Source of the DNA: Actinomycetota bacterium
GTDB lineage: Bacteria; Actinomycetota; Acidimicrobiia; Spongiisociales; UBA4744
DNA: 41,265 bases
Direction of reading: 5' to 3'
Assembly (NCBI GenBank): GCA_013152275.1
Contig: JAADGS010000046.1
Span: 1 to 41,265, forward strand
A program made the position numbers and the translations under genes. Each line of letters begins with the position of its first letter. The first letter of the stretch is position 1. The notes under the pieces were generated by a model. The model did no database searches. It was not told where the DNA came from and saw nothing but the letters and a program-made list of their open reading frames with translations. Positions 1 through 41,265 of this stretch are shown here, one piece after another.

Positions 1-593
1 TGATCACGGTCACCTGGCTCGTATTGATCGTCAACGGAGTCTTGCTCTCCCTCGTGTTCCGCAGTCGTCTCCGGGACGACACCGCTCCCTGGACCGGACA
101 CCATCGAGTCCTTCCGTGATGATCCACGGGTGCTCAGGGTGGCTTCCCGCGCAGATGCAGTTGAGGGCACTCGTGAGCTGGTGTCCGAGCTGGCCGGTCT
201 CATCGATGTGCTGCCGGCGATCAGCCTTGGCGTCGGGGCACTGTTCCTCGTGTCGGCCAACACCCTCGCCTGCCTCGACCGTGAGTCGGAGTTCGCTACG
301 CTGCGCGCCATCGGCTACGGGCGCCGTCACGTGGCCACGATCGTGGGTATCGAGTCGCTGGGTAGGCCGTGATCGCCGTCGTGCTGTCGGGTCCAGCCGG
401 TCTTCTGTTTGCTTGGCCCCTCCTGTGGAGGATCGGTCAAGCCTGGTTCCACGCTGCAATGGCGGCGAGCGCGTCGGATCATGCGCTCGTGGTCCCGGCA
501 CTCTTGCCGGCCGCCCTCGTCGAGGCCTTTTCGGCCCGTCGACTGCTTGGCGTCAACATCGCAGGTGTGGTGCGCGCCCGGTTCATCGGCTGA
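1..593 (+). pseudogene. Broken C-terminal part of an FtsX-like ABC permease
   Basis: The reading frame of an ABC-type permease C-terminus can be followed only by changing frame twice. A hydrophobic segment (LVLIVNGVLLSLVF) is read from base 3 to about 95. The frame then moves at about 97 and runs to 372, with a second hydrophobic stretch and the typical FtsX segment FATLRAIGYGRRHVATIVGIE. From 369 another frame gives the last membrane span and a tail ending LLGVNIAGVVRARFIG. FtsX-family permeases end this way, after a conserved LRAIG-like loop. Two frame changes in under 600 bases indicate a decayed gene, or less likely assembly errors. The 5' part lies outside the window. Such permeases work with an ATPase in lipoprotein or macrolide export, but the substrate cannot be inferred. 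Confidence 0.72.
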
Positions 594-826
594 CGGGGTC
601 GTCGCGATCGGATCGCACTTCCCGCCAGGGCACGTCGATTCGATCCCGAAGGTGACGAGAAGGGCGCGCACCGTCGGTGACGAATGCGCCCTACGTGCTG
701 TGACCGATGGATTCGTCGAGGTCGCCGCACCGCTGTCGTGAGCGAATGCGGTGTCGCACTCGACACAAGCCACGCAAGAGGTTGATCGACATGGAAGGCT
801 TTCGGTCTGCGCTGAGTGGACGGCGA
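594..826. other. Gap with no intact gene
   Basis: No complete gene is supported here. One frame stays open to a TGA at 739-741 with codon use resembling real genes (ending ...GFVEVAAPLS), but it has no start or recognisable domain. It may be a fragment of a lost neighbour of the broken permease. Confidence 0.3.
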
Positions 827-921
827 TGGACACTCACGGATACCGGTTGGAGATCTGCGGATCTTGGGGTTCGAGTCCCTCCGGGCGTGCTGGCGAAACC
901 CTGCTCCTGCGGGGGTTTCGC
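827..921 (+). repeat. tRNA-Arg-like dispersed repeat, copy A, with hairpin
   Basis: This copy holds TGGACAC, then GGTTGGAGATCTGCGGATC, then GGTTCGAGTCCCTCCGGGCG, the T-arm and acceptor 3' strand of a tRNA. Compared with copy C it lacks the segment between GGATC and TTGGGG. Right after it, 893-901 (GCGAAACCC) pairs perfectly with 913-921 (GGGTTTCGC), a terminator-like hairpin. No proper D-arm or anticodon stem can be formed, so it is not a working tRNA. The same order of motifs recurs at four other places in the window. Confidence 0.7.
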
Positions 922-997
922 ATGAGAGAGGCTCCTTGACCGTTTGACGTTTGGGAGTCGTGTTGTGGACGTCGGCGTCGGTTCGTCTGGCCCACGC

Positions 998-1441
998 TCA
1001 GCCTTGGTCGGCGAACCGGACGCGTTCTCTGAGCCACGATGCAGTCCAGGTCTCGTCGACCTCTCCGGCGGCGATGGCCAGCATCGCTTCCTCGGCCTGG
1101 TCCGATGACGGGTGGGTCGGGGTCCCAGGTGCCGTGGTTGAGGTCGATGAACTGGCCGGCGTCGCCCAAGCCGCCTGCTTGTTCCCGTCGGGGAGGGGAT
1201 GGTTCCACGTCAGCCGACATACCAACACGGCGGCCGTGTCGTAGATATCTGGATAGAACTCCACGTCTCCGGACCCGGCCTGGGGGGCGTGCAACGCCGA
1301 GTCGGTCATATCGGAACGCGATCCTTTGGTGAGGGTGTCGGCGTCAACGCCCGTGACTTGTTCGGCCAGCCAGAAGTACTCGGCCAGTTGACGTATCGGG
1401 TCACCGGGCGAGGCGTTCCAACAGCTCTCGGTCGCGTTCAA
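998..1441 (-). pseudogene. Damaged Fic/Doc-family toxin
   Basis: The product reads as a Doc-type protein: an N-terminal helix region (IRQLAEYFWLAEQVTG), a DSALHAPQA-like segment, a Fic core HPLPDGNKQAAW and a C-terminal AEEAMLAIAAGEVDE helix. Two things suggest loss of function. The core differs from the usual HPFxDxNKR by Phe to Leu and Arg to Gln. Just after the core, the expected QFIDLNHGTWDPDP is found in another frame, with the original frame resuming before SSDQAEEAM; this implies about -1 then +1 compensating indels within some 55 bases (near 1100-1160). The ATG at 1441 overlaps the antitoxin gene by about 40 nt. Doc proteins phosphorylate or AMPylate translation factors; this one may be inactive. 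Confidence 0.7.
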
Positions 1442-1610
1442 GGAGCCGCTTGGCGCGGCTGGTGAAGTCCTCGTCTTGGCAGACCCGTTCGATCTCGGCT
1501 TTGAGGGCGTCGATGATCAAGGCGTTGACGCTGGTGCCCTTGACTCGGGCGACAGCTTCGGCATCGTCGGCGAGTTCTTCGGGGAGGCGGACGGTGGTTT
1601 GCTTGGCCAT
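1401..1610 (-). CDS. Ribbon-helix-helix antitoxin
   Basis: A 69-residue protein starting MAKQTTVRLPEELADDAE, with the short beta strand (TTVRLP) and two helices of a CopG/Arc-type ribbon-helix-helix DNA-binding domain, followed by a charged C-terminal tail (about residues 45-69) that would bind the toxin. The ATG at 1610 is preferred over one six codons upstream because the domain begins there and an apparent operator occupies 1613-1636. The toxin-like gene follows and overlaps it, the standard antitoxin-first arrangement. The antitoxin frame itself is intact even though the toxin looks damaged. RHH antitoxins repress their own operon. Confidence 0.75.
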   Translation of the reverse strand: MAKQTTVRLPEELADDAEAVARVKGTSVNALIIDALKAEIERVCQDEDFTSRAKRLLERDRELLERLAR

Positions 1611-1612
1611 GA

Positions 1613-1636
1613 CATCGCAATATCGCAATATCGCAA
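1613..1636 (-). promoter_or_regulatory. Three tandem 8-nt repeats, probable antitoxin operator
   Basis: On the plus strand the bases read CATCGCAA, TATCGCAA, TATCGCAA with no spacing, ending 2 nt from the antitoxin start codon. Tandem short sites at one-turn-or-less spacing are typical operators for ribbon-helix-helix dimers that bind cooperatively, so autoregulation is inferred. The repeats sit where the ribosome binding site or -10 region would be, so bound protein would block expression directly. Confidence 0.6.
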
Positions 1637-1770
1637 CAATGCAACTGTGCAGACACCGGCGTCGCCGAAGAGGTATCGCTCATCAGCTCGCGCTCTCGAT
1701 ACGGCCCACCGCCGTGGTGCCGCGGTCGCTCTGGACGAGAGAGGGAGGACGAACTGGGAACATGGATGCG

Positions 1771-1990
1771 GGCTTCTTGGGAGCCATTCGCTGTGGACTG
1801 CTGCGGATGTGCGCGGACGTCAGAGGACATCAAGCCCTGGTAGGTGATGCTGCACGGACGGCTGTGGACGCCTGTGGACACCGCTTGGAGATCTACGGAT
1901 CAGAAAGCTTGGGCCCGAACTCGGAGAGTTCGCCGAGTCCCGCCGGGCGTGGCACAGAAACCTCTGCGGTAGAGGCTGTCGCATGAGCGG
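1771..1990 (+). repeat. tRNA-Arg-like dispersed repeat, copy B
   Basis: The upstream arm (GGGAGCCATTCGCTGTGGAC, 1779-1798) matches that of copy C. The tRNA-like core is at 1868-1954: ACGCCTGTGGACACCGCTTGG, then AGATCTACGGATCAGAAAG, then a T-arm region disrupted by about 18 extra bases, then CCGGGCGTGGCA. About 60 bases separate the upstream arm from the core, whereas they are adjacent in copy C, so this copy has taken insertions. A partly paired stretch ending GCTGTCGCATGAGCGG follows, as in copies A and C. Confidence 0.65.
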
Positions 1991-2264
1991 CGTCAAGCAC
2001 AATGTCCGGCATAGCGGGCCGCTATCAATGGTGTTCGATGTCGGGCCCAGATAGCGGTGCGTCGGTGGCGGTGGTTCTTGAACGTGCTGTGGACGAACGA
2101 GATGAGCTGCCATTGACCGGTGACGTCCTCGTAGTCTCGTCATAGGCACCGTCGGTATCCAAGCTTGTGTTCGATCCGGCCGAGGACCGGGCGGATGCTT
2201 CTCCCCGTTCCACCGTCACGATCAGCGAGCGCACGGCAGGCTCCCGCACCGCAACGCTGAGCCG
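1991..2264. other. Gap with possible gene remnants
   Basis: No intact gene is seen. On the minus strand several short frames look protein-like (for example GRSIRPVLGRIEHKLGY near 2160-2215 and DVTGQWQLISFVHSTFKNH near 2070-2130), but they lie in different frames and have no start. This could be a decayed transposase or other gene; I cannot name it. Confidence 0.25.
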
Positions 2265-3560
2265 CTATGCGGGAGCTTTCGCCCGGAGCTGTGTGACCAG
2301 CTTGTCGAGGAACTTCGATCGCAGCGGTTCGACCGCCATCGCCGCTTTCCACGGAGTCATCTGCTCGATCACCGACAGCGCATGAGAGACGGTTCGGCCC
2401 AGGCTGCTGCCGATGTTGTCGTACAGCAGATCGCCGAGCTTCCCCCGCTCGATCGCCATCATCGCGATCCGCTCCATCATGTCGGTCGGGATGTACGGTC
2501 GCTCTTTTCGTGGTTCCATGCCACGGGCCTCCCATCGACATGCGTCGTAGCAGACACCGCACCCGAGGCACCGATCCGGATCGACCACCGACCAGTTCCT
2601 CCTCAAGCCCTTGCCATGGGTGAGCACCACGTCGATGGCGTCGACCGGGCAGGCCTTGGCGCAGAGTCCACATCCACGGCACTTCGTGTGATCGACGGTC
2701 GCGAGCCAGTTCGACGGCACGATGCCGTCGTAGATGTTGTAGCGCTTGATCGAGCGCATCATCCCGCAGCAGCATCCGCAGCAGTTGCACAGGTACGAGA
2801 TCTCTTCGCGAACGTTGTCGCCGGTCTGGGCGAGTCCCATCGCCTTGGCCTCATTGAGGATCTCTATCCCCTCATCGTTTGTGATGGGCTCCGCGATCCC
2901 GGCCCTGATCATGATCCGGGCCGAGTTGCCGAACGTCATGCATGTGCGGGTCGGAGCATCGCACGCCTCGCCGCGCAATCCGGCGTCGGTCCGGCACGGG
3001 CAGAGGCTCACGGCCACCGTCTCGGCGGTTCGCACTACCTCGGTGGCCCGCTCCCAATCGAGGATCTCGGTCCCCCCTTCGGGAAGGATCTCCTCGCGGA
3101 CCAGGGATCGGCCGATCTGGGTGGTCTCCGTGAAGACACTTCGGACGAAATCCTCATCTTCGAAGAGAGCGTTGAACGCCTCGGCGTACTCCTCCATGGG
3201 TGCGTCGGGGCGCGGCCGCATGAAGGTGAACTCGTAGAAGCCGATCACCACCGGAGTCGCCACCACATAGCGCGTACCGTCTCGCTCGAAGTCGAGCAGG
3301 AGCCCACGTTCGGCCATCGACGTGATGTGACTACCGAGCTGTTCCGGGTCGGTTTCGAGCTTCTCGGCGAGTGTTGGCAGGCCGACCAGTTGGGGCAACT
3401 GCCGGGCGACGTGGGCATCTTCCGGTGTGAACAGGAGACGCAGAACGCGAAGCATCGCGTCGGAGCCGGGGGCACCGGTGACGTTGCGGTTGAGCCGTTC
3501 CTGCAACAGCCGGTACTCCTCGTCGACCGCGGCTTCCGAAATCGGCACCGCTTGGGCCAC
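2265..3560 (-). CDS. Multi-cluster 4Fe-4S ferredoxin-type protein
   Basis: The product is 431 residues from a GTG at 3560, chosen because GGAGG lies 6 nt upstream and the protein sequence is coherent from there. Residues about 15-150 look like a winged-helix or similar alpha-helical domain. A Cys-rich middle follows: SLCPCR near residue 185, an ACD...TRTC pair, and CNCCGCCCGMM near 258-268. Two classical ferredoxin motifs come next, CRGCGLCAKACP (about 294) and CLGCGVCYDAC (about 331). The C-terminus is helical without cysteines. It is probably a cytoplasmic electron-transfer or sensor protein carrying two [4Fe-4S] clusters plus an extra metal site. It faces away from the glycyl radical enzyme gene across copy C of the repeat, so a functional link is possible but unproven. 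Confidence 0.8.
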   Translation of the reverse strand: MAQAVPISEAAVDEEYRLLQERLNRNVTGAPGSDAMLRVLRLLFTPEDAHVARQLPQLVGLPTLAEKLETDPEQLGSHITSMAERGLLLDFERDGTRYVVATPVVIGFYEFTFMRPRPDAPMEEYAEAFNALFEDEDFVRSVFTETTQIGRSLVREEILPEGGTEILDWERATEVVRTAETVAVSLCPCRTDAGLRGEACDAPTRTCMTFGNSARIMIRAGIAEPITNDEGIEILNEAKAMGLAQTGDNVREEISYLCNCCGCCCGMMRSIKRYNIYDGIVPSNWLATVDHTKCRGCGLCAKACPVDAIDVVLTHGKGLRRNWSVVDPDRCLGCGVCYDACRWEARGMEPRKERPYIPTDMMERIAMMAIERGKLGDLLYDNIGSSLGRTVSHALSVIEQMTPWKAAMAVEPLRSKFLDKLVTQLRAKAPA

Positions 3561-3839
3561 GAGCAGCCTCCGTCCTTGGTGGCACTCTCCTTCGAGCGTA
3601 CACGGCGAGGGTCGTTGGCGCCAGACCTGGGCATCTCCGGCGATCATCCCGATCGATCACGAGATCCCGACTACCGTTCTCGGGGGACCTCGTCGTTCAG
3701 GACCGAGAGCACTCCCTGCGCTTGGCACATGGAAGGTTCATCGTGCGCTCCCTGAACCGGTGCTTCCGCGAGCATCGTGCGAGGTTGCTGAAGGCGAGCA
3801 TCACCTCGTTACGTTTCTTCGCTCCGATGGTGCCGTCGC
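3561..3839. other. Intergenic region upstream of the ferredoxin gene
   Basis: No gene is supported in these roughly 280 bases. The segment must hold the ferredoxin promoter on the minus strand; no clear -35/-10 pair could be chosen. Around 3800-3840 the sequence begins to resemble the outer left arm of the repeat family (CTCCGATGGTGCCGTCGCA). Confidence 0.3.
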
Positions 3840-4035
3840 AAGAGCATCTGGCTTCTCGGCCGCGGTGGGAGCCAAGTTGGGAGCCTTTCGCTGTGGACTG
3901 CTGCGTACGCCCGTGGACACGGCTTGGAGATCTACGGATCAGAAGGTTGGGGGTTCGAGTCCCTCCGGGCATGCCACTGGGACCCTTGTGCGAGCGGGGA
4001 TTTCGCTGTGAGCGGTTGATCGACGTTTGCCGGCG
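3840..4035 (+). repeat. tRNA-Arg-like dispersed repeat, copy C (best preserved)
   Basis: The core 3906-3976 is 71 nt long, close to a tRNA with CCA. It reads ACGCCCG (acceptor 5' strand), a shortened degenerate D-arm TGGACACGGCTTGGAGAT, the anticodon loop CTACGGA of tRNA-Arg(ACG) followed by TCAGAAGG, then a good T-arm GGGGG-TTCGAGT-CCCTC, then CGGGCAT and GCCA. The acceptor strands pair at six of seven positions. The 5' half of the anticodon stem does not pair with TCAGA, so this is not a normal tRNA. The left arm (GCTGTGGACTGCTGCG, 3890-3905) abuts the core and also occurs in copy B. Confidence 0.75.
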
Positions 4036-4199
4036 GGATGCGGTCCTGGAAGCCGTTGGCCCGTAGTCGGGAGCTCTCGGATCATCACAGCAAGGGAACT
4101 CCACCGCCCGCATCCGTCGATGACCGATCGGCCCGCCACCGGTTGTCAGGGAGCAATGATCTAGGCTTGGTTGCTCGCCCCCCGGAGAGGAGCAGGCGC

Positions 4200-6527
4200 G
4201 TGGCGGGCTGGCAGCCATCACCCGAGATTCAGGCTCTCTATGCGGATCATGTCGAGAGTCGGGCCGCGCTCGGCGTCGAGCGTGCGATTCACTACACGGA
4301 GTATTGGAAGAGCAAGGCAGGCAAACAAAGCTCCTCGTGCCTCCGGAACGCCGAAGCGCTGGCCTACCACCTGGAACGACGTTCGATCCGGATCTACCCG
4401 GGTGAGCTGATCGTCGGTTCCCATACGGAGCATCGGGTCGGCGCCATTTGTCACATCGAGAAGGCCGGCTTGTTCATGCTGGGGGATCTCTTCCGTTTCG
4501 AGAAGCGAGCGGTGAATCCACTCCGTTTGGAGCCGGGCGCCAAGAGAGCGCTCCTTCGCTCTCCGATTCCCTACTGGCTCAATCGCAATGTGGCCATGCG
4601 CTCCTTCCCGCTTCGCGAGAGGCTTGCGTACGCCAAAGACCAGCTCCGTGCCACGTCTTTCGTCATCAACGAGGCCGGAGGCGTGGCCCACTTCCTGCCC
4701 GACTACGAACAGCTCATCCGGCTCGGCACCGACGGCCTGCGGGCGAAGGTGCAGGAACGAATCGATCGGGGAGGGCTCGGTGCGGACGGGCTCGACTACC
4801 TCGAGGCAAGCCTCGTCGCCCTGACGGCAGTCGAACACTTCGCCGATCGGTACCGGGATGAGGCCCGGCACCAGGGACGAGACGACATCGTCGAGGTGCT
4901 CTCCCACGTCCCGCGCCGGCCGGCCCGGACCCTTCGGGAAGCGCTGCAATTGATCTGGTTGTTCCAACTGTTGATCCAGGTCGAGTCCCTCGATCAGGGC
5001 ATCAGCCTCGGGCGCATGGACCAGTACCTGTATCCGCTCTTGTGTGAGGACAAGAAGGACCCCGGCTTCGACCCGGATCGGGTTCGTGACCTGTTTGCAG
5101 CCTTCTGCATCAAACTGTCGGAGATCGTCCCGCTCTTCTCCGAGCGCGTCACCGAGTACTTCGCCGGCCTGCCCACCGGGCAGGTCGTCACCGTCGGCGG
5201 TCTCGATGCCGATGGCAACGACTGCACCAACGAACTCACCTACCTGCTGCTGGATGTCATGGAGGGATTCAAGACCCGGCAACCCAACTGGCACGCCCGT
5301 ATCGGCGCTCGGTCGGATGAAGCGTATGTGAAACGGGTTGTCGAAGTGGTGGCCGGTGGTGGGGGATCTCCGGCGCTCTACAACGACGACGCGATCATGC
5401 CCGCAATGGTCGAACGGGGAGTGGACGCTTCCAAAGTATGGAACTATGCGACGGTGGGTTGCGTGGAGCCGGCGCTGCAGGGAGAGAGTTTCACCTCCTC
5501 CGACGCGGCCATCTTCAACCTGGCGATCGGCCTCGAGCTTCTGCTGGGTGGCGGGCGTCGGCTGAAGCGGGGAGAGGTCCGTGAACGCCCCTGGTTACGC
5601 CAGATCCGATCCACGGCCGAGCTGCTGAAACAACTGGAAGAGCAGACCGACGAGCGAATCCTCGGGATGAAGCACTCGCTCGACGCCATCGAGAGGACCA
5701 ACGCACGGTTCTTCCCAACTCCGCTGTCCTCGCTGACCGTCGGTGGGTGCATCGAGAACGCCACCGACTCCACTCGCGGCGGTGCCTGGTACAACGCCTC
5801 GGGGATCCAGGGGGTGGGCGTGGCCGACTTGGCGAACTCGCTCGCAGTAATCGAGAAGCTCGTCTTCCAGGATGAGAAGTGCACCTTGGAGGATCTCGCC
5901 AACGCCTGTGCGACAGACTTCGACGGCCAGGAGGCGTTGCGCGCCCGTGCCCTCAAGATCGCCGCCTTCGGCAACGACGACCCGCTGGTCGATGACCTGG
6001 CGAACGAAGTTGTCTCGATGTTCGATCGTTGCATCTCGCGGCACACCAACACACGCGGCGGACGCTGGATGCCGGGCTTCTACTCCATGACCTGCCACCA
6101 GGGTTTCGGCAAGCAGACGGCAGCTCTCCCGTCGGGCCGTCTCTCGGGACGTCCTCTGGCCGACGGTCTCGCACCGGTGGATGGCTCGGACCGGCTCGGC
6201 CCCACCGCCTCGCTCAACTCCGTGGCCAGGCTCGACCAGCGGCGCTTCGGCAACGGGATCAATCTCAATATCAAGTTCGACTCGGCAATGGTGGTGGGAC
6301 GGAAAGGCCGCGTCGCCCTCGAAGCCCTGATCCGTGGCTACTTCGCCCAGGGCGGCATGCAACTCCAGATCAACGTACTCGATGTGGACATTCTGGAGCA
6401 GGCCATGCGGGATCCCGATAGCCACCGCAATCTGCTCGTGCGGATCTCGGGCTACTGCGCGTACTTCGTGGACCTCACCCCGGGCATGCAGCAGGAGTTG
6501 ATCGACCGTACGCGACATCGGACGTGA
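4200..6527 (+). CDS. Glycyl radical enzyme, pyruvate formate-lyase family, substrate unknown
   Basis: The 775-residue length is typical of glycyl radical enzymes. A GTG start at 4200 is chosen because AGGAG lies 7 nt upstream and the family-like N-terminus begins there; the frame is open further upstream through repeat C, but that is not protein-like. The active-site loop is NYATVGCVEPALQGESFTSS, with the thiyl Cys421 and the Glu423 found in dehydratase, lyase and decarboxylase members but absent from benzylsuccinate synthase types. The glycyl radical loop is VRISGYCAYF with Gly751 near the C-terminus; Cys follows Tyr where Ser or Ala is usual. The activase overlaps by 4 nt, so the two are translationally coupled. 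No microcompartment genes are nearby. The enzyme would work only without oxygen. The family is certain; the reaction is not. Confidence 0.9.
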   Translation: MAGWQPSPEIQALYADHVESRAALGVERAIHYTEYWKSKAGKQSSSCLRNAEALAYHLERRSIRIYPGELIVGSHTEHRVGAICHIEKAGLFMLGDLFRFEKRAVNPLRLEPGAKRALLRSPIPYWLNRNVAMRSFPLRERLAYAKDQLRATSFVINEAGGVAHFLPDYEQLIRLGTDGLRAKVQERIDRGGLGADGLDYLEASLVALTAVEHFADRYRDEARHQGRDDIVEVLSHVPRRPARTLREALQLIWLFQLLIQVESLDQGISLGRMDQYLYPLLCEDKKDPGFDPDRVRDLFAAFCIKLSEIVPLFSERVTEYFAGLPTGQVVTVGGLDADGNDCTNELTYLLLDVMEGFKTRQPNWHARIGARSDEAYVKRVVEVVAGGGGSPALYNDDAIMPAMVERGVDASKVWNYATVGCVEPALQGESFTSSDAAIFNLAIGLELLLGGGRRLKRGEVRERPWLRQIRSTAELLKQLEEQTDERILGMKHSLDAIERTNARFFPTPLSSLTVGGCIENATDSTRGGAWYNASGIQGVGVADLANSLAVIEKLVFQDEKCTLEDLANACATDFDGQEALRARALKIAAFGNDDPLVDDLANEVVSMFDRCISRHTNTRGGRWMPGFYSMTCHQGFGKQTAALPSGRLSGRPLADGLAPVDGSDRLGPTASLNSVARLDQRRFGNGINLNIKFDSAMVVGRKGRVALEALIRGYFAQGGMQLQINVLDVDILEQAMRDPDSHRNLLVRISGYCAYFVDLTPGMQQELIDRTRHRT

Positions 6528-7426
6528 CGGAACCAACGGCCCCGGTCTTCGACGTTCAGCGTTTCTCGCTCCACGACGGCCCCGGTATCCGATCCCTGGT
6601 CTTCCTCAAGGGCTGTGCCCTGCACTGCCCCTGGTGCCAGAATCCGGAATCGCAGGCGGCCCAACCGGTCATTGCCTTTTATGAAGATCGCTGTGAGGAG
6701 AGCTTCGAGTGCGCCGCGGTCTGTCCCAACGGGTCGATCCGGCTCGAAGGTTTCCGGGTCGACTACGGGCGCTGCGACCGGTGTGCGCTCTGCGTCGACG
6801 CCTGTGCGTACGGCGCGCTCCGGTTGATCGGTGAGACCCTCACGCCGCAACAGCTCATGGCACGGCTACTGGCGGATCGGCCCTACTACGAGAGCTCCGG
6901 CGGCGGGGTCACCTTCACCGGTGGTGAGCCGACACTTCACCACCGCTTCATGAAGCGCGTGCTCGAGCTCTGTAAGGGGGCCGGGGTTCATACGAATCTC
7001 GAGACCGCCGGGACCTTCTCGTGGGAGACGTGGGAGGAGACGCTTCGCTTACTGGATCTGATCTACTTCGATCTCAAGATCCTCGATTCGCAACTCCACG
7101 AACGGCAACTCGGCGGCGGTTTCGACAGGATCATGGAGAACGCCGTGAAGCTCGTCGCCGACGGGTTTCCGGTGGAGTTCCGGATGGCGCTGATCCCGGG
7201 TTTCACGGATACGCAGGCCAACATCGAAGCCGTCGTCGAACTCCTTCACGTGTTGGGACGGAAAACCATCCACCTGCTCGCCTACCACAACATGGGGGAG
7301 GCGAAGATCGACATCATCCGGGGAAGGCAACCCAAGCTCGGTCTTGCGCGCTACTCCGACGAACGTTGGCACGAGTTACGGAAGACCTTCGAGCTGCGCG
7401 GCGTCGAGGTGCCGGGAGTTCACTGA
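6524..7426 (+). CDS. Glycyl radical enzyme activase (radical SAM)
   Basis: A 300-residue protein. Near the N-terminus is the radical-SAM cluster motif GCALHCPWCQNPES (Cys-x3-Cys-x2-Cys), after RFSLHDGPGIRSLVFLKG, the hallmark of PFL-activating-type enzymes. A ferredoxin-like insert follows with CEESFECAAVCP (an irregular first set) and CDRCALCVDAC (a regular second set), then the GGEPTL SAM-binding motif. Such enzymes use reduced [4Fe-4S] and S-adenosylmethionine to take a hydrogen from the glycine of their partner. The GTG start at 6524 overlaps the enzyme's stop (GTGA), so this is almost certainly its dedicated partner. The two extra clusters place it with the class of activases serving non-PFL glycyl radical enzymes. 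Confidence 0.92.
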   Translation: MTEPTAPVFDVQRFSLHDGPGIRSLVFLKGCALHCPWCQNPESQAAQPVIAFYEDRCEESFECAAVCPNGSIRLEGFRVDYGRCDRCALCVDACAYGALRLIGETLTPQQLMARLLADRPYYESSGGGVTFTGGEPTLHHRFMKRVLELCKGAGVHTNLETAGTFSWETWEETLRLLDLIYFDLKILDSQLHERQLGGGFDRIMENAVKLVADGFPVEFRMALIPGFTDTQANIEAVVELLHVLGRKTIHLLAYHNMGEAKIDIIRGRQPKLGLARYSDERWHELRKTFELRGVEVPGVH

Positions 7427-7770
7427 GCAACGCAGTCTCGCCTCTCGACGGCGAGGTATCACCGCCCGATGCGATATCGGCTCTGCCGTCGCGACACGAG
7501 GAGTGGCGACACCTCATCCCGTTCGAGTGTTCTTCACTTCCGATGGTTCTGTCGCACGGGATCGAGCTTGCCTGCCACCAGCCTGGTCGTGGAGCGGTGC
7601 TCGGGGGCCGTCTCGGCACAGGCTCCGCTGGTGCGTACGGCATGCAGGCAGCGGTGAGGGCAGCAGCTTCGGCGACCGGAGATCCATCCCTCGATACCCG
7701 TACCTACACCGCTGGTGACCCGCGTCGACACCGTCGAGAGCAGCCTCTTCGAAGAGCACGGCTAGAGTAT
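7427..7770. other. Intergenic region before the cobalamin riboswitch
   Basis: No gene is supported. Around 7520-7580 the bases (TCCGATGGTTCTGTCGCA and neighbours) resemble the outer left arm of repeat copy C (CTCCGATGGTGCCGTCGCA near 3818-3840), so a fragment of that repeat may be here. A weak TAGAGT at 7763-7768 could be the -10 of the operon promoter, giving a transcript start just before the riboswitch. Confidence 0.3.
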
Positions 7771-7774
7771 CCTC

Positions 7775-7925
7775 GAATTCCCGAGCCTCCAGGTTCGGGC
7801 GTCCTCGACAGAGCGAAGTCCGGTGTGAATCCGGCGCTGTCCCGCAACTGTGATGCCTCCTCGTGAGGATAAGCCAGGACGCCTCTCTCGATGGCGATGT
7901 GCCGAGTCCTCGGAGGAGGGACGAC
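7775..7925 (+). ncRNA. Cobalamin riboswitch
   Basis: The core reads GTCCGGTGTGAATCCGGCGC, then TGTCCCGCAACTGTGATGCC, which is the conserved GGTGxGAATCC...GCxGTCCCGCxACTGT signature of the B12 aptamer. The B12 box AAGCCAGGACGCCT follows at 7871-7884. A short hairpin (CCTC/GAGG) joins the two, as is usual. It sits directly before a corrinoid ABC transporter and cobalamin genes, which is the expected target. Boundaries are approximate. Confidence 0.92.
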
Positions 7926-7967
7926 GCCATGGACCAAAGATTGACTCCTCCGACAACAAGGAGGAGT
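7906..7967 (+). promoter_or_regulatory. Riboswitch expression platform: Shine-Dalgarno sequestor and anti-sequestor
   Basis: ACTCCTCC (7944-7951) pairs perfectly with GGAGGAGT (7960-7967) across an 8-nt loop; the right strand is the ribosome binding site, ending just before the ATG at 7969. Upstream, GGAGGAG (7912-7918) can pair with the same CTCCTCC and would free the ribosome site. GTCCTC (7906-7911) can in turn pair with 7916-7922 and tie up that anti-sequestor. This is the layout of a riboswitch acting on translation; which state holds ligand is inferred from known B12 switches (bound means off). Confidence 0.75.
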
Positions 7968-7968
7968 T

Positions 7969-8988
7969 ATGAAACTGATCCGTTCGGTGGCGCTCTTCGG
8001 CGTGCTGATGCTGCTTGTCGCCGCATGCGCCGGTCCGACCACCGCCACCGCCCCGTCGCCTACGACGGTTCCTGAAACCACGACAACGACCGCGGCACCG
8101 ACCACGTCGACCACGTCGACCACGGAACCGGCCACCACCACGACGACGGTGTTGCCGGAGGCTTTCCCGGTGACGATATCGGCCGCCAACGGGGAAGTGA
8201 CCGTCGAGTCGATGCCGAAGCACATCGTGTCACTGTCGCCAACGGGCACGGAGATGCTCTTCGCGATCGGTGCAGGTGACCAGGTGACGGCGGTCGACAG
8301 CTATTCGTACTATCCGGCGGAAGCGCCGGTCACCGAACTGTCGGCGTTTCAACCGGACGTCGAGGCGGTGGTGTCCTACGGACCCGATCTGGTCGTCGTA
8401 TCTCACGATCCGGATGGATTCGTAGCTGGCATGGAGGCTGTGGGCGTGACGGTGCTCATGCTGCCTGCTGCAGAGACACTGGATGACACGTACACCCAGA
8501 TCGAGCAGCTGGGGGCGGCCACAGGGCATGTGGGCGAGGCGGCGCTCTTGGTGGCAGATATGCAGACAGAGATCGACGAGATCGTCTCCGGTGTACCCGA
8601 GTTCGACGAGCCGCCGACCTATTTCCACGAGCTGAGTTCGTCGCTGTATTCGGCGTCGTCGGGAACCTTCATCGGTCAGGTATACGGCCTGTTGGGATTG
8701 GAGAACATTGCCGACGCGGCAGAAGGAGGGGGCCTCTATCCGCAACTGTCGGCGGAGTACATCATCGAGCAGGATCCGGACTTCATCTTCCTGGCCGATG
8801 CCGCCTGTTGTGGCGAATCGGCAGAGACGGTGGCGGCTCGGCCGGGATGGGGAGAGATGTCGGCGGTGACCGGAGGAAGAGTGGTGGAACTCGACACGGA
8901 CGTGGCATCGCGGTGGGGACCGCGCATCGTCGAGTTCCTCAAGACGGTCGCCGGAGCGGTGAGTAAGGCATCGGTGCCGACCGGGTGA
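7969..8988 (+). CDS. btuF: Corrinoid ABC transporter substrate-binding lipoprotein (BtuF type)
   Basis: A 339-residue lipoprotein. Residues 1-20 form a signal peptide with lipobox LVAAC, so Cys20 is the lipidated residue. A Thr/Pro-rich linker runs to about residue 62, followed by a periplasmic-binding fold of the BtuF/FhuD class (IVSLSPTGTEMLFAIGAGDQ, VVSYGPDLVVV, PGWGEMSAVTGGRVVELD). These proteins bind vitamin B12 or related corrinoids outside the membrane and deliver them to the permease. It is the first gene after the cobalamin riboswitch, and its start codon is the one whose ribosome site is hidden by the sequestor hairpin. Iron-siderophore binding proteins share the fold, but the riboswitch and the following cobalamin genes make corrinoid far more likely. 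Confidence 0.88.
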   Translation: MKLIRSVALFGVLMLLVAACAGPTTATAPSPTTVPETTTTTAAPTTSTTSTTEPATTTTTVLPEAFPVTISAANGEVTVESMPKHIVSLSPTGTEMLFAIGAGDQVTAVDSYSYYPAEAPVTELSAFQPDVEAVVSYGPDLVVVSHDPDGFVAGMEAVGVTVLMLPAAETLDDTYTQIEQLGAATGHVGEAALLVADMQTEIDEIVSGVPEFDEPPTYFHELSSSLYSASSGTFIGQVYGLLGLENIADAAEGGGLYPQLSAEYIIEQDPDFIFLADAACCGESAETVAARPGWGEMSAVTGGRVVELDTDVASRWGPRIVEFLKTVAGAVSKASVPTG

Positions 8989-10034
8989 ACACGAAGCTCG
9001 AAGCGACGCGACTCCCGGCCGGCTGGCTCGTGTTGGCCGGAGTCGCCGTCGCCGGGGCAGTGATCGTAGGGGTGTCGTTCGGTGCCGCCGATCTGTCGCT
9101 GGGGTCGATCTTGACCGAGTTCGTCAATCGGGTTCCCGGGATCCAACTCCACTCCGGTATGGGATCTGCGGAAGCAGCGGTCTTGTGGAAGATCCGGCTA
9201 CCGCGAGTCGTGTTGGGCCTCTTGGTGGGAGGGATGCTGGCGGTCGCAGGCAGTGCCTACCAAGGCGTGTTTCGGAATCCGTTGGCGGACCCTTATCTGC
9301 TTGGGGTGGCGGCGGGTGCCGGCTTGGGAGCAACGTTGGCCTTTGTGTACGGGGCGGGTTCGGGTGGTTTCCACGCGACGCTGCTGCCGGTGGCAGCGTT
9401 CGCGGGATCGATGATCGCTGTATCGGTCACCTACATGACCGGTTCGGGCGGCCGTGGCGGAACGTCGACGGCCTCTTTGATCCTTTCGGGGGTGGCAGTG
9501 GCCGCGATGTTGACCGCTGCCCAAACGTATCTTCAGCTCCGCCACACCGAGGTGCTGCGTGACGTTCTGTCGTGGGTGCTGGGGCGACTGTCGACGGCAG
9601 GCTGGCGCGAGGTGATCATCCTTCTCCCCTATGTCGTGGTCAGTGCGGGAGCTCTCGTATTGTCGCGCCGGGCACTCGATGTGCTGGCGCTCGGCGTCGA
9701 GGAGGCGTCGGCGCTGGGAGTCAATGTTCGGCAAGTCCGCATCGCAGTGTTGCTCTTCGCCAGTCTCGGTACGGCCGCGGCAGTTTCGGTGAGCGGGCTC
9801 ATCGGGTTTGTGGGCATCATCGTGCCTCACGCGGTCAGGATGGCTGTCGGTACGAGCTACCGCCGCATCATTCCACTTTCGTTGTTCGCGGGTGCTGCCT
9901 TTCTGGTGCTCGCGGACGTCATCGCACGATCGTTGATGTCTCCCGCGGAACTGCCGATCGGGGTGGTCACCGCGTTCGTGGGCGGCCCGTTCTTCTTGGT
10001 CGTGTTGCGTTCAACCCGGAAGGCGCTGTTGTGA
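8985..10034 (+). CDS. btuC: Corrinoid ABC transporter permease (BtuC type)
   Basis: 349 residues, highly hydrophobic, with about ten membrane spans as in the FecCD/BtuC family. Family segments include KIRLPRVVLGLLVGGMLAVAG near residue 70, GVFRNPLADPYLLGVAAGAG, and GLIGFVGIIVPHAVR near 265, the loop that contacts the ATPase. It would form a homodimeric channel for corrinoid import. The GTG start overlaps the btuF stop (GTGA), implying coupled translation. Confidence 0.92.
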   Translation: MNTKLEATRLPAGWLVLAGVAVAGAVIVGVSFGAADLSLGSILTEFVNRVPGIQLHSGMGSAEAAVLWKIRLPRVVLGLLVGGMLAVAGSAYQGVFRNPLADPYLLGVAAGAGLGATLAFVYGAGSGGFHATLLPVAAFAGSMIAVSVTYMTGSGGRGGTSTASLILSGVAVAAMLTAAQTYLQLRHTEVLRDVLSWVLGRLSTAGWREVIILLPYVVVSAGALVLSRRALDVLALGVEEASALGVNVRQVRIAVLLFASLGTAAAVSVSGLIGFVGIIVPHAVRMAVGTSYRRIIPLSLFAGAAFLVLADVIARSLMSPAELPIGVVTAFVGGPFFLVVLRSTRKALL

Positions 10035-10828
10035 CCGCCCTGTCCGTGGAGTCTCTCTCGGTTGCGTTTGGGGACGCGATCGTGCTGGACGATGTCTCCT
10101 TCGAAGTCGGGCCGGGCGAGTGGCTGACGGTGATCGGCCCCAATGGCGCCGGCAAATCAACGTTGCTGCTGGCGATCATGGGCTTGGTGAGCCATGGCGG
10201 GAAGGTGACCGTCGACGGTCACCATCGCTCGGATCTCAGGGGGAGGGAACTGGCAGGGAGGGTGGCATTCGTACCACAGCATCCGATGCGGCCCTCCGGT
10301 ATGCGCGTATTCGACTACGTCCTGTTGGGCCGGACACCACATCATTCGCTCTTCGCCACAGAATCGGAGAACGACCTCGATGCAACCCGCGAGGCTCTGG
10401 TCTTGCTCGATCTCGAGTCGCTGGCCGATCGGGACGTGTCGTCCCTGTCGGGCGGAGAGGCGCAACGGGCTGCTCTCGCCAGGGCGGTGGCGCAGCGGGC
10501 GCCGCTCGTGATCCTCGACGAGCCGAACAGTGCCCTCGACATCGGAAGGCAGCAGGAGGTGATGGGCATCATCGATGACATCCGGCACCTTCAGGGCCTG
10601 ACGGTGATCTCGACGTTTCACGACCTGGCTTTGGCCGGGCAATTCTCGGATCGCCTCGTGCTCCTGGACGACGGTCGAATCGTCGCGAGTGGCGACGCCC
10701 ACGACGTCTTGACCGAACCGATCATCGAGTCTGCCTATGGCGCGTCCGTGCGGGTGGTTTCGGAAACCGATGGGACGATCAGTGTCACTCCGCTGCGACG
10801 ACCTCGAATCGCAGAGGTGCGCCGATGA
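10031..10828 (+). CDS. btuD: Corrinoid ABC transporter ATPase (BtuD type)
   Basis: 265 residues from a GTG overlapping the btuC stop by 4 nt. It has a Walker A motif GPNGAGKST, a Q-loop region FVPQHPM, the signature LSGGEAQRAALARA, a Walker B motif VILDEPNSALD and a switch His in STFHDL. It matches the FepC/BtuD class of ATPases that power import through BtuC-type channels. With btuF and btuC it forms a complete importer. The frame is open far upstream inside btuC, but the protein-like sequence begins at this GTG. Confidence 0.92.
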   Translation: MTALSVESLSVAFGDAIVLDDVSFEVGPGEWLTVIGPNGAGKSTLLLAIMGLVSHGGKVTVDGHHRSDLRGRELAGRVAFVPQHPMRPSGMRVFDYVLLGRTPHHSLFATESENDLDATREALVLLDLESLADRDVSSLSGGEAQRAALARAVAQRAPLVILDEPNSALDIGRQQEVMGIIDDIRHLQGLTVISTFHDLALAGQFSDRLVLLDDGRIVASGDAHDVLTEPIIESAYGASVRVVSETDGTISVTPLRRPRIAEVRR

Positions 10829-11721
10829 GTGTGATTGTCGCCGGGATTGTGGACTGGTGGCTGGGTGAGGCACCGGCCGGCTGGCATCCCGTCCGGTGGA
10901 TGGGCAGATACTTGGAGAGAACCGGTTCCTGGATTCAACGCCCGGCGACCGACCGGGGAAAGCTGGTGGCAGGGGGAGCGGCTTGGCTGGGAGGGCTGAC
11001 CGGGGTGGCCGTTGCTGCGCTTGGAATCGACCGGTTCATCACTCGGCGGCTCCCCCCGGGCATGCAGGTGCTGATTCGAGGTCTGATCCTCAAGCAGATG
11101 CTGTCGCTTCGCCTGCTGCTGTTCGAGGTCCAGTCGGTCGAGACCGCTCTCGACGTCTCGGAGGAAGAAGGGCGTCGGCAGGTGAGACGGATCGTGAGTC
11201 GTGACACTGCACGATTGACGTCTGTCGAGGTGCGAGAGTCGGCGCTGGAGAGCCTGGCAGAGAACCTGGCGGACTCGGTGGTGGCCCCGATCTGGTGGTA
11301 CCTCGTGGCGGGATTGCCCGGCGCGATGGCCTTTCGGTATGTGAACACCGCGGATGCGATGTGGGGCTACCGCGGGGAGATGGAATGGCCCGGAAAAGTG
11401 GCGGCCGTCGCCGACGACATCGCCAACTTCGTTCCGGCGCGGATCACCGGGGTCCTCATCGGAGCCCCATCGGTCGGGCCGGGTCGGATCGGAGCGGAAG
11501 CGACCAAAGCGACGTCTCCCAACGGGGGATGGCCGATGGCCGCACTGGCTCTGCGGCTTGGCGTGCGCCTCTCGAAACCCGGTACCTACGTTCTGAATCC
11601 GGCCGGGCGTCCCCCGACACCCGGAGATACCCGAAGCGCGCTACGTATGGCCGCCGGGCGTTCGGCAGCCTGTCTGATGGCAGCCGCCTTGATGGAAGAG
11701 GCCGGCCGACGTGATCGGTGA
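10825..11721 (+). CDS. cbiB: Adenosylcobinamide-phosphate synthase (CbiB/CobD)
   Basis: 298 residues. The sequence has the family opening of a hydrophobic helix with HPVRWMG, the central ESALESLAENLADSVVAPIWWYLVAGLPGA region, and YRGEMEWPGKVAAVADDIANFVPARIT, all characteristic of CbiB. It is an integral membrane enzyme that attaches the aminopropanol arm to adenosylcobyric acid. The ATG overlaps the btuD stop (ATGA). It uses the product of CobQ and probably the aminopropanol phosphate made by the next gene's product. The symbol cobD is used for this enzyme in aerobic-pathway organisms. Confidence 0.92.
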   Translation: MSVIVAGIVDWWLGEAPAGWHPVRWMGRYLERTGSWIQRPATDRGKLVAGGAAWLGGLTGVAVAALGIDRFITRRLPPGMQVLIRGLILKQMLSLRLLLFEVQSVETALDVSEEEGRRQVRRIVSRDTARLTSVEVRESALESLAENLADSVVAPIWWYLVAGLPGAMAFRYVNTADAMWGYRGEMEWPGKVAAVADDIANFVPARITGVLIGAPSVGPGRIGAEATKATSPNGGWPMAALALRLGVRLSKPGTYVLNPAGRPPTPGDTRSALRMAAGRSAACLMAAALMEEAGRRDR

Positions 11722-12712
11722 CACTCACGGCGGAACCGACCTCGGGCCCGCGCCCCGGCTCGACTTCTCGACGAACGCCAATCCACTTGGACCGGATCCG
11801 CACGTGATGGCCGCCCTCCGAGACGTGAACGTCTCGGCGTATCCGGAACCGAGCTACACGGCGGTTCGTGGTCGCCTCGGTGCCTTCCACGAAGTCGACC
11901 CCGCGTGCGTCGTGGTGGGCGCAGGCGCTTCGGAGCTGATCCGCCGCCTGGTGACGTGGTGGTCCGGCCCGATCGTCGTCACGGATCCCACCTTCGGTGA
12001 ATACGCCGCGGCTGCATTTGCGGTAGGACGCCGAGTCATTACCGCGGGAGATGATGGTGACTTCCTTGCTGCGCTGGGCGGAGGTGCCCTCGGTTTCCTC
12101 TGCGTTCCCAACAATCCCGATGGCCGTCTGCCGCTCGAGGGGTTCGTCGAACAGGCCGCCGGGACCGCCGGCGCCTCGGGCGGCCTTCTCGTGATCGATG
12201 CCGCCTACGCGCCCTTCTGTTCACCTTGGCCGGTGTTGTCCTCCTCGGCGGTCGTGCTCCATGCACCGAACAAGGTCCACGGATGCACGGGGCTGCGCGC
12301 CGGCTACGCGGTCGTCCCTTCTCGGGAGATGGCGATCGAGCTGAGAAGGGTCGCTCCCTCGTGGGTCGTCGGCAACCACGGAGCATCGTTCCTGGCGGCA
12401 TCGGTGACGTCCCAGGCCCAGGAGTGGGTGAACGAGACAACCGGGACGCTGCGGACGTGGCGGGCCGATCTGGCAGACGGATTCCGGGTGCGAGGGTTTG
12501 CCGTGATCGAAGGGCCGGCGAACTTCCTGCTCGTCGATGTGGGGCACGCCGACACCGTGACCGAGACGCTGCGCGCCGACGGTCTCCGGGTGAGGTCATG
12601 CGTGTCGTTTGGCTTGCCCCGTCATGTGCGAATCGCCGCGCTTGCGCCCGAAGCCAACACCGAGCTGCTGGCCTCGGTCGATCGATCGGTACCTGGGGGA
12701 GTCACATCGTGA
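11711..12712 (+). CDS. PLP enzyme, threonine-phosphate decarboxylase / CobC-like
   Basis: 333 residues of the class-I/II aminotransferase fold, from a GTG at 11711 that overlaps cbiB by 11 nt. The start region LDFSTNANPLGPDPHV is typical of both CobD-type threonine-phosphate decarboxylases and histidinol-phosphate aminotransferases. The PLP lysine is probably in APNKVHGCTGLRAGYAV, where the usual SKxxGLAGLRxGY is altered. VPNNPDGRLP is the family's NPxxG segment. Between cbiB and cobQ the expected job is to make (R)-1-amino-2-propanol phosphate from threonine phosphate for the nucleotide loop. Aminotransferase activity cannot be excluded from sequence alone. Confidence 0.8.
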   Translation: MIGDTHGGTDLGPAPRLDFSTNANPLGPDPHVMAALRDVNVSAYPEPSYTAVRGRLGAFHEVDPACVVVGAGASELIRRLVTWWSGPIVVTDPTFGEYAAAAFAVGRRVITAGDDGDFLAALGGGALGFLCVPNNPDGRLPLEGFVEQAAGTAGASGGLLVIDAAYAPFCSPWPVLSSSAVVLHAPNKVHGCTGLRAGYAVVPSREMAIELRRVAPSWVVGNHGASFLAASVTSQAQEWVNETTGTLRTWRADLADGFRVRGFAVIEGPANFLLVDVGHADTVTETLRADGLRVRSCVSFGLPRHVRIAALAPEANTELLASVDRSVPGGVTS

Positions 12713-14121
12713 GGGCGCTCATGGTCCAGGGATGCACCAGTTCGGCGGGCAAGAGCCTCCTGGTGACGGCGCTCGCCCGCATCTACCGGCGCCGGGGCTT
12801 CTCCGTCGCACCATTCAAGGCGCAGAACATGTCGAACAACGCCCGGGTGGTCGCCGGCGGTGAGATCGGTGTTGCCCAATGGCTCCAAGCGATCGCCGCG
12901 GGGGTTCCTCCGGACGTCCGCATGAACCCGATTCTGGTCAAACCCGAACGAGAGGGAAGCCAGGTGGTCGTCGATGGACAGGTGGATTTCGAAGTCTCCA
13001 ACTTGCCGTGGCGCGACCGATCGCCTCGGGTGTGGCCCGCAGCCCGGCAGGCACTTCACTCCCTGCTCGAGGAGTACGCACTCGTTCTGATGGAAGGTGC
13101 CGGAAGCCCGGCCGAATTCAATCTGTGGGAGAGCGATATCGCCAACATGCGATCAGCGGAGGAGGCGGACGCCGCAGTACTGCTGGTGGTCGACATCGAT
13201 CGAGGTGGTGCATTCGCGCACCTGTATGGGACGTGGCTGTTGCTTCCGGAACCGCAGAGGGAGAGGATCGTCGGGTTCATCCTCAATCGGTTCCGGGGAG
13301 ATGCCTCGCTCCTGGCACCCGCCCCCGAACGAATCGAGGAGATGACGGGAGTCCCGGTGCTGGGCGTCGTACCTTGGATCGCCCACGGACTTCCCGACGA
13401 AGACAACGCTTCGCTCATCGGGCGGAAAGCGACAGGACGCCGACACCGTGTGACGATTGTTCGTTGGCCCACCATCTCGAACTTCGACGAGTTCTCGACG
13501 ATGGCCGGCTTGACCGATGTCATCTGGGCGGAAGATCCGCACGATCTCGAAGGTTCCGATCTCATCATCCTGCCCGGTTCCAAGCATGTCACCTCCGACC
13601 TCGAATGGTTCCGCCGGCGCGGATTCGAACAGGCGCTGGCGGCCGAAGCAGACAAAGGGACACAGATCGTGGGGATCTGTGGCGGGTTGCAGATGCTGGG
13701 GCAAAGGCTTCGCGACCCGAATGGCATCGACGGCGAAGCAGACGGCCTGGGACTCCTCGAAATCGAGACGATCTTCGAGCACGACAAGATCCTCACCGCC
13801 GAGAGCGGCGTCTTTGGCACCTGTCCGGAACCTTGGGAGAAGCTGTCCGATCGCAGCTTCACGGGATATGAGATCAGGCAAGGGAGGTCTGTTGCGGTCG
13901 GGTCGGTGGTCGAGGTACTGCCCCGCGGGCTCGGATATGCCTCCGGCAATGTCCTCGGACTGTACGTGCACGGTGTCTTCGAATCGTCGGACGTGTTGCA
14001 GGGACTCTTGGGCGTAGCCCCGGAGGGGTCACTGGAAGAGGAAATCGACATCGTGGCGGATCATTTCGAACGGTCACTCGACATGACGCGCATCGATGAG
14101 ATTCTCGGAGTGGCGCGATGA
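12709..14121 (+). CDS. cobQ: Cobyric acid synthase
   Basis: 470 residues from a GTG (12709) that overlaps the previous stop by 4 nt; an ATG four codons later is possible. An N-terminal dethiobiotin-synthetase-like ATP domain starts MVQGCTSSAGKSLLVTAL, with PFKAQNMSNNARV following. The C-terminal glutaminase domain has the nucleophile Cys324 in GICGGLQMLGQ and a His in LYVHGVFES. The enzyme adds four amide groups to adenosylcobyrinic acid a,c-diamide in the cytoplasm. A long frame reaches back to 12226, but the upstream part is an out-of-frame reading of the preceding gene. CobB, the enzyme before it in the pathway, is not in the window. Confidence 0.94.
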   Translation: MRALMVQGCTSSAGKSLLVTALARIYRRRGFSVAPFKAQNMSNNARVVAGGEIGVAQWLQAIAAGVPPDVRMNPILVKPEREGSQVVVDGQVDFEVSNLPWRDRSPRVWPAARQALHSLLEEYALVLMEGAGSPAEFNLWESDIANMRSAEEADAAVLLVVDIDRGGAFAHLYGTWLLLPEPQRERIVGFILNRFRGDASLLAPAPERIEEMTGVPVLGVVPWIAHGLPDEDNASLIGRKATGRRHRVTIVRWPTISNFDEFSTMAGLTDVIWAEDPHDLEGSDLIILPGSKHVTSDLEWFRRRGFEQALAAEADKGTQIVGICGGLQMLGQRLRDPNGIDGEADGLGLLEIETIFEHDKILTAESGVFGTCPEPWEKLSDRSFTGYEIRQGRSVAVGSVVEVLPRGLGYASGNVLGLYVHGVFESSDVLQGLLGVAPEGSLEEEIDIVADHFERSLDMTRIDEILGVAR

Positions 14122-14669
14122 CCTCTCCCTCGTCCGGCAAGCCCCTTCACCGTTCTGCATCCCGAGTCCTGGTCAACACAGGCCACGGGAAAGGCAAGAC
14201 CTCGGCTGCCATGGGTGTCATGATCCGCGGAGTTGCCCGGGGGTGGAACGTCGCCGTAGTTCAGTTCATCAAGTCGGCTGACCGTCCGACCGGTGAAGCG
14301 AAGATAGGCGAGAGGCTCGGCGTCGACTGGTACACCCTTGGCGATGGCTTCACCTGGCGGTCCCAGGACCTGGACCGCAGCGCCGCCCTCGCCCGCGCCG
14401 GGTGGGAGAAGGCCCGGGCGCTCATCGAGGAGGGAAACCACGAACTGGTGATCCTCGACGAGATCACCTACCCGCTCAACTGGGGTTGGATCCCCGTGGA
14501 GGAAGCGGTGGAGACGATTCGCCAACGCCCCGGCAAGGTGAACGTCATCATCACGGGACGGGATGTTCCCTCCGAGATCATCGACATCGCGGACACCGTC
14601 ACCGAGATGTGCAAGGTGAAACATGCCCACGACCATGGCATTCGCGCCAAGAAAGGTATCGAATACTGA
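14118..14669 (+). CDS. cobO: Cob(I)yrinic acid a,c-diamide adenosyltransferase (CobO/BtuR type)
   Basis: 183 residues with the P-loop NTGHGKGKTSAAMG, then VVQFIKS, the LVILDEITYPLNWGW segment, and VIITGRDVPSEIIDIADTVTEM, matching the CobA/CobO/BtuR family. The enzyme transfers adenosyl from ATP to reduced cobalt, making the coenzyme form; with imported corrinoids this is the first chemical step of salvage. Its ATG overlaps the cobQ stop by 4 nt, and its own stop overlaps the next start (TGATG). Confidence 0.93.
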   Translation: MTSPSSGKPLHRSASRVLVNTGHGKGKTSAAMGVMIRGVARGWNVAVVQFIKSADRPTGEAKIGERLGVDWYTLGDGFTWRSQDLDRSAALARAGWEKARALIEEGNHELVILDEITYPLNWGWIPVEEAVETIRQRPGKVNVIITGRDVPSEIIDIADTVTEMCKVKHAHDHGIRAKKGIEY

Positions 14670-15202
14670 TGAGCCTCACCGTGATCCTTGGTGGTGCCCG
14701 TTCGGGGAAGAGCGGCATGGCGCAGCGCCTGGCCCGGGCGACCGGTCGCCCGGTCGTCTTCCTGGCCACCGCGACGGCCGGAGACGACGAGATGGCAGCC
14801 AGAATCGAACGGCACCGCCGTGAACGGCCCACCGACTGGGTGGTCATCGAAGAGCCGGTCGACCTTTCCGGCACGCTCGAGAGGATCGATGGTGAAGACA
14901 CCGTCATCATCGACTGTGTGACGTTGTGGTTGTCCAACGTGTTGGGAATCGGTTGGAGCGAACCGACGATTCTCGCCGGCGCAGCGGAGACTGCCCAACG
15001 GGCGGGAACCCGGCCGGGAGAGACGATCGTTGTGTCAAACGAAGTGGGGATGGGCGTGGTCCCGGTGACTCCACTCGGGAGGAGCTTTCGGGATCTCGCC
15101 GGCCGGGTCAATCGAACGTGGGTCGACGCCGCAGACCGGGCCGGTCTGGTAGTGGCAGGCCGAGTCCTTCCCCTGCTGATGCCGTTGAAGTGGGACGAGT
15201 AG
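14669..15202 (+). CDS. cobU: Adenosylcobinamide kinase / phosphate guanylyltransferase
   Basis: 177 residues, starting MSLTVILGGARSGKSGMAQ with a P-loop. FLATATAGDDEMAARIERHR contains the His expected to be guanylylated, and the segments IIDCVTLWLSNVL and VSNEVGMGVVPVTPLGRSFRD are typical of CobU/CobP. It activates adenosylcobinamide (phosphate) to the GDP form for joining to alpha-ribazole. The start shares one base with the cobO stop. Confidence 0.93.
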   Translation: MSLTVILGGARSGKSGMAQRLARATGRPVVFLATATAGDDEMAARIERHRRERPTDWVVIEEPVDLSGTLERIDGEDTVIIDCVTLWLSNVLGIGWSEPTILAGAAETAQRAGTRPGETIVVSNEVGMGVVPVTPLGRSFRDLAGRVNRTWVDAADRAGLVVAGRVLPLLMPLKWDE

Positions 15203-15229
15203 ACGATCCGAACAGGAGCACGAGACGAA

Positions 15230-16228
15230 ATGAACAGCGCAACCCTCACTGGTCTGCTGGCCGAAGCGCCACAGCCGGACTCTGATGCGGCCGCGGCGGT
15301 GGCGGCCCGGGTCGCCGACATCCTTCGCCCGAAGGGTGCCCTCGCCCGACTGGACGACATTGCCGTCTGGCTGGCGGGTTGGCAACGCTCGAGCCGCCCC
15401 GCGGTGAAGAGCCCCGCAGTGCTGCTCTTCGCCGGCGACCACGGGGTGTGCGTCGATGGGGTGAGCGCCTATCCCGCCGAGGTCACCGGGGCAATGTGCC
15501 ATGCGATGCGCTCCGGGGTGGCAACGGTGACAGCGATGGCGGGCACCCTCGACGCGACGGTTGAATTGATCGACGTGGGAGTCGGCAAACCCACCGGCAA
15601 TCTGCGAGTCGAGCCGGCGATGTCGGAGGAACGGTTTGGGGAAGCCTTCGGGGCGGGCCGTGCTGCGGTCGCGCGGATCGAGACAGACTTGCTCGTGCTT
15701 GGCGAGATGGGGATCGGCAACACGACCGCAGCCGCCACGATCGCCGCGGCGGTCACCGGAAGCGATCCAAGTCTTTGGGTCGGCTCGGGAACCGGGGTGA
15801 ACAGCCGGGCACTCGAGGGCAAACGAGCGGTTGTCTCCGAAGCGGTACGACGGATTGCCGACGTGACCGATCCCCTCGAGGTGCTGCGCCAGGTCGGGGG
15901 AACCGAGTTGGTGGCCATGGCCGGCGCGGCCGTTGAAGCCCGGCTCCGATCGATCCCGGTGTTGCTGGACGGCTACGTCGTGACCGCTGCCTTGTACCCA
16001 TTGGAGAAGGCGGTCCCCGGCGCTCTCGATCACACCTTGGCCGGACACGTGTCGTCCGAACCGGGACACCGCAAGCTACTCGAGCTGCTCGGCAAGAAGC
16101 CGTTGCTCGATCTTGGGCTCAGGCTGGGGGAGGCGTCTGGTGCGCTGGCCGCTCTCCCGCTGGTCCGACTGGCTGCGGTCGTGGTAACCGACGTGGCCAC
16201 TTTCGCCGAGGTCGGGCTCGGCCGATGA
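15230..16228 (+). CDS. cobT: Nicotinate-nucleotide:dimethylbenzimidazole phosphoribosyltransferase
   Basis: 332 residues. Family segments include FAGDHGVCVDGVSAYP, TDLLVLGEMGIGNTTAAA, GTGVNS and LLDGYVVTAAL. The catalytic Glu is in RLGEASGA, a variant of the usual LGEGTGA. The enzyme makes alpha-ribazole phosphate, the lower ligand precursor. The gene follows cobU after a 27-nt gap with AGGAG before the ATG. No gene for making dimethylbenzimidazole (bluB or the anaerobic bza set) is in the window, so the lower base may be imported or made elsewhere. Confidence 0.93.
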   Translation: MNSATLTGLLAEAPQPDSDAAAAVAARVADILRPKGALARLDDIAVWLAGWQRSSRPAVKSPAVLLFAGDHGVCVDGVSAYPAEVTGAMCHAMRSGVATVTAMAGTLDATVELIDVGVGKPTGNLRVEPAMSEERFGEAFGAGRAAVARIETDLLVLGEMGIGNTTAAATIAAAVTGSDPSLWVGSGTGVNSRALEGKRAVVSEAVRRIADVTDPLEVLRQVGGTELVAMAGAAVEARLRSIPVLLDGYVVTAALYPLEKAVPGALDHTLAGHVSSEPGHRKLLELLGKKPLLDLGLRLGEASGALAALPLVRLAAVVVTDVATFAEVGLGR

Positions 16229-16992
16229 TCGGTCTGCGGCAGGCGATCGGGCTCCTCACTCGGGTTCCGGTGCGTGTCCCAGGGCCATCCGATGGTGTCC
16301 CGTCGGCCGGAGTGGCGTGGTTTCCGGCCGTCGGCATTCTGGTCGGCGCACTGGCGGGCGGGACATACGCTGCCGGTTTGCTGGTGATGCCGGCCCTTCC
16401 GGCAGCGGTCGCCGCAATAGCGATGGGGGTGCTCGTCACCGGTGCGCTGCATGAGGACGGCCTGGCCGACACCTGTGATGCTCTCGCAGGCGGGCAATCG
16501 CCGGAGCACCGGATGGAGATCCTCAAGGACTCTCGTCACGGCTCGTACGGCGTGCTGGCGCTGGTGCTCACGGTGGGCATGAGGGTGACGTTGGTGGGAT
16601 CACTGGGTGCCGGTTCCGGAATGGTGGCCCTTGTGGTCGCCCACACACTGGGACGGGCACTGGTGGGAGTGGCCATGTTCGTTGGAAAACCGGCGGCGGC
16701 CGAAGGTCTGGGGGCTCGCTACCGGGCCGGACTGGGTGCTTCCCACGCCACGGTTGCAGGCGTCGGTGGTCTGCTCGTGGTGGTTGCCCTGCTCGGATGG
16801 CCCGGGCCGGCTGTGGTGTTGCTGGGAGCCCTGGCCGCGGCAGGGGTCTTGTGGTGGGCTCACGCACGGATCGGCGGGTTCACCGGCGACATTCTCGGTG
16901 CCATCGAACAGGCCGTCGAAGTGGTGTCCCTGGCAGCCGTCGTCGTGCTCGTCGGCAGCGTCAGGGCGGCTGTTCCCTGGTGGAGTACCTGA
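16225..16992 (+). CDS. cobS: Adenosylcobinamide-GDP ribazoletransferase (cobalamin synthase)
   Basis: 255 residues and very hydrophobic, with several membrane helices. It carries the family motif ALHEDGLADTCDALAGG and the DSRHGSYG loop. The membrane enzyme joins adenosylcobinamide-GDP to alpha-ribazole (phosphate), the last assembly step. The ATG overlaps the cobT stop by 4 nt. The aqueous loop carrying DGLADTCDAL is where the Mg2+ would bind. Confidence 0.92.
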   Translation: MIGLRQAIGLLTRVPVRVPGPSDGVPSAGVAWFPAVGILVGALAGGTYAAGLLVMPALPAAVAAIAMGVLVTGALHEDGLADTCDALAGGQSPEHRMEILKDSRHGSYGVLALVLTVGMRVTLVGSLGAGSGMVALVVAHTLGRALVGVAMFVGKPAAAEGLGARYRAGLGASHATVAGVGGLLVVVALLGWPGPAVVLLGALAAAGVLWWAHARIGGFTGDILGAIEQAVEVVSLAAVVVLVGSVRAAVPWWST

Positions 16993-17065
16993 TGCCTCGG
17001 GTCGAGCGGCAGCGAAAGGCCGTCGACCTGGACGCCGTGTCGGCGGATATGGGCGCCAATTCACC

Positions 17066-17578
17066 ATGAGTGCCGGGAACGTGACGATCTGGTTACTCCG
17101 GCACGGGGCGACGGAATGGACTGCCGACCATCGCCTGTGCGGGTGGTCCGATCCGCCACTCAACGATCTCGGGCGCAGCCAGGCTCGGGCCGTCCGTGGG
17201 CGGATCGGCGAGATCCGGCCCGAGTCGGTGTGGTCTTCCGACTTGGCCCGGTGCGTGGAAACCGCAGTGCTCGTCGGAGCCGGCCACCCACGGATCGACA
17301 CCCGGTTGCGGGAGTTCGATTTCGGACGATTGGAGGGACGTCGCTTCGAGGACCTGGACGAGGAAACGCGGCGTGGGCTCGCATCATTCGACGGTTTCGA
17401 AGCTCCGGGAGGCGAGACCGTCGATGCATTCGCCCGGCGAGTCGACGAGTTCATCGCCGAGCTCGAATACGGCCGCCATCTCCTGGTCACCCATGGAGGG
17501 GTCATCAGGCATCTCCTCCGCACAAAGGGGTTGGATCGGTCCATACCACCGGCAGGTCTCGAGATGATCGAAGTCTGA
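17066..17578 (+). CDS. cobC: Histidine phosphatase, probable alpha-ribazole phosphatase
   Basis: 170 residues of the phosphoglycerate-mutase-like histidine phosphatase family, with LLRHGATEW (the RHG catalytic motif), LREFDFGRLEG and the second catalytic His in THGGVIRHL. At the end of a cobalamin operon it most likely dephosphorylates alpha-ribazole or cobalamin 5'-phosphate, the CobC role. A 73-nt gap separates it from cobS, so coupling is looser than for the genes before it. The family is broad, and the role rests on context. Confidence 0.85.
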   Translation: MSAGNVTIWLLRHGATEWTADHRLCGWSDPPLNDLGRSQARAVRGRIGEIRPESVWSSDLARCVETAVLVGAGHPRIDTRLREFDFGRLEGRRFEDLDEETRRGLASFDGFEAPGGETVDAFARRVDEFIAELEYGRHLLVTHGGVIRHLLRTKGLDRSIPPAGLEMIEV

Positions 17579-17591
17579 AGTGGGAGGGAGA

Positions 17592-17725
17592 ACACGCGAC
17601 GGAAGGCCGGTCGCTTCCGTGAGTGCCGATCTGGGAATGTCGCAGCACGAGGTTGAAGTTCGAGTCCCTCCGAGCGTGCCGCGGACCCCCTTGTAGCGCA
17701 AGAGGTCTTGGCCGAGATGGATGAG
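17592..17725 (+). repeat. tRNA-Arg-like dispersed repeat, copy D
   Basis: A diverged copy just after the cobalamin operon. GCACGAGGTTGAAGTTCGAG, then TCCCTCCGAGCGTGCC (17644-17680), matches copy E (CACGAGGTTGGAGTTCGAG...) more closely than copies A-C. The anticodon-loop part is altered and the T-stem no longer pairs well. A partly paired stretch (GGACCCCCTTGTAGCGCAAGA) follows, and TTCGGGAGCCATTCGC (17748-17763) resembles the left arm of copy B. Confidence 0.55.
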
Positions 17726-17925
17726 CGGGCCGTCTGACGTTCGGGAGCCATTCGCGCCGGCCATTCCGTGCGAAACATCGTCGGCCGCGAGCCTCGACTC
17801 CCGTCGTGACGTCCATGACCGACGGAGCCTTGGGTCTGACTGGATCCGTCCGGCGTTGAGCCGATCGAGCAGATTGTCGGCGAGCGTTGCCGGGTCGAAA
17901 CCGTCTTTCGCCAGTTCTGGTGGGC
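17726..17925. other. Gap downstream of the RidA-like gene
   Basis: No complete gene. On the minus strand, just past the RidA stop but in a different frame, about 35 codons look protein-like (PPELAKDGFDPATLADNLLD). There is no start codon. It may be a fragment of a lost gene or of a frameshifted C-terminal extension. Confidence 0.25.
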
Positions 17926-18414
17926 CTACGGGTATCGAATGCCGACTTCGGCCTCGATCTCCACCGGCATCCCAAACGGCAACGCCGCCATTCCCACGGC
18001 AGAGCGGGCATGTCGTCCCACCTCGGCTCCGAACACGTCGAGAATCACGTTGGAAAAACCGTTGATGACCGTCGGCTGCCGATCGAAACCCGGAGCCGAG
18101 TTGACCATGCCAAACACGCGCAGCCAGCCCGTGACTCGATCGAGGCTGCCAAGGGATCGCTGCAGCGAACCGAGCATCGACAGGGCCGTGAGACGGGCTG
18201 CCGCCACGGCCTCGTCAAGAGAGACGTTTCCGCCCACCTGGCCGAATGGCGGTGCCGGCGGGCCCTCCGGAGACTGAGGTCCATGTCCCGAGATCAGCGC
18301 CCGGTCGCCTCGGATGTTCACGAAACTGAATGGAAGTACCACGCCTGGCGGTGCCTGGATCTCAGGTGGCAGCTCCAATCCCAGTTCTATCAGCCGATCG
18401 TCTGTCTGTCCCAT
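17926..18414 (-). CDS. RidA-like (YjgF/UK114 family) protein
   Basis: 162 residues. The segment LPPEIQAPPGVVLPFSFVNIRGDRALISGHGPQ and the later TALSMLGSLQRSLGSLDRV belong to a RidA subfamily of about 150-160 residues, longer than the classical 130. Classical RidA hydrolyses reactive enamine/imine intermediates; many relatives lack the active-site Arg, and the role of this subgroup is not established. It is last in a minus-strand run after the MBL-fold hydrolase, with a 41-nt gap. Confidence 0.8.
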   Translation of the reverse strand: MGQTDDRLIELGLELPPEIQAPPGVVLPFSFVNIRGDRALISGHGPQSPEGPPAPPFGQVGGNVSLDEAVAAARLTALSMLGSLQRSLGSLDRVTGWLRVFGMVNSAPGFDRQPTVINGFSNVILDVFGAEVGRHARSAVGMAALPFGMPVEIEAEVGIRYP

Positions 18415-18455
18415 GAGTCACCATCCTCAGCGAGCACTCGCGTCCGGTCTCCGAA

Positions 18456-19151
18456 CTAGCCAAACTTGGCCGCGAACTTGCCGGACGCCCCGGACAGCAG
18501 AGGTTTGCCATGCCCGAATACTGCGGCTTCGAATTCACGATCGGCCAGCTTGGCAAGGCTGGCCCTGGCGGTTGGGAGATCGTTGTAGCCGAGCATGTAG
18601 TTGAGTCCCATCAAGTTGGCAGCGGCATCTCCGGTGATCAGAAGCCCGCGGTCTCTCTTCCACAGCAGCGAAACGTGGCCGGCGGTGTGACCGGGCGTGT
18701 AGATGACCTCGATGCCTCCTGCGACGTTGATCAAGTCTCCGTCGTTGAGAGCGACGTCAGGATCGAAGGCCGGGAATTCGGCGGGTTTCCTCGGGATGAG
18801 CAACCGAAACAGAATGCCGGTGAGCAGACCCGGTCCTGCCTTCATCGTCTGGTGGATGATCCCGGCCCGGGCGATGTCACCGTCTGCTGGGTGCAGGCCG
18901 ATGGGCGTGGTCCCACCAGACAGGTGCTTGGCGCTCCCAAGGTGATCGGGGTGGGCGTGGGTGAGCAGAATGCTCGTGAGGTCGGAGGGCTCACGTCCGA
19001 TCGACCGGATGTCTTTCTCGAGCGCCTCGGCATGTTTGGGGAACCCGGCATCGATGAGTGTGAGACCGTCGTCGCCTTCGTCGATGAGGAACGCGTTGAT
19101 CCCTCCATTGCTCAGCTGATAGAGATCCGAAACGACTTCCTTGGCAGCCAC
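18456..19151 (-). CDS. Metallo-beta-lactamase-fold hydrolase
   Basis: 231 residues. The zinc motif is THAHPDHLG, with further ligands expected in YTPGHTAGHVSLLW and in ITGDAAANL. The C-terminal His is in FGHGKP. This is the general MBL hydrolase layout (glyoxalase II, lactonase or related); the substrate cannot be told. No signal peptide is seen, so it is probably cytoplasmic. Its ATG is 13 nt after the stop of the alpha/beta hydrolase gene, so they are likely co-transcribed. Confidence 0.88.
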   Translation of the reverse strand: MAAKEVVSDLYQLSNGGINAFLIDEGDDGLTLIDAGFPKHAEALEKDIRSIGREPSDLTSILLTHAHPDHLGSAKHLSGGTTPIGLHPADGDIARAGIIHQTMKAGPGLLTGILFRLLIPRKPAEFPAFDPDVALNDGDLINVAGGIEVIYTPGHTAGHVSLLWKRDRGLLITGDAAANLMGLNYMLGYNDLPTARASLAKLADREFEAAVFGHGKPLLSGASGKFAAKFG

Positions 19152-19164
19152 GTTGCTCTCCTCG

Positions 19165-19971
19165 TCAGAGAGAGGATTGTCGCAGGAAGCCGGCGACGAT
19201 GTCGTTCCAGCGGGCGGGCCGTTCGAAATAGGGTGAGTGGCCGGTGTTCTCCACGACTGCCACCTCGCTTCCGTCGATGAATCCGGCGGCAGACTCGATC
19301 AGCGGCGGAGGGAATATCGGGTCGCGCTCACCGACCACGAAGAGTGTCCGAGCTTTCACTTGCGCGGCCCGGTCGGTGTGGTCGGTTGTCATGAGCAGCG
19401 GGATGATCTCCATCGGTGGCGGAGGCTCGGTGAGGCTACCCAACTGCGTGTAGAGGAACGAATGCGCCGGGTCTTCGTCGAGTAGTTGGGACCCGATCGC
19501 CGGATGAAGGCCGAGGGCCAGTCGGTCGGTCGGCGGCCCTGCGGCGATCTCCCGTCCGTAGTCGTCGAGCGTCCGGCGGATCTGCGGCGTGAAGATCCCG
19601 GCGGTGGTATCGGCCAGAACCAGTGAGATCGTACGGTCCGGATGGTCGATCGCGAAACCGAGTGCAGACCAGCCACCCATCGACTGCCCGACAATGTGAG
19701 CCCGGTCGATATCGAGATGATCGAGTAAACGCGCCATGTCGCCCACGGATGGAACCGGCCCGATATCTCCAGTGATACGGGTCGACCGGCCGAAACCACG
19801 CTGATCCCATGTGACAACCCGATAACGCGGCGCCAGGAAGGCCACTTGCTGATACCAGACCGCGTGGCTCCCGCCCATGCCATGCCCCAGGATCACCGCT
19901 TCGTCGCCGTCTCCCCAGCACTCGAAGTAGATCCGTTCGGTACCGGAGTCGATGAAACCGCATGTCGACAT
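19165..19971 (-). CDS. Alpha/beta hydrolase
   Basis: 268 residues from the ATG at 19971, where the fold begins (MSTCGFIDSGTERIYFECW); the frame extends upstream without family similarity. It has the oxyanion segment GHGMGGSHAVWYQQ, a WDQRGFGRS strand, the nucleophile elbow GQSMGGW with Ser, and a catalytic His in NTGHSPYFERP. The acid is probably Asp in GERDPIFP. It resembles 3-oxoadipate enol-lactonase-like and epoxide-hydrolase-like members, but the substrate is open. It is the first gene of the minus-strand run with the MBL hydrolase and RidA-like genes. Confidence 0.88.
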   Translation of the reverse strand: MSTCGFIDSGTERIYFECWGDGDEAVILGHGMGGSHAVWYQQVAFLAPRYRVVTWDQRGFGRSTRITGDIGPVPSVGDMARLLDHLDIDRAHIVGQSMGGWSALGFAIDHPDRTISLVLADTTAGIFTPQIRRTLDDYGREIAAGPPTDRLALGLHPAIGSQLLDEDPAHSFLYTQLGSLTEPPPPMEIIPLLMTTDHTDRAAQVKARTLFVVGERDPIFPPPLIESAAGFIDGSEVAVVENTGHSPYFERPARWNDIVAGFLRQSSL

Positions 19972-20332
19972 CGCGTGGGAGAGTAGACGCGGGGCGAGTC
20001 GGACGCTCAACCTCTGATCCCATGACCCAGCGCGAGATGCTGTCAAGCCCCCTGGGCCTGCTCGCTCCGCCCGGCTTGATTGCGTTGAGTCCCGGATCCC
20101 GGGGGAATAGGTGCATCTTCGGACTTTCGGCTGTGACCGGCGAGGACATCTACGACGCCCTGACATGCCGCCTCGACTGGACGGCGGATAACCTCGGGCA
20201 GCGGCTCGAAGAGTCCTTCAACGGACTGCCTCTCATCGACTCGAGGCCACGAGCGCAGAGGCCGACCCACACACCACCAGCCGGGATCCACACCCGTTGT
20301 CGCGTCGGGGCGCGCAAGTGGCTGCGGACCCC
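19972..20332. other. Intergenic region between the hydrolase operon and repeat E
   Basis: About 360 bases with no supported gene. It should contain the promoter of the minus-strand hydrolase operon. No clear promoter or RNA was identified. Confidence 0.3.
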
Positions 20333-20395
20333 CACGCGCGGCGTTTGGAGATCTACGGATCACGAGGTTGGAGTTCGAGTCCCTCCGAGCGTGCC
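20333..20395 (+). repeat. tRNA-Arg-like dispersed repeat, copy E
   Basis: CACGCGCG at 20333-20340 can pair with CGAGCGTG near 20386-20393 as acceptor strands with one mismatch. Between them lie TTTGGAGATCTACGGATCAC and GAGGTTGGAGTTCGAGTCCC. The anticodon-loop string CTACGGATC and the T-loop TTCGAGT are intact, but the T-stem pairs poorly and the D-arm is missing. Copies D and E share CACGAGGTTG and CCGAGCGTGCC and form a subfamily apart from A-C. Confidence 0.65.
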
Positions 20396-20885
20396 GAGAG
20401 ATCCCTGCTCCACTTCACCCTGTGTTGCGAACGCCTCCGGCAGGCGGTTGGTCGAGCCGAGTGACGGTGGAGCTTGGGTCCCGCTCGAAACTTCGAGATG
20501 TACGCGTCGATCGTGCCGAAGTGTGTCCCGCCGTCGAGTCCGATTCCGTTGCGGCGGTTCATCCATTCCCGAGATACGACACGGTCAAGGAGGTGGTGCA
20601 CCATCTCGGCTGTTGTCGACATGGCTCCCTTGGTGACACGGCGCACCACTTCGCACAACAGGTCGTTGTCGTTGGCCTCGAGTTGCCTGCCTCAGGCACA
20701 TCGATGCATCCGGCGGTCGATGTGCACTTCCTCACGGTCACAGCAACGGACACACGTGAGACCGACGCGATGATCCCCTGCAGGGAGGTGCCGGCGACGG
20801 ATCCTCCAGGCACCGCAACCGTCGACAGAGGGGCGTGGACTCCTCAAGGTCTGTGGCGATCAGTCGATAAATAGCCAGAGATACT
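20396..20885. other. Gap with a possible decayed gene on the minus strand
   Basis: No complete gene. A minus-strand frame around 20480-20690 has real-looking codon use (EVVRRVTKGAMSTTAEMVHH, REWMNRRNGIGLDGGTHFG) but no credible start and runs into repeat E. I cannot assign it. The promoter of the following EAL-kinase gene should lie in the last part; none was chosen. Confidence 0.3.
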
Positions 20886-23633
20886 ATGGAGCGTTACTTG
20901 GACGTGAACCTAGGCCAGAGTCCTGGCGGGCGTGTGGCTTCATCGAGTCAGTTTGCCGAGCTGGCGCGCGCCGTGGTGGCAGGATCCAAGGTGACGATGG
21001 TGTTTCAGCCCATCTTCGATCTTCGAGAACGTCGGGATGGAGGGAGGAGTCCGGTTGGTGTGGAGGCACTGGCCCGGTTCGGGATCGCGGGATCTCCACA
21101 GCTCGTGTTCGACGCCGCCGAGGGGATGGGCCTCGGAGTCGATCTCGAGATTGCGACGTTGCGTGCGGCTCTCGCGTATCTGGATCGGCTGCCGGCCGGG
21201 ATGTTCCTGACTGTGAACGTGTCTGCGACGGCCCTGGCGTCGGGGCGGGTCGGAGAGGCAATCCCTGCGGAGGTGGCAGAGCGTGTCGTGTTGGATCTCG
21301 TGGCGGGCGCGCAAGTGGTCGAGACGTGTGACGAAGCCGGGCTCGACCGTTTGGTGGAGGCCATATCCGATGTGCGCAGGGCGGGAGTTCGGGTGGCGTT
21401 GGACGATGTTGCCATGGCGCCAGAGGTTGTCTCGGATCTGGTGCTGTTGCCATTTGACATCCTCAAGCTGGACCGGGCGGTCGTGAGCGGCATCGACGCC
21501 GACTCCACCAAACAGGCAGCCGCGAGAGCGATCGTAGATCTCGCCGAGACGCTCGGAGTCCCGGTGATGGCCGAAGCGATCGAAACGGAGGCGGAAGCCA
21601 AGGTACTCGTTGAACAGGGTGTGCTGTTCGGTCAAGGATTCCACCTTGGCAGACCCGCCGTCTTCGGTGGGTGGGACGAGGCACGGCCGACATCATCTGG
21701 TAAGCCATTGGAGTGGGCTGCCACAGGACACGGTGTCAGTCAACCAAATGGCGAGTTCTCGCGAGAGGGGCTGCTGGGCTTCGCTTTGGATCGTGCGCCG
21801 ATCGTGGTGTGGGCGATCGACACCGACGGGGTGTTCACCCTGTCGGAGGGGGGAGCTCTCGCCGGGATGGGCGTTGCCCCCGGTGAGGTGGTCGGTCGTT
21901 CGGTGTTTGAGCTGTATGCGGGAAACGCGAGTGTGTTGGAGCCGACTCGTGCAGCCCTTCGGGGTGAGACGTCCGAATCGGTTATGCGGATGGGCTCATC
22001 GGTGTTCAGCACATCGTATGCGCCGCTGCGCGACGGCGAAGGCAGGGTGATCGGAGCTTCCGGCGTGGCGGTGAACATCAACGATGCGGTACGGGCTCGC
22101 GAGGAAGTCGAACGCAGCGAGGCTCGACGACTCGCTCTGTTCGAAACGGCACCGATCGGAGTCTGGGTCGGGACCGCCAACGGGCGACTCATCGAAGTGA
22201 ACGACGGATACCTCGACATGTTCGATATCGCTTCGAAGCAAGAGGCGCTCTCTTTGGATCTGGTTCGGCTCTGGCCGTCACCGGGTCACCGCGAACGGTT
22301 TCAGGATCGACTTCGCAGAGAAGGCGTGATCCGTGGTTTCGAGACAGAACTGATCAGTGCAAAAGGGCGCCCCATCCTCGCGCGAGTGTCGGCACGGTAC
22401 CTCGCGGAGACTGATGAGGTGGAAGGCATGGTCGAGGACATCACGGCAGAGGCCGCGGCGCGTTCGGCCGTTGCCGACTCGGAACGACGTTTTCGTGCCC
22501 TGTTCGAATCGGCACCGATCGCGTTGCAGGTGGAGGACTTCACCGATGTTGTCGCGTGGCTGGACGAGCTCGGCGTTGCTCCAGGCGACCTTGCCGGCTA
22601 CTTCGCCGCCCACCCCGGAAAGATCAGGGAGGGGCTGGGTCTCATCAAGATCACGAACGCGAACCCCGCCGCCATGCAGCTGTTCGGTCTCAAGCGATCG
22701 GAGCATCTCGGGCCACTGTCGAAACGTTCCGCCCTCCCTGCGTTCGCAGACCCCGAAGCAGTTACGTTGCGCAGCATCGCCAACAGAATCGCGACCTTCG
22801 AACGCCGAGCTACGGCCGAGATTCCCGGAAGGGGCGTCATCGATCTCGAGATCCGCTGGACGGCACCGGATCAGGGTGGAACGCCCGACTACTCGCAGGT
22901 GATCGCAGCGTTCGTCGACGTCACGAGTCTGGTCGAAGCAACACGGCGCGCCGAGGAACTCGCCGACATCAAGGGGCGTCTCATGGCGTCCGTGTCACAC
23001 GAACTCCGCACCCCGCTGGCTGCCGTCGTCGGCTTTGCCGATCTTCTCGAAGGAGGACAGTCGTCACTTTCCGAATCCGAAACGGCCGAGGCGATTCATC
23101 TCATCGCGTCGACCAGCCGACAGATGGGCGGCATCGTCGAAGACCTCCTCACCTCGGCAAGAACGGATGTCAGAACCCTGGCAACTGCGCCGACGATGAT
23201 CAGTTTGGGCGATGAACTCAACGCCGCGTTGCCTACCTGCGATACGGAAGACCGGCATGTCCACATACCTGCGGTGGACGCATGGGCGTGGGCGGACAGG
23301 GGCCGCACGCGTCAGATCATCCGCAACCTGATCAACAACGCCATACGGCACGGATCGGGAGACATCCAAATCGAAACCGCCTCCAGTGACGATCAGGTCA
23401 CCCTACGGGTGATCGACCACGGCAATGGGGTCCCCAACGATGACGCCGCGAAGATCTTCGATCTGTACTGGAGTGGGCACGACGCTCCTGGGCACACGAA
23501 CGCGCTCGGAATCGGCCTCAGCCTCTCGCGAACACTCGCCCGACTCATGGGGGGAGACCTGACCTACCGGCGAGATAACGGACGAACCATTTTCGAACTC
23601 ACCCTTCCGGCGTCACCAGCACCCGAACATTGA
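20886..23633 (+). CDS. EAL domain - PAS - histidine kinase fusion
   Basis: 915 residues, with no signal peptide or membrane span seen. Residues about 20-260 are an EAL (cyclic-di-GMP phosphodiesterase) domain: VGVEALARFG with Glu60, TVNVSATAL, ALDDVAMAP, DILKLDR, AEAIETEAEA and GQGFHLGRP keep most metal and catalytic positions. The usual ELTE is DLVA, and the DFGTGYSSL loop 6 is replaced by DVAMAPEVV, so activity may be low or absent. Two clear PAS-like repeats follow (about 290-400 and 405-520) and a third, longer one (about 525-680). The kinase core has SHELRTPL with phospho-acceptor His705, an N-box IIRNLINNAIRHG, and a G-box GIGLSLSRTLARLMGGDL. It probably senses c-di-GMP and other cues and signals by phosphotransfer; no response regulator is adjacent. 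Confidence 0.85.
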   Translation: MERYLDVNLGQSPGGRVASSSQFAELARAVVAGSKVTMVFQPIFDLRERRDGGRSPVGVEALARFGIAGSPQLVFDAAEGMGLGVDLEIATLRAALAYLDRLPAGMFLTVNVSATALASGRVGEAIPAEVAERVVLDLVAGAQVVETCDEAGLDRLVEAISDVRRAGVRVALDDVAMAPEVVSDLVLLPFDILKLDRAVVSGIDADSTKQAAARAIVDLAETLGVPVMAEAIETEAEAKVLVEQGVLFGQGFHLGRPAVFGGWDEARPTSSGKPLEWAATGHGVSQPNGEFSREGLLGFALDRAPIVVWAIDTDGVFTLSEGGALAGMGVAPGEVVGRSVFELYAGNASVLEPTRAALRGETSESVMRMGSSVFSTSYAPLRDGEGRVIGASGVAVNINDAVRAREEVERSEARRLALFETAPIGVWVGTANGRLIEVNDGYLDMFDIASKQEALSLDLVRLWPSPGHRERFQDRLRREGVIRGFETELISAKGRPILARVSARYLAETDEVEGMVEDITAEAAARSAVADSERRFRALFESAPIALQVEDFTDVVAWLDELGVAPGDLAGYFAAHPGKIREGLGLIKITNANPAAMQLFGLKRSEHLGPLSKRSALPAFADPEAVTLRSIANRIATFERRATAEIPGRGVIDLEIRWTAPDQGGTPDYSQVIAAFVDVTSLVEATRRAEELADIKGRLMASVSHELRTPLAAVVGFADLLEGGQSSLSESETAEAIHLIASTSRQMGGIVEDLLTSARTDVRTLATAPTMISLGDELNAALPTCDTEDRHVHIPAVDAWAWADRGRTRQIIRNLINNAIRHGSGDIQIETASSDDQVTLRVIDHGNGVPNDDAAKIFDLYWSGHDAPGHTNALGIGLSLSRTLARLMGGDLTYRRDNGRTIFELTLPASPAPEH

Positions 23634-23845
23634 GCCGTCCCGATCTCGTTGAGCCCCGTCGGATGCGCATCGGAGGAGCGAGGATGCTTGGTTCGACGGG
23701 TCGGGGCAGAGACTTCGGCGAAGACACGGCATAGCCCTGTCGTCCCTGGGCCGGCATCTGCTCCCGGCTCGGAGAGACCGGTCCGATGTCCGGCGCAGGC
23801 TCCGATTGACAGGCCTTGTTACGCAGAAGGTCGGTAAGGTCCTCG
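23634..23845. other. Short intergenic region
   Basis: No gene seen. It separates the kinase from the permease on the same strand. AAGGTCGGTAAGGT lies just before the permease start and may serve as its ribosome site. Confidence 0.3.
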
Positions 23846-25195
23846 ATGATGCAGACCGATGACGGCGACCAAGCGAGATCCAGGGACGGTGGCAGGCGTT
23901 CGATTGGGCTCGTTGGTGCCGTGGCAATCGGGATCGGAGGGATGGTCGGCGGCGGGATCTTCGCCGTGCTCGGTGTCGCGGCAACCGATGCGGGCGGTGC
24001 CACACCGGTGGCGTTCTTGGTCGGCGGGCTGGTCAGCGTTCTGACCGCGATCAGCTACAGCAAGCTCTCCGTAGCTTTTCAGAGTGCAGGGGGCACCGTC
24101 GCCTTCGTCGACCGGATCTTCGGTATCAACGAACTCACGGGAAGCCTGAATGTCGTGTTGTGGGCCGGGTACGTGGCGACCACCGCTCTGTATGCGTCGG
24201 CCTTTGGGCACTATTCGGCAACCCTGTTCCCGGGCGGCACGGACCCTTCCGCCGTTCTGCTCCGGATGCTGATCTTCACGGGGATTCTTTTGCCGTGGCT
24301 GGTCAATCTGACGAACGCGGGGCTCGTTGCCAAGACGGAGGGCGCGATCGTCATGATCAAGTTGATCATCTTGGGTGTCGTGATCGCGGCCGGCATTCCG
24401 GCTGTCTCTCCCACGAAGCTCGCCCCCGGCTCCTGGCCGTCATTGATGGCAGTGGTGGCGGCGGGAATGCTGATCTTCGTTGCCTATGAAGGATTCGAGT
24501 TGATCGCCAATGCGTCGGCCGATGTTCGGGATCCCCGCCGGACGTTGCCGCGAGCGTTTGGTCTGTCCGTCGGGATTGTCATCGTCCTCTACGTTTTGGT
24601 GTCGGCAGTAGTGGTGGGGTCCCTGACGCCCGCACAGATCGCCAGAACGGCCGACTTCGCTCTCGCGCAGGCCGCATCCGCCACACTGGGATCGATCGGA
24701 TTCAGGCTCGTCGCCGTCGCCGCCATGCTCGCGACCCTGTCCGCCATCAACGCCACCCTCTATGGGGCGGCACGCCTCAGCTACACGATCGCGACCGTAG
24801 GCGAACTTCCGGACCGGTTCGAACATCTCAGATGGAACGAGCCGATCGGGTTGCACATCACGGCCGGCGCCGGACTCGCGATTGCCATTGCCCTGCCGCT
24901 GACCAGCATCTCCGCTTTGGCGAGTGCCATCTTTCTCATTGTCTTCACCGTCGTGAACGCCGCCGCGTTTCGTGTTGGACACAAAGCCGGCGTCAGACGG
25001 GGACTGGCGGCGGCAGGTGCCGTCGGTTGCCTCGGGTCTCTCGTGGTTCTCGTCATAAGATCGACGACTCATGATCCGGTCGGGCTGCTTGCGCTGTTCG
25101 GCCTCTTGGCACTGGCCCTCGGCGCCGAGCACCTGATCCTCAAACGTCGACCGCAACGACGGAATCGTCCGATCATCAATCTCGACGGAGACTGA
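23846..25195 (+). CDS. APC-family amino acid permease
   Basis: 449 residues from the first of two adjacent ATGs (23846). After a short charged N-terminus comes the APC signature GLVGAVAIGIGGMVGGGIFAV (Gly-rich first helix), then about a dozen hydrophobic segments. FVAYEGFELIANASADVRDP is the conserved helix-6/loop region of amino acid/polyamine/organocation transporters. It would import amino acids or amines using an ion gradient; the substrate is unknown. It stands alone on the strand after the kinase, with a 212-nt gap. Confidence 0.88.
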   Translation: MMQTDDGDQARSRDGGRRSIGLVGAVAIGIGGMVGGGIFAVLGVAATDAGGATPVAFLVGGLVSVLTAISYSKLSVAFQSAGGTVAFVDRIFGINELTGSLNVVLWAGYVATTALYASAFGHYSATLFPGGTDPSAVLLRMLIFTGILLPWLVNLTNAGLVAKTEGAIVMIKLIILGVVIAAGIPAVSPTKLAPGSWPSLMAVVAAGMLIFVAYEGFELIANASADVRDPRRTLPRAFGLSVGIVIVLYVLVSAVVVGSLTPAQIARTADFALAQAASATLGSIGFRLVAVAAMLATLSAINATLYGAARLSYTIATVGELPDRFEHLRWNEPIGLHITAGAGLAIAIALPLTSISALASAIFLIVFTVVNAAAFRVGHKAGVRRGLAAAGAVGCLGSLVVLVIRSTTHDPVGLLALFGLLALALGAEHLILKRRPQRRNRPIINLDGD

Positions 25196-25717
25196 ATCGT
25201 TCTCCAGCCCCGCCCACGTTTCTGGTGTCGCACCGTGACCGTTCGGCACGACGCGACCGAGAGAGGACTGTGGCCGGACCTGGTCGGCGACGTCTGCTCA
25301 CGATCTGTCGACATCGTCCATGAGGACAGGTCCGGTCTCGAGCGGTCGCACTTGTCGAAGTCGTGGGCTTGGCGCTGCTCGCTACCGTTGCCCCGGCCGT
25401 CGATTCGATCCTCGGCGGTCCCGAAGTGGTGTTGGTCGGGCCCGGTGTCGGGCGATCCTCGGGTATCCCCCTCCTCGGGCATCCCCGGCAGCGGGAACCG
25501 AAGCGTGTCACGCGTGCCGGGCGGCCTGCCGGCACTTCGACGTACGCACCCCCCAGGTATGGTGACTGAGCGGACCCCGTCCGACTCACGATGCACGACG
25601 GCGCTCCCTGTCTCTTGCCCGGTTGCCGCCTGGAAGGATCGACCAGAGTCGTCCAATCGCCGGGCGTCGACATATGGATCACCCGGCGACCAAACGAATT
25701 GGCATGGTCGGCAGGTA
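25196..25717. other. Gene-free region of about 520 bases
   Basis: Several frames are open on both strands, but none has a convincing start, domain or ribosome site. One plus-strand segment (near 25350-25470) reads like a hydrophobic protein piece (VGLALLATVAPAVDSILGG) and may be a remnant. It lies between two converging genes; no clear terminator hairpin was found. Confidence 0.3.
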
Positions 25718-26494
25718 TCAGCCTGGGAAATCCCGCTCAATCGGTGAGGAGATGATGTCGTTGTACTCGTCCCGAGAGATGTAGGTGGGTGTGTACGTCA
25801 CACCGCGCTGGGCGAGCTCCGCGACGAACAGCCGCAGGTGGTTGCGAGACGCCATCTGCGCGACCGCGTAGACGAGAGCGACGTCAGGGACATCGGTCGC
25901 TCGCTGCTGCAGGTCGAAGATATCCATCTCTTCGACGGTCGCGCCGACGGTGAGGGCGGCGACTACGGATTGACTGCCCTCGGCCAGGAACTTGTCGTAC
26001 GCCTTCTGCAGATCCGCATTGGTGAACAGTCCTGTCGGCTCGCCGGCGGCGGGGTCGTCGAGGCTGTACCTCTCCAGCAGTTGTGCGATCGCATCGGTGT
26101 GTGTCTGTTCCGCTGCCGCGATGTTGGCGAAGATCGGGAGTTGCCATTTGTCGTACAGTGCCGTGTACACGTCGTGGCCGAGCTTCTCTTCTTCCCGTGT
26201 CCATAGGAGGTCGTCGATCTGTTGCGAAGTCAGTGTCGAGGTAGGCATTCTCGAGAGGTGGGCCTTCAGCTCCTCGGCACCAACCGATGTGACTCCGGCG
26301 TCATCAACGTAGACGGTGCCGGCAGTGGGGGCAGTGCCGACTTCGGTCACCGTTGTCGTCGGCTCTGTCGTGGTCGACTTCTGGGGAGTTGTCTGAGCCG
26401 AGCACGCGCTCAGTAGGAGCGTGAAAGCAACGGCCACGATCAGACCGATCTTCCACCATCTCTTGGAATCGTTGAGATCGCCGTGTTCGTTCAT
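25718..26494 (-). CDS. DUF2202 ferritin-like lipoprotein
   Basis: 258 residues. A basic N-terminus and hydrophobic segment end in the lipobox LLSAC (Cys31), followed by a Thr-rich linker. The DUF2202 domain runs from about residue 85: DDLLWTREEEKLGHDVYTAL, IFANIAAAEQTHTDAI, then YAVAQMASRNHLRLF. These Glu and His positions form a four-helix ferritin-like bundle that could hold a di-metal site. The function of the family is not established. AAGGAGG lies 8 nt before the ATG. An Asp-rich small gene remnant lies just upstream on the same strand. Confidence 0.88.
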   Translation of the reverse strand: MNEHGDLNDSKRWWKIGLIVAVAFTLLLSACSAQTTPQKSTTTEPTTTVTEVGTAPTAGTVYVDDAGVTSVGAEELKAHLSRMPTSTLTSQQIDDLLWTREEEKLGHDVYTALYDKWQLPIFANIAAAEQTHTDAIAQLLERYSLDDPAAGEPTGLFTNADLQKAYDKFLAEGSQSVVAALTVGATVEEMDIFDLQQRATDVPDVALVYAVAQMASRNHLRLFVAELAQRGVTYTPTYISRDEYNDIISSPIERDFPG

Positions 26495-26531
26495 CTCATC
26501 GCCTCCTTACACTTCACGGAGCGACATACGA

Positions 26532-26551
26532 GGCGCCTCCTGCGAGGCGCC
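26532..26551 (-). terminator. Hairpin upstream of the DUF2202 gene
   Basis: GGCGCCTC (26532-26539) pairs perfectly with GAGGCGCC (26544-26551) around a 4-nt loop. On the minus strand it lies between the Asp-rich remnant and the DUF2202 start, followed by CGTATGTCG rather than a T-run. It may terminate, attenuate or stabilise the message. Confidence 0.45.
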
Positions 26552-26576
26552 CCCTGCAGGTCTCTTCGCCCTTGGA

Positions 26577-26812
26577 TCAATGGCCGCGGTTACCCATTCG
26601 ATCACCCAGTCCTTGTTGGGGACCCGCATTGTCACGGATACCGTCGTCGGCATCCACGAAACGGTCGCCGATACGGCCGCCGTCGTTGTCAACCACATTG
26701 TCGCAGATGCCATCACTAATCGAGTCGGCGGACACATCACCGGCTCCGGTTGCGGCGTGGGCCCCCGGCGTCGCTGCGAGGATCGGCCCGGCGTTGGCGC
26801 TAAAGCGTTGCC
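26577..26812 (-). pseudogene. Remnant of an Asp-rich small exported protein
   Basis: Read on the minus strand, this gives a signal-peptide-like tail (GPILAATPGAHA), then an Asp-rich segment with calcium-loop-like repeats (SDGICDNVVDNDGG, GDRFVDADDGIRDNAGP) and a Gly-rich end before a TGA at 26577-26579. Small Asp-rich proteins of this kind occur beside DUF2202 genes, as I recall. No ATG, GTG or TTG start is in frame upstream; the frame simply runs antisense into dinB. A frameshift near 26795 would reach a GTG (VFGNALA...). The gene seems to have lost its N-terminus where the dinB control region now sits. Confidence 0.5.
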
Positions 26813-26824
26813 GAACACATGTTC
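26813..26824 (+). promoter_or_regulatory. LexA (SOS) box before dinB
   Basis: GAACACATGTTC is a perfect GAAC-N4-GTTC palindrome, the LexA site of Gram-positive and actinobacterial genomes. It ends 15 nt before the dinB ATG and sits just upstream of the likely -10 element, so LexA would block the promoter. DNA damage should induce dinB. Confidence 0.88.
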
Positions 26825-26827
26825 GTT

Positions 26828-26833
26828 TATGAT
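26828..26833 (+). promoter_or_regulatory. dinB -10 element, possibly leaderless
   Basis: TATGAT is one base from the TATAAT consensus. Its last base is 7 nt before the A of the ATG at 26840, so transcription would start at or next to the start codon. There is no Shine-Dalgarno sequence between them, consistent with a leaderless message. A good -35 at standard spacing is not visible. Confidence 0.6.
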
Positions 26834-26839
26834 GCAGAT

Positions 26840-28081
26840 ATGGTTGACGCGGCCACCATCCTGCATGCCGATCTCGACGCCTTCTATGCCTCGGTCGAAC
26901 AGCTTTTGGATCCGACGCTGCGAGGCAGACCGATCGCCGTCGGCGGCGGAGTGGTTGTTGCGGCTTCCTATGAGGCGAAGGCGTTTGGCGTCCGTGGAGG
27001 CATGCCTGGCCGCCGCGCCCGCGAACTCTGCCCGCAGCTCACGTTCGTCGAGGGCCGTTTCAAGGAGTATCAGCGGCTGGGTGACGCCGTGATCGACGTC
27101 TATCGGGATTTCACGCCCCTGATCGAACGGATCTCGATCGATGAGGCCTTCATGGATGTGGCCGGGTCGACGCACCTCTTCGGCACACCAAGGGAGATTG
27201 CGGCTGCAATCCGGACGCGTGTTCGCGAGGAGATCGGTCTTCCGGTTTCGGTGGGTATTGCTCGGACCAAGCATCTCGCCAAGATCGCTTCGCAGGTGGC
27301 AAAGCCGGACGGACTCGTGCTCGTCGATCCCGAGCGCGAACTCGTGTTTCTTCACGCACTTCCCGTTGAGCTGATGTGGGGAATCGGGCCGGTCACCAGG
27401 GCGCGTCTCGCCGAACAGGGCATCCGCACGATCGCCGAGCTTGCGGCCGTCCCGGGGAAATCCCTCGACTATCTGTTGGGAAAGGCCGCGAGCGCCAAAC
27501 TGGGCTCGCTCGCCTGGAACCGAGACCCCAGGGAGATCGAGAGGCATCAGAAAGCCGCCTCCGTGGGTGCCCAGGCGGCACTCGGGCGCAGAGACGTATC
27601 AGACGAGTTGATTGACCGCACATTGCGACAGCTCGCAGACCGAGTGGCGACTCGCCTTCGTGCCAAGCAGCGAGCAGGTCGCACGGTCACGGTGAAGGTT
27701 CGATTTGCGAACCTGAAGGCGGTTACCCGCTCGGTCACACTGCCGGCCGCCGTGGCCGTCACGGCGATCCTCGCGGAAACCGCCGAGAAACTCGTTCGCG
27801 GGGCCCTTACCGACCATCCTTCCGAAAGAGAGATCTCGTTGCTCGCGATCTCGGTCTCGCAGCTCGTCCACGAGGTGGCGCTGCAGCTCGAGTTGCCTCT
27901 CGACGTGGGTGACGGGCAGTTGCATCCGGGTACCGAGGAAGGCTCGGAACGTTGGGCACTGGACCGCGCCGTCGACAGTGTGCGTGGCCGGTTCGGGAGA
28001 GCGTCCGTCGGTTACGCATCGGTGATCCTCGACGAATCAGATTCCGTGCCCGACGAGTTTCGGGAGCTGGCAGAACACTGA
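26840..28081 (+). CDS. dinB: DNA polymerase IV (Y family)
   Basis: 413 residues. The start ATG at 26840 is chosen because ILHADLDAFYASVEQ follows at once; a frame from 26819 would overlap the LexA box. Catalytic carboxylates lie in HADLDAFYASVEQ and ERISIDEAFMDV. The fingers/palm motifs, the helix-hairpin-helix thumb (GIGPVTRARLAEQGIRTIAELA) and a little-finger domain (about 245-355) are all present. It is an error-prone polymerase that bypasses damaged bases and extends mismatches. The C-terminal 50 residues do not show a clear beta-clamp motif by eye. Control by LexA is inferred from the perfect box upstream. Confidence 0.94.
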   Translation: MVDAATILHADLDAFYASVEQLLDPTLRGRPIAVGGGVVVAASYEAKAFGVRGGMPGRRARELCPQLTFVEGRFKEYQRLGDAVIDVYRDFTPLIERISIDEAFMDVAGSTHLFGTPREIAAAIRTRVREEIGLPVSVGIARTKHLAKIASQVAKPDGLVLVDPERELVFLHALPVELMWGIGPVTRARLAEQGIRTIAELAAVPGKSLDYLLGKAASAKLGSLAWNRDPREIERHQKAASVGAQAALGRRDVSDELIDRTLRQLADRVATRLRAKQRAGRTVTVKVRFANLKAVTRSVTLPAAVAVTAILAETAEKLVRGALTDHPSEREISLLAISVSQLVHEVALQLELPLDVGDGQLHPGTEEGSERWALDRAVDSVRGRFGRASVGYASVILDESDSVPDEFRELAEH

Positions 28082-28086
28082 CTCTC

Positions 28087-28137
28087 TGAACCCAGGGCTC
28101 GTAGGGGTCGTGGCGACCCCCCTGAGCCCAGGGTTCA
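28087..28137. terminator. Large inverted repeat between converging genes
   Basis: TGAACCCAGGGCTC pairs with GAGCCCAGGGTTCA (one mismatch) as the outer stem, and inside GGGGTCG pairs with CGACCCC around TGG. The whole lies between the stops of dinB and the convergent nitronate monooxygenase gene and reads equally from both sides, so it probably ends both transcripts. Confidence 0.75.
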
Positions 28138-28140
28138 GCG

Positions 28141-29112
28141 TTACACGAGGTTGGCGAGTCGGTCCGAGATGACCTGAGAGGCCTCGGTCATGATGCGATC
28201 GATGAGTTCTCCCACGGTCGGGATGTCATGGATCAAGCCGATGATCTGGCCGACGGCCATCGTCCCCTCATCGACGTTGCCGTTCCGGATGACCTCTTCA
28301 AGGCCCCTGCGACCAGACACGTAAGGGATGATGTCCTGGATCGTTGCATGACCGGTCGATTCGATCTCGATCACTTTCTCCGCCGTCTTGTTGCGGAGGA
28401 CGCGCTCGGTGTTGCGAAGCGTTCGCATGATCAGGGTCGTGTCGGTCTCGTTGTGGTCGAGGATCGCCTGCTTCACCGCGTCGTGGACCGGAGCTTCCTT
28501 GGTCGCGACGAAGCGCGTCCCCATGTTCATCCCGTCGGCACCCAGGGCCAGCGCTGCGACGAGCCCCCGGCCGTCGCCGAAACCTCCCGAGGCCACGATG
28601 GGGATGTCGAGAGCGTCGACCGTCACCGGGAGCAGGACCAGCGATGTGACATCGTCCTCACCTGGATGGCCTGCGCATTCGAAACCGTCGATCGATACCG
28701 CATCGCAGCCGATCGCCTGGGCTTTGAGCGCGTGACGAACCGAGGTGCATTTGTGGATCACCTTTATGCCGGCGGCCTTCAGGTGGGGCATATATGGTTC
28801 CGGGTTGCGGCCGGCCGTCTCGATGAACTCGATTCCCTCTTCAGCGCACACCCGGAGGTAGGCGGGGTAGTCGGGCTGACGCAGCGACGGCAGGAACGTG
28901 AGGTTGATCCCGAACGGCTTGTCGGTCATGTCCCTGCACTTGCGGATCTCGTTGCGAAGACCATCCGGTGTTTCGTGGCTGAGGGCAGTCATGAAACCCA
29001 TGGCTCCTGCGTTGGCGACTGCGGAGGTGAGTTCCGCGGCGGCGATCCACATGAGGCCACCCTGAATGATCGGGTGCTCGACTCCGAACAGATCCGTGAT
29101 TCTGGTCTTCAT
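28141..29112 (-). CDS. Nitronate monooxygenase-family flavoprotein
   Basis: 323 residues from the ATG at 29112 (MKTRITDLFGVEHPIIQGGLMWIA), where the TIM-barrel family begins; AAGGGAG precedes it. Typical segments are SHETPDGLRNEIRK, the catalytic-His region DGFECAGHPGEDD, and the FMN-binding VASGGFGDGRGLVAALALGADG with GTRFVATKEAP. Such enzymes oxidise nitronates, for example propionate 3-nitronate, or act as related flavin oxidoreductases; in actinobacteria they often sit by lipid-degradation genes. Here it is divergent from an acyl-CoA dehydrogenase pair, with a 121-nt gap holding both promoters. Confidence 0.88.
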   Translation of the reverse strand: MKTRITDLFGVEHPIIQGGLMWIAAAELTSAVANAGAMGFMTALSHETPDGLRNEIRKCRDMTDKPFGINLTFLPSLRQPDYPAYLRVCAEEGIEFIETAGRNPEPYMPHLKAAGIKVIHKCTSVRHALKAQAIGCDAVSIDGFECAGHPGEDDVTSLVLLPVTVDALDIPIVASGGFGDGRGLVAALALGADGMNMGTRFVATKEAPVHDAVKQAILDHNETDTTLIMRTLRNTERVLRNKTAEKVIEIESTGHATIQDIIPYVSGRRGLEEVIRNGNVDEGTMAVGQIIGLIHDIPTVGELIDRIMTEASQVISDRLANLV

Positions 29113-29233
29113 TCCCGACTCCCTTCGATTCCGCACAAGCGTAGATCCGTTCAGCGGAGCATGGCACGTCCTGTTGCAGAAGGGGCCGGATCTGCCTTGC
29201 CTGATATCGTGTGACCGATCAGAAGGAGTCGCC

Positions 29234-30415
29234 ATGGCAGATGAAGGGGCGCTCGTCGACGAGCGCATCGAGAAACTCTTGTCCGGCTTCGGCCCGGACA
29301 CGGATCCCAAGGAGTTCTGGGGGAGGCAGTATGACCTGGGCCTGGCGTGGGTCCACTTCAAGGAGGGATTCGGCGGTCTGGGTGTCAAACCCAAATACCA
29401 ATCTGTCGTGCAGGATCGCCTCGAGGCGGCCGGCGCGCCCGTCGGGAATCGTGAGCTGAATCTCCTCGGCATCGGTATGGGCGCCGGTGTTCTCTCGGCA
29501 CACGGCACGGAGGAGCAGCAGCGCCGCTGGCTGCGCCCCATGTTCACAACCGACGAGATCTGGTGTCAGCTCTTCAGCGAACCGGGTGCCGGTTCAGACC
29601 TCGCGGGCCTGTCGACGAAGGCCTATCGGGACGGGGACGAATGGATCGTCAACGGCGAGAAGATCTGGACAACGCTCGCCCATGTCGCCAAGTGGGGAAT
29701 GCTTCCGGTGCGTACCGATCCGGATGCGCCGAAGCATCGCGGTATCACGTACTTCATTGTCGACATGAAGGCTGAAGGTGTCGATGTGCGCCCGTTGTAT
29801 CAGATCACCGGTGAGGCCGAGTTCAACGAGGTGTTCTTCGGCGACGTTCGGATCCCCGACGATCAGCGCATCGACGCGGTCGGCGCAGGCTGGCGCGTCG
29901 CGATGACGACACTCATGAACGAGCGGGTGGCGATCGGTGGCAAGATCCTCCCCAGGGAATCGGGTGCGATCGGAATCGCCGTCGAGACGTGGCAAGAGTA
30001 CGGACTCGACGATCCGGTATTGCGTGACGAGTTGGCGAGGCTGTGGGCCGAGACGGAGGCGATGCGTCTGACGACGATTCGTGCGGCTGAGATGAGAAAG
30101 GTCGGTGTTCCCGGTCCGGAGGGTTCGACCGGCAAGCTCGCGTGGGCCGATCTCAACAAGGCGATCACCGCGTTCACGCTGGACATGATGGGCTGGGACG
30201 GCACCTTGTTCCCCGGTGGCTACCAGAAGGTTCGACCCACGTCGATCGGAGACCCGAAGGCGCGGCAGAAACAGTTCCTGCGTGCCCGCGCCAATTCGAT
30301 CGAAGGGGGGACGTCGGAGATCCTGCGCAACATCCTCGGAGAGAGGGTGCTCGGCCTTCCGGGCGAGCCGCGAGTCGACAAGGACATACCCTGGAAGGAC
30401 GTTCGCCGTGGCTGA
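29234..30415 (+). CDS. Acyl-CoA dehydrogenase, subunit 1
   Basis: 393 residues from the ATG at 29234, with AGAAGGAG upstream. It shows the acyl-CoA dehydrogenase fold: LFSEPGAGSDLAGLSTKA for FAD and substrate binding, ERVAIGG, and a C-terminal NSIEGGTSEILRNILGERVLGLP where the first Glu is a candidate catalytic base. The N-terminal domain is of the actinobacterial FadE type. The next gene overlaps by 8 nt and encodes a second, different acyl-CoA dehydrogenase. Adjacent pairs of this kind form alpha2-beta2 enzymes in mycobacterial steroid side-chain breakdown (FadE28-FadE29 type). The substrate here is unknown but probably bulky or branched. Confidence 0.9.
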   Translation: MADEGALVDERIEKLLSGFGPDTDPKEFWGRQYDLGLAWVHFKEGFGGLGVKPKYQSVVQDRLEAAGAPVGNRELNLLGIGMGAGVLSAHGTEEQQRRWLRPMFTTDEIWCQLFSEPGAGSDLAGLSTKAYRDGDEWIVNGEKIWTTLAHVAKWGMLPVRTDPDAPKHRGITYFIVDMKAEGVDVRPLYQITGEAEFNEVFFGDVRIPDDQRIDAVGAGWRVAMTTLMNERVAIGGKILPRESGAIGIAVETWQEYGLDDPVLRDELARLWAETEAMRLTTIRAAEMRKVGVPGPEGSTGKLAWADLNKAITAFTLDMMGWDGTLFPGGYQKVRPTSIGDPKARQKQFLRARANSIEGGTSEILRNILGERVLGLPGEPRVDKDIPWKDVRRG

Positions 30416-31529
30416 GATCACCTTCGCACTCACGCAAGAGCAGCAGATGCTCAGGGAGACGACTCGTCGGTTCCTCGAGGACCGTGCGGATTCGATGGTC
30501 GTGCGCGACCTGATGGAGAAGCCAGATGGCTACGACAGCGAACTGTGGAAGGCAGGCGCAGAGCTCGGATGGCATGGCCTTGCCATCCCCGAAGAATATG
30601 GTGGCATCGGATTCGGGTTCACCGAACTGAGCATCGTCGTCGAGGAACTTGGCAGGGCTCTGTTTCCGGGACCGTTCCTTTCGACCGTCGTGATGGCGGC
30701 GAATGCGATCCTGATCGCCGGTTCCGAACAGCAGAAGCAGGAGTTCCTGCCGGACATCGCCGCGGGAGAGCGCATCATGACGATGGCGCTGTTCGATGGA
30801 CCGCACGGTGCCGATCCGAGCGACGTCGCGATGCGGGCGACGGCCACCAAGGAGGGCTGGGTGCTCGACGGGCTCAAGCGATATGTGGCGTACGGGAACG
30901 TCGCCGACACGCTCATCGTCGCCGCCCGGACCGAGAGTGGCGTCAGCCTGTTTCTCGTTCCTGGTGACGCGGCGGGCTTACGTGTGAGCATCGTGCCGAC
31001 ACTCGACGCGACGCGCCGTGAGACCGACGTGTCCTTCGATCAAGTCGTGGCACAAGGCCTTCTCGGAAGGGAAGGCTCGGCAGGGCCGGTGATCGAGCGG
31101 ATTCTGTTGCTCGCCAACGTTGCGCTCGCCGTCGAGCAGGTGGGGGGAGCGCAGTGGTGTCTGGAAACGGCCGTCGAGTATGCGAAGACCCGTTTCCAGT
31201 TCGGTCGGGCGATCGGGTCGTTTCAAGCGATCAAACACAAGTGCGCCGACATGCTGGTGGCGGTGGAGCACGGCAAGTCGGCCGCACACTGGGCGGCACG
31301 CAACGCGGACGATGAAGCCGAAACGAGGATCGCGTCGCCGATGGCGAAAGCGGTCTGCTCGGATGCCTATGTCGGTGCGGCGGGAGAGACCATCCAGATC
31401 CTCGGTGGAACGGGCTTCACGTGGGAGCACGATGTTCACTTGTACCTGAAGAGGGCCAAATCAACGTCGCTCATGTTCGGTGGGGTTCGCCACCAGCGCC
31501 GCCTGTTGGCCAAAGCGCTCGGCTTCTGA
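30408..31529 (+). CDS. Acyl-CoA dehydrogenase, subunit 2
   Basis: 373 residues from a GTG at 30408 (VAEITFALTQEQQMLRETTR), overlapping the previous gene by 8 nt. FQFGRAIGSFQAIKHKCADM and the end ILGGTGFTWEHDVHLYLKRA are typical of the partner subunit of heteromeric acyl-CoA dehydrogenases. The Glu-bearing EGGTSEI segment of subunit 1 is absent here, so the two chains probably divide FAD binding and catalysis. The middle domain (MTMALFDGPHGADPSD...) is shortened and lacks the usual TEPxxGSD motif. Confidence 0.9.
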   Translation: MAEITFALTQEQQMLRETTRRFLEDRADSMVVRDLMEKPDGYDSELWKAGAELGWHGLAIPEEYGGIGFGFTELSIVVEELGRALFPGPFLSTVVMAANAILIAGSEQQKQEFLPDIAAGERIMTMALFDGPHGADPSDVAMRATATKEGWVLDGLKRYVAYGNVADTLIVAARTESGVSLFLVPGDAAGLRVSIVPTLDATRRETDVSFDQVVAQGLLGREGSAGPVIERILLLANVALAVEQVGGAQWCLETAVEYAKTRFQFGRAIGSFQAIKHKCADMLVAVEHGKSAAHWAARNADDEAETRIASPMAKAVCSDAYVGAAGETIQILGGTGFTWEHDVHLYLKRAKSTSLMFGGVRHQRRLLAKALGF

Positions 31530-31553
31530 GGCGGCTTCGAAAGGGCACCCGTC

Positions 31554-33263
31554 TCAGCCTGGTTGTTTGTGTGCGCGCTTGAATGCCTTGACGCCGGCGG
31601 TGATGGATCCGTAGATGTGGTCCTCACCGATCGCGTCGAGCACGCCGCTCGCCCGCATCACGTCCTTGACGGGATCACGAACACGAGCGAAACACAGTGA
31701 GATCTGACGGCGCTTCAGCTCGTCGTGGAGCTCGAGGAGACGTTCGGCGGCGGTGGAGTCCAGGCCGTTGATGCCTTCGGCGTCGACGAGCACCGTGTCG
31801 ATGTCACCTTCGGAGGCCAGACGCTCGACCTCCTCCACGAAGAAGGAGGCATTCGTGAAGATCAACGGGGCCTCGAAGCGGAACACGACCAACCCCGGGA
31901 CCGTCGTTCCCTCGGGGTGCAGCGAGAGGTCCTGAAAGACGTGACCGGCGGTCTTGCCCAGGGTGACCGCTCGGGGACGGCTCGCGCTGCGGATCAGGAG
32001 CAGCAGGTCGAGGGCGATTCCTGCCCCGATTCCGGGCAGCACACCCAATGAGAGGACTCCGAACATGGCAACGAAGGCGAGGAGGAATTCCGAGTGGCTG
32101 ATGCGCCAGAGCTTGCGGAAGTAGGCGGGATCCGCAAGGGCGACCATCGCCTCGATCACGACCGCGGCAAGCGCGGCGTCGGGTAGATGCTCGAAGACCG
32201 GCATGAGATACAGCAGTGTCAGGACGACCAGGCCCGCCGTGAGGACAAACCCGAGTTGTGTCTTGGCCTTCGCTGCCAGCACCACCGAAGTCTTGGAGAA
32301 GCTTCCCACGGCAACGAAGCCGCCGCTGAGGCCTGCTCCGAGATTGGCGGGTCCCAGGGCGAGGAGTTCCTGGTTGGGATCGATGGTTTCTCCGGTCTCG
32401 GCAGCGGCGGCCTTGGCCGATCCGAGCGTCTCCGCGTAGCCGAGGAGAACGATCGCCAGTGCTCCGGAGAAAAGCGTCTTGTACACGTGGAGGCCGCCGA
32501 CGGATGGCAGGCTCAGTCTGGGCAGGCCCGCGGCGATGGTTCCGACGACCGCGACCCCACGACCTTGCAGGTCGAGCAGGGTCACGGCCATGATCGCCAC
32601 GACAATCGTCGCCAAGGCTGCCGGGACCCGCGGAGCGTGCTTCCTGATCCAGAAGAGCAGGAGGAGACAGCCCACGCCAACGGTGACGGTGGCCAAGTTG
32701 ACGTTGTACAGGGCACCGAGGATGTCCCAGAGCTGCTGAAAGAAGTCACCCCTCGTCGGGGTGAGTCCGATCAGCGTCGGGACCTGGCCGATGATGGTGA
32801 CCAGCACGACGCCGGCGATAAAGCCTTGCATGACAGGCCGGGAGATGAAGTCTGTGACCCATCCGAGGCGAAGCAGCCCGAACACCAAGAAGAGGATCCC
32901 GACCAGGATGGCGAGCGCCGCCGTGAGGGCCACGTAGTCGGCGCTGCCGCTTGCAGCCAGAGATCCGATCGTCGCGGCCGACAACAGCGCGGTCGCCGAG
33001 TCGGGGCCGACCACCATGATGCGAGAACTCCCGAAAACCGCGTACGCGAGCAATGGCAGAGGGACGGTGTAGAGACCGATGACGGGGTCGACCCCGGCGA
33101 TCCCGGCATAGGCCATGGCCTCCGGTACGAGCACCGCCCACAGCGTGAGTCCGGCGAACAGGTCCGGCCGCAACCACGAGCGCCGGTAGTGAGGTAACCA
33201 CGCCATGATCGGCAGGTAACGCTGAAGGGCGCTCGTCTTCCGCTCGTTGTTCCGTTCGCGCAT
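31554..33263 (-). CDS. SulP-family anion transporter with STAS domain
   Basis: 569 residues. The N-terminal half has 10-14 hydrophobic segments starting GLTLWAVLVPEAMAYAGIAG, with GFIAGVVLVTIIGQVPTLIG and NLGAGLSGGFVAVGSFSKTS, all SulP features. The C-terminal STAS domain (about 440-560) has VLVDAEGINGLDSTAAERLL, where the Ser is the usual regulatory position. SulP proteins carry sulfate, bicarbonate or other anions; which one is not clear. No carbonic anhydrase or sulfate assimilation gene is next to it. Its stop lies 24 nt from the stop of the convergent acyl-CoA dehydrogenase pair. Confidence 0.9.
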   Translation of the reverse strand: MRERNNERKTSALQRYLPIMAWLPHYRRSWLRPDLFAGLTLWAVLVPEAMAYAGIAGVDPVIGLYTVPLPLLAYAVFGSSRIMVVGPDSATALLSAATIGSLAASGSADYVALTAALAILVGILFLVFGLLRLGWVTDFISRPVMQGFIAGVVLVTIIGQVPTLIGLTPTRGDFFQQLWDILGALYNVNLATVTVGVGCLLLLFWIRKHAPRVPAALATIVVAIMAVTLLDLQGRGVAVVGTIAAGLPRLSLPSVGGLHVYKTLFSGALAIVLLGYAETLGSAKAAAAETGETIDPNQELLALGPANLGAGLSGGFVAVGSFSKTSVVLAAKAKTQLGFVLTAGLVVLTLLYLMPVFEHLPDAALAAVVIEAMVALADPAYFRKLWRISHSEFLLAFVAMFGVLSLGVLPGIGAGIALDLLLLIRSASRPRAVTLGKTAGHVFQDLSLHPEGTTVPGLVVFRFEAPLIFTNASFFVEEVERLASEGDIDTVLVDAEGINGLDSTAAERLLELHDELKRRQISLCFARVRDPVKDVMRASGVLDAIGEDHIYGSITAGVKAFKRAHKQPG

Positions 33264-33510
33264 GCTCGGAGACTAGGAGACCACCGAGTGACGCATGGCA
33301 AGCATCTCGACGACGGTGCATCGTTCATCGACACAGATCGATCCGGCATTCTCTCGGATCGGGTCGCGCCGTTCTGATGTCCGCTCGCCACGTTCTCGGC
33401 TCAACCGAACAGGCTCGAGCCGCCATCCCGCCTGCGGTCTTGCAGCAATGCTGCGTCACGCCGTGATCCCTGCCCGACAGGAGTGGCCTTGCGGGGAGTC
33501 AGGGGGGTCC
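33264..33510. other. Intergenic region of about 250 bases
   Basis: Divergent spacer between the SulP gene and the small membrane gene. A plus-strand frame is open through much of it but is not protein-like until 33511. No promoter was chosen. Confidence 0.3.
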
Positions 33511-33750
33511 ATGGGACAGTTTTTTGTTCTTGTGATTGGTGTCGTGTCGGCCGATCGTGTCGATGACATCATCCGTTCCTCGCATCTGCGATCTTTCGTG
33601 GTCCAGGTCACGGTCGTTGCCGGGGTGCTCTTCCTGGCCGGGCTCGTGGTGTGGTGGGCCGTGCACGACCGGTCATCCCGGGCGAAACCTCACGAAGAGC
33701 CCACAAGACCTTCCCGGGCGGACCAGGACACCTGGTGGTCCGGCGGATAG
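33511..33750 (+). CDS. Small single-span membrane protein, unknown
   Basis: 79 residues. The ATG at 33511 follows the purine-rich AGGGGGG. A hydrophobic segment (VVQVTVVAGVLFLAGLVVWW, about residues 29-48) is followed by a charged, Pro-rich tail. The first residues MGQFFVLVIGVV are also hydrophobic. It has no recognised domain. Real expression is likely but not certain, since support comes only from the ribosome site and the membrane span. Confidence 0.5.
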   Translation: MGQFFVLVIGVVSADRVDDIIRSSHLRSFVVQVTVVAGVLFLAGLVVWWAVHDRSSRAKPHEEPTRPSRADQDTWWSGG

Positions 33751-33819
33751 ACGGCTCCGATCCCGGTTCGCCGAGTGGGCGCGGCCCGATCAGGTATGTG
33801 CGGGTGTCGAGAAGACGTG

Positions 33820-34878
33820 TTACTCGAGTTCCGGTCGATTGGCCGATTCGAGACGTTCTACAAGGCGACCGACGTCCTGGGCGTTCTCGCGTGAGCACAC
33901 GAGGATCGCGTCAGGAGTCTCGATGACGACAACATCGTCGAGACCGGCGATCGCGACGAGACGGCTTTCCGCTCGCACGTACGATCCTGAAGTGTCCAGA
34001 GCAAAGACATCGCCGGCCAGGATGTTGTCATTCTCGTCCCGCTCGCCGATATCCCAGAGGGCCGCCCACGAGCCGATGTCGCTCCAACCCGCGTCGAGAG
34101 GCACGACGACGGCGTCTGCCGTCTGCTCCATCACGGCGTAGTCGATCGAGTCGCCTTCGATTGCCGCAAATGACTCGAGGTCGATGCGAATCGTTCCATT
34201 GCTGCGAGCGCTGCGTGACGAAGCCGAGCGTACGGCGGCGAGCATCTCGGGACGGTGTCTGTCGAGCTCCGCGAGGAATCGGGAAGCCCGGAACACGAAC
34301 ATGCCGCTGTTCCACAGGTAGCGGCCCGACGCGATGTAGTTGGCAGCGATTGCGGCGTTTGGCTTCTCGACGAATCTGGCCACCCGGTACGCGTCTGCGA
34401 TCGAGCCTCCCTGCTCGATGTAGCCGTATCCGGTCTCAGGTGCGGTCGGTACGATCCCAAACGTGACGAGTCTGCCGGCGTCGGCATGGGGGATCGCTCG
34501 GGCCATCGCATCGAGGTAGGCATCGAGATCCTTGATCACGTGATCGGCCGGCATGACCAGCAGGATCGGATCGGTGCCGTCGGCGGTGGAGTAGAGAGCG
34601 GCAAGGGCCGTGGCCGGCGCCGTGTTACGTCCGACAGGTTCGATGATCAGTGTGGCTCCGGGTGCCTGTTCGCGAACGGTGGCTGCCTGGGCGGCGTTTG
34701 TCACGATGATCGGGGCGCCGGCGGCTTCGATCATGTTGGCGCGCTCGACGGTCTCCTGCAACATCGTCCGAGGGCTGACGAGGGCGGTGAACTGCTTGGG
34801 GCTGGTTCGTCGTGAAAGCGGCCAGAGCCGTGTTCCGGAACCGCCGGCCAGTATCACGGGGATGATCGGTCTGGTCAT
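33820..34878 (-). CDS. manC: Mannose-1-phosphate guanylyltransferase
   Basis: 352 residues. The nucleotidyltransferase signature PVILAGGSGTRLWPLSRRTSPKQF is at the N-terminus, with PADHVI (metal and nucleotide site) near residue 107 and FVEKPNAA near 168. The length fits the guanylyltransferase-only form without the isomerase domain. It makes GDP-mannose for glycans, glycolipids or exopolysaccharide. Its start overlaps the mgtC-like stop by 4 nt, so they are coupled, although the link between MgtC and mannose activation is not obvious. Confidence 0.92.
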   Translation of the reverse strand: MTRPIIPVILAGGSGTRLWPLSRRTSPKQFTALVSPRTMLQETVERANMIEAAGAPIIVTNAAQAATVREQAPGATLIIEPVGRNTAPATALAALYSTADGTDPILLVMPADHVIKDLDAYLDAMARAIPHADAGRLVTFGIVPTAPETGYGYIEQGGSIADAYRVARFVEKPNAAIAANYIASGRYLWNSGMFVFRASRFLAELDRHRPEMLAAVRSASSRSARSNGTIRIDLESFAAIEGDSIDYAVMEQTADAVVVPLDAGWSDIGSWAALWDIGERDENDNILAGDVFALDTSGSYVRAESRLVAIAGLDDVVVIETPDAILVCSRENAQDVGRLVERLESANRPELE

Positions 34879-35522
34879 CGTGCCACCTCGGCGTCGGTGA
34901 CGCCTTCCTGGGTTGCGAGCAACTCTACGAGTGTCTGGGCACGCTGGACGTCGACGTCCATGCGCATCGTGCCGCCCGTGTCCCCGTGCCGCCGAAAGCT
35001 GACATCTTCGGCAGAGGGGTCGATCTTAGTTGCGATCTTCCAAACCTTCGAGAAACTCGCTGCATCATCGAGAATCACCTCGACCGTGACGAGGTTCGTC
35101 CCAAGGCGCCGTCGCAGCCGGGCGTCGATGATCCGTAGGCCGAAGAGGACCAGGAGCACGACGGCGGTGGCGACGGTGGCCAGCAGCAGACTACCGACGC
35201 CGGCGGCCATCCCGATCGCCGCCACGGTCCACAGTCCTGCTGCCGTTGTGAGACCTCGAACGGTTGCGCCTTCCTTGAAGATCGCTCCTGCACCCAGAAA
35301 ACCGATACCGGTCACGATCTGTGCGGCGATACGAGCGGGATCGGCGGTCGGGCCGAAGGCAGTGAGCGAAAGGAGCGTGAACAGAGCCGATCCGATGCCG
35401 ACGAGCATGTGGGTACGAAATCCGGCCGCTTGGAGGCGGACTTCTCGCTCCAATCCGATGGCGCCCGAGAGTAACGCTGCGACCAGGAGCCGACCGGCAT
35501 CACCGAAAACGACGAGATCCAT
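34875..35522 (-). CDS. MgtC/SapB-family membrane protein
   Basis: 215 residues. The segments AALLSGAIGLEREVRLQAAGFRTHML, IVTGIGFLGAGAIFKEG and VRGLTTAAGLWTVAAIGMAAG are the membrane core of MgtC/SapB. A soluble C-terminal domain (about 140-215) of ACT-like type follows. MgtC helps cells cope with low magnesium and acid stress in pathogens by acting on the F-ATPase; many environmental homologues are uncharacterised. Its ATG is 1 nt after the stop of the crotonase gene, so the three minus-strand genes form an operon. Confidence 0.88.
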   Translation of the reverse strand: MDLVVFGDAGRLLVAALLSGAIGLEREVRLQAAGFRTHMLVGIGSALFTLLSLTAFGPTADPARIAAQIVTGIGFLGAGAIFKEGATVRGLTTAAGLWTVAAIGMAAGVGSLLLATVATAVVLLVLFGLRIIDARLRRRLGTNLVTVEVILDDAASFSKVWKIATKIDPSAEDVSFRRHGDTGGTMRMDVDVQRAQTLVELLATQEGVTDAEVAR

Positions 35523-35523
35523 G

Positions 35524-36327
35524 TCACTCTCCCTTGAAGTTGGGTGTACGGCGTTCCATGAGAGCGGTGAGGCCTTCTACGAAGTCGTCGGAGTTGAGGA
35601 ACGCCGCGTTCCAGAGGGCCACGTAGTCCAGTGCTTCCTCGATCGGCCGGCTCGCGCCGGCGCGCAGAACATGCTTGATGCCACGGATCGTGAGTGGGGA
35701 ATTGGCGGCGATCGACCCGGCGAGATCCTGTGCGGCCGTGAAGAGGGCATCGCTGTCCGCGTAGACATGGTTGACGAGACCGATGCGTTCGGCCTCGGCT
35801 GCCGTGACGTCCCGTCCGGTGTAGATGAGTTCGGCGGCATACCCGGCAGGGATGATCTTGGGGAGGCGTTGCATCGTGCCGACGTCCGCGATCATGCCGA
35901 GCCGGGTCTCACGTACCGAGAACAGGGCGTCTGCGGCGGCGAGGCGAATATCGGTGGCGGTGATGAGATCCACCCCCGCACCGATGCATGCACCGTGAAT
36001 CGCGGCGATGACGGGCAGGGGACTGTCTGCGAATGCGGTGAACGATCTCTGAAGGCGTTTGATCTCGTGGTAGAGGTCGTGGCGACGTTTGACGTCGGTG
36101 CCGGGTGGGAACGAGGCCAGAGCGGTGATGTCGATCCCGGCGGTGAATGCGCGGCCCCGACCTGCGATGACGATCGCCCGGGTCTCTCCGTCGTCTCCGA
36201 CGGCCTGGACGGCCTTGGGGATGTCGGTCCACATCGGCAGGTTCAGAGCGTTCAGCTTCTCTGGCCGGTTCAGCCAGATCGTTGCAACATGCTCTTTGCG
36301 CTCGATCTCGATAACGTCAGAATCCAC
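35524..36327 (-). CDS. Crotonase, dienoyl-CoA isomerase-like
   Basis: 267 residues from a GTG at 36327. The enoyl-CoA hydratase/isomerase fold is clear: RPEKLNALNLPMW, the oxyanion segments RAFTAGIDI and HGACIGAGVDLITATDIR. The three acidic residues used by mammalian delta3,5-delta2,4-dienoyl-CoA isomerase appear in place: Asp in TDIR, Glu in SVRE, Asp in IADVGTMQRLP. That makes an isomerase of unsaturated fatty acyl-CoA more likely than a plain hydratase. It is first of the operon with mgtC and manC and lies divergent to the aldo/keto reductase with only 30 nt between starts. Confidence 0.88.
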   Translation of the reverse strand: MDSDVIEIERKEHVATIWLNRPEKLNALNLPMWTDIPKAVQAVGDDGETRAIVIAGRGRAFTAGIDITALASFPPGTDVKRRHDLYHEIKRLQRSFTAFADSPLPVIAAIHGACIGAGVDLITATDIRLAAADALFSVRETRLGMIADVGTMQRLPKIIPAGYAAELIYTGRDVTAAEAERIGLVNHVYADSDALFTAAQDLAGSIAANSPLTIRGIKHVLRAGASRPIEEALDYVALWNAAFLNSDDFVEGLTALMERRTPNFKGE

Positions 36328-36357
36328 AGCAGCAGATTAGGCGAGAGACAGGAGCCG

Positions 36358-37302
36358 ATGATGCGATACCGGCAGTTGGGCAAGTGGGGGTTGAAGGTCT
36401 CGGAGATCTCGCTGGGCGCGTGGACGACCTACGGCGATTCCGTGAAGGACAAACAGTTGATCACCGAGATCACCAGGACCGCGTACGAGGGCGGTGTGAA
36501 CTTCTTCGACAACGCCGACGTGTACGCACAGGGACAGGCCGAACGGGTGATGGGCGAGGTGCTGGCTGATTTTCCGCGACATACGCTGGTGATGTCATCG
36601 AAGGTGTACTGGTCGATGTCCGAGGACGTGAACGATCGGGGTCTATCCCGCAAGCATGTGAGGGAGTCGATCGTGAAGAGCCTGGGACGGCTTCGCACCG
36701 ACTATCTGGATTTGTACTTCGCTCACCGCCACGACGATGCAGTGTCCATGGAGGAGATCGTTACCACGTTCAGCGGACTCGTCGACGAAGGCAAGGTGCT
36801 GTATTGGGGTACGTCGGAGTGGCCGGCGGCCAGGATCGCCGAGGCGGTCGCGTTCGCTCGCGGGAACGGTTTGCACCCGCCGGCGTGCGAGCAGCCGCAG
36901 TACTCGATGCTGTATCGGGAGCGGGTAGAGAGCGGGATCCTGCCCGAAGTGGAAGCGGCCGGGATGGGCATGGTCGTCTGGAGTCCGTTGGCCGGTGGGA
37001 TGCTGACCGGCAAGTACGACGACGGTTTCCCCGAGGGGTCGCGGTATGCACGGGATGAAGAGTTGAAGGACTGGATGTACACCGAAGAGCGGCGCGAGAA
37101 GGCCAAGGCACTGAAACCGATCGCCGAGGAGATGGGATTGACCCGGTCCCAGCTTGCGCTGGCCTGGGTGCTGCGCCGGCCGTCGCTGACAAGCGCGATC
37201 ACCGGCGCGACGAAGGTGTCGCAGATCGAGGAGAGCCTGGGCGCGAGTGGGGTCGAGATTCCGGCGGAGGTGCTGGAGAAGATCGACACAATCCTGTCCT
37301 GA
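36358..37302 (+). CDS. Aldo/keto reductase (potassium-channel beta-subunit-like)
   Basis: 314 residues. Two adjacent ATGs at 36358 and 36361 follow GGAG at 3 and 6 nt; the second may be the better start. The tetrad is visible: Asp and Tyr in FFDNADVYAQGQAERVMG, Lys in VMSSKVYWS and His in YFAHRHDD. WSPLAGGMLTGKY and the C-terminal GATKVSQIEESL bind NADPH. It resembles the AKR group of Kv-beta and related reductases of aldehydes. The frame stays open far upstream, but that part is antisense to the divergent operon and not protein-like. Confidence 0.92.
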   Translation: MMRYRQLGKWGLKVSEISLGAWTTYGDSVKDKQLITEITRTAYEGGVNFFDNADVYAQGQAERVMGEVLADFPRHTLVMSSKVYWSMSEDVNDRGLSRKHVRESIVKSLGRLRTDYLDLYFAHRHDDAVSMEEIVTTFSGLVDEGKVLYWGTSEWPAARIAEAVAFARGNGLHPPACEQPQYSMLYRERVESGILPEVEAAGMGMVVWSPLAGGMLTGKYDDGFPEGSRYARDEELKDWMYTEERREKAKALKPIAEEMGLTRSQLALAWVLRRPSLTSAITGATKVSQIEESLGASGVEIPAEVLEKIDTILS

Positions 37303-37303
37303 A

Positions 37304-37352
37304 GTTTCCTGTCAATGCCGGCGTCGAATAGCGACGCCGGCATTGACGAGAA
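37304..37352. repeat. 49-nt palindromic repeat, copy 1
   Basis: GTTTCCT is followed by a perfect 16-bp inverted repeat: GTCAATGCCGGCGTCG (37311-37326), loop AATAG, CGACGCCGGCATTGAC (37332-37347), then GAGAA. It starts 1 nt after the aldo/keto reductase stop and could act as its terminator, though no T-run follows. A second copy lies at 40793-40841, on the other side of the nuclease gene, in the same orientation. Confidence 0.85.
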
Positions 37353-37570
37353 ACCGTTCTGGTGACGGCCAGGGGGCTCGGCGGCGGTGTATGCCCACGC
37401 AGCGTGGTCGACCGTCGGCTAAGCTCGACGGTGGAGCGATTCGCCGAAGGGGCCCGTGCTGACTGCAGTGTGGAGACGCGACTCGGGAGGATGTCGACGT
37501 TCAGTCGGTATCCCACTTTCGTCATGTTCTTGACCGTGTCGGCGCGCGCCCTCTGAGACAGGAGGGCACT
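37353..37570. other. Intergenic region upstream of the secreted nuclease gene
   Basis: No gene is supported in these 218 bases. They should hold the nuclease gene promoter. A ribosome site AGGAGG lies 7 nt before the ATG at 37571. Confidence 0.4.
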
Positions 37571-40500
37571 GTGAAACGCAAGAGATGGACCGTACTGGCG
37601 ATCTTCGCGATGGTGGTGGCACTGTTGCCTCTCAGCGCAGCGCCGGCGGCAGGGACGGCAGGGACGTCGGTATTCATCAATGAGATCCACTATGACAACA
37701 CCGGCGGTGACACAGGTGAGGCAGTGGAGGTCGCCGGACCGGCCGGCACCGACCTCACGGGGTGGAGCATCGTGCTCTACAACGGAAGCGGCGGTGCCAA
37801 CTACGGTACGATCGATCTCTCGGGAACCATTCCGGATCAAATGGCGGGTTATGGCACCCTTTCGTTCCCACAAGCGAGCATCCAGAATGGCGCTCCCGAC
37901 GGCCTGGCACTCGTCGACAACAGCAGCACGGTGGTCCAGTTCCTGAGCTATGAGGGGACGTTCACCGCGACCACCGGTCCGGCAGATGGCATGACCAGTA
38001 CCGACATCGGCGTCTCCGAAAGCTCCTCGACGCCGGTCGGTGACTCGCTCCAACTCGTCGGCACCGGTTCGATCTACGAGGACTTCACCTGGACGGGACC
38101 GACACCCGCGACCTTCGGGGCCGTCAACACGGGGCAGACTCTTACCGCGGTGCCCGCTCCGGACGTCACGAACACGATCTACGAGATTCAGTACACGACC
38201 GGTGATGCCTCGCCGCTGGCCGGGCAGACGGTGGTGACCGAGGGTGTCGTCACCGCCGTGTTTGGCAGGAAGGTCTTCATCCAGGACGGAACGGGGCCGT
38301 TCAGTGGACTGTATCTGTACAACCCGAGCCCGATCCCTGCCGTCGGCAACGTCGTTCGAGTCCAAGGCCAGGTCAAGGAGTACCACGGCAAGACGGAGAT
38401 CGACGGTGGTGCACTGTGGAACATTGGTCCCGGGACGTTTCCGGCGCCCGAAGTGCTGGCCACCGGGGATATCGCCCGAGAGCAGTGGGAGTCCGTCTTC
38501 GTCCGTGCCGAGAATGCGACGGTCGTCGATCCCGATCTGGGACACGGCGAATGGTCGGTCGACGATGACAGCGGGCCGGTGCGAGTCGACGATCTCGGCT
38601 CATACGGCTACGTACCGTATGCCGGCGATCCGGTGACGTTCGTGCAAGGACCCCTCGACTATGCCTATGGCAACTTCAAGATCGAGCCACGTGACGACGG
38701 GGACCTCTTCGTCGATCTGCGTGCCTGCGGCCTCCGGTACACACCGATCTACGACATCCAGGGCAGCGGCGATGCCAGCCCGATCGAGGGTTCCATGATC
38801 TGGACCGAAGGTGTCGTGACCGCCGACTTTCAGGAATCGAGTGAGCTGAAAGGCTTCTTCCTGCAGGACGCCGCCGGTGACGGTGACGTCGCGACATCCG
38901 ATGGCATCTTCGTGTACCAGAAGGCGATGTGGGGCGACGTGGAGGTCGGCCAGCATCTGCGTTTCCAGGCGAAGGTGGCCGAGTACTACGGACTGACGGA
39001 GCTGAAGTATGTGTCCGACCTGACCGTGTGCGGCAGCGGGTCGGTTACACCGACCGCCGTCGATCTGCCGGTGGCAGAGGATGATCGCGAGCCGTACGAG
39101 GGCATGCTGCTGACATTCCCGGAATCCCTCGCGGTGGCCGACAGCTACAACCTGACGAAGTATGGCGAGGTCATCCTGTCGGCCGATGGGCGGCTGTTCG
39201 CTCCGACCAATCAGTTCGCTCCGAGCTTCGACTGGTACGACTCGAACGACAGTGACGGTGTCGCGGAGATCCTCGAACCGCGTCTCCTCGTCCTCGACGA
39301 CGCCAGCAACCACCAGTATCCGGATCCGGTTCCCTACATTCAGCCGTACGGAACCCTTCGCTGGGGTGACACGACGACCGATCTCACCGGGGTGCTCACC
39401 TACGCCTACGGTGCGTACAAGTTGGAGCCGACCGAGGCGGTCGTCTTCTCCGAGGACAACCCGAGGCCCGGCACACCTCCCGGCGTGGGCGGTGTGATCA
39501 AGGTCGGATCGTTCAACCTACACAACTGGTGGACGACGCTCGGAGGCCGTGGTGCCCGAAGTGAGAGCCAGTTGGAGAAGCAGGGAGCCAAACTCGTTGC
39601 TGCTATCACGGGCCTTGGAGCCGATGTCATCGGCGTTCAGGAACTCGAGAACAATGGAGACACGGCGGTTTCCGCTCTCGTCGATCTGCTGAACGCAGAA
39701 GAGGGCGCCGGGACGTGGGACTACATCCGGGATCCCGACTACCCGGGTGGCATCGAAGCCACGAACGCCATCAAGGTGGGGATCATCTACAAGCCCGCGG
39801 TGGTCAGCCCCGTCGGTGACGCGCAGTGGAGCCTCGACGCCTCGTTCGCGGAAGCGCGGCCTCCTCTGGCACAGACCTTCGAGTTCTATGGGGACGAGTT
39901 CACGCTGGTCGTGAATCACTTCAAGTCGAAGGGTTACTACGGGGATACGCTCGCCGAGGGCGATGAGGACATTGGCGACGGCCAGGGCTACTACAACGCC
40001 ACGAGGGTCAGCCAAGCCCGTGCGGTCGTGGAGTTCGTATCTGCATTGGAAGATGCCGGCAAGCCGAACGTTCTCGCGGTCGGCGATTTGAACGTCTATG
40101 CGAAAGAGGATCCGGTTGTCGTGCTCGAGGCAGACCTGGAGAATCTTCTGGCAGGACTTCCGATCAACGACAAATACTCGTACACGTACTATGGGCAGGC
40201 CGGCGAGCTCGACTACGCCTTCGCCAACGACGCGATGCAGGAGTATGTGCGCGGTGCGGGGATCTGGCACATCGATGCGGCAGAACCGGTCGGGTTCAAC
40301 TACTACGGAGCGAGCTCGCTCTACGCTGCGGATCCGTTCCGGGCGTCCGACCACGATCCGGTGATCGTCGGCGTCTGTGAGCTGATACCGCCGGAGATCT
40401 ACCTGAGCGCCGATCCGGACGTGCTCTTCCCACCGAATCACAGGTACGTCGAGGTGAACGTCGACGTGACCGTCGTCGACAACTACCCCCAGGATGTCGA

Positions 40501-40744
40501 GTGGCACCTGGTCTCGGTCGTCTCGAACGAACCGGACAATGGCAGGGGTGATGGCAACACGGTTCGGGATATCGTGATCATTGACGACACGACGTTCTTG
40601 CTTCGTGCCGAGCGCTCCGGACACGGGGACGGACGCATCTACACCGCGACGTACGAGGCGACGGATTCCTGCGGGAACACGACCGTGGCCACGGTGACCA
40701 TCACGGTTCCTCGCGGGCACGGCATGCGGCCGAGGATGCGGTAG
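37571..40744 (+). CDS. Secreted ExeM/NucH-type endonuclease with lamin-tail domain
   Basis: 1057 residues. A signal peptide (MKRKRWTVLAIFAMVVALL...AAPAAGTAG) is cut near residue 30. Domains in order: a lamin-tail-like domain (FINEIHYDNTGGDTGEAVEV, about 33-185), two OB-fold-like repeats each starting with a YTPIYDIQGSGDASPIEG-type phrase (about 200-370 and 390-630), then an endonuclease/exonuclease/phosphatase domain (about 640-935). Its motifs are SFNLHNWW, GVQELEN, VVNHFKSKG, GDLNVYAKEDP, GELDYAFAN and SDHDPVIVG, covering the expected metal and catalytic residues. A C-terminal Ig-like module (PPNHRYVEVNVDVTVVDNYP...ATDSCGNTTV) follows. It probably degrades extracellular DNA for nutrients or biofilm turnover. 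No membrane anchor is visible at the C-terminus. Confidence 0.9.
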   Translation: MKRKRWTVLAIFAMVVALLPLSAAPAAGTAGTSVFINEIHYDNTGGDTGEAVEVAGPAGTDLTGWSIVLYNGSGGANYGTIDLSGTIPDQMAGYGTLSFPQASIQNGAPDGLALVDNSSTVVQFLSYEGTFTATTGPADGMTSTDIGVSESSSTPVGDSLQLVGTGSIYEDFTWTGPTPATFGAVNTGQTLTAVPAPDVTNTIYEIQYTTGDASPLAGQTVVTEGVVTAVFGRKVFIQDGTGPFSGLYLYNPSPIPAVGNVVRVQGQVKEYHGKTEIDGGALWNIGPGTFPAPEVLATGDIAREQWESVFVRAENATVVDPDLGHGEWSVDDDSGPVRVDDLGSYGYVPYAGDPVTFVQGPLDYAYGNFKIEPRDDGDLFVDLRACGLRYTPIYDIQGSGDASPIEGSMIWTEGVVTADFQESSELKGFFLQDAAGDGDVATSDGIFVYQKAMWGDVEVGQHLRFQAKVAEYYGLTELKYVSDLTVCGSGSVTPTAVDLPVAEDDREPYEGMLLTFPESLAVADSYNLTKYGEVILSADGRLFAPTNQFAPSFDWYDSNDSDGVAEILEPRLLVLDDASNHQYPDPVPYIQPYGTLRWGDTTTDLTGVLTYAYGAYKLEPTEAVVFSEDNPRPGTPPGVGGVIKVGSFNLHNWWTTLGGRGARSESQLEKQGAKLVAAITGLGADVIGVQELENNGDTAVSALVDLLNAEEGAGTWDYIRDPDYPGGIEATNAIKVGIIYKPAVVSPVGDAQWSLDASFAEARPPLAQTFEFYGDEFTLVVNHFKSKGYYGDTLAEGDEDIGDGQGYYNATRVSQARAVVEFVSALEDAGKPNVLAVGDLNVYAKEDPVVVLEADLENLLAGLPINDKYSYTYYGQAGELDYAFANDAMQEYVRGAGIWHIDAAEPVGFNYYGASSLYAADPFRASDHDPVIVGVCELIPPEIYLSADPDVLFPPNHRYVEVNVDVTVVDNYPQDVEWHLVSVVSNEPDNGRGDGNTVRDIVIIDDTTFLLRAERSGHGDGRIYTATYEATDSCGNTTVATVTITVPRGHGMRPRMR

Positions 40745-40759
40745 CCAACACGAACGCGA

Positions 40760-40797
40760 GAGGGCGGGCTCTTCGGGGCCCGCCCTCCGTTTGTTTC
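40760..40797 (+). terminator. Intrinsic terminator of the nuclease gene
   Basis: GAGGGCGGGC (40760-40769) pairs perfectly with GCCCGCCCTC (40778-40787) around an 8-nt loop, followed by CGTTTGTTT. It is a textbook Rho-independent terminator 15 nt after the stop codon. Confidence 0.9.
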
Positions 40798-40841
40798 CTG
40801 TCAATGGGAGCGTCGAATGGCGACGCCGGCATTGACCAGAA
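40793..40841. repeat. 49-nt palindromic repeat, copy 2
   Basis: Same order and orientation as copy 1: GTTTCCT, GTCAATGGGAGCGTCG (40800-40815), loop AATGG, CGACGCCGGCATTGAC (40821-40836), CAGAA. Three bases of the left arm differ, so the hairpin has lost pairs there, while the right arm is identical. It overlaps the T-rich end of the nuclease terminator and abuts the stop of the dGTPase-like gene. Confidence 0.8.
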
Positions 40842-41265
40842 TCAGTCGATCCCCTCGGGGCGGAACAGGTCGTCGTAGACGCGCAGCGCGTACCGATCGG
40901 TCATGCCGGACACGTAGTCGATTGCTCGCTCCACCGCATCGGCATCGTCGAGGCGGTAGGTGTCGGGTACCTCCTCCGGGTGTTCGATGAAATGATCGAC
41001 CAGATTTCTGATCACGGCGATGGCGCGTTCCCGTTGTGGGCGCGCTTCCGGTCGCAGGTACACCCGTTCGAACATGAAGTCACGCAGCTCCTGCATGGTC
41101 TCGGCGACGGTCGATTCCATTGCGACCGATCCTTGACGTACCGACTCGTCGACGACCGCGTCGACCATCGTGTTGATCCAATCCGATCCGGGCTCGCCGA
41201 ACACTTGAAGAGCGCTGACGGGAAGGTCTTCGCGGCAGATCACGTCGGCCCGGAGGGCGTCGTCG
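40842..41265 (-). CDS. dGTP triphosphohydrolase-like protein, C-terminal part
   Basis: The frame enters from the right edge without a start, so the gene is partial; 141 residues are visible. ALRADVICREDLP, then REDLPVSALQVFGEPGSDW, TMQELRDFMFERVYLRPEA and a C-terminal AIDYVSGMTDRYALRVYDDLF fit the C-terminal helical domain of Dgt-type HD hydrolases of the actinobacterial kind. The catalytic HD residues lie outside the window. These enzymes remove triphosphate from dGTP or other dNTPs and help set nucleotide pools. It converges with the nuclease gene. Confidence 0.85.
   Translation of the reverse strand, partial: DDALRADVICREDLPVSALQVFGEPGSDWINTMVDAVVDESVRQGSVAMESTVAETMQELRDFMFERVYLRPEARPQRERAIAVIRNLVDHFIEHPEEVPDTYRLDDADAVERAIDYVSGMTDRYALRVYDDLFRPEGID

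Follow-up and report, generated by a model that had tools for sequence, protein, structure and literature searches.

A degenerate EAL domain at the N-terminus of a PAS-histidine kinase in Acidimicrobiia: a candidate c-di-GMP receptor

Introduction

What does an EAL domain do at the head of a histidine kinase, and does it there degrade c-di-GMP, bind it, or neither? The question is raised by a single gene in a 41,265-nucleotide stretch of DNA (hereafter the window) from an Actinomycetota bacterium (Acidimicrobiia, Spongiisociales; assembly GCA_013152275.1, contig JAADGS010000046.1). A sequence-only reading of this DNA had proposed that the EAL domain may be a c-di-GMP receptor that gates phosphorylation, linking two signalling systems in one chain. 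Here we describe the architecture, conservation, kinship and residue pattern of the protein, and weigh the functions that these suggest.

Results

Architecture of the fusion protein

The ORF call on the window gives a protein of 915 amino acids with an ATG start at positions 20886–23633 of the forward strand, on which all window features given below also lie, and the domain order is EAL-PAS-PAS-PAS-HisKA-HATPase_c. The EAL domain (PF00563; aa 26–257, 20961–21656) matches its Pfam model at 115.2 bits against a curated cut-off of 31.3 (E = 3.8e-33). PAS1 (PAS_4; aa 301–401, 21786–22088) and PAS2 (aa 415–520, 22128–22445) are found both by Pfam and in the AlphaFold2 (AF2) model. A further PAS-like unit (PAS3; about aa 546–678, 22521–22919) has no Pfam call and is delimited from AF2 secondary structure; its sequence pattern was found again in kinases of the order, in a listing of 31 kinases. 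The protein ends in HisKA (aa 696–760, 22971–23165; E = 5e-15), which carries the phospho-acceptor His705, and HATPase_c (aa 804–909, 23295–23612; E = 1.1e-20), the two domains of a HisKA-type histidine kinase. The kinase motifs SHELRTP (with His705), RNLINNAIRHG, DHGNG and LGIGLSL are present.

No receiver domain was matched in the protein by Pfam (Response_reg, E up to 1), so that it is not of the RocR-type REC-EAL kind, and a scan of 10 neighbouring ORFs in the window gave no response regulator or receiver match. An alpha/beta hydrolase gene lies on one side of the fusion gene and an amino-acid permease gene on the other.

The AF2 model of the EAL region (aa 1–290) has a pLDDT of 85.8, and its best structure matches are EAL structures, among them BifA (8arv, VIA Z 26.8), FimX (4fok, 25.8), RocR (3sy8, 25.1) and LapD (3pjt, 24.5). 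These matches establish the EAL fold of the model, binding being a separate matter; the model resembles both active phosphodiesterases and receptors (FimX and LapD). The model of aa 290–915 (mean pLDDT 82.3) shows three PAS-like units linked by helices, followed by DHp helices and the catalytic domain, and among solved structures it matches sensor kinases and PAS or phytochrome proteins best; its pTM is only 0.47, which makes the domain arrangement unreliable. Both models assign low confidence to the linker between EAL and PAS1 (about aa 265–304, 21678–21797), which spans the end of the first and the start of the second.

The fusion in a second genome

The second genome of the genus, G050, encodes the same fusion with the same architecture (L066:7495-10233, reverse strand), at 82% identity over aa 1–913, and the possibility of an assembly artefact is thereby rejected. 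There the gene adjoins that of another PAS-kinase. Pfam, AF2 and this second genome together bear out an EAL domain placed N-terminal to a complete PAS-histidine kinase, and parts of both signalling systems do stand in one chain. The accompanying statement that EAL domains are usually C-terminal needs qualifying, since an EAL-first order is also seen by Pfam in EAL-CBS-GGDEF proteins (L211 and L213).

Comparison of the two fusion genes (NG86) gives dN/dS values of 0.144 for the whole protein, 0.124 for EAL, 0.047 for HisKA and 0.146 for HATPase_c, and a value of about 1 (1.03) only in the first 25 residues. The EAL value indicates that this domain is maintained under purifying selection.

Occurrence of EAL-kinase fusions

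Relatives were sought in 396 sampled genomes of the phylum, from which the best matches were listed. Among 64 EAL proteins scanned with Pfam, namely the two fusions and the 62 nearest relatives fetched, HisKA/HATPase_c occurs in two, both of them the fusions; a receiver domain occurs in 21 (the Pfam count, preferred because a custom receiver HMM probably undercounts), and the GAF model PF01590 matches 20. Among the first 189 loci, the only ORFs matched by both the EAL and the kinase profile are on pieces from G000 and G050, with the limit that flanks were at most 1.5 kb in L001–L065 and L079–L109, where long ORFs may be cut. Forty further loci, picked for long EAL frames, contain 43 EAL ORFs, none of which has a kinase profile in the same ORF; a Pfam scan of seven of them gave GGDEF, CBS, GAF, PAS or REC partners. 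A DNA-pattern search with the loop-6 motif matched only the window's genome among nine. Thus the cross-genome search for the EAL-PAS-HisKA-HATPase order that the sequence-only reading had called for finds it, within the samples searched, in the two genomes of this genus only.

We found no instance of an EAL-histidine kinase fusion in the open-licence literature, which is weak evidence of absence, and none was seen in the excerpts of PMC1183210 and PMC9239204. The same literature yielded no report on c-di-GMP and EAL in Acidimicrobiia. The fusion is real and conserved, and apparently lineage-specific.

Residues lost and retained in the EAL domain

The register of the degenerate segment was fixed with an alignment of 60 EAL sequences that takes in the window protein and the G050 fusion. 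In its 58 other rows the two glutamate columns of ELTE are 97% and 100% E, and they face D137 and A140 of the motif DLVA (aa 137–140, 21294–21305), so that the metal-ligand glutamate has become D137 and the glutamate that anchors loop 6 has become A140. The AF2 model places D137 in the strand 134–139, and the equation of DLVA with ELTE made in the sequence-only reading is confirmed. A register pairing E146 with an ELTE glutamate, found in two smaller alignments (one by MAFFT), is rejected by the 60-row alignment and the AF2 strand, and is further disfavoured by the relatives, in which ELTEHAQVDDY stands against DLVAGAQVVET. Past the ELTE strand the fusion has six residues more than its relatives (about aa 142–147, 21309–21326), a count made by eye between conserved columns 140 and 153; in the AF2 model these residues form a helix of lower confidence. 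Loop 6 is replaced, again as proposed from the sequence: the segment DDVAMAPEVV (aa 173–182, 21402–21431) retains the Asp pair and lacks both glycines, and aligns as DD-VAMAPEVV with DDVGAGMASL or DDAGAGFASL, for example, in relatives.

The 13 functional residues of EAL domains are those listed in PMC11537037, given here by position in the fusion or by RocR number. Both fusions retain 11 of them (Q41, E60, R64, N111, D173, D174, K194, D196, E230, E233 and Q250), in keeping with the earlier statement that most catalytic positions remain; the two lost are E265, now D137, and E268, now A140, and in loop 6 G-x-G has become A-x-A. With E265D, E268A and the missing loop-6 glycines, the residue set of a class I active phosphodiesterase is incomplete. 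The ExLxR motif is retained in both fusions (E60, A61, L62 and R64) while loop 6 is degenerate, which is the sequence pattern of a FimX/LapD-type receptor.

The same positions were compared across the 152 distinct EAL domains that remain when duplicates are removed from 184 matches. The E268 column contains E in 145, D in four, A in two (the two fusions) and a gap in one; D at the E265 position occurs in five, the fusions among them; and Ala in place of both loop-6 glycines is confined to the fusions, although L064, L132 and L188 likewise lack both, with other residues there (T/A, H/S and H/T). At the KLD position, G replaces D in 14 of the 152 domains.

Across the 48 columns conserved at ≥85% in the 58 relatives, the fusions retain 39, the nine changes being W74V, E137D, T139V, E140A, Y153L, G176A, G178A, P190F and G231A. 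The functional residues are retained no better than the other conserved columns (11/13 versus 28/35; Fisher p = 1). In a modelled Mycobacterium tuberculosis EAL, described in part of PMC2994820, the equivalent glutamate is hydrogen-bonded to both loop-6 glycines, and the anchor and loop 6 may therefore have been lost as one mechanical unit. According to PMC7290235 (citing Rao 2009), EAL domains need loop 6 to dimerise and to bind Mg and c-di-GMP; the role of the loop is also treated in PMC12900916. Judged from its residues, the EAL domain of the fusion is probably impaired in catalysis.

Kinship of the EAL domain

Within 138 genomes of the order, the EALs that match best beyond the genus belong to stand-alone proteins, about 270–312 amino acids long, in four genomes (G002–G005) of genus g5, with 39–42% identity to the fusion EAL (E = 1.4e-42 to 3.6e-46). 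These proteins look complete at the catalytic sites, and their loop 6 reads DDVGAGMASL or DDVGAGLASL. The fusions and the g5 stand-alone EALs form a clade with support of 96/87 in a careful tree of 65 EAL domains, from which the long-branch rows L042, L168 and L147 were left out, and of 84 (SH-aLRT) in a quick tree of 68 rows. The stem of the two fusion EALs is long, with 1.11 changes per column in the careful tree.

In these four of the five g5 genomes, a stand-alone EAL gene lies directly downstream of a PAS-kinase gene on the same strand, and the adjacent kinase of G004 has a confirmed CHASE domain. In the fifth (G006, 68% complete) the kinase contig of 3,017 bases stops about 480 bases past the kinase, and an adjoining EAL gene could have been cut off. 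A second copy in G002 adjoins a GGDEF-EAL gene (L071).

The wider relatives include receiver-EAL proteins (L109, L183, L124, L157, L081 and L112), some of which adjoin a kinase ORF; that of L183 has PAS domains by Pfam. In the named-contig loci, scanned with custom profiles for the best 80 of 441 relatives, six of 11 receiver-EAL ORFs have a same-strand kinase ORF within 300 nt. The corresponding figure for all distinct EAL domains, taken over stop-to-stop spans, is 21 of 89, which contradicts a universal pairing of EAL and kinase genes; 15 of the 21 belong to one Micrococcaceae lineage, with the kinase beside a GGDEF-EAL-type gene (Pfam checked in L163). The closest EALs thus stand alone, one beside a kinase in four of the five g5 genomes, and 21 of the 64 scanned proteins have a receiver, so that an output domain appears to have been turned into the N-terminal domain of a kinase. 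This subfamily of receiver-EAL response regulators and stand-alone EALs, some beside a histidine kinase, is the likely origin of the domain, which the sequence-only reading had missed.

Descent of the kinase

The kinase part of the fusion is a member of the order's own family of kinases with the PAS3 unit. In the kinase trees its nearest kin is the neighbouring kinase of G050 (90/88), a short and long-branched row, and it groups weakly with f7 kinases (54/84). A tree in which it is forced together with the g5 kinases that neighbour an EAL is 13.9 log-likelihood units worse (p-AU = 0.137). Descent of the fused kinase from a g5 kinase with an EAL neighbour is not supported and is not rejected. 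Some f7 genomes have a third arrangement, in which a gene for a protein with an EAL and a GGDEF-like match overlaps a downstream kinase gene by 4 nt (L072, L073 and L074; Pfam run on L072 and L074).

Cellular c-di-GMP context

In the window's genome there are genes for a GGDEF-EAL and a GGDEF-HD-GYP protein, the second with a GGEEF motif, and for a protein that matches GGDEF in part. The GGDEF-HD-GYP protein and the partial match have receiver-like sequence near the start, as judged by eye. G050 has two GGDEF matches and five HD_5 matches, and the fusion is its sole EAL. Since GGDEF proteins are encoded, c-di-GMP is probably made, which makes a receptor role plausible and does not require it. 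PilZ gave no match in any of nine genomes searched and matched five of 14 control genomes; the absence of PilZ matches leaves room for other c-di-GMP receptors.

Discussion

The account that we favour, and that we consider about evenly poised between right and wrong, is that an EAL which binds c-di-GMP and hydrolyses it weakly or not at all is joined in the fusion to a soluble PAS kinase, as an input or localisation module resembling that of SgmT. A soluble PAS sensor kinase would have gained an N-terminal EAL of a lineage that otherwise occurs as a receiver-EAL output or stands alone beside a kinase; the EAL would have lost efficient c-di-GMP hydrolysis yet still bind c-di-GMP; and the former output module would now serve the kinase as an input or localisation module, as the GGDEF domain does in SgmT. 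The linker is probably flexible, so that c-di-GMP would more likely affect how the kinase dimer docks, where it localises or which intermolecular contacts it makes than twist a rigid signalling helix; given the models, allosteric gating is no likelier than an effect on docking or localisation. The PAS domains would add further cytosolic input. Of the original proposal of a receptor that gates phosphorylation, the receptor part gains from the probable impairment of catalysis, the retention of most pocket residues and the purifying selection; simple rigid gating is disfavoured by the low confidence of the linker and by the analogue SgmT, in which c-di-GMP altered localisation and left kinase activity without significant change.

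Other readings explain part of the same evidence. The EAL might still hydrolyse c-di-GMP, perhaps weakly or only when the kinase is dimeric, under PAS-kinase control, so that the kinase would have an arm that lowers c-di-GMP: the metal-site positions are retained save for a conservative E to D change, which recurs among the 152 domains (five, with the fusions), K194, E230 and E233 are kept, and no defect at these sites is apparent in the stand-alone sisters. However, the fusion EAL lacks both loop-6 glycines, the anchor glutamate and the Gly of EGxE (A231), and the passages of PMC7290235 (citing Rao 2009) make loop 6 essential for dimerisation, Mg and c-di-GMP binding; we consider this reading unlikely. 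The same importance of loop 6 for c-di-GMP binding (PMC7290235, in those passages) would also suit an EAL that does not bind the nucleotide and serves the kinase as a module for protein interaction, dimerisation or localisation. Its maintenance by purifying selection despite an incomplete catalytic set, and the lack of preferential retention of functional residues (p = 1), point the same way. Such a module would be YdiV-like. Against this, 11 of the 13 residues persist in both species, whereas the class III protein BvgR lacks 12 of the 13 according to the relevant part of PMC11537037, and a non-binding EAL seems to us rather unlikely. The long stem of the fusion EALs (1.11 changes per column) is what a decaying passenger of a chance fusion would leave, but the frame is intact in two genomes and the EAL dN/dS of 0.124 is near that of the rest of the protein, reaching about 1 only in the first 25 residues, which makes such decay very improbable.

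A bolder form of the receptor account, which is possible but in our judgement rather doubtful, is an inversion from output to input: a former two-component output EAL, fused to a kinase and deprived of its loop-6 catalytic switch, would now couple cellular c-di-GMP to a phosphorelay in bacteria whose genomes gave no PilZ match. This would make the fusion the first EAL-type c-di-GMP receptor histidine kinase within the open-licence literature searched. A second-messenger enzyme would then have become a receptor, and its place in a two-component pathway would have shifted from last to first; genomes without a PilZ match (nine of nine searched) would have a candidate c-di-GMP effector. The comparison set is to hand in the fusion, its split-gene sister and the receiver-EAL relatives; and because the anchor glutamate and loop-6 glycines are lost together in the fusions and intact in the sisters, the switch from enzyme to receptor is directly testable.

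Known systems share single features with the fusion. RocR-type receiver-EAL proteins have the same fold (3sy8, Z 25.1) and belong to the same EAL subfamily, in which 21 of 64 have a receiver; in contrast, the fusion has no receiver, its EAL lies inside a kinase, and loop-6 glycines and anchor are lost. The g5 pairs (G002–G005) contain the closest EALs and kinases of the same broad family, with PAS3 common to both, but they are separate genes with an intact catalytic set and loop-6 glycines, and with CHASE input in G004. FimX and LapD share the EAL fold (Z 25.8 and 24.5), and neither is a kinase; they have lost other EAL residues than the fusion has, which makes them imperfect precedents. ShkA and PdtaS are histidine kinases, and the c-di-GMP site of CckA is its catalytic domain. 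FimX and LapD are reviewed as c-di-GMP-binding degenerate EAL proteins (PMC12564702, in part), and CckA, ShkA, PdtaS and SgmT are tabulated as c-di-GMP-binding proteins in the part of PMC10519070 concerned, where the site is a pseudo-receiver in ShkA and a GAF domain in PdtaS and where, unlike the fusion, none of CckA, ShkA and PdtaS is listed with an EAL. Both c-di-GMP-binding kinases and degenerate EAL receptors are thus already known. The comparison with SgmT of Myxococcus xanthus draws on the relevant part of PMC3509222: its receptor is a C-terminal GGDEF with an I-site, accompanied by a receiver, whereas the fusion has a degenerate N-terminal EAL and no receiver, and of the two it is SgmT for which c-di-GMP binding is shown. 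The two are alike as orphan histidine kinases in which a domain of c-di-GMP turnover type stands, as receptor in SgmT and putatively so in the fusion, beside a second sensor (GAF in SgmT, PAS in the fusion), and in SgmT c-di-GMP binding changed the localisation of the kinase, with autophosphorylation and phosphotransfer not significantly changed (PMC3509222).

Gene content around the EAL-kinase fusion

The gene group on the 5' side of the EAL-kinase fusion gene (window 7969-16992) comprises a periplasmic binding protein, a FecCD permease, CobA/CobO, a DBI_PRT phosphoribosyltransferase and CobS, and is probably a cluster for cobalamin uptake and synthesis. The periplasmic-binding-protein and FecCD-permease pair and the cobalamin genes lie downstream of another gene pair (window 4038-7426), in which the gene for an 829-aa glycyl radical enzyme (PFL-like plus Gly_radical) shares a 4-nt overlap with that for a 300-aa activase-like radical-SAM protein. 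Elsewhere in the window, a DUF2202 protein (25718-26494) has a lipoprotein-like N-terminus, and a 1057-aa protein (37571-40744) with an endonuclease/exonuclease/phosphatase domain has a signal-peptide-like one, both judged by eye.

EAL domains and kinases in other genomes

Two proteins from the comparison loci, L211:2566-4833 and L213:2462-5248, begin with EAL, followed by CBS and GGDEF, so the window is not alone in placing this domain first.

A single-strand triplet of genes for a histidine kinase, an EAL protein and another EAL protein recurs in Micrococcaceae. One example is L163:2280-6783, whose middle gene is GGDEF-EAL by Pfam, and the triplet is present in 14 further loci (L132, L142, L148, L156, L159, L160, L167, L173, L174, L177, L179, L186, L188 and L189). 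Many of the third-position EALs have H or Y in place of the first loop-6 Gly together with G in place of the KLD Asp.

In some genomes of family f7 (L072:5050-8300, L073:5391-8641 and L074:7577-12018), a GGDEF-like plus EAL gene is followed by a kinase gene, with a 4-nt overlap. These pairs share the EAL-then-kinase order of the window fusion and represent a further EAL-kinase linkage.
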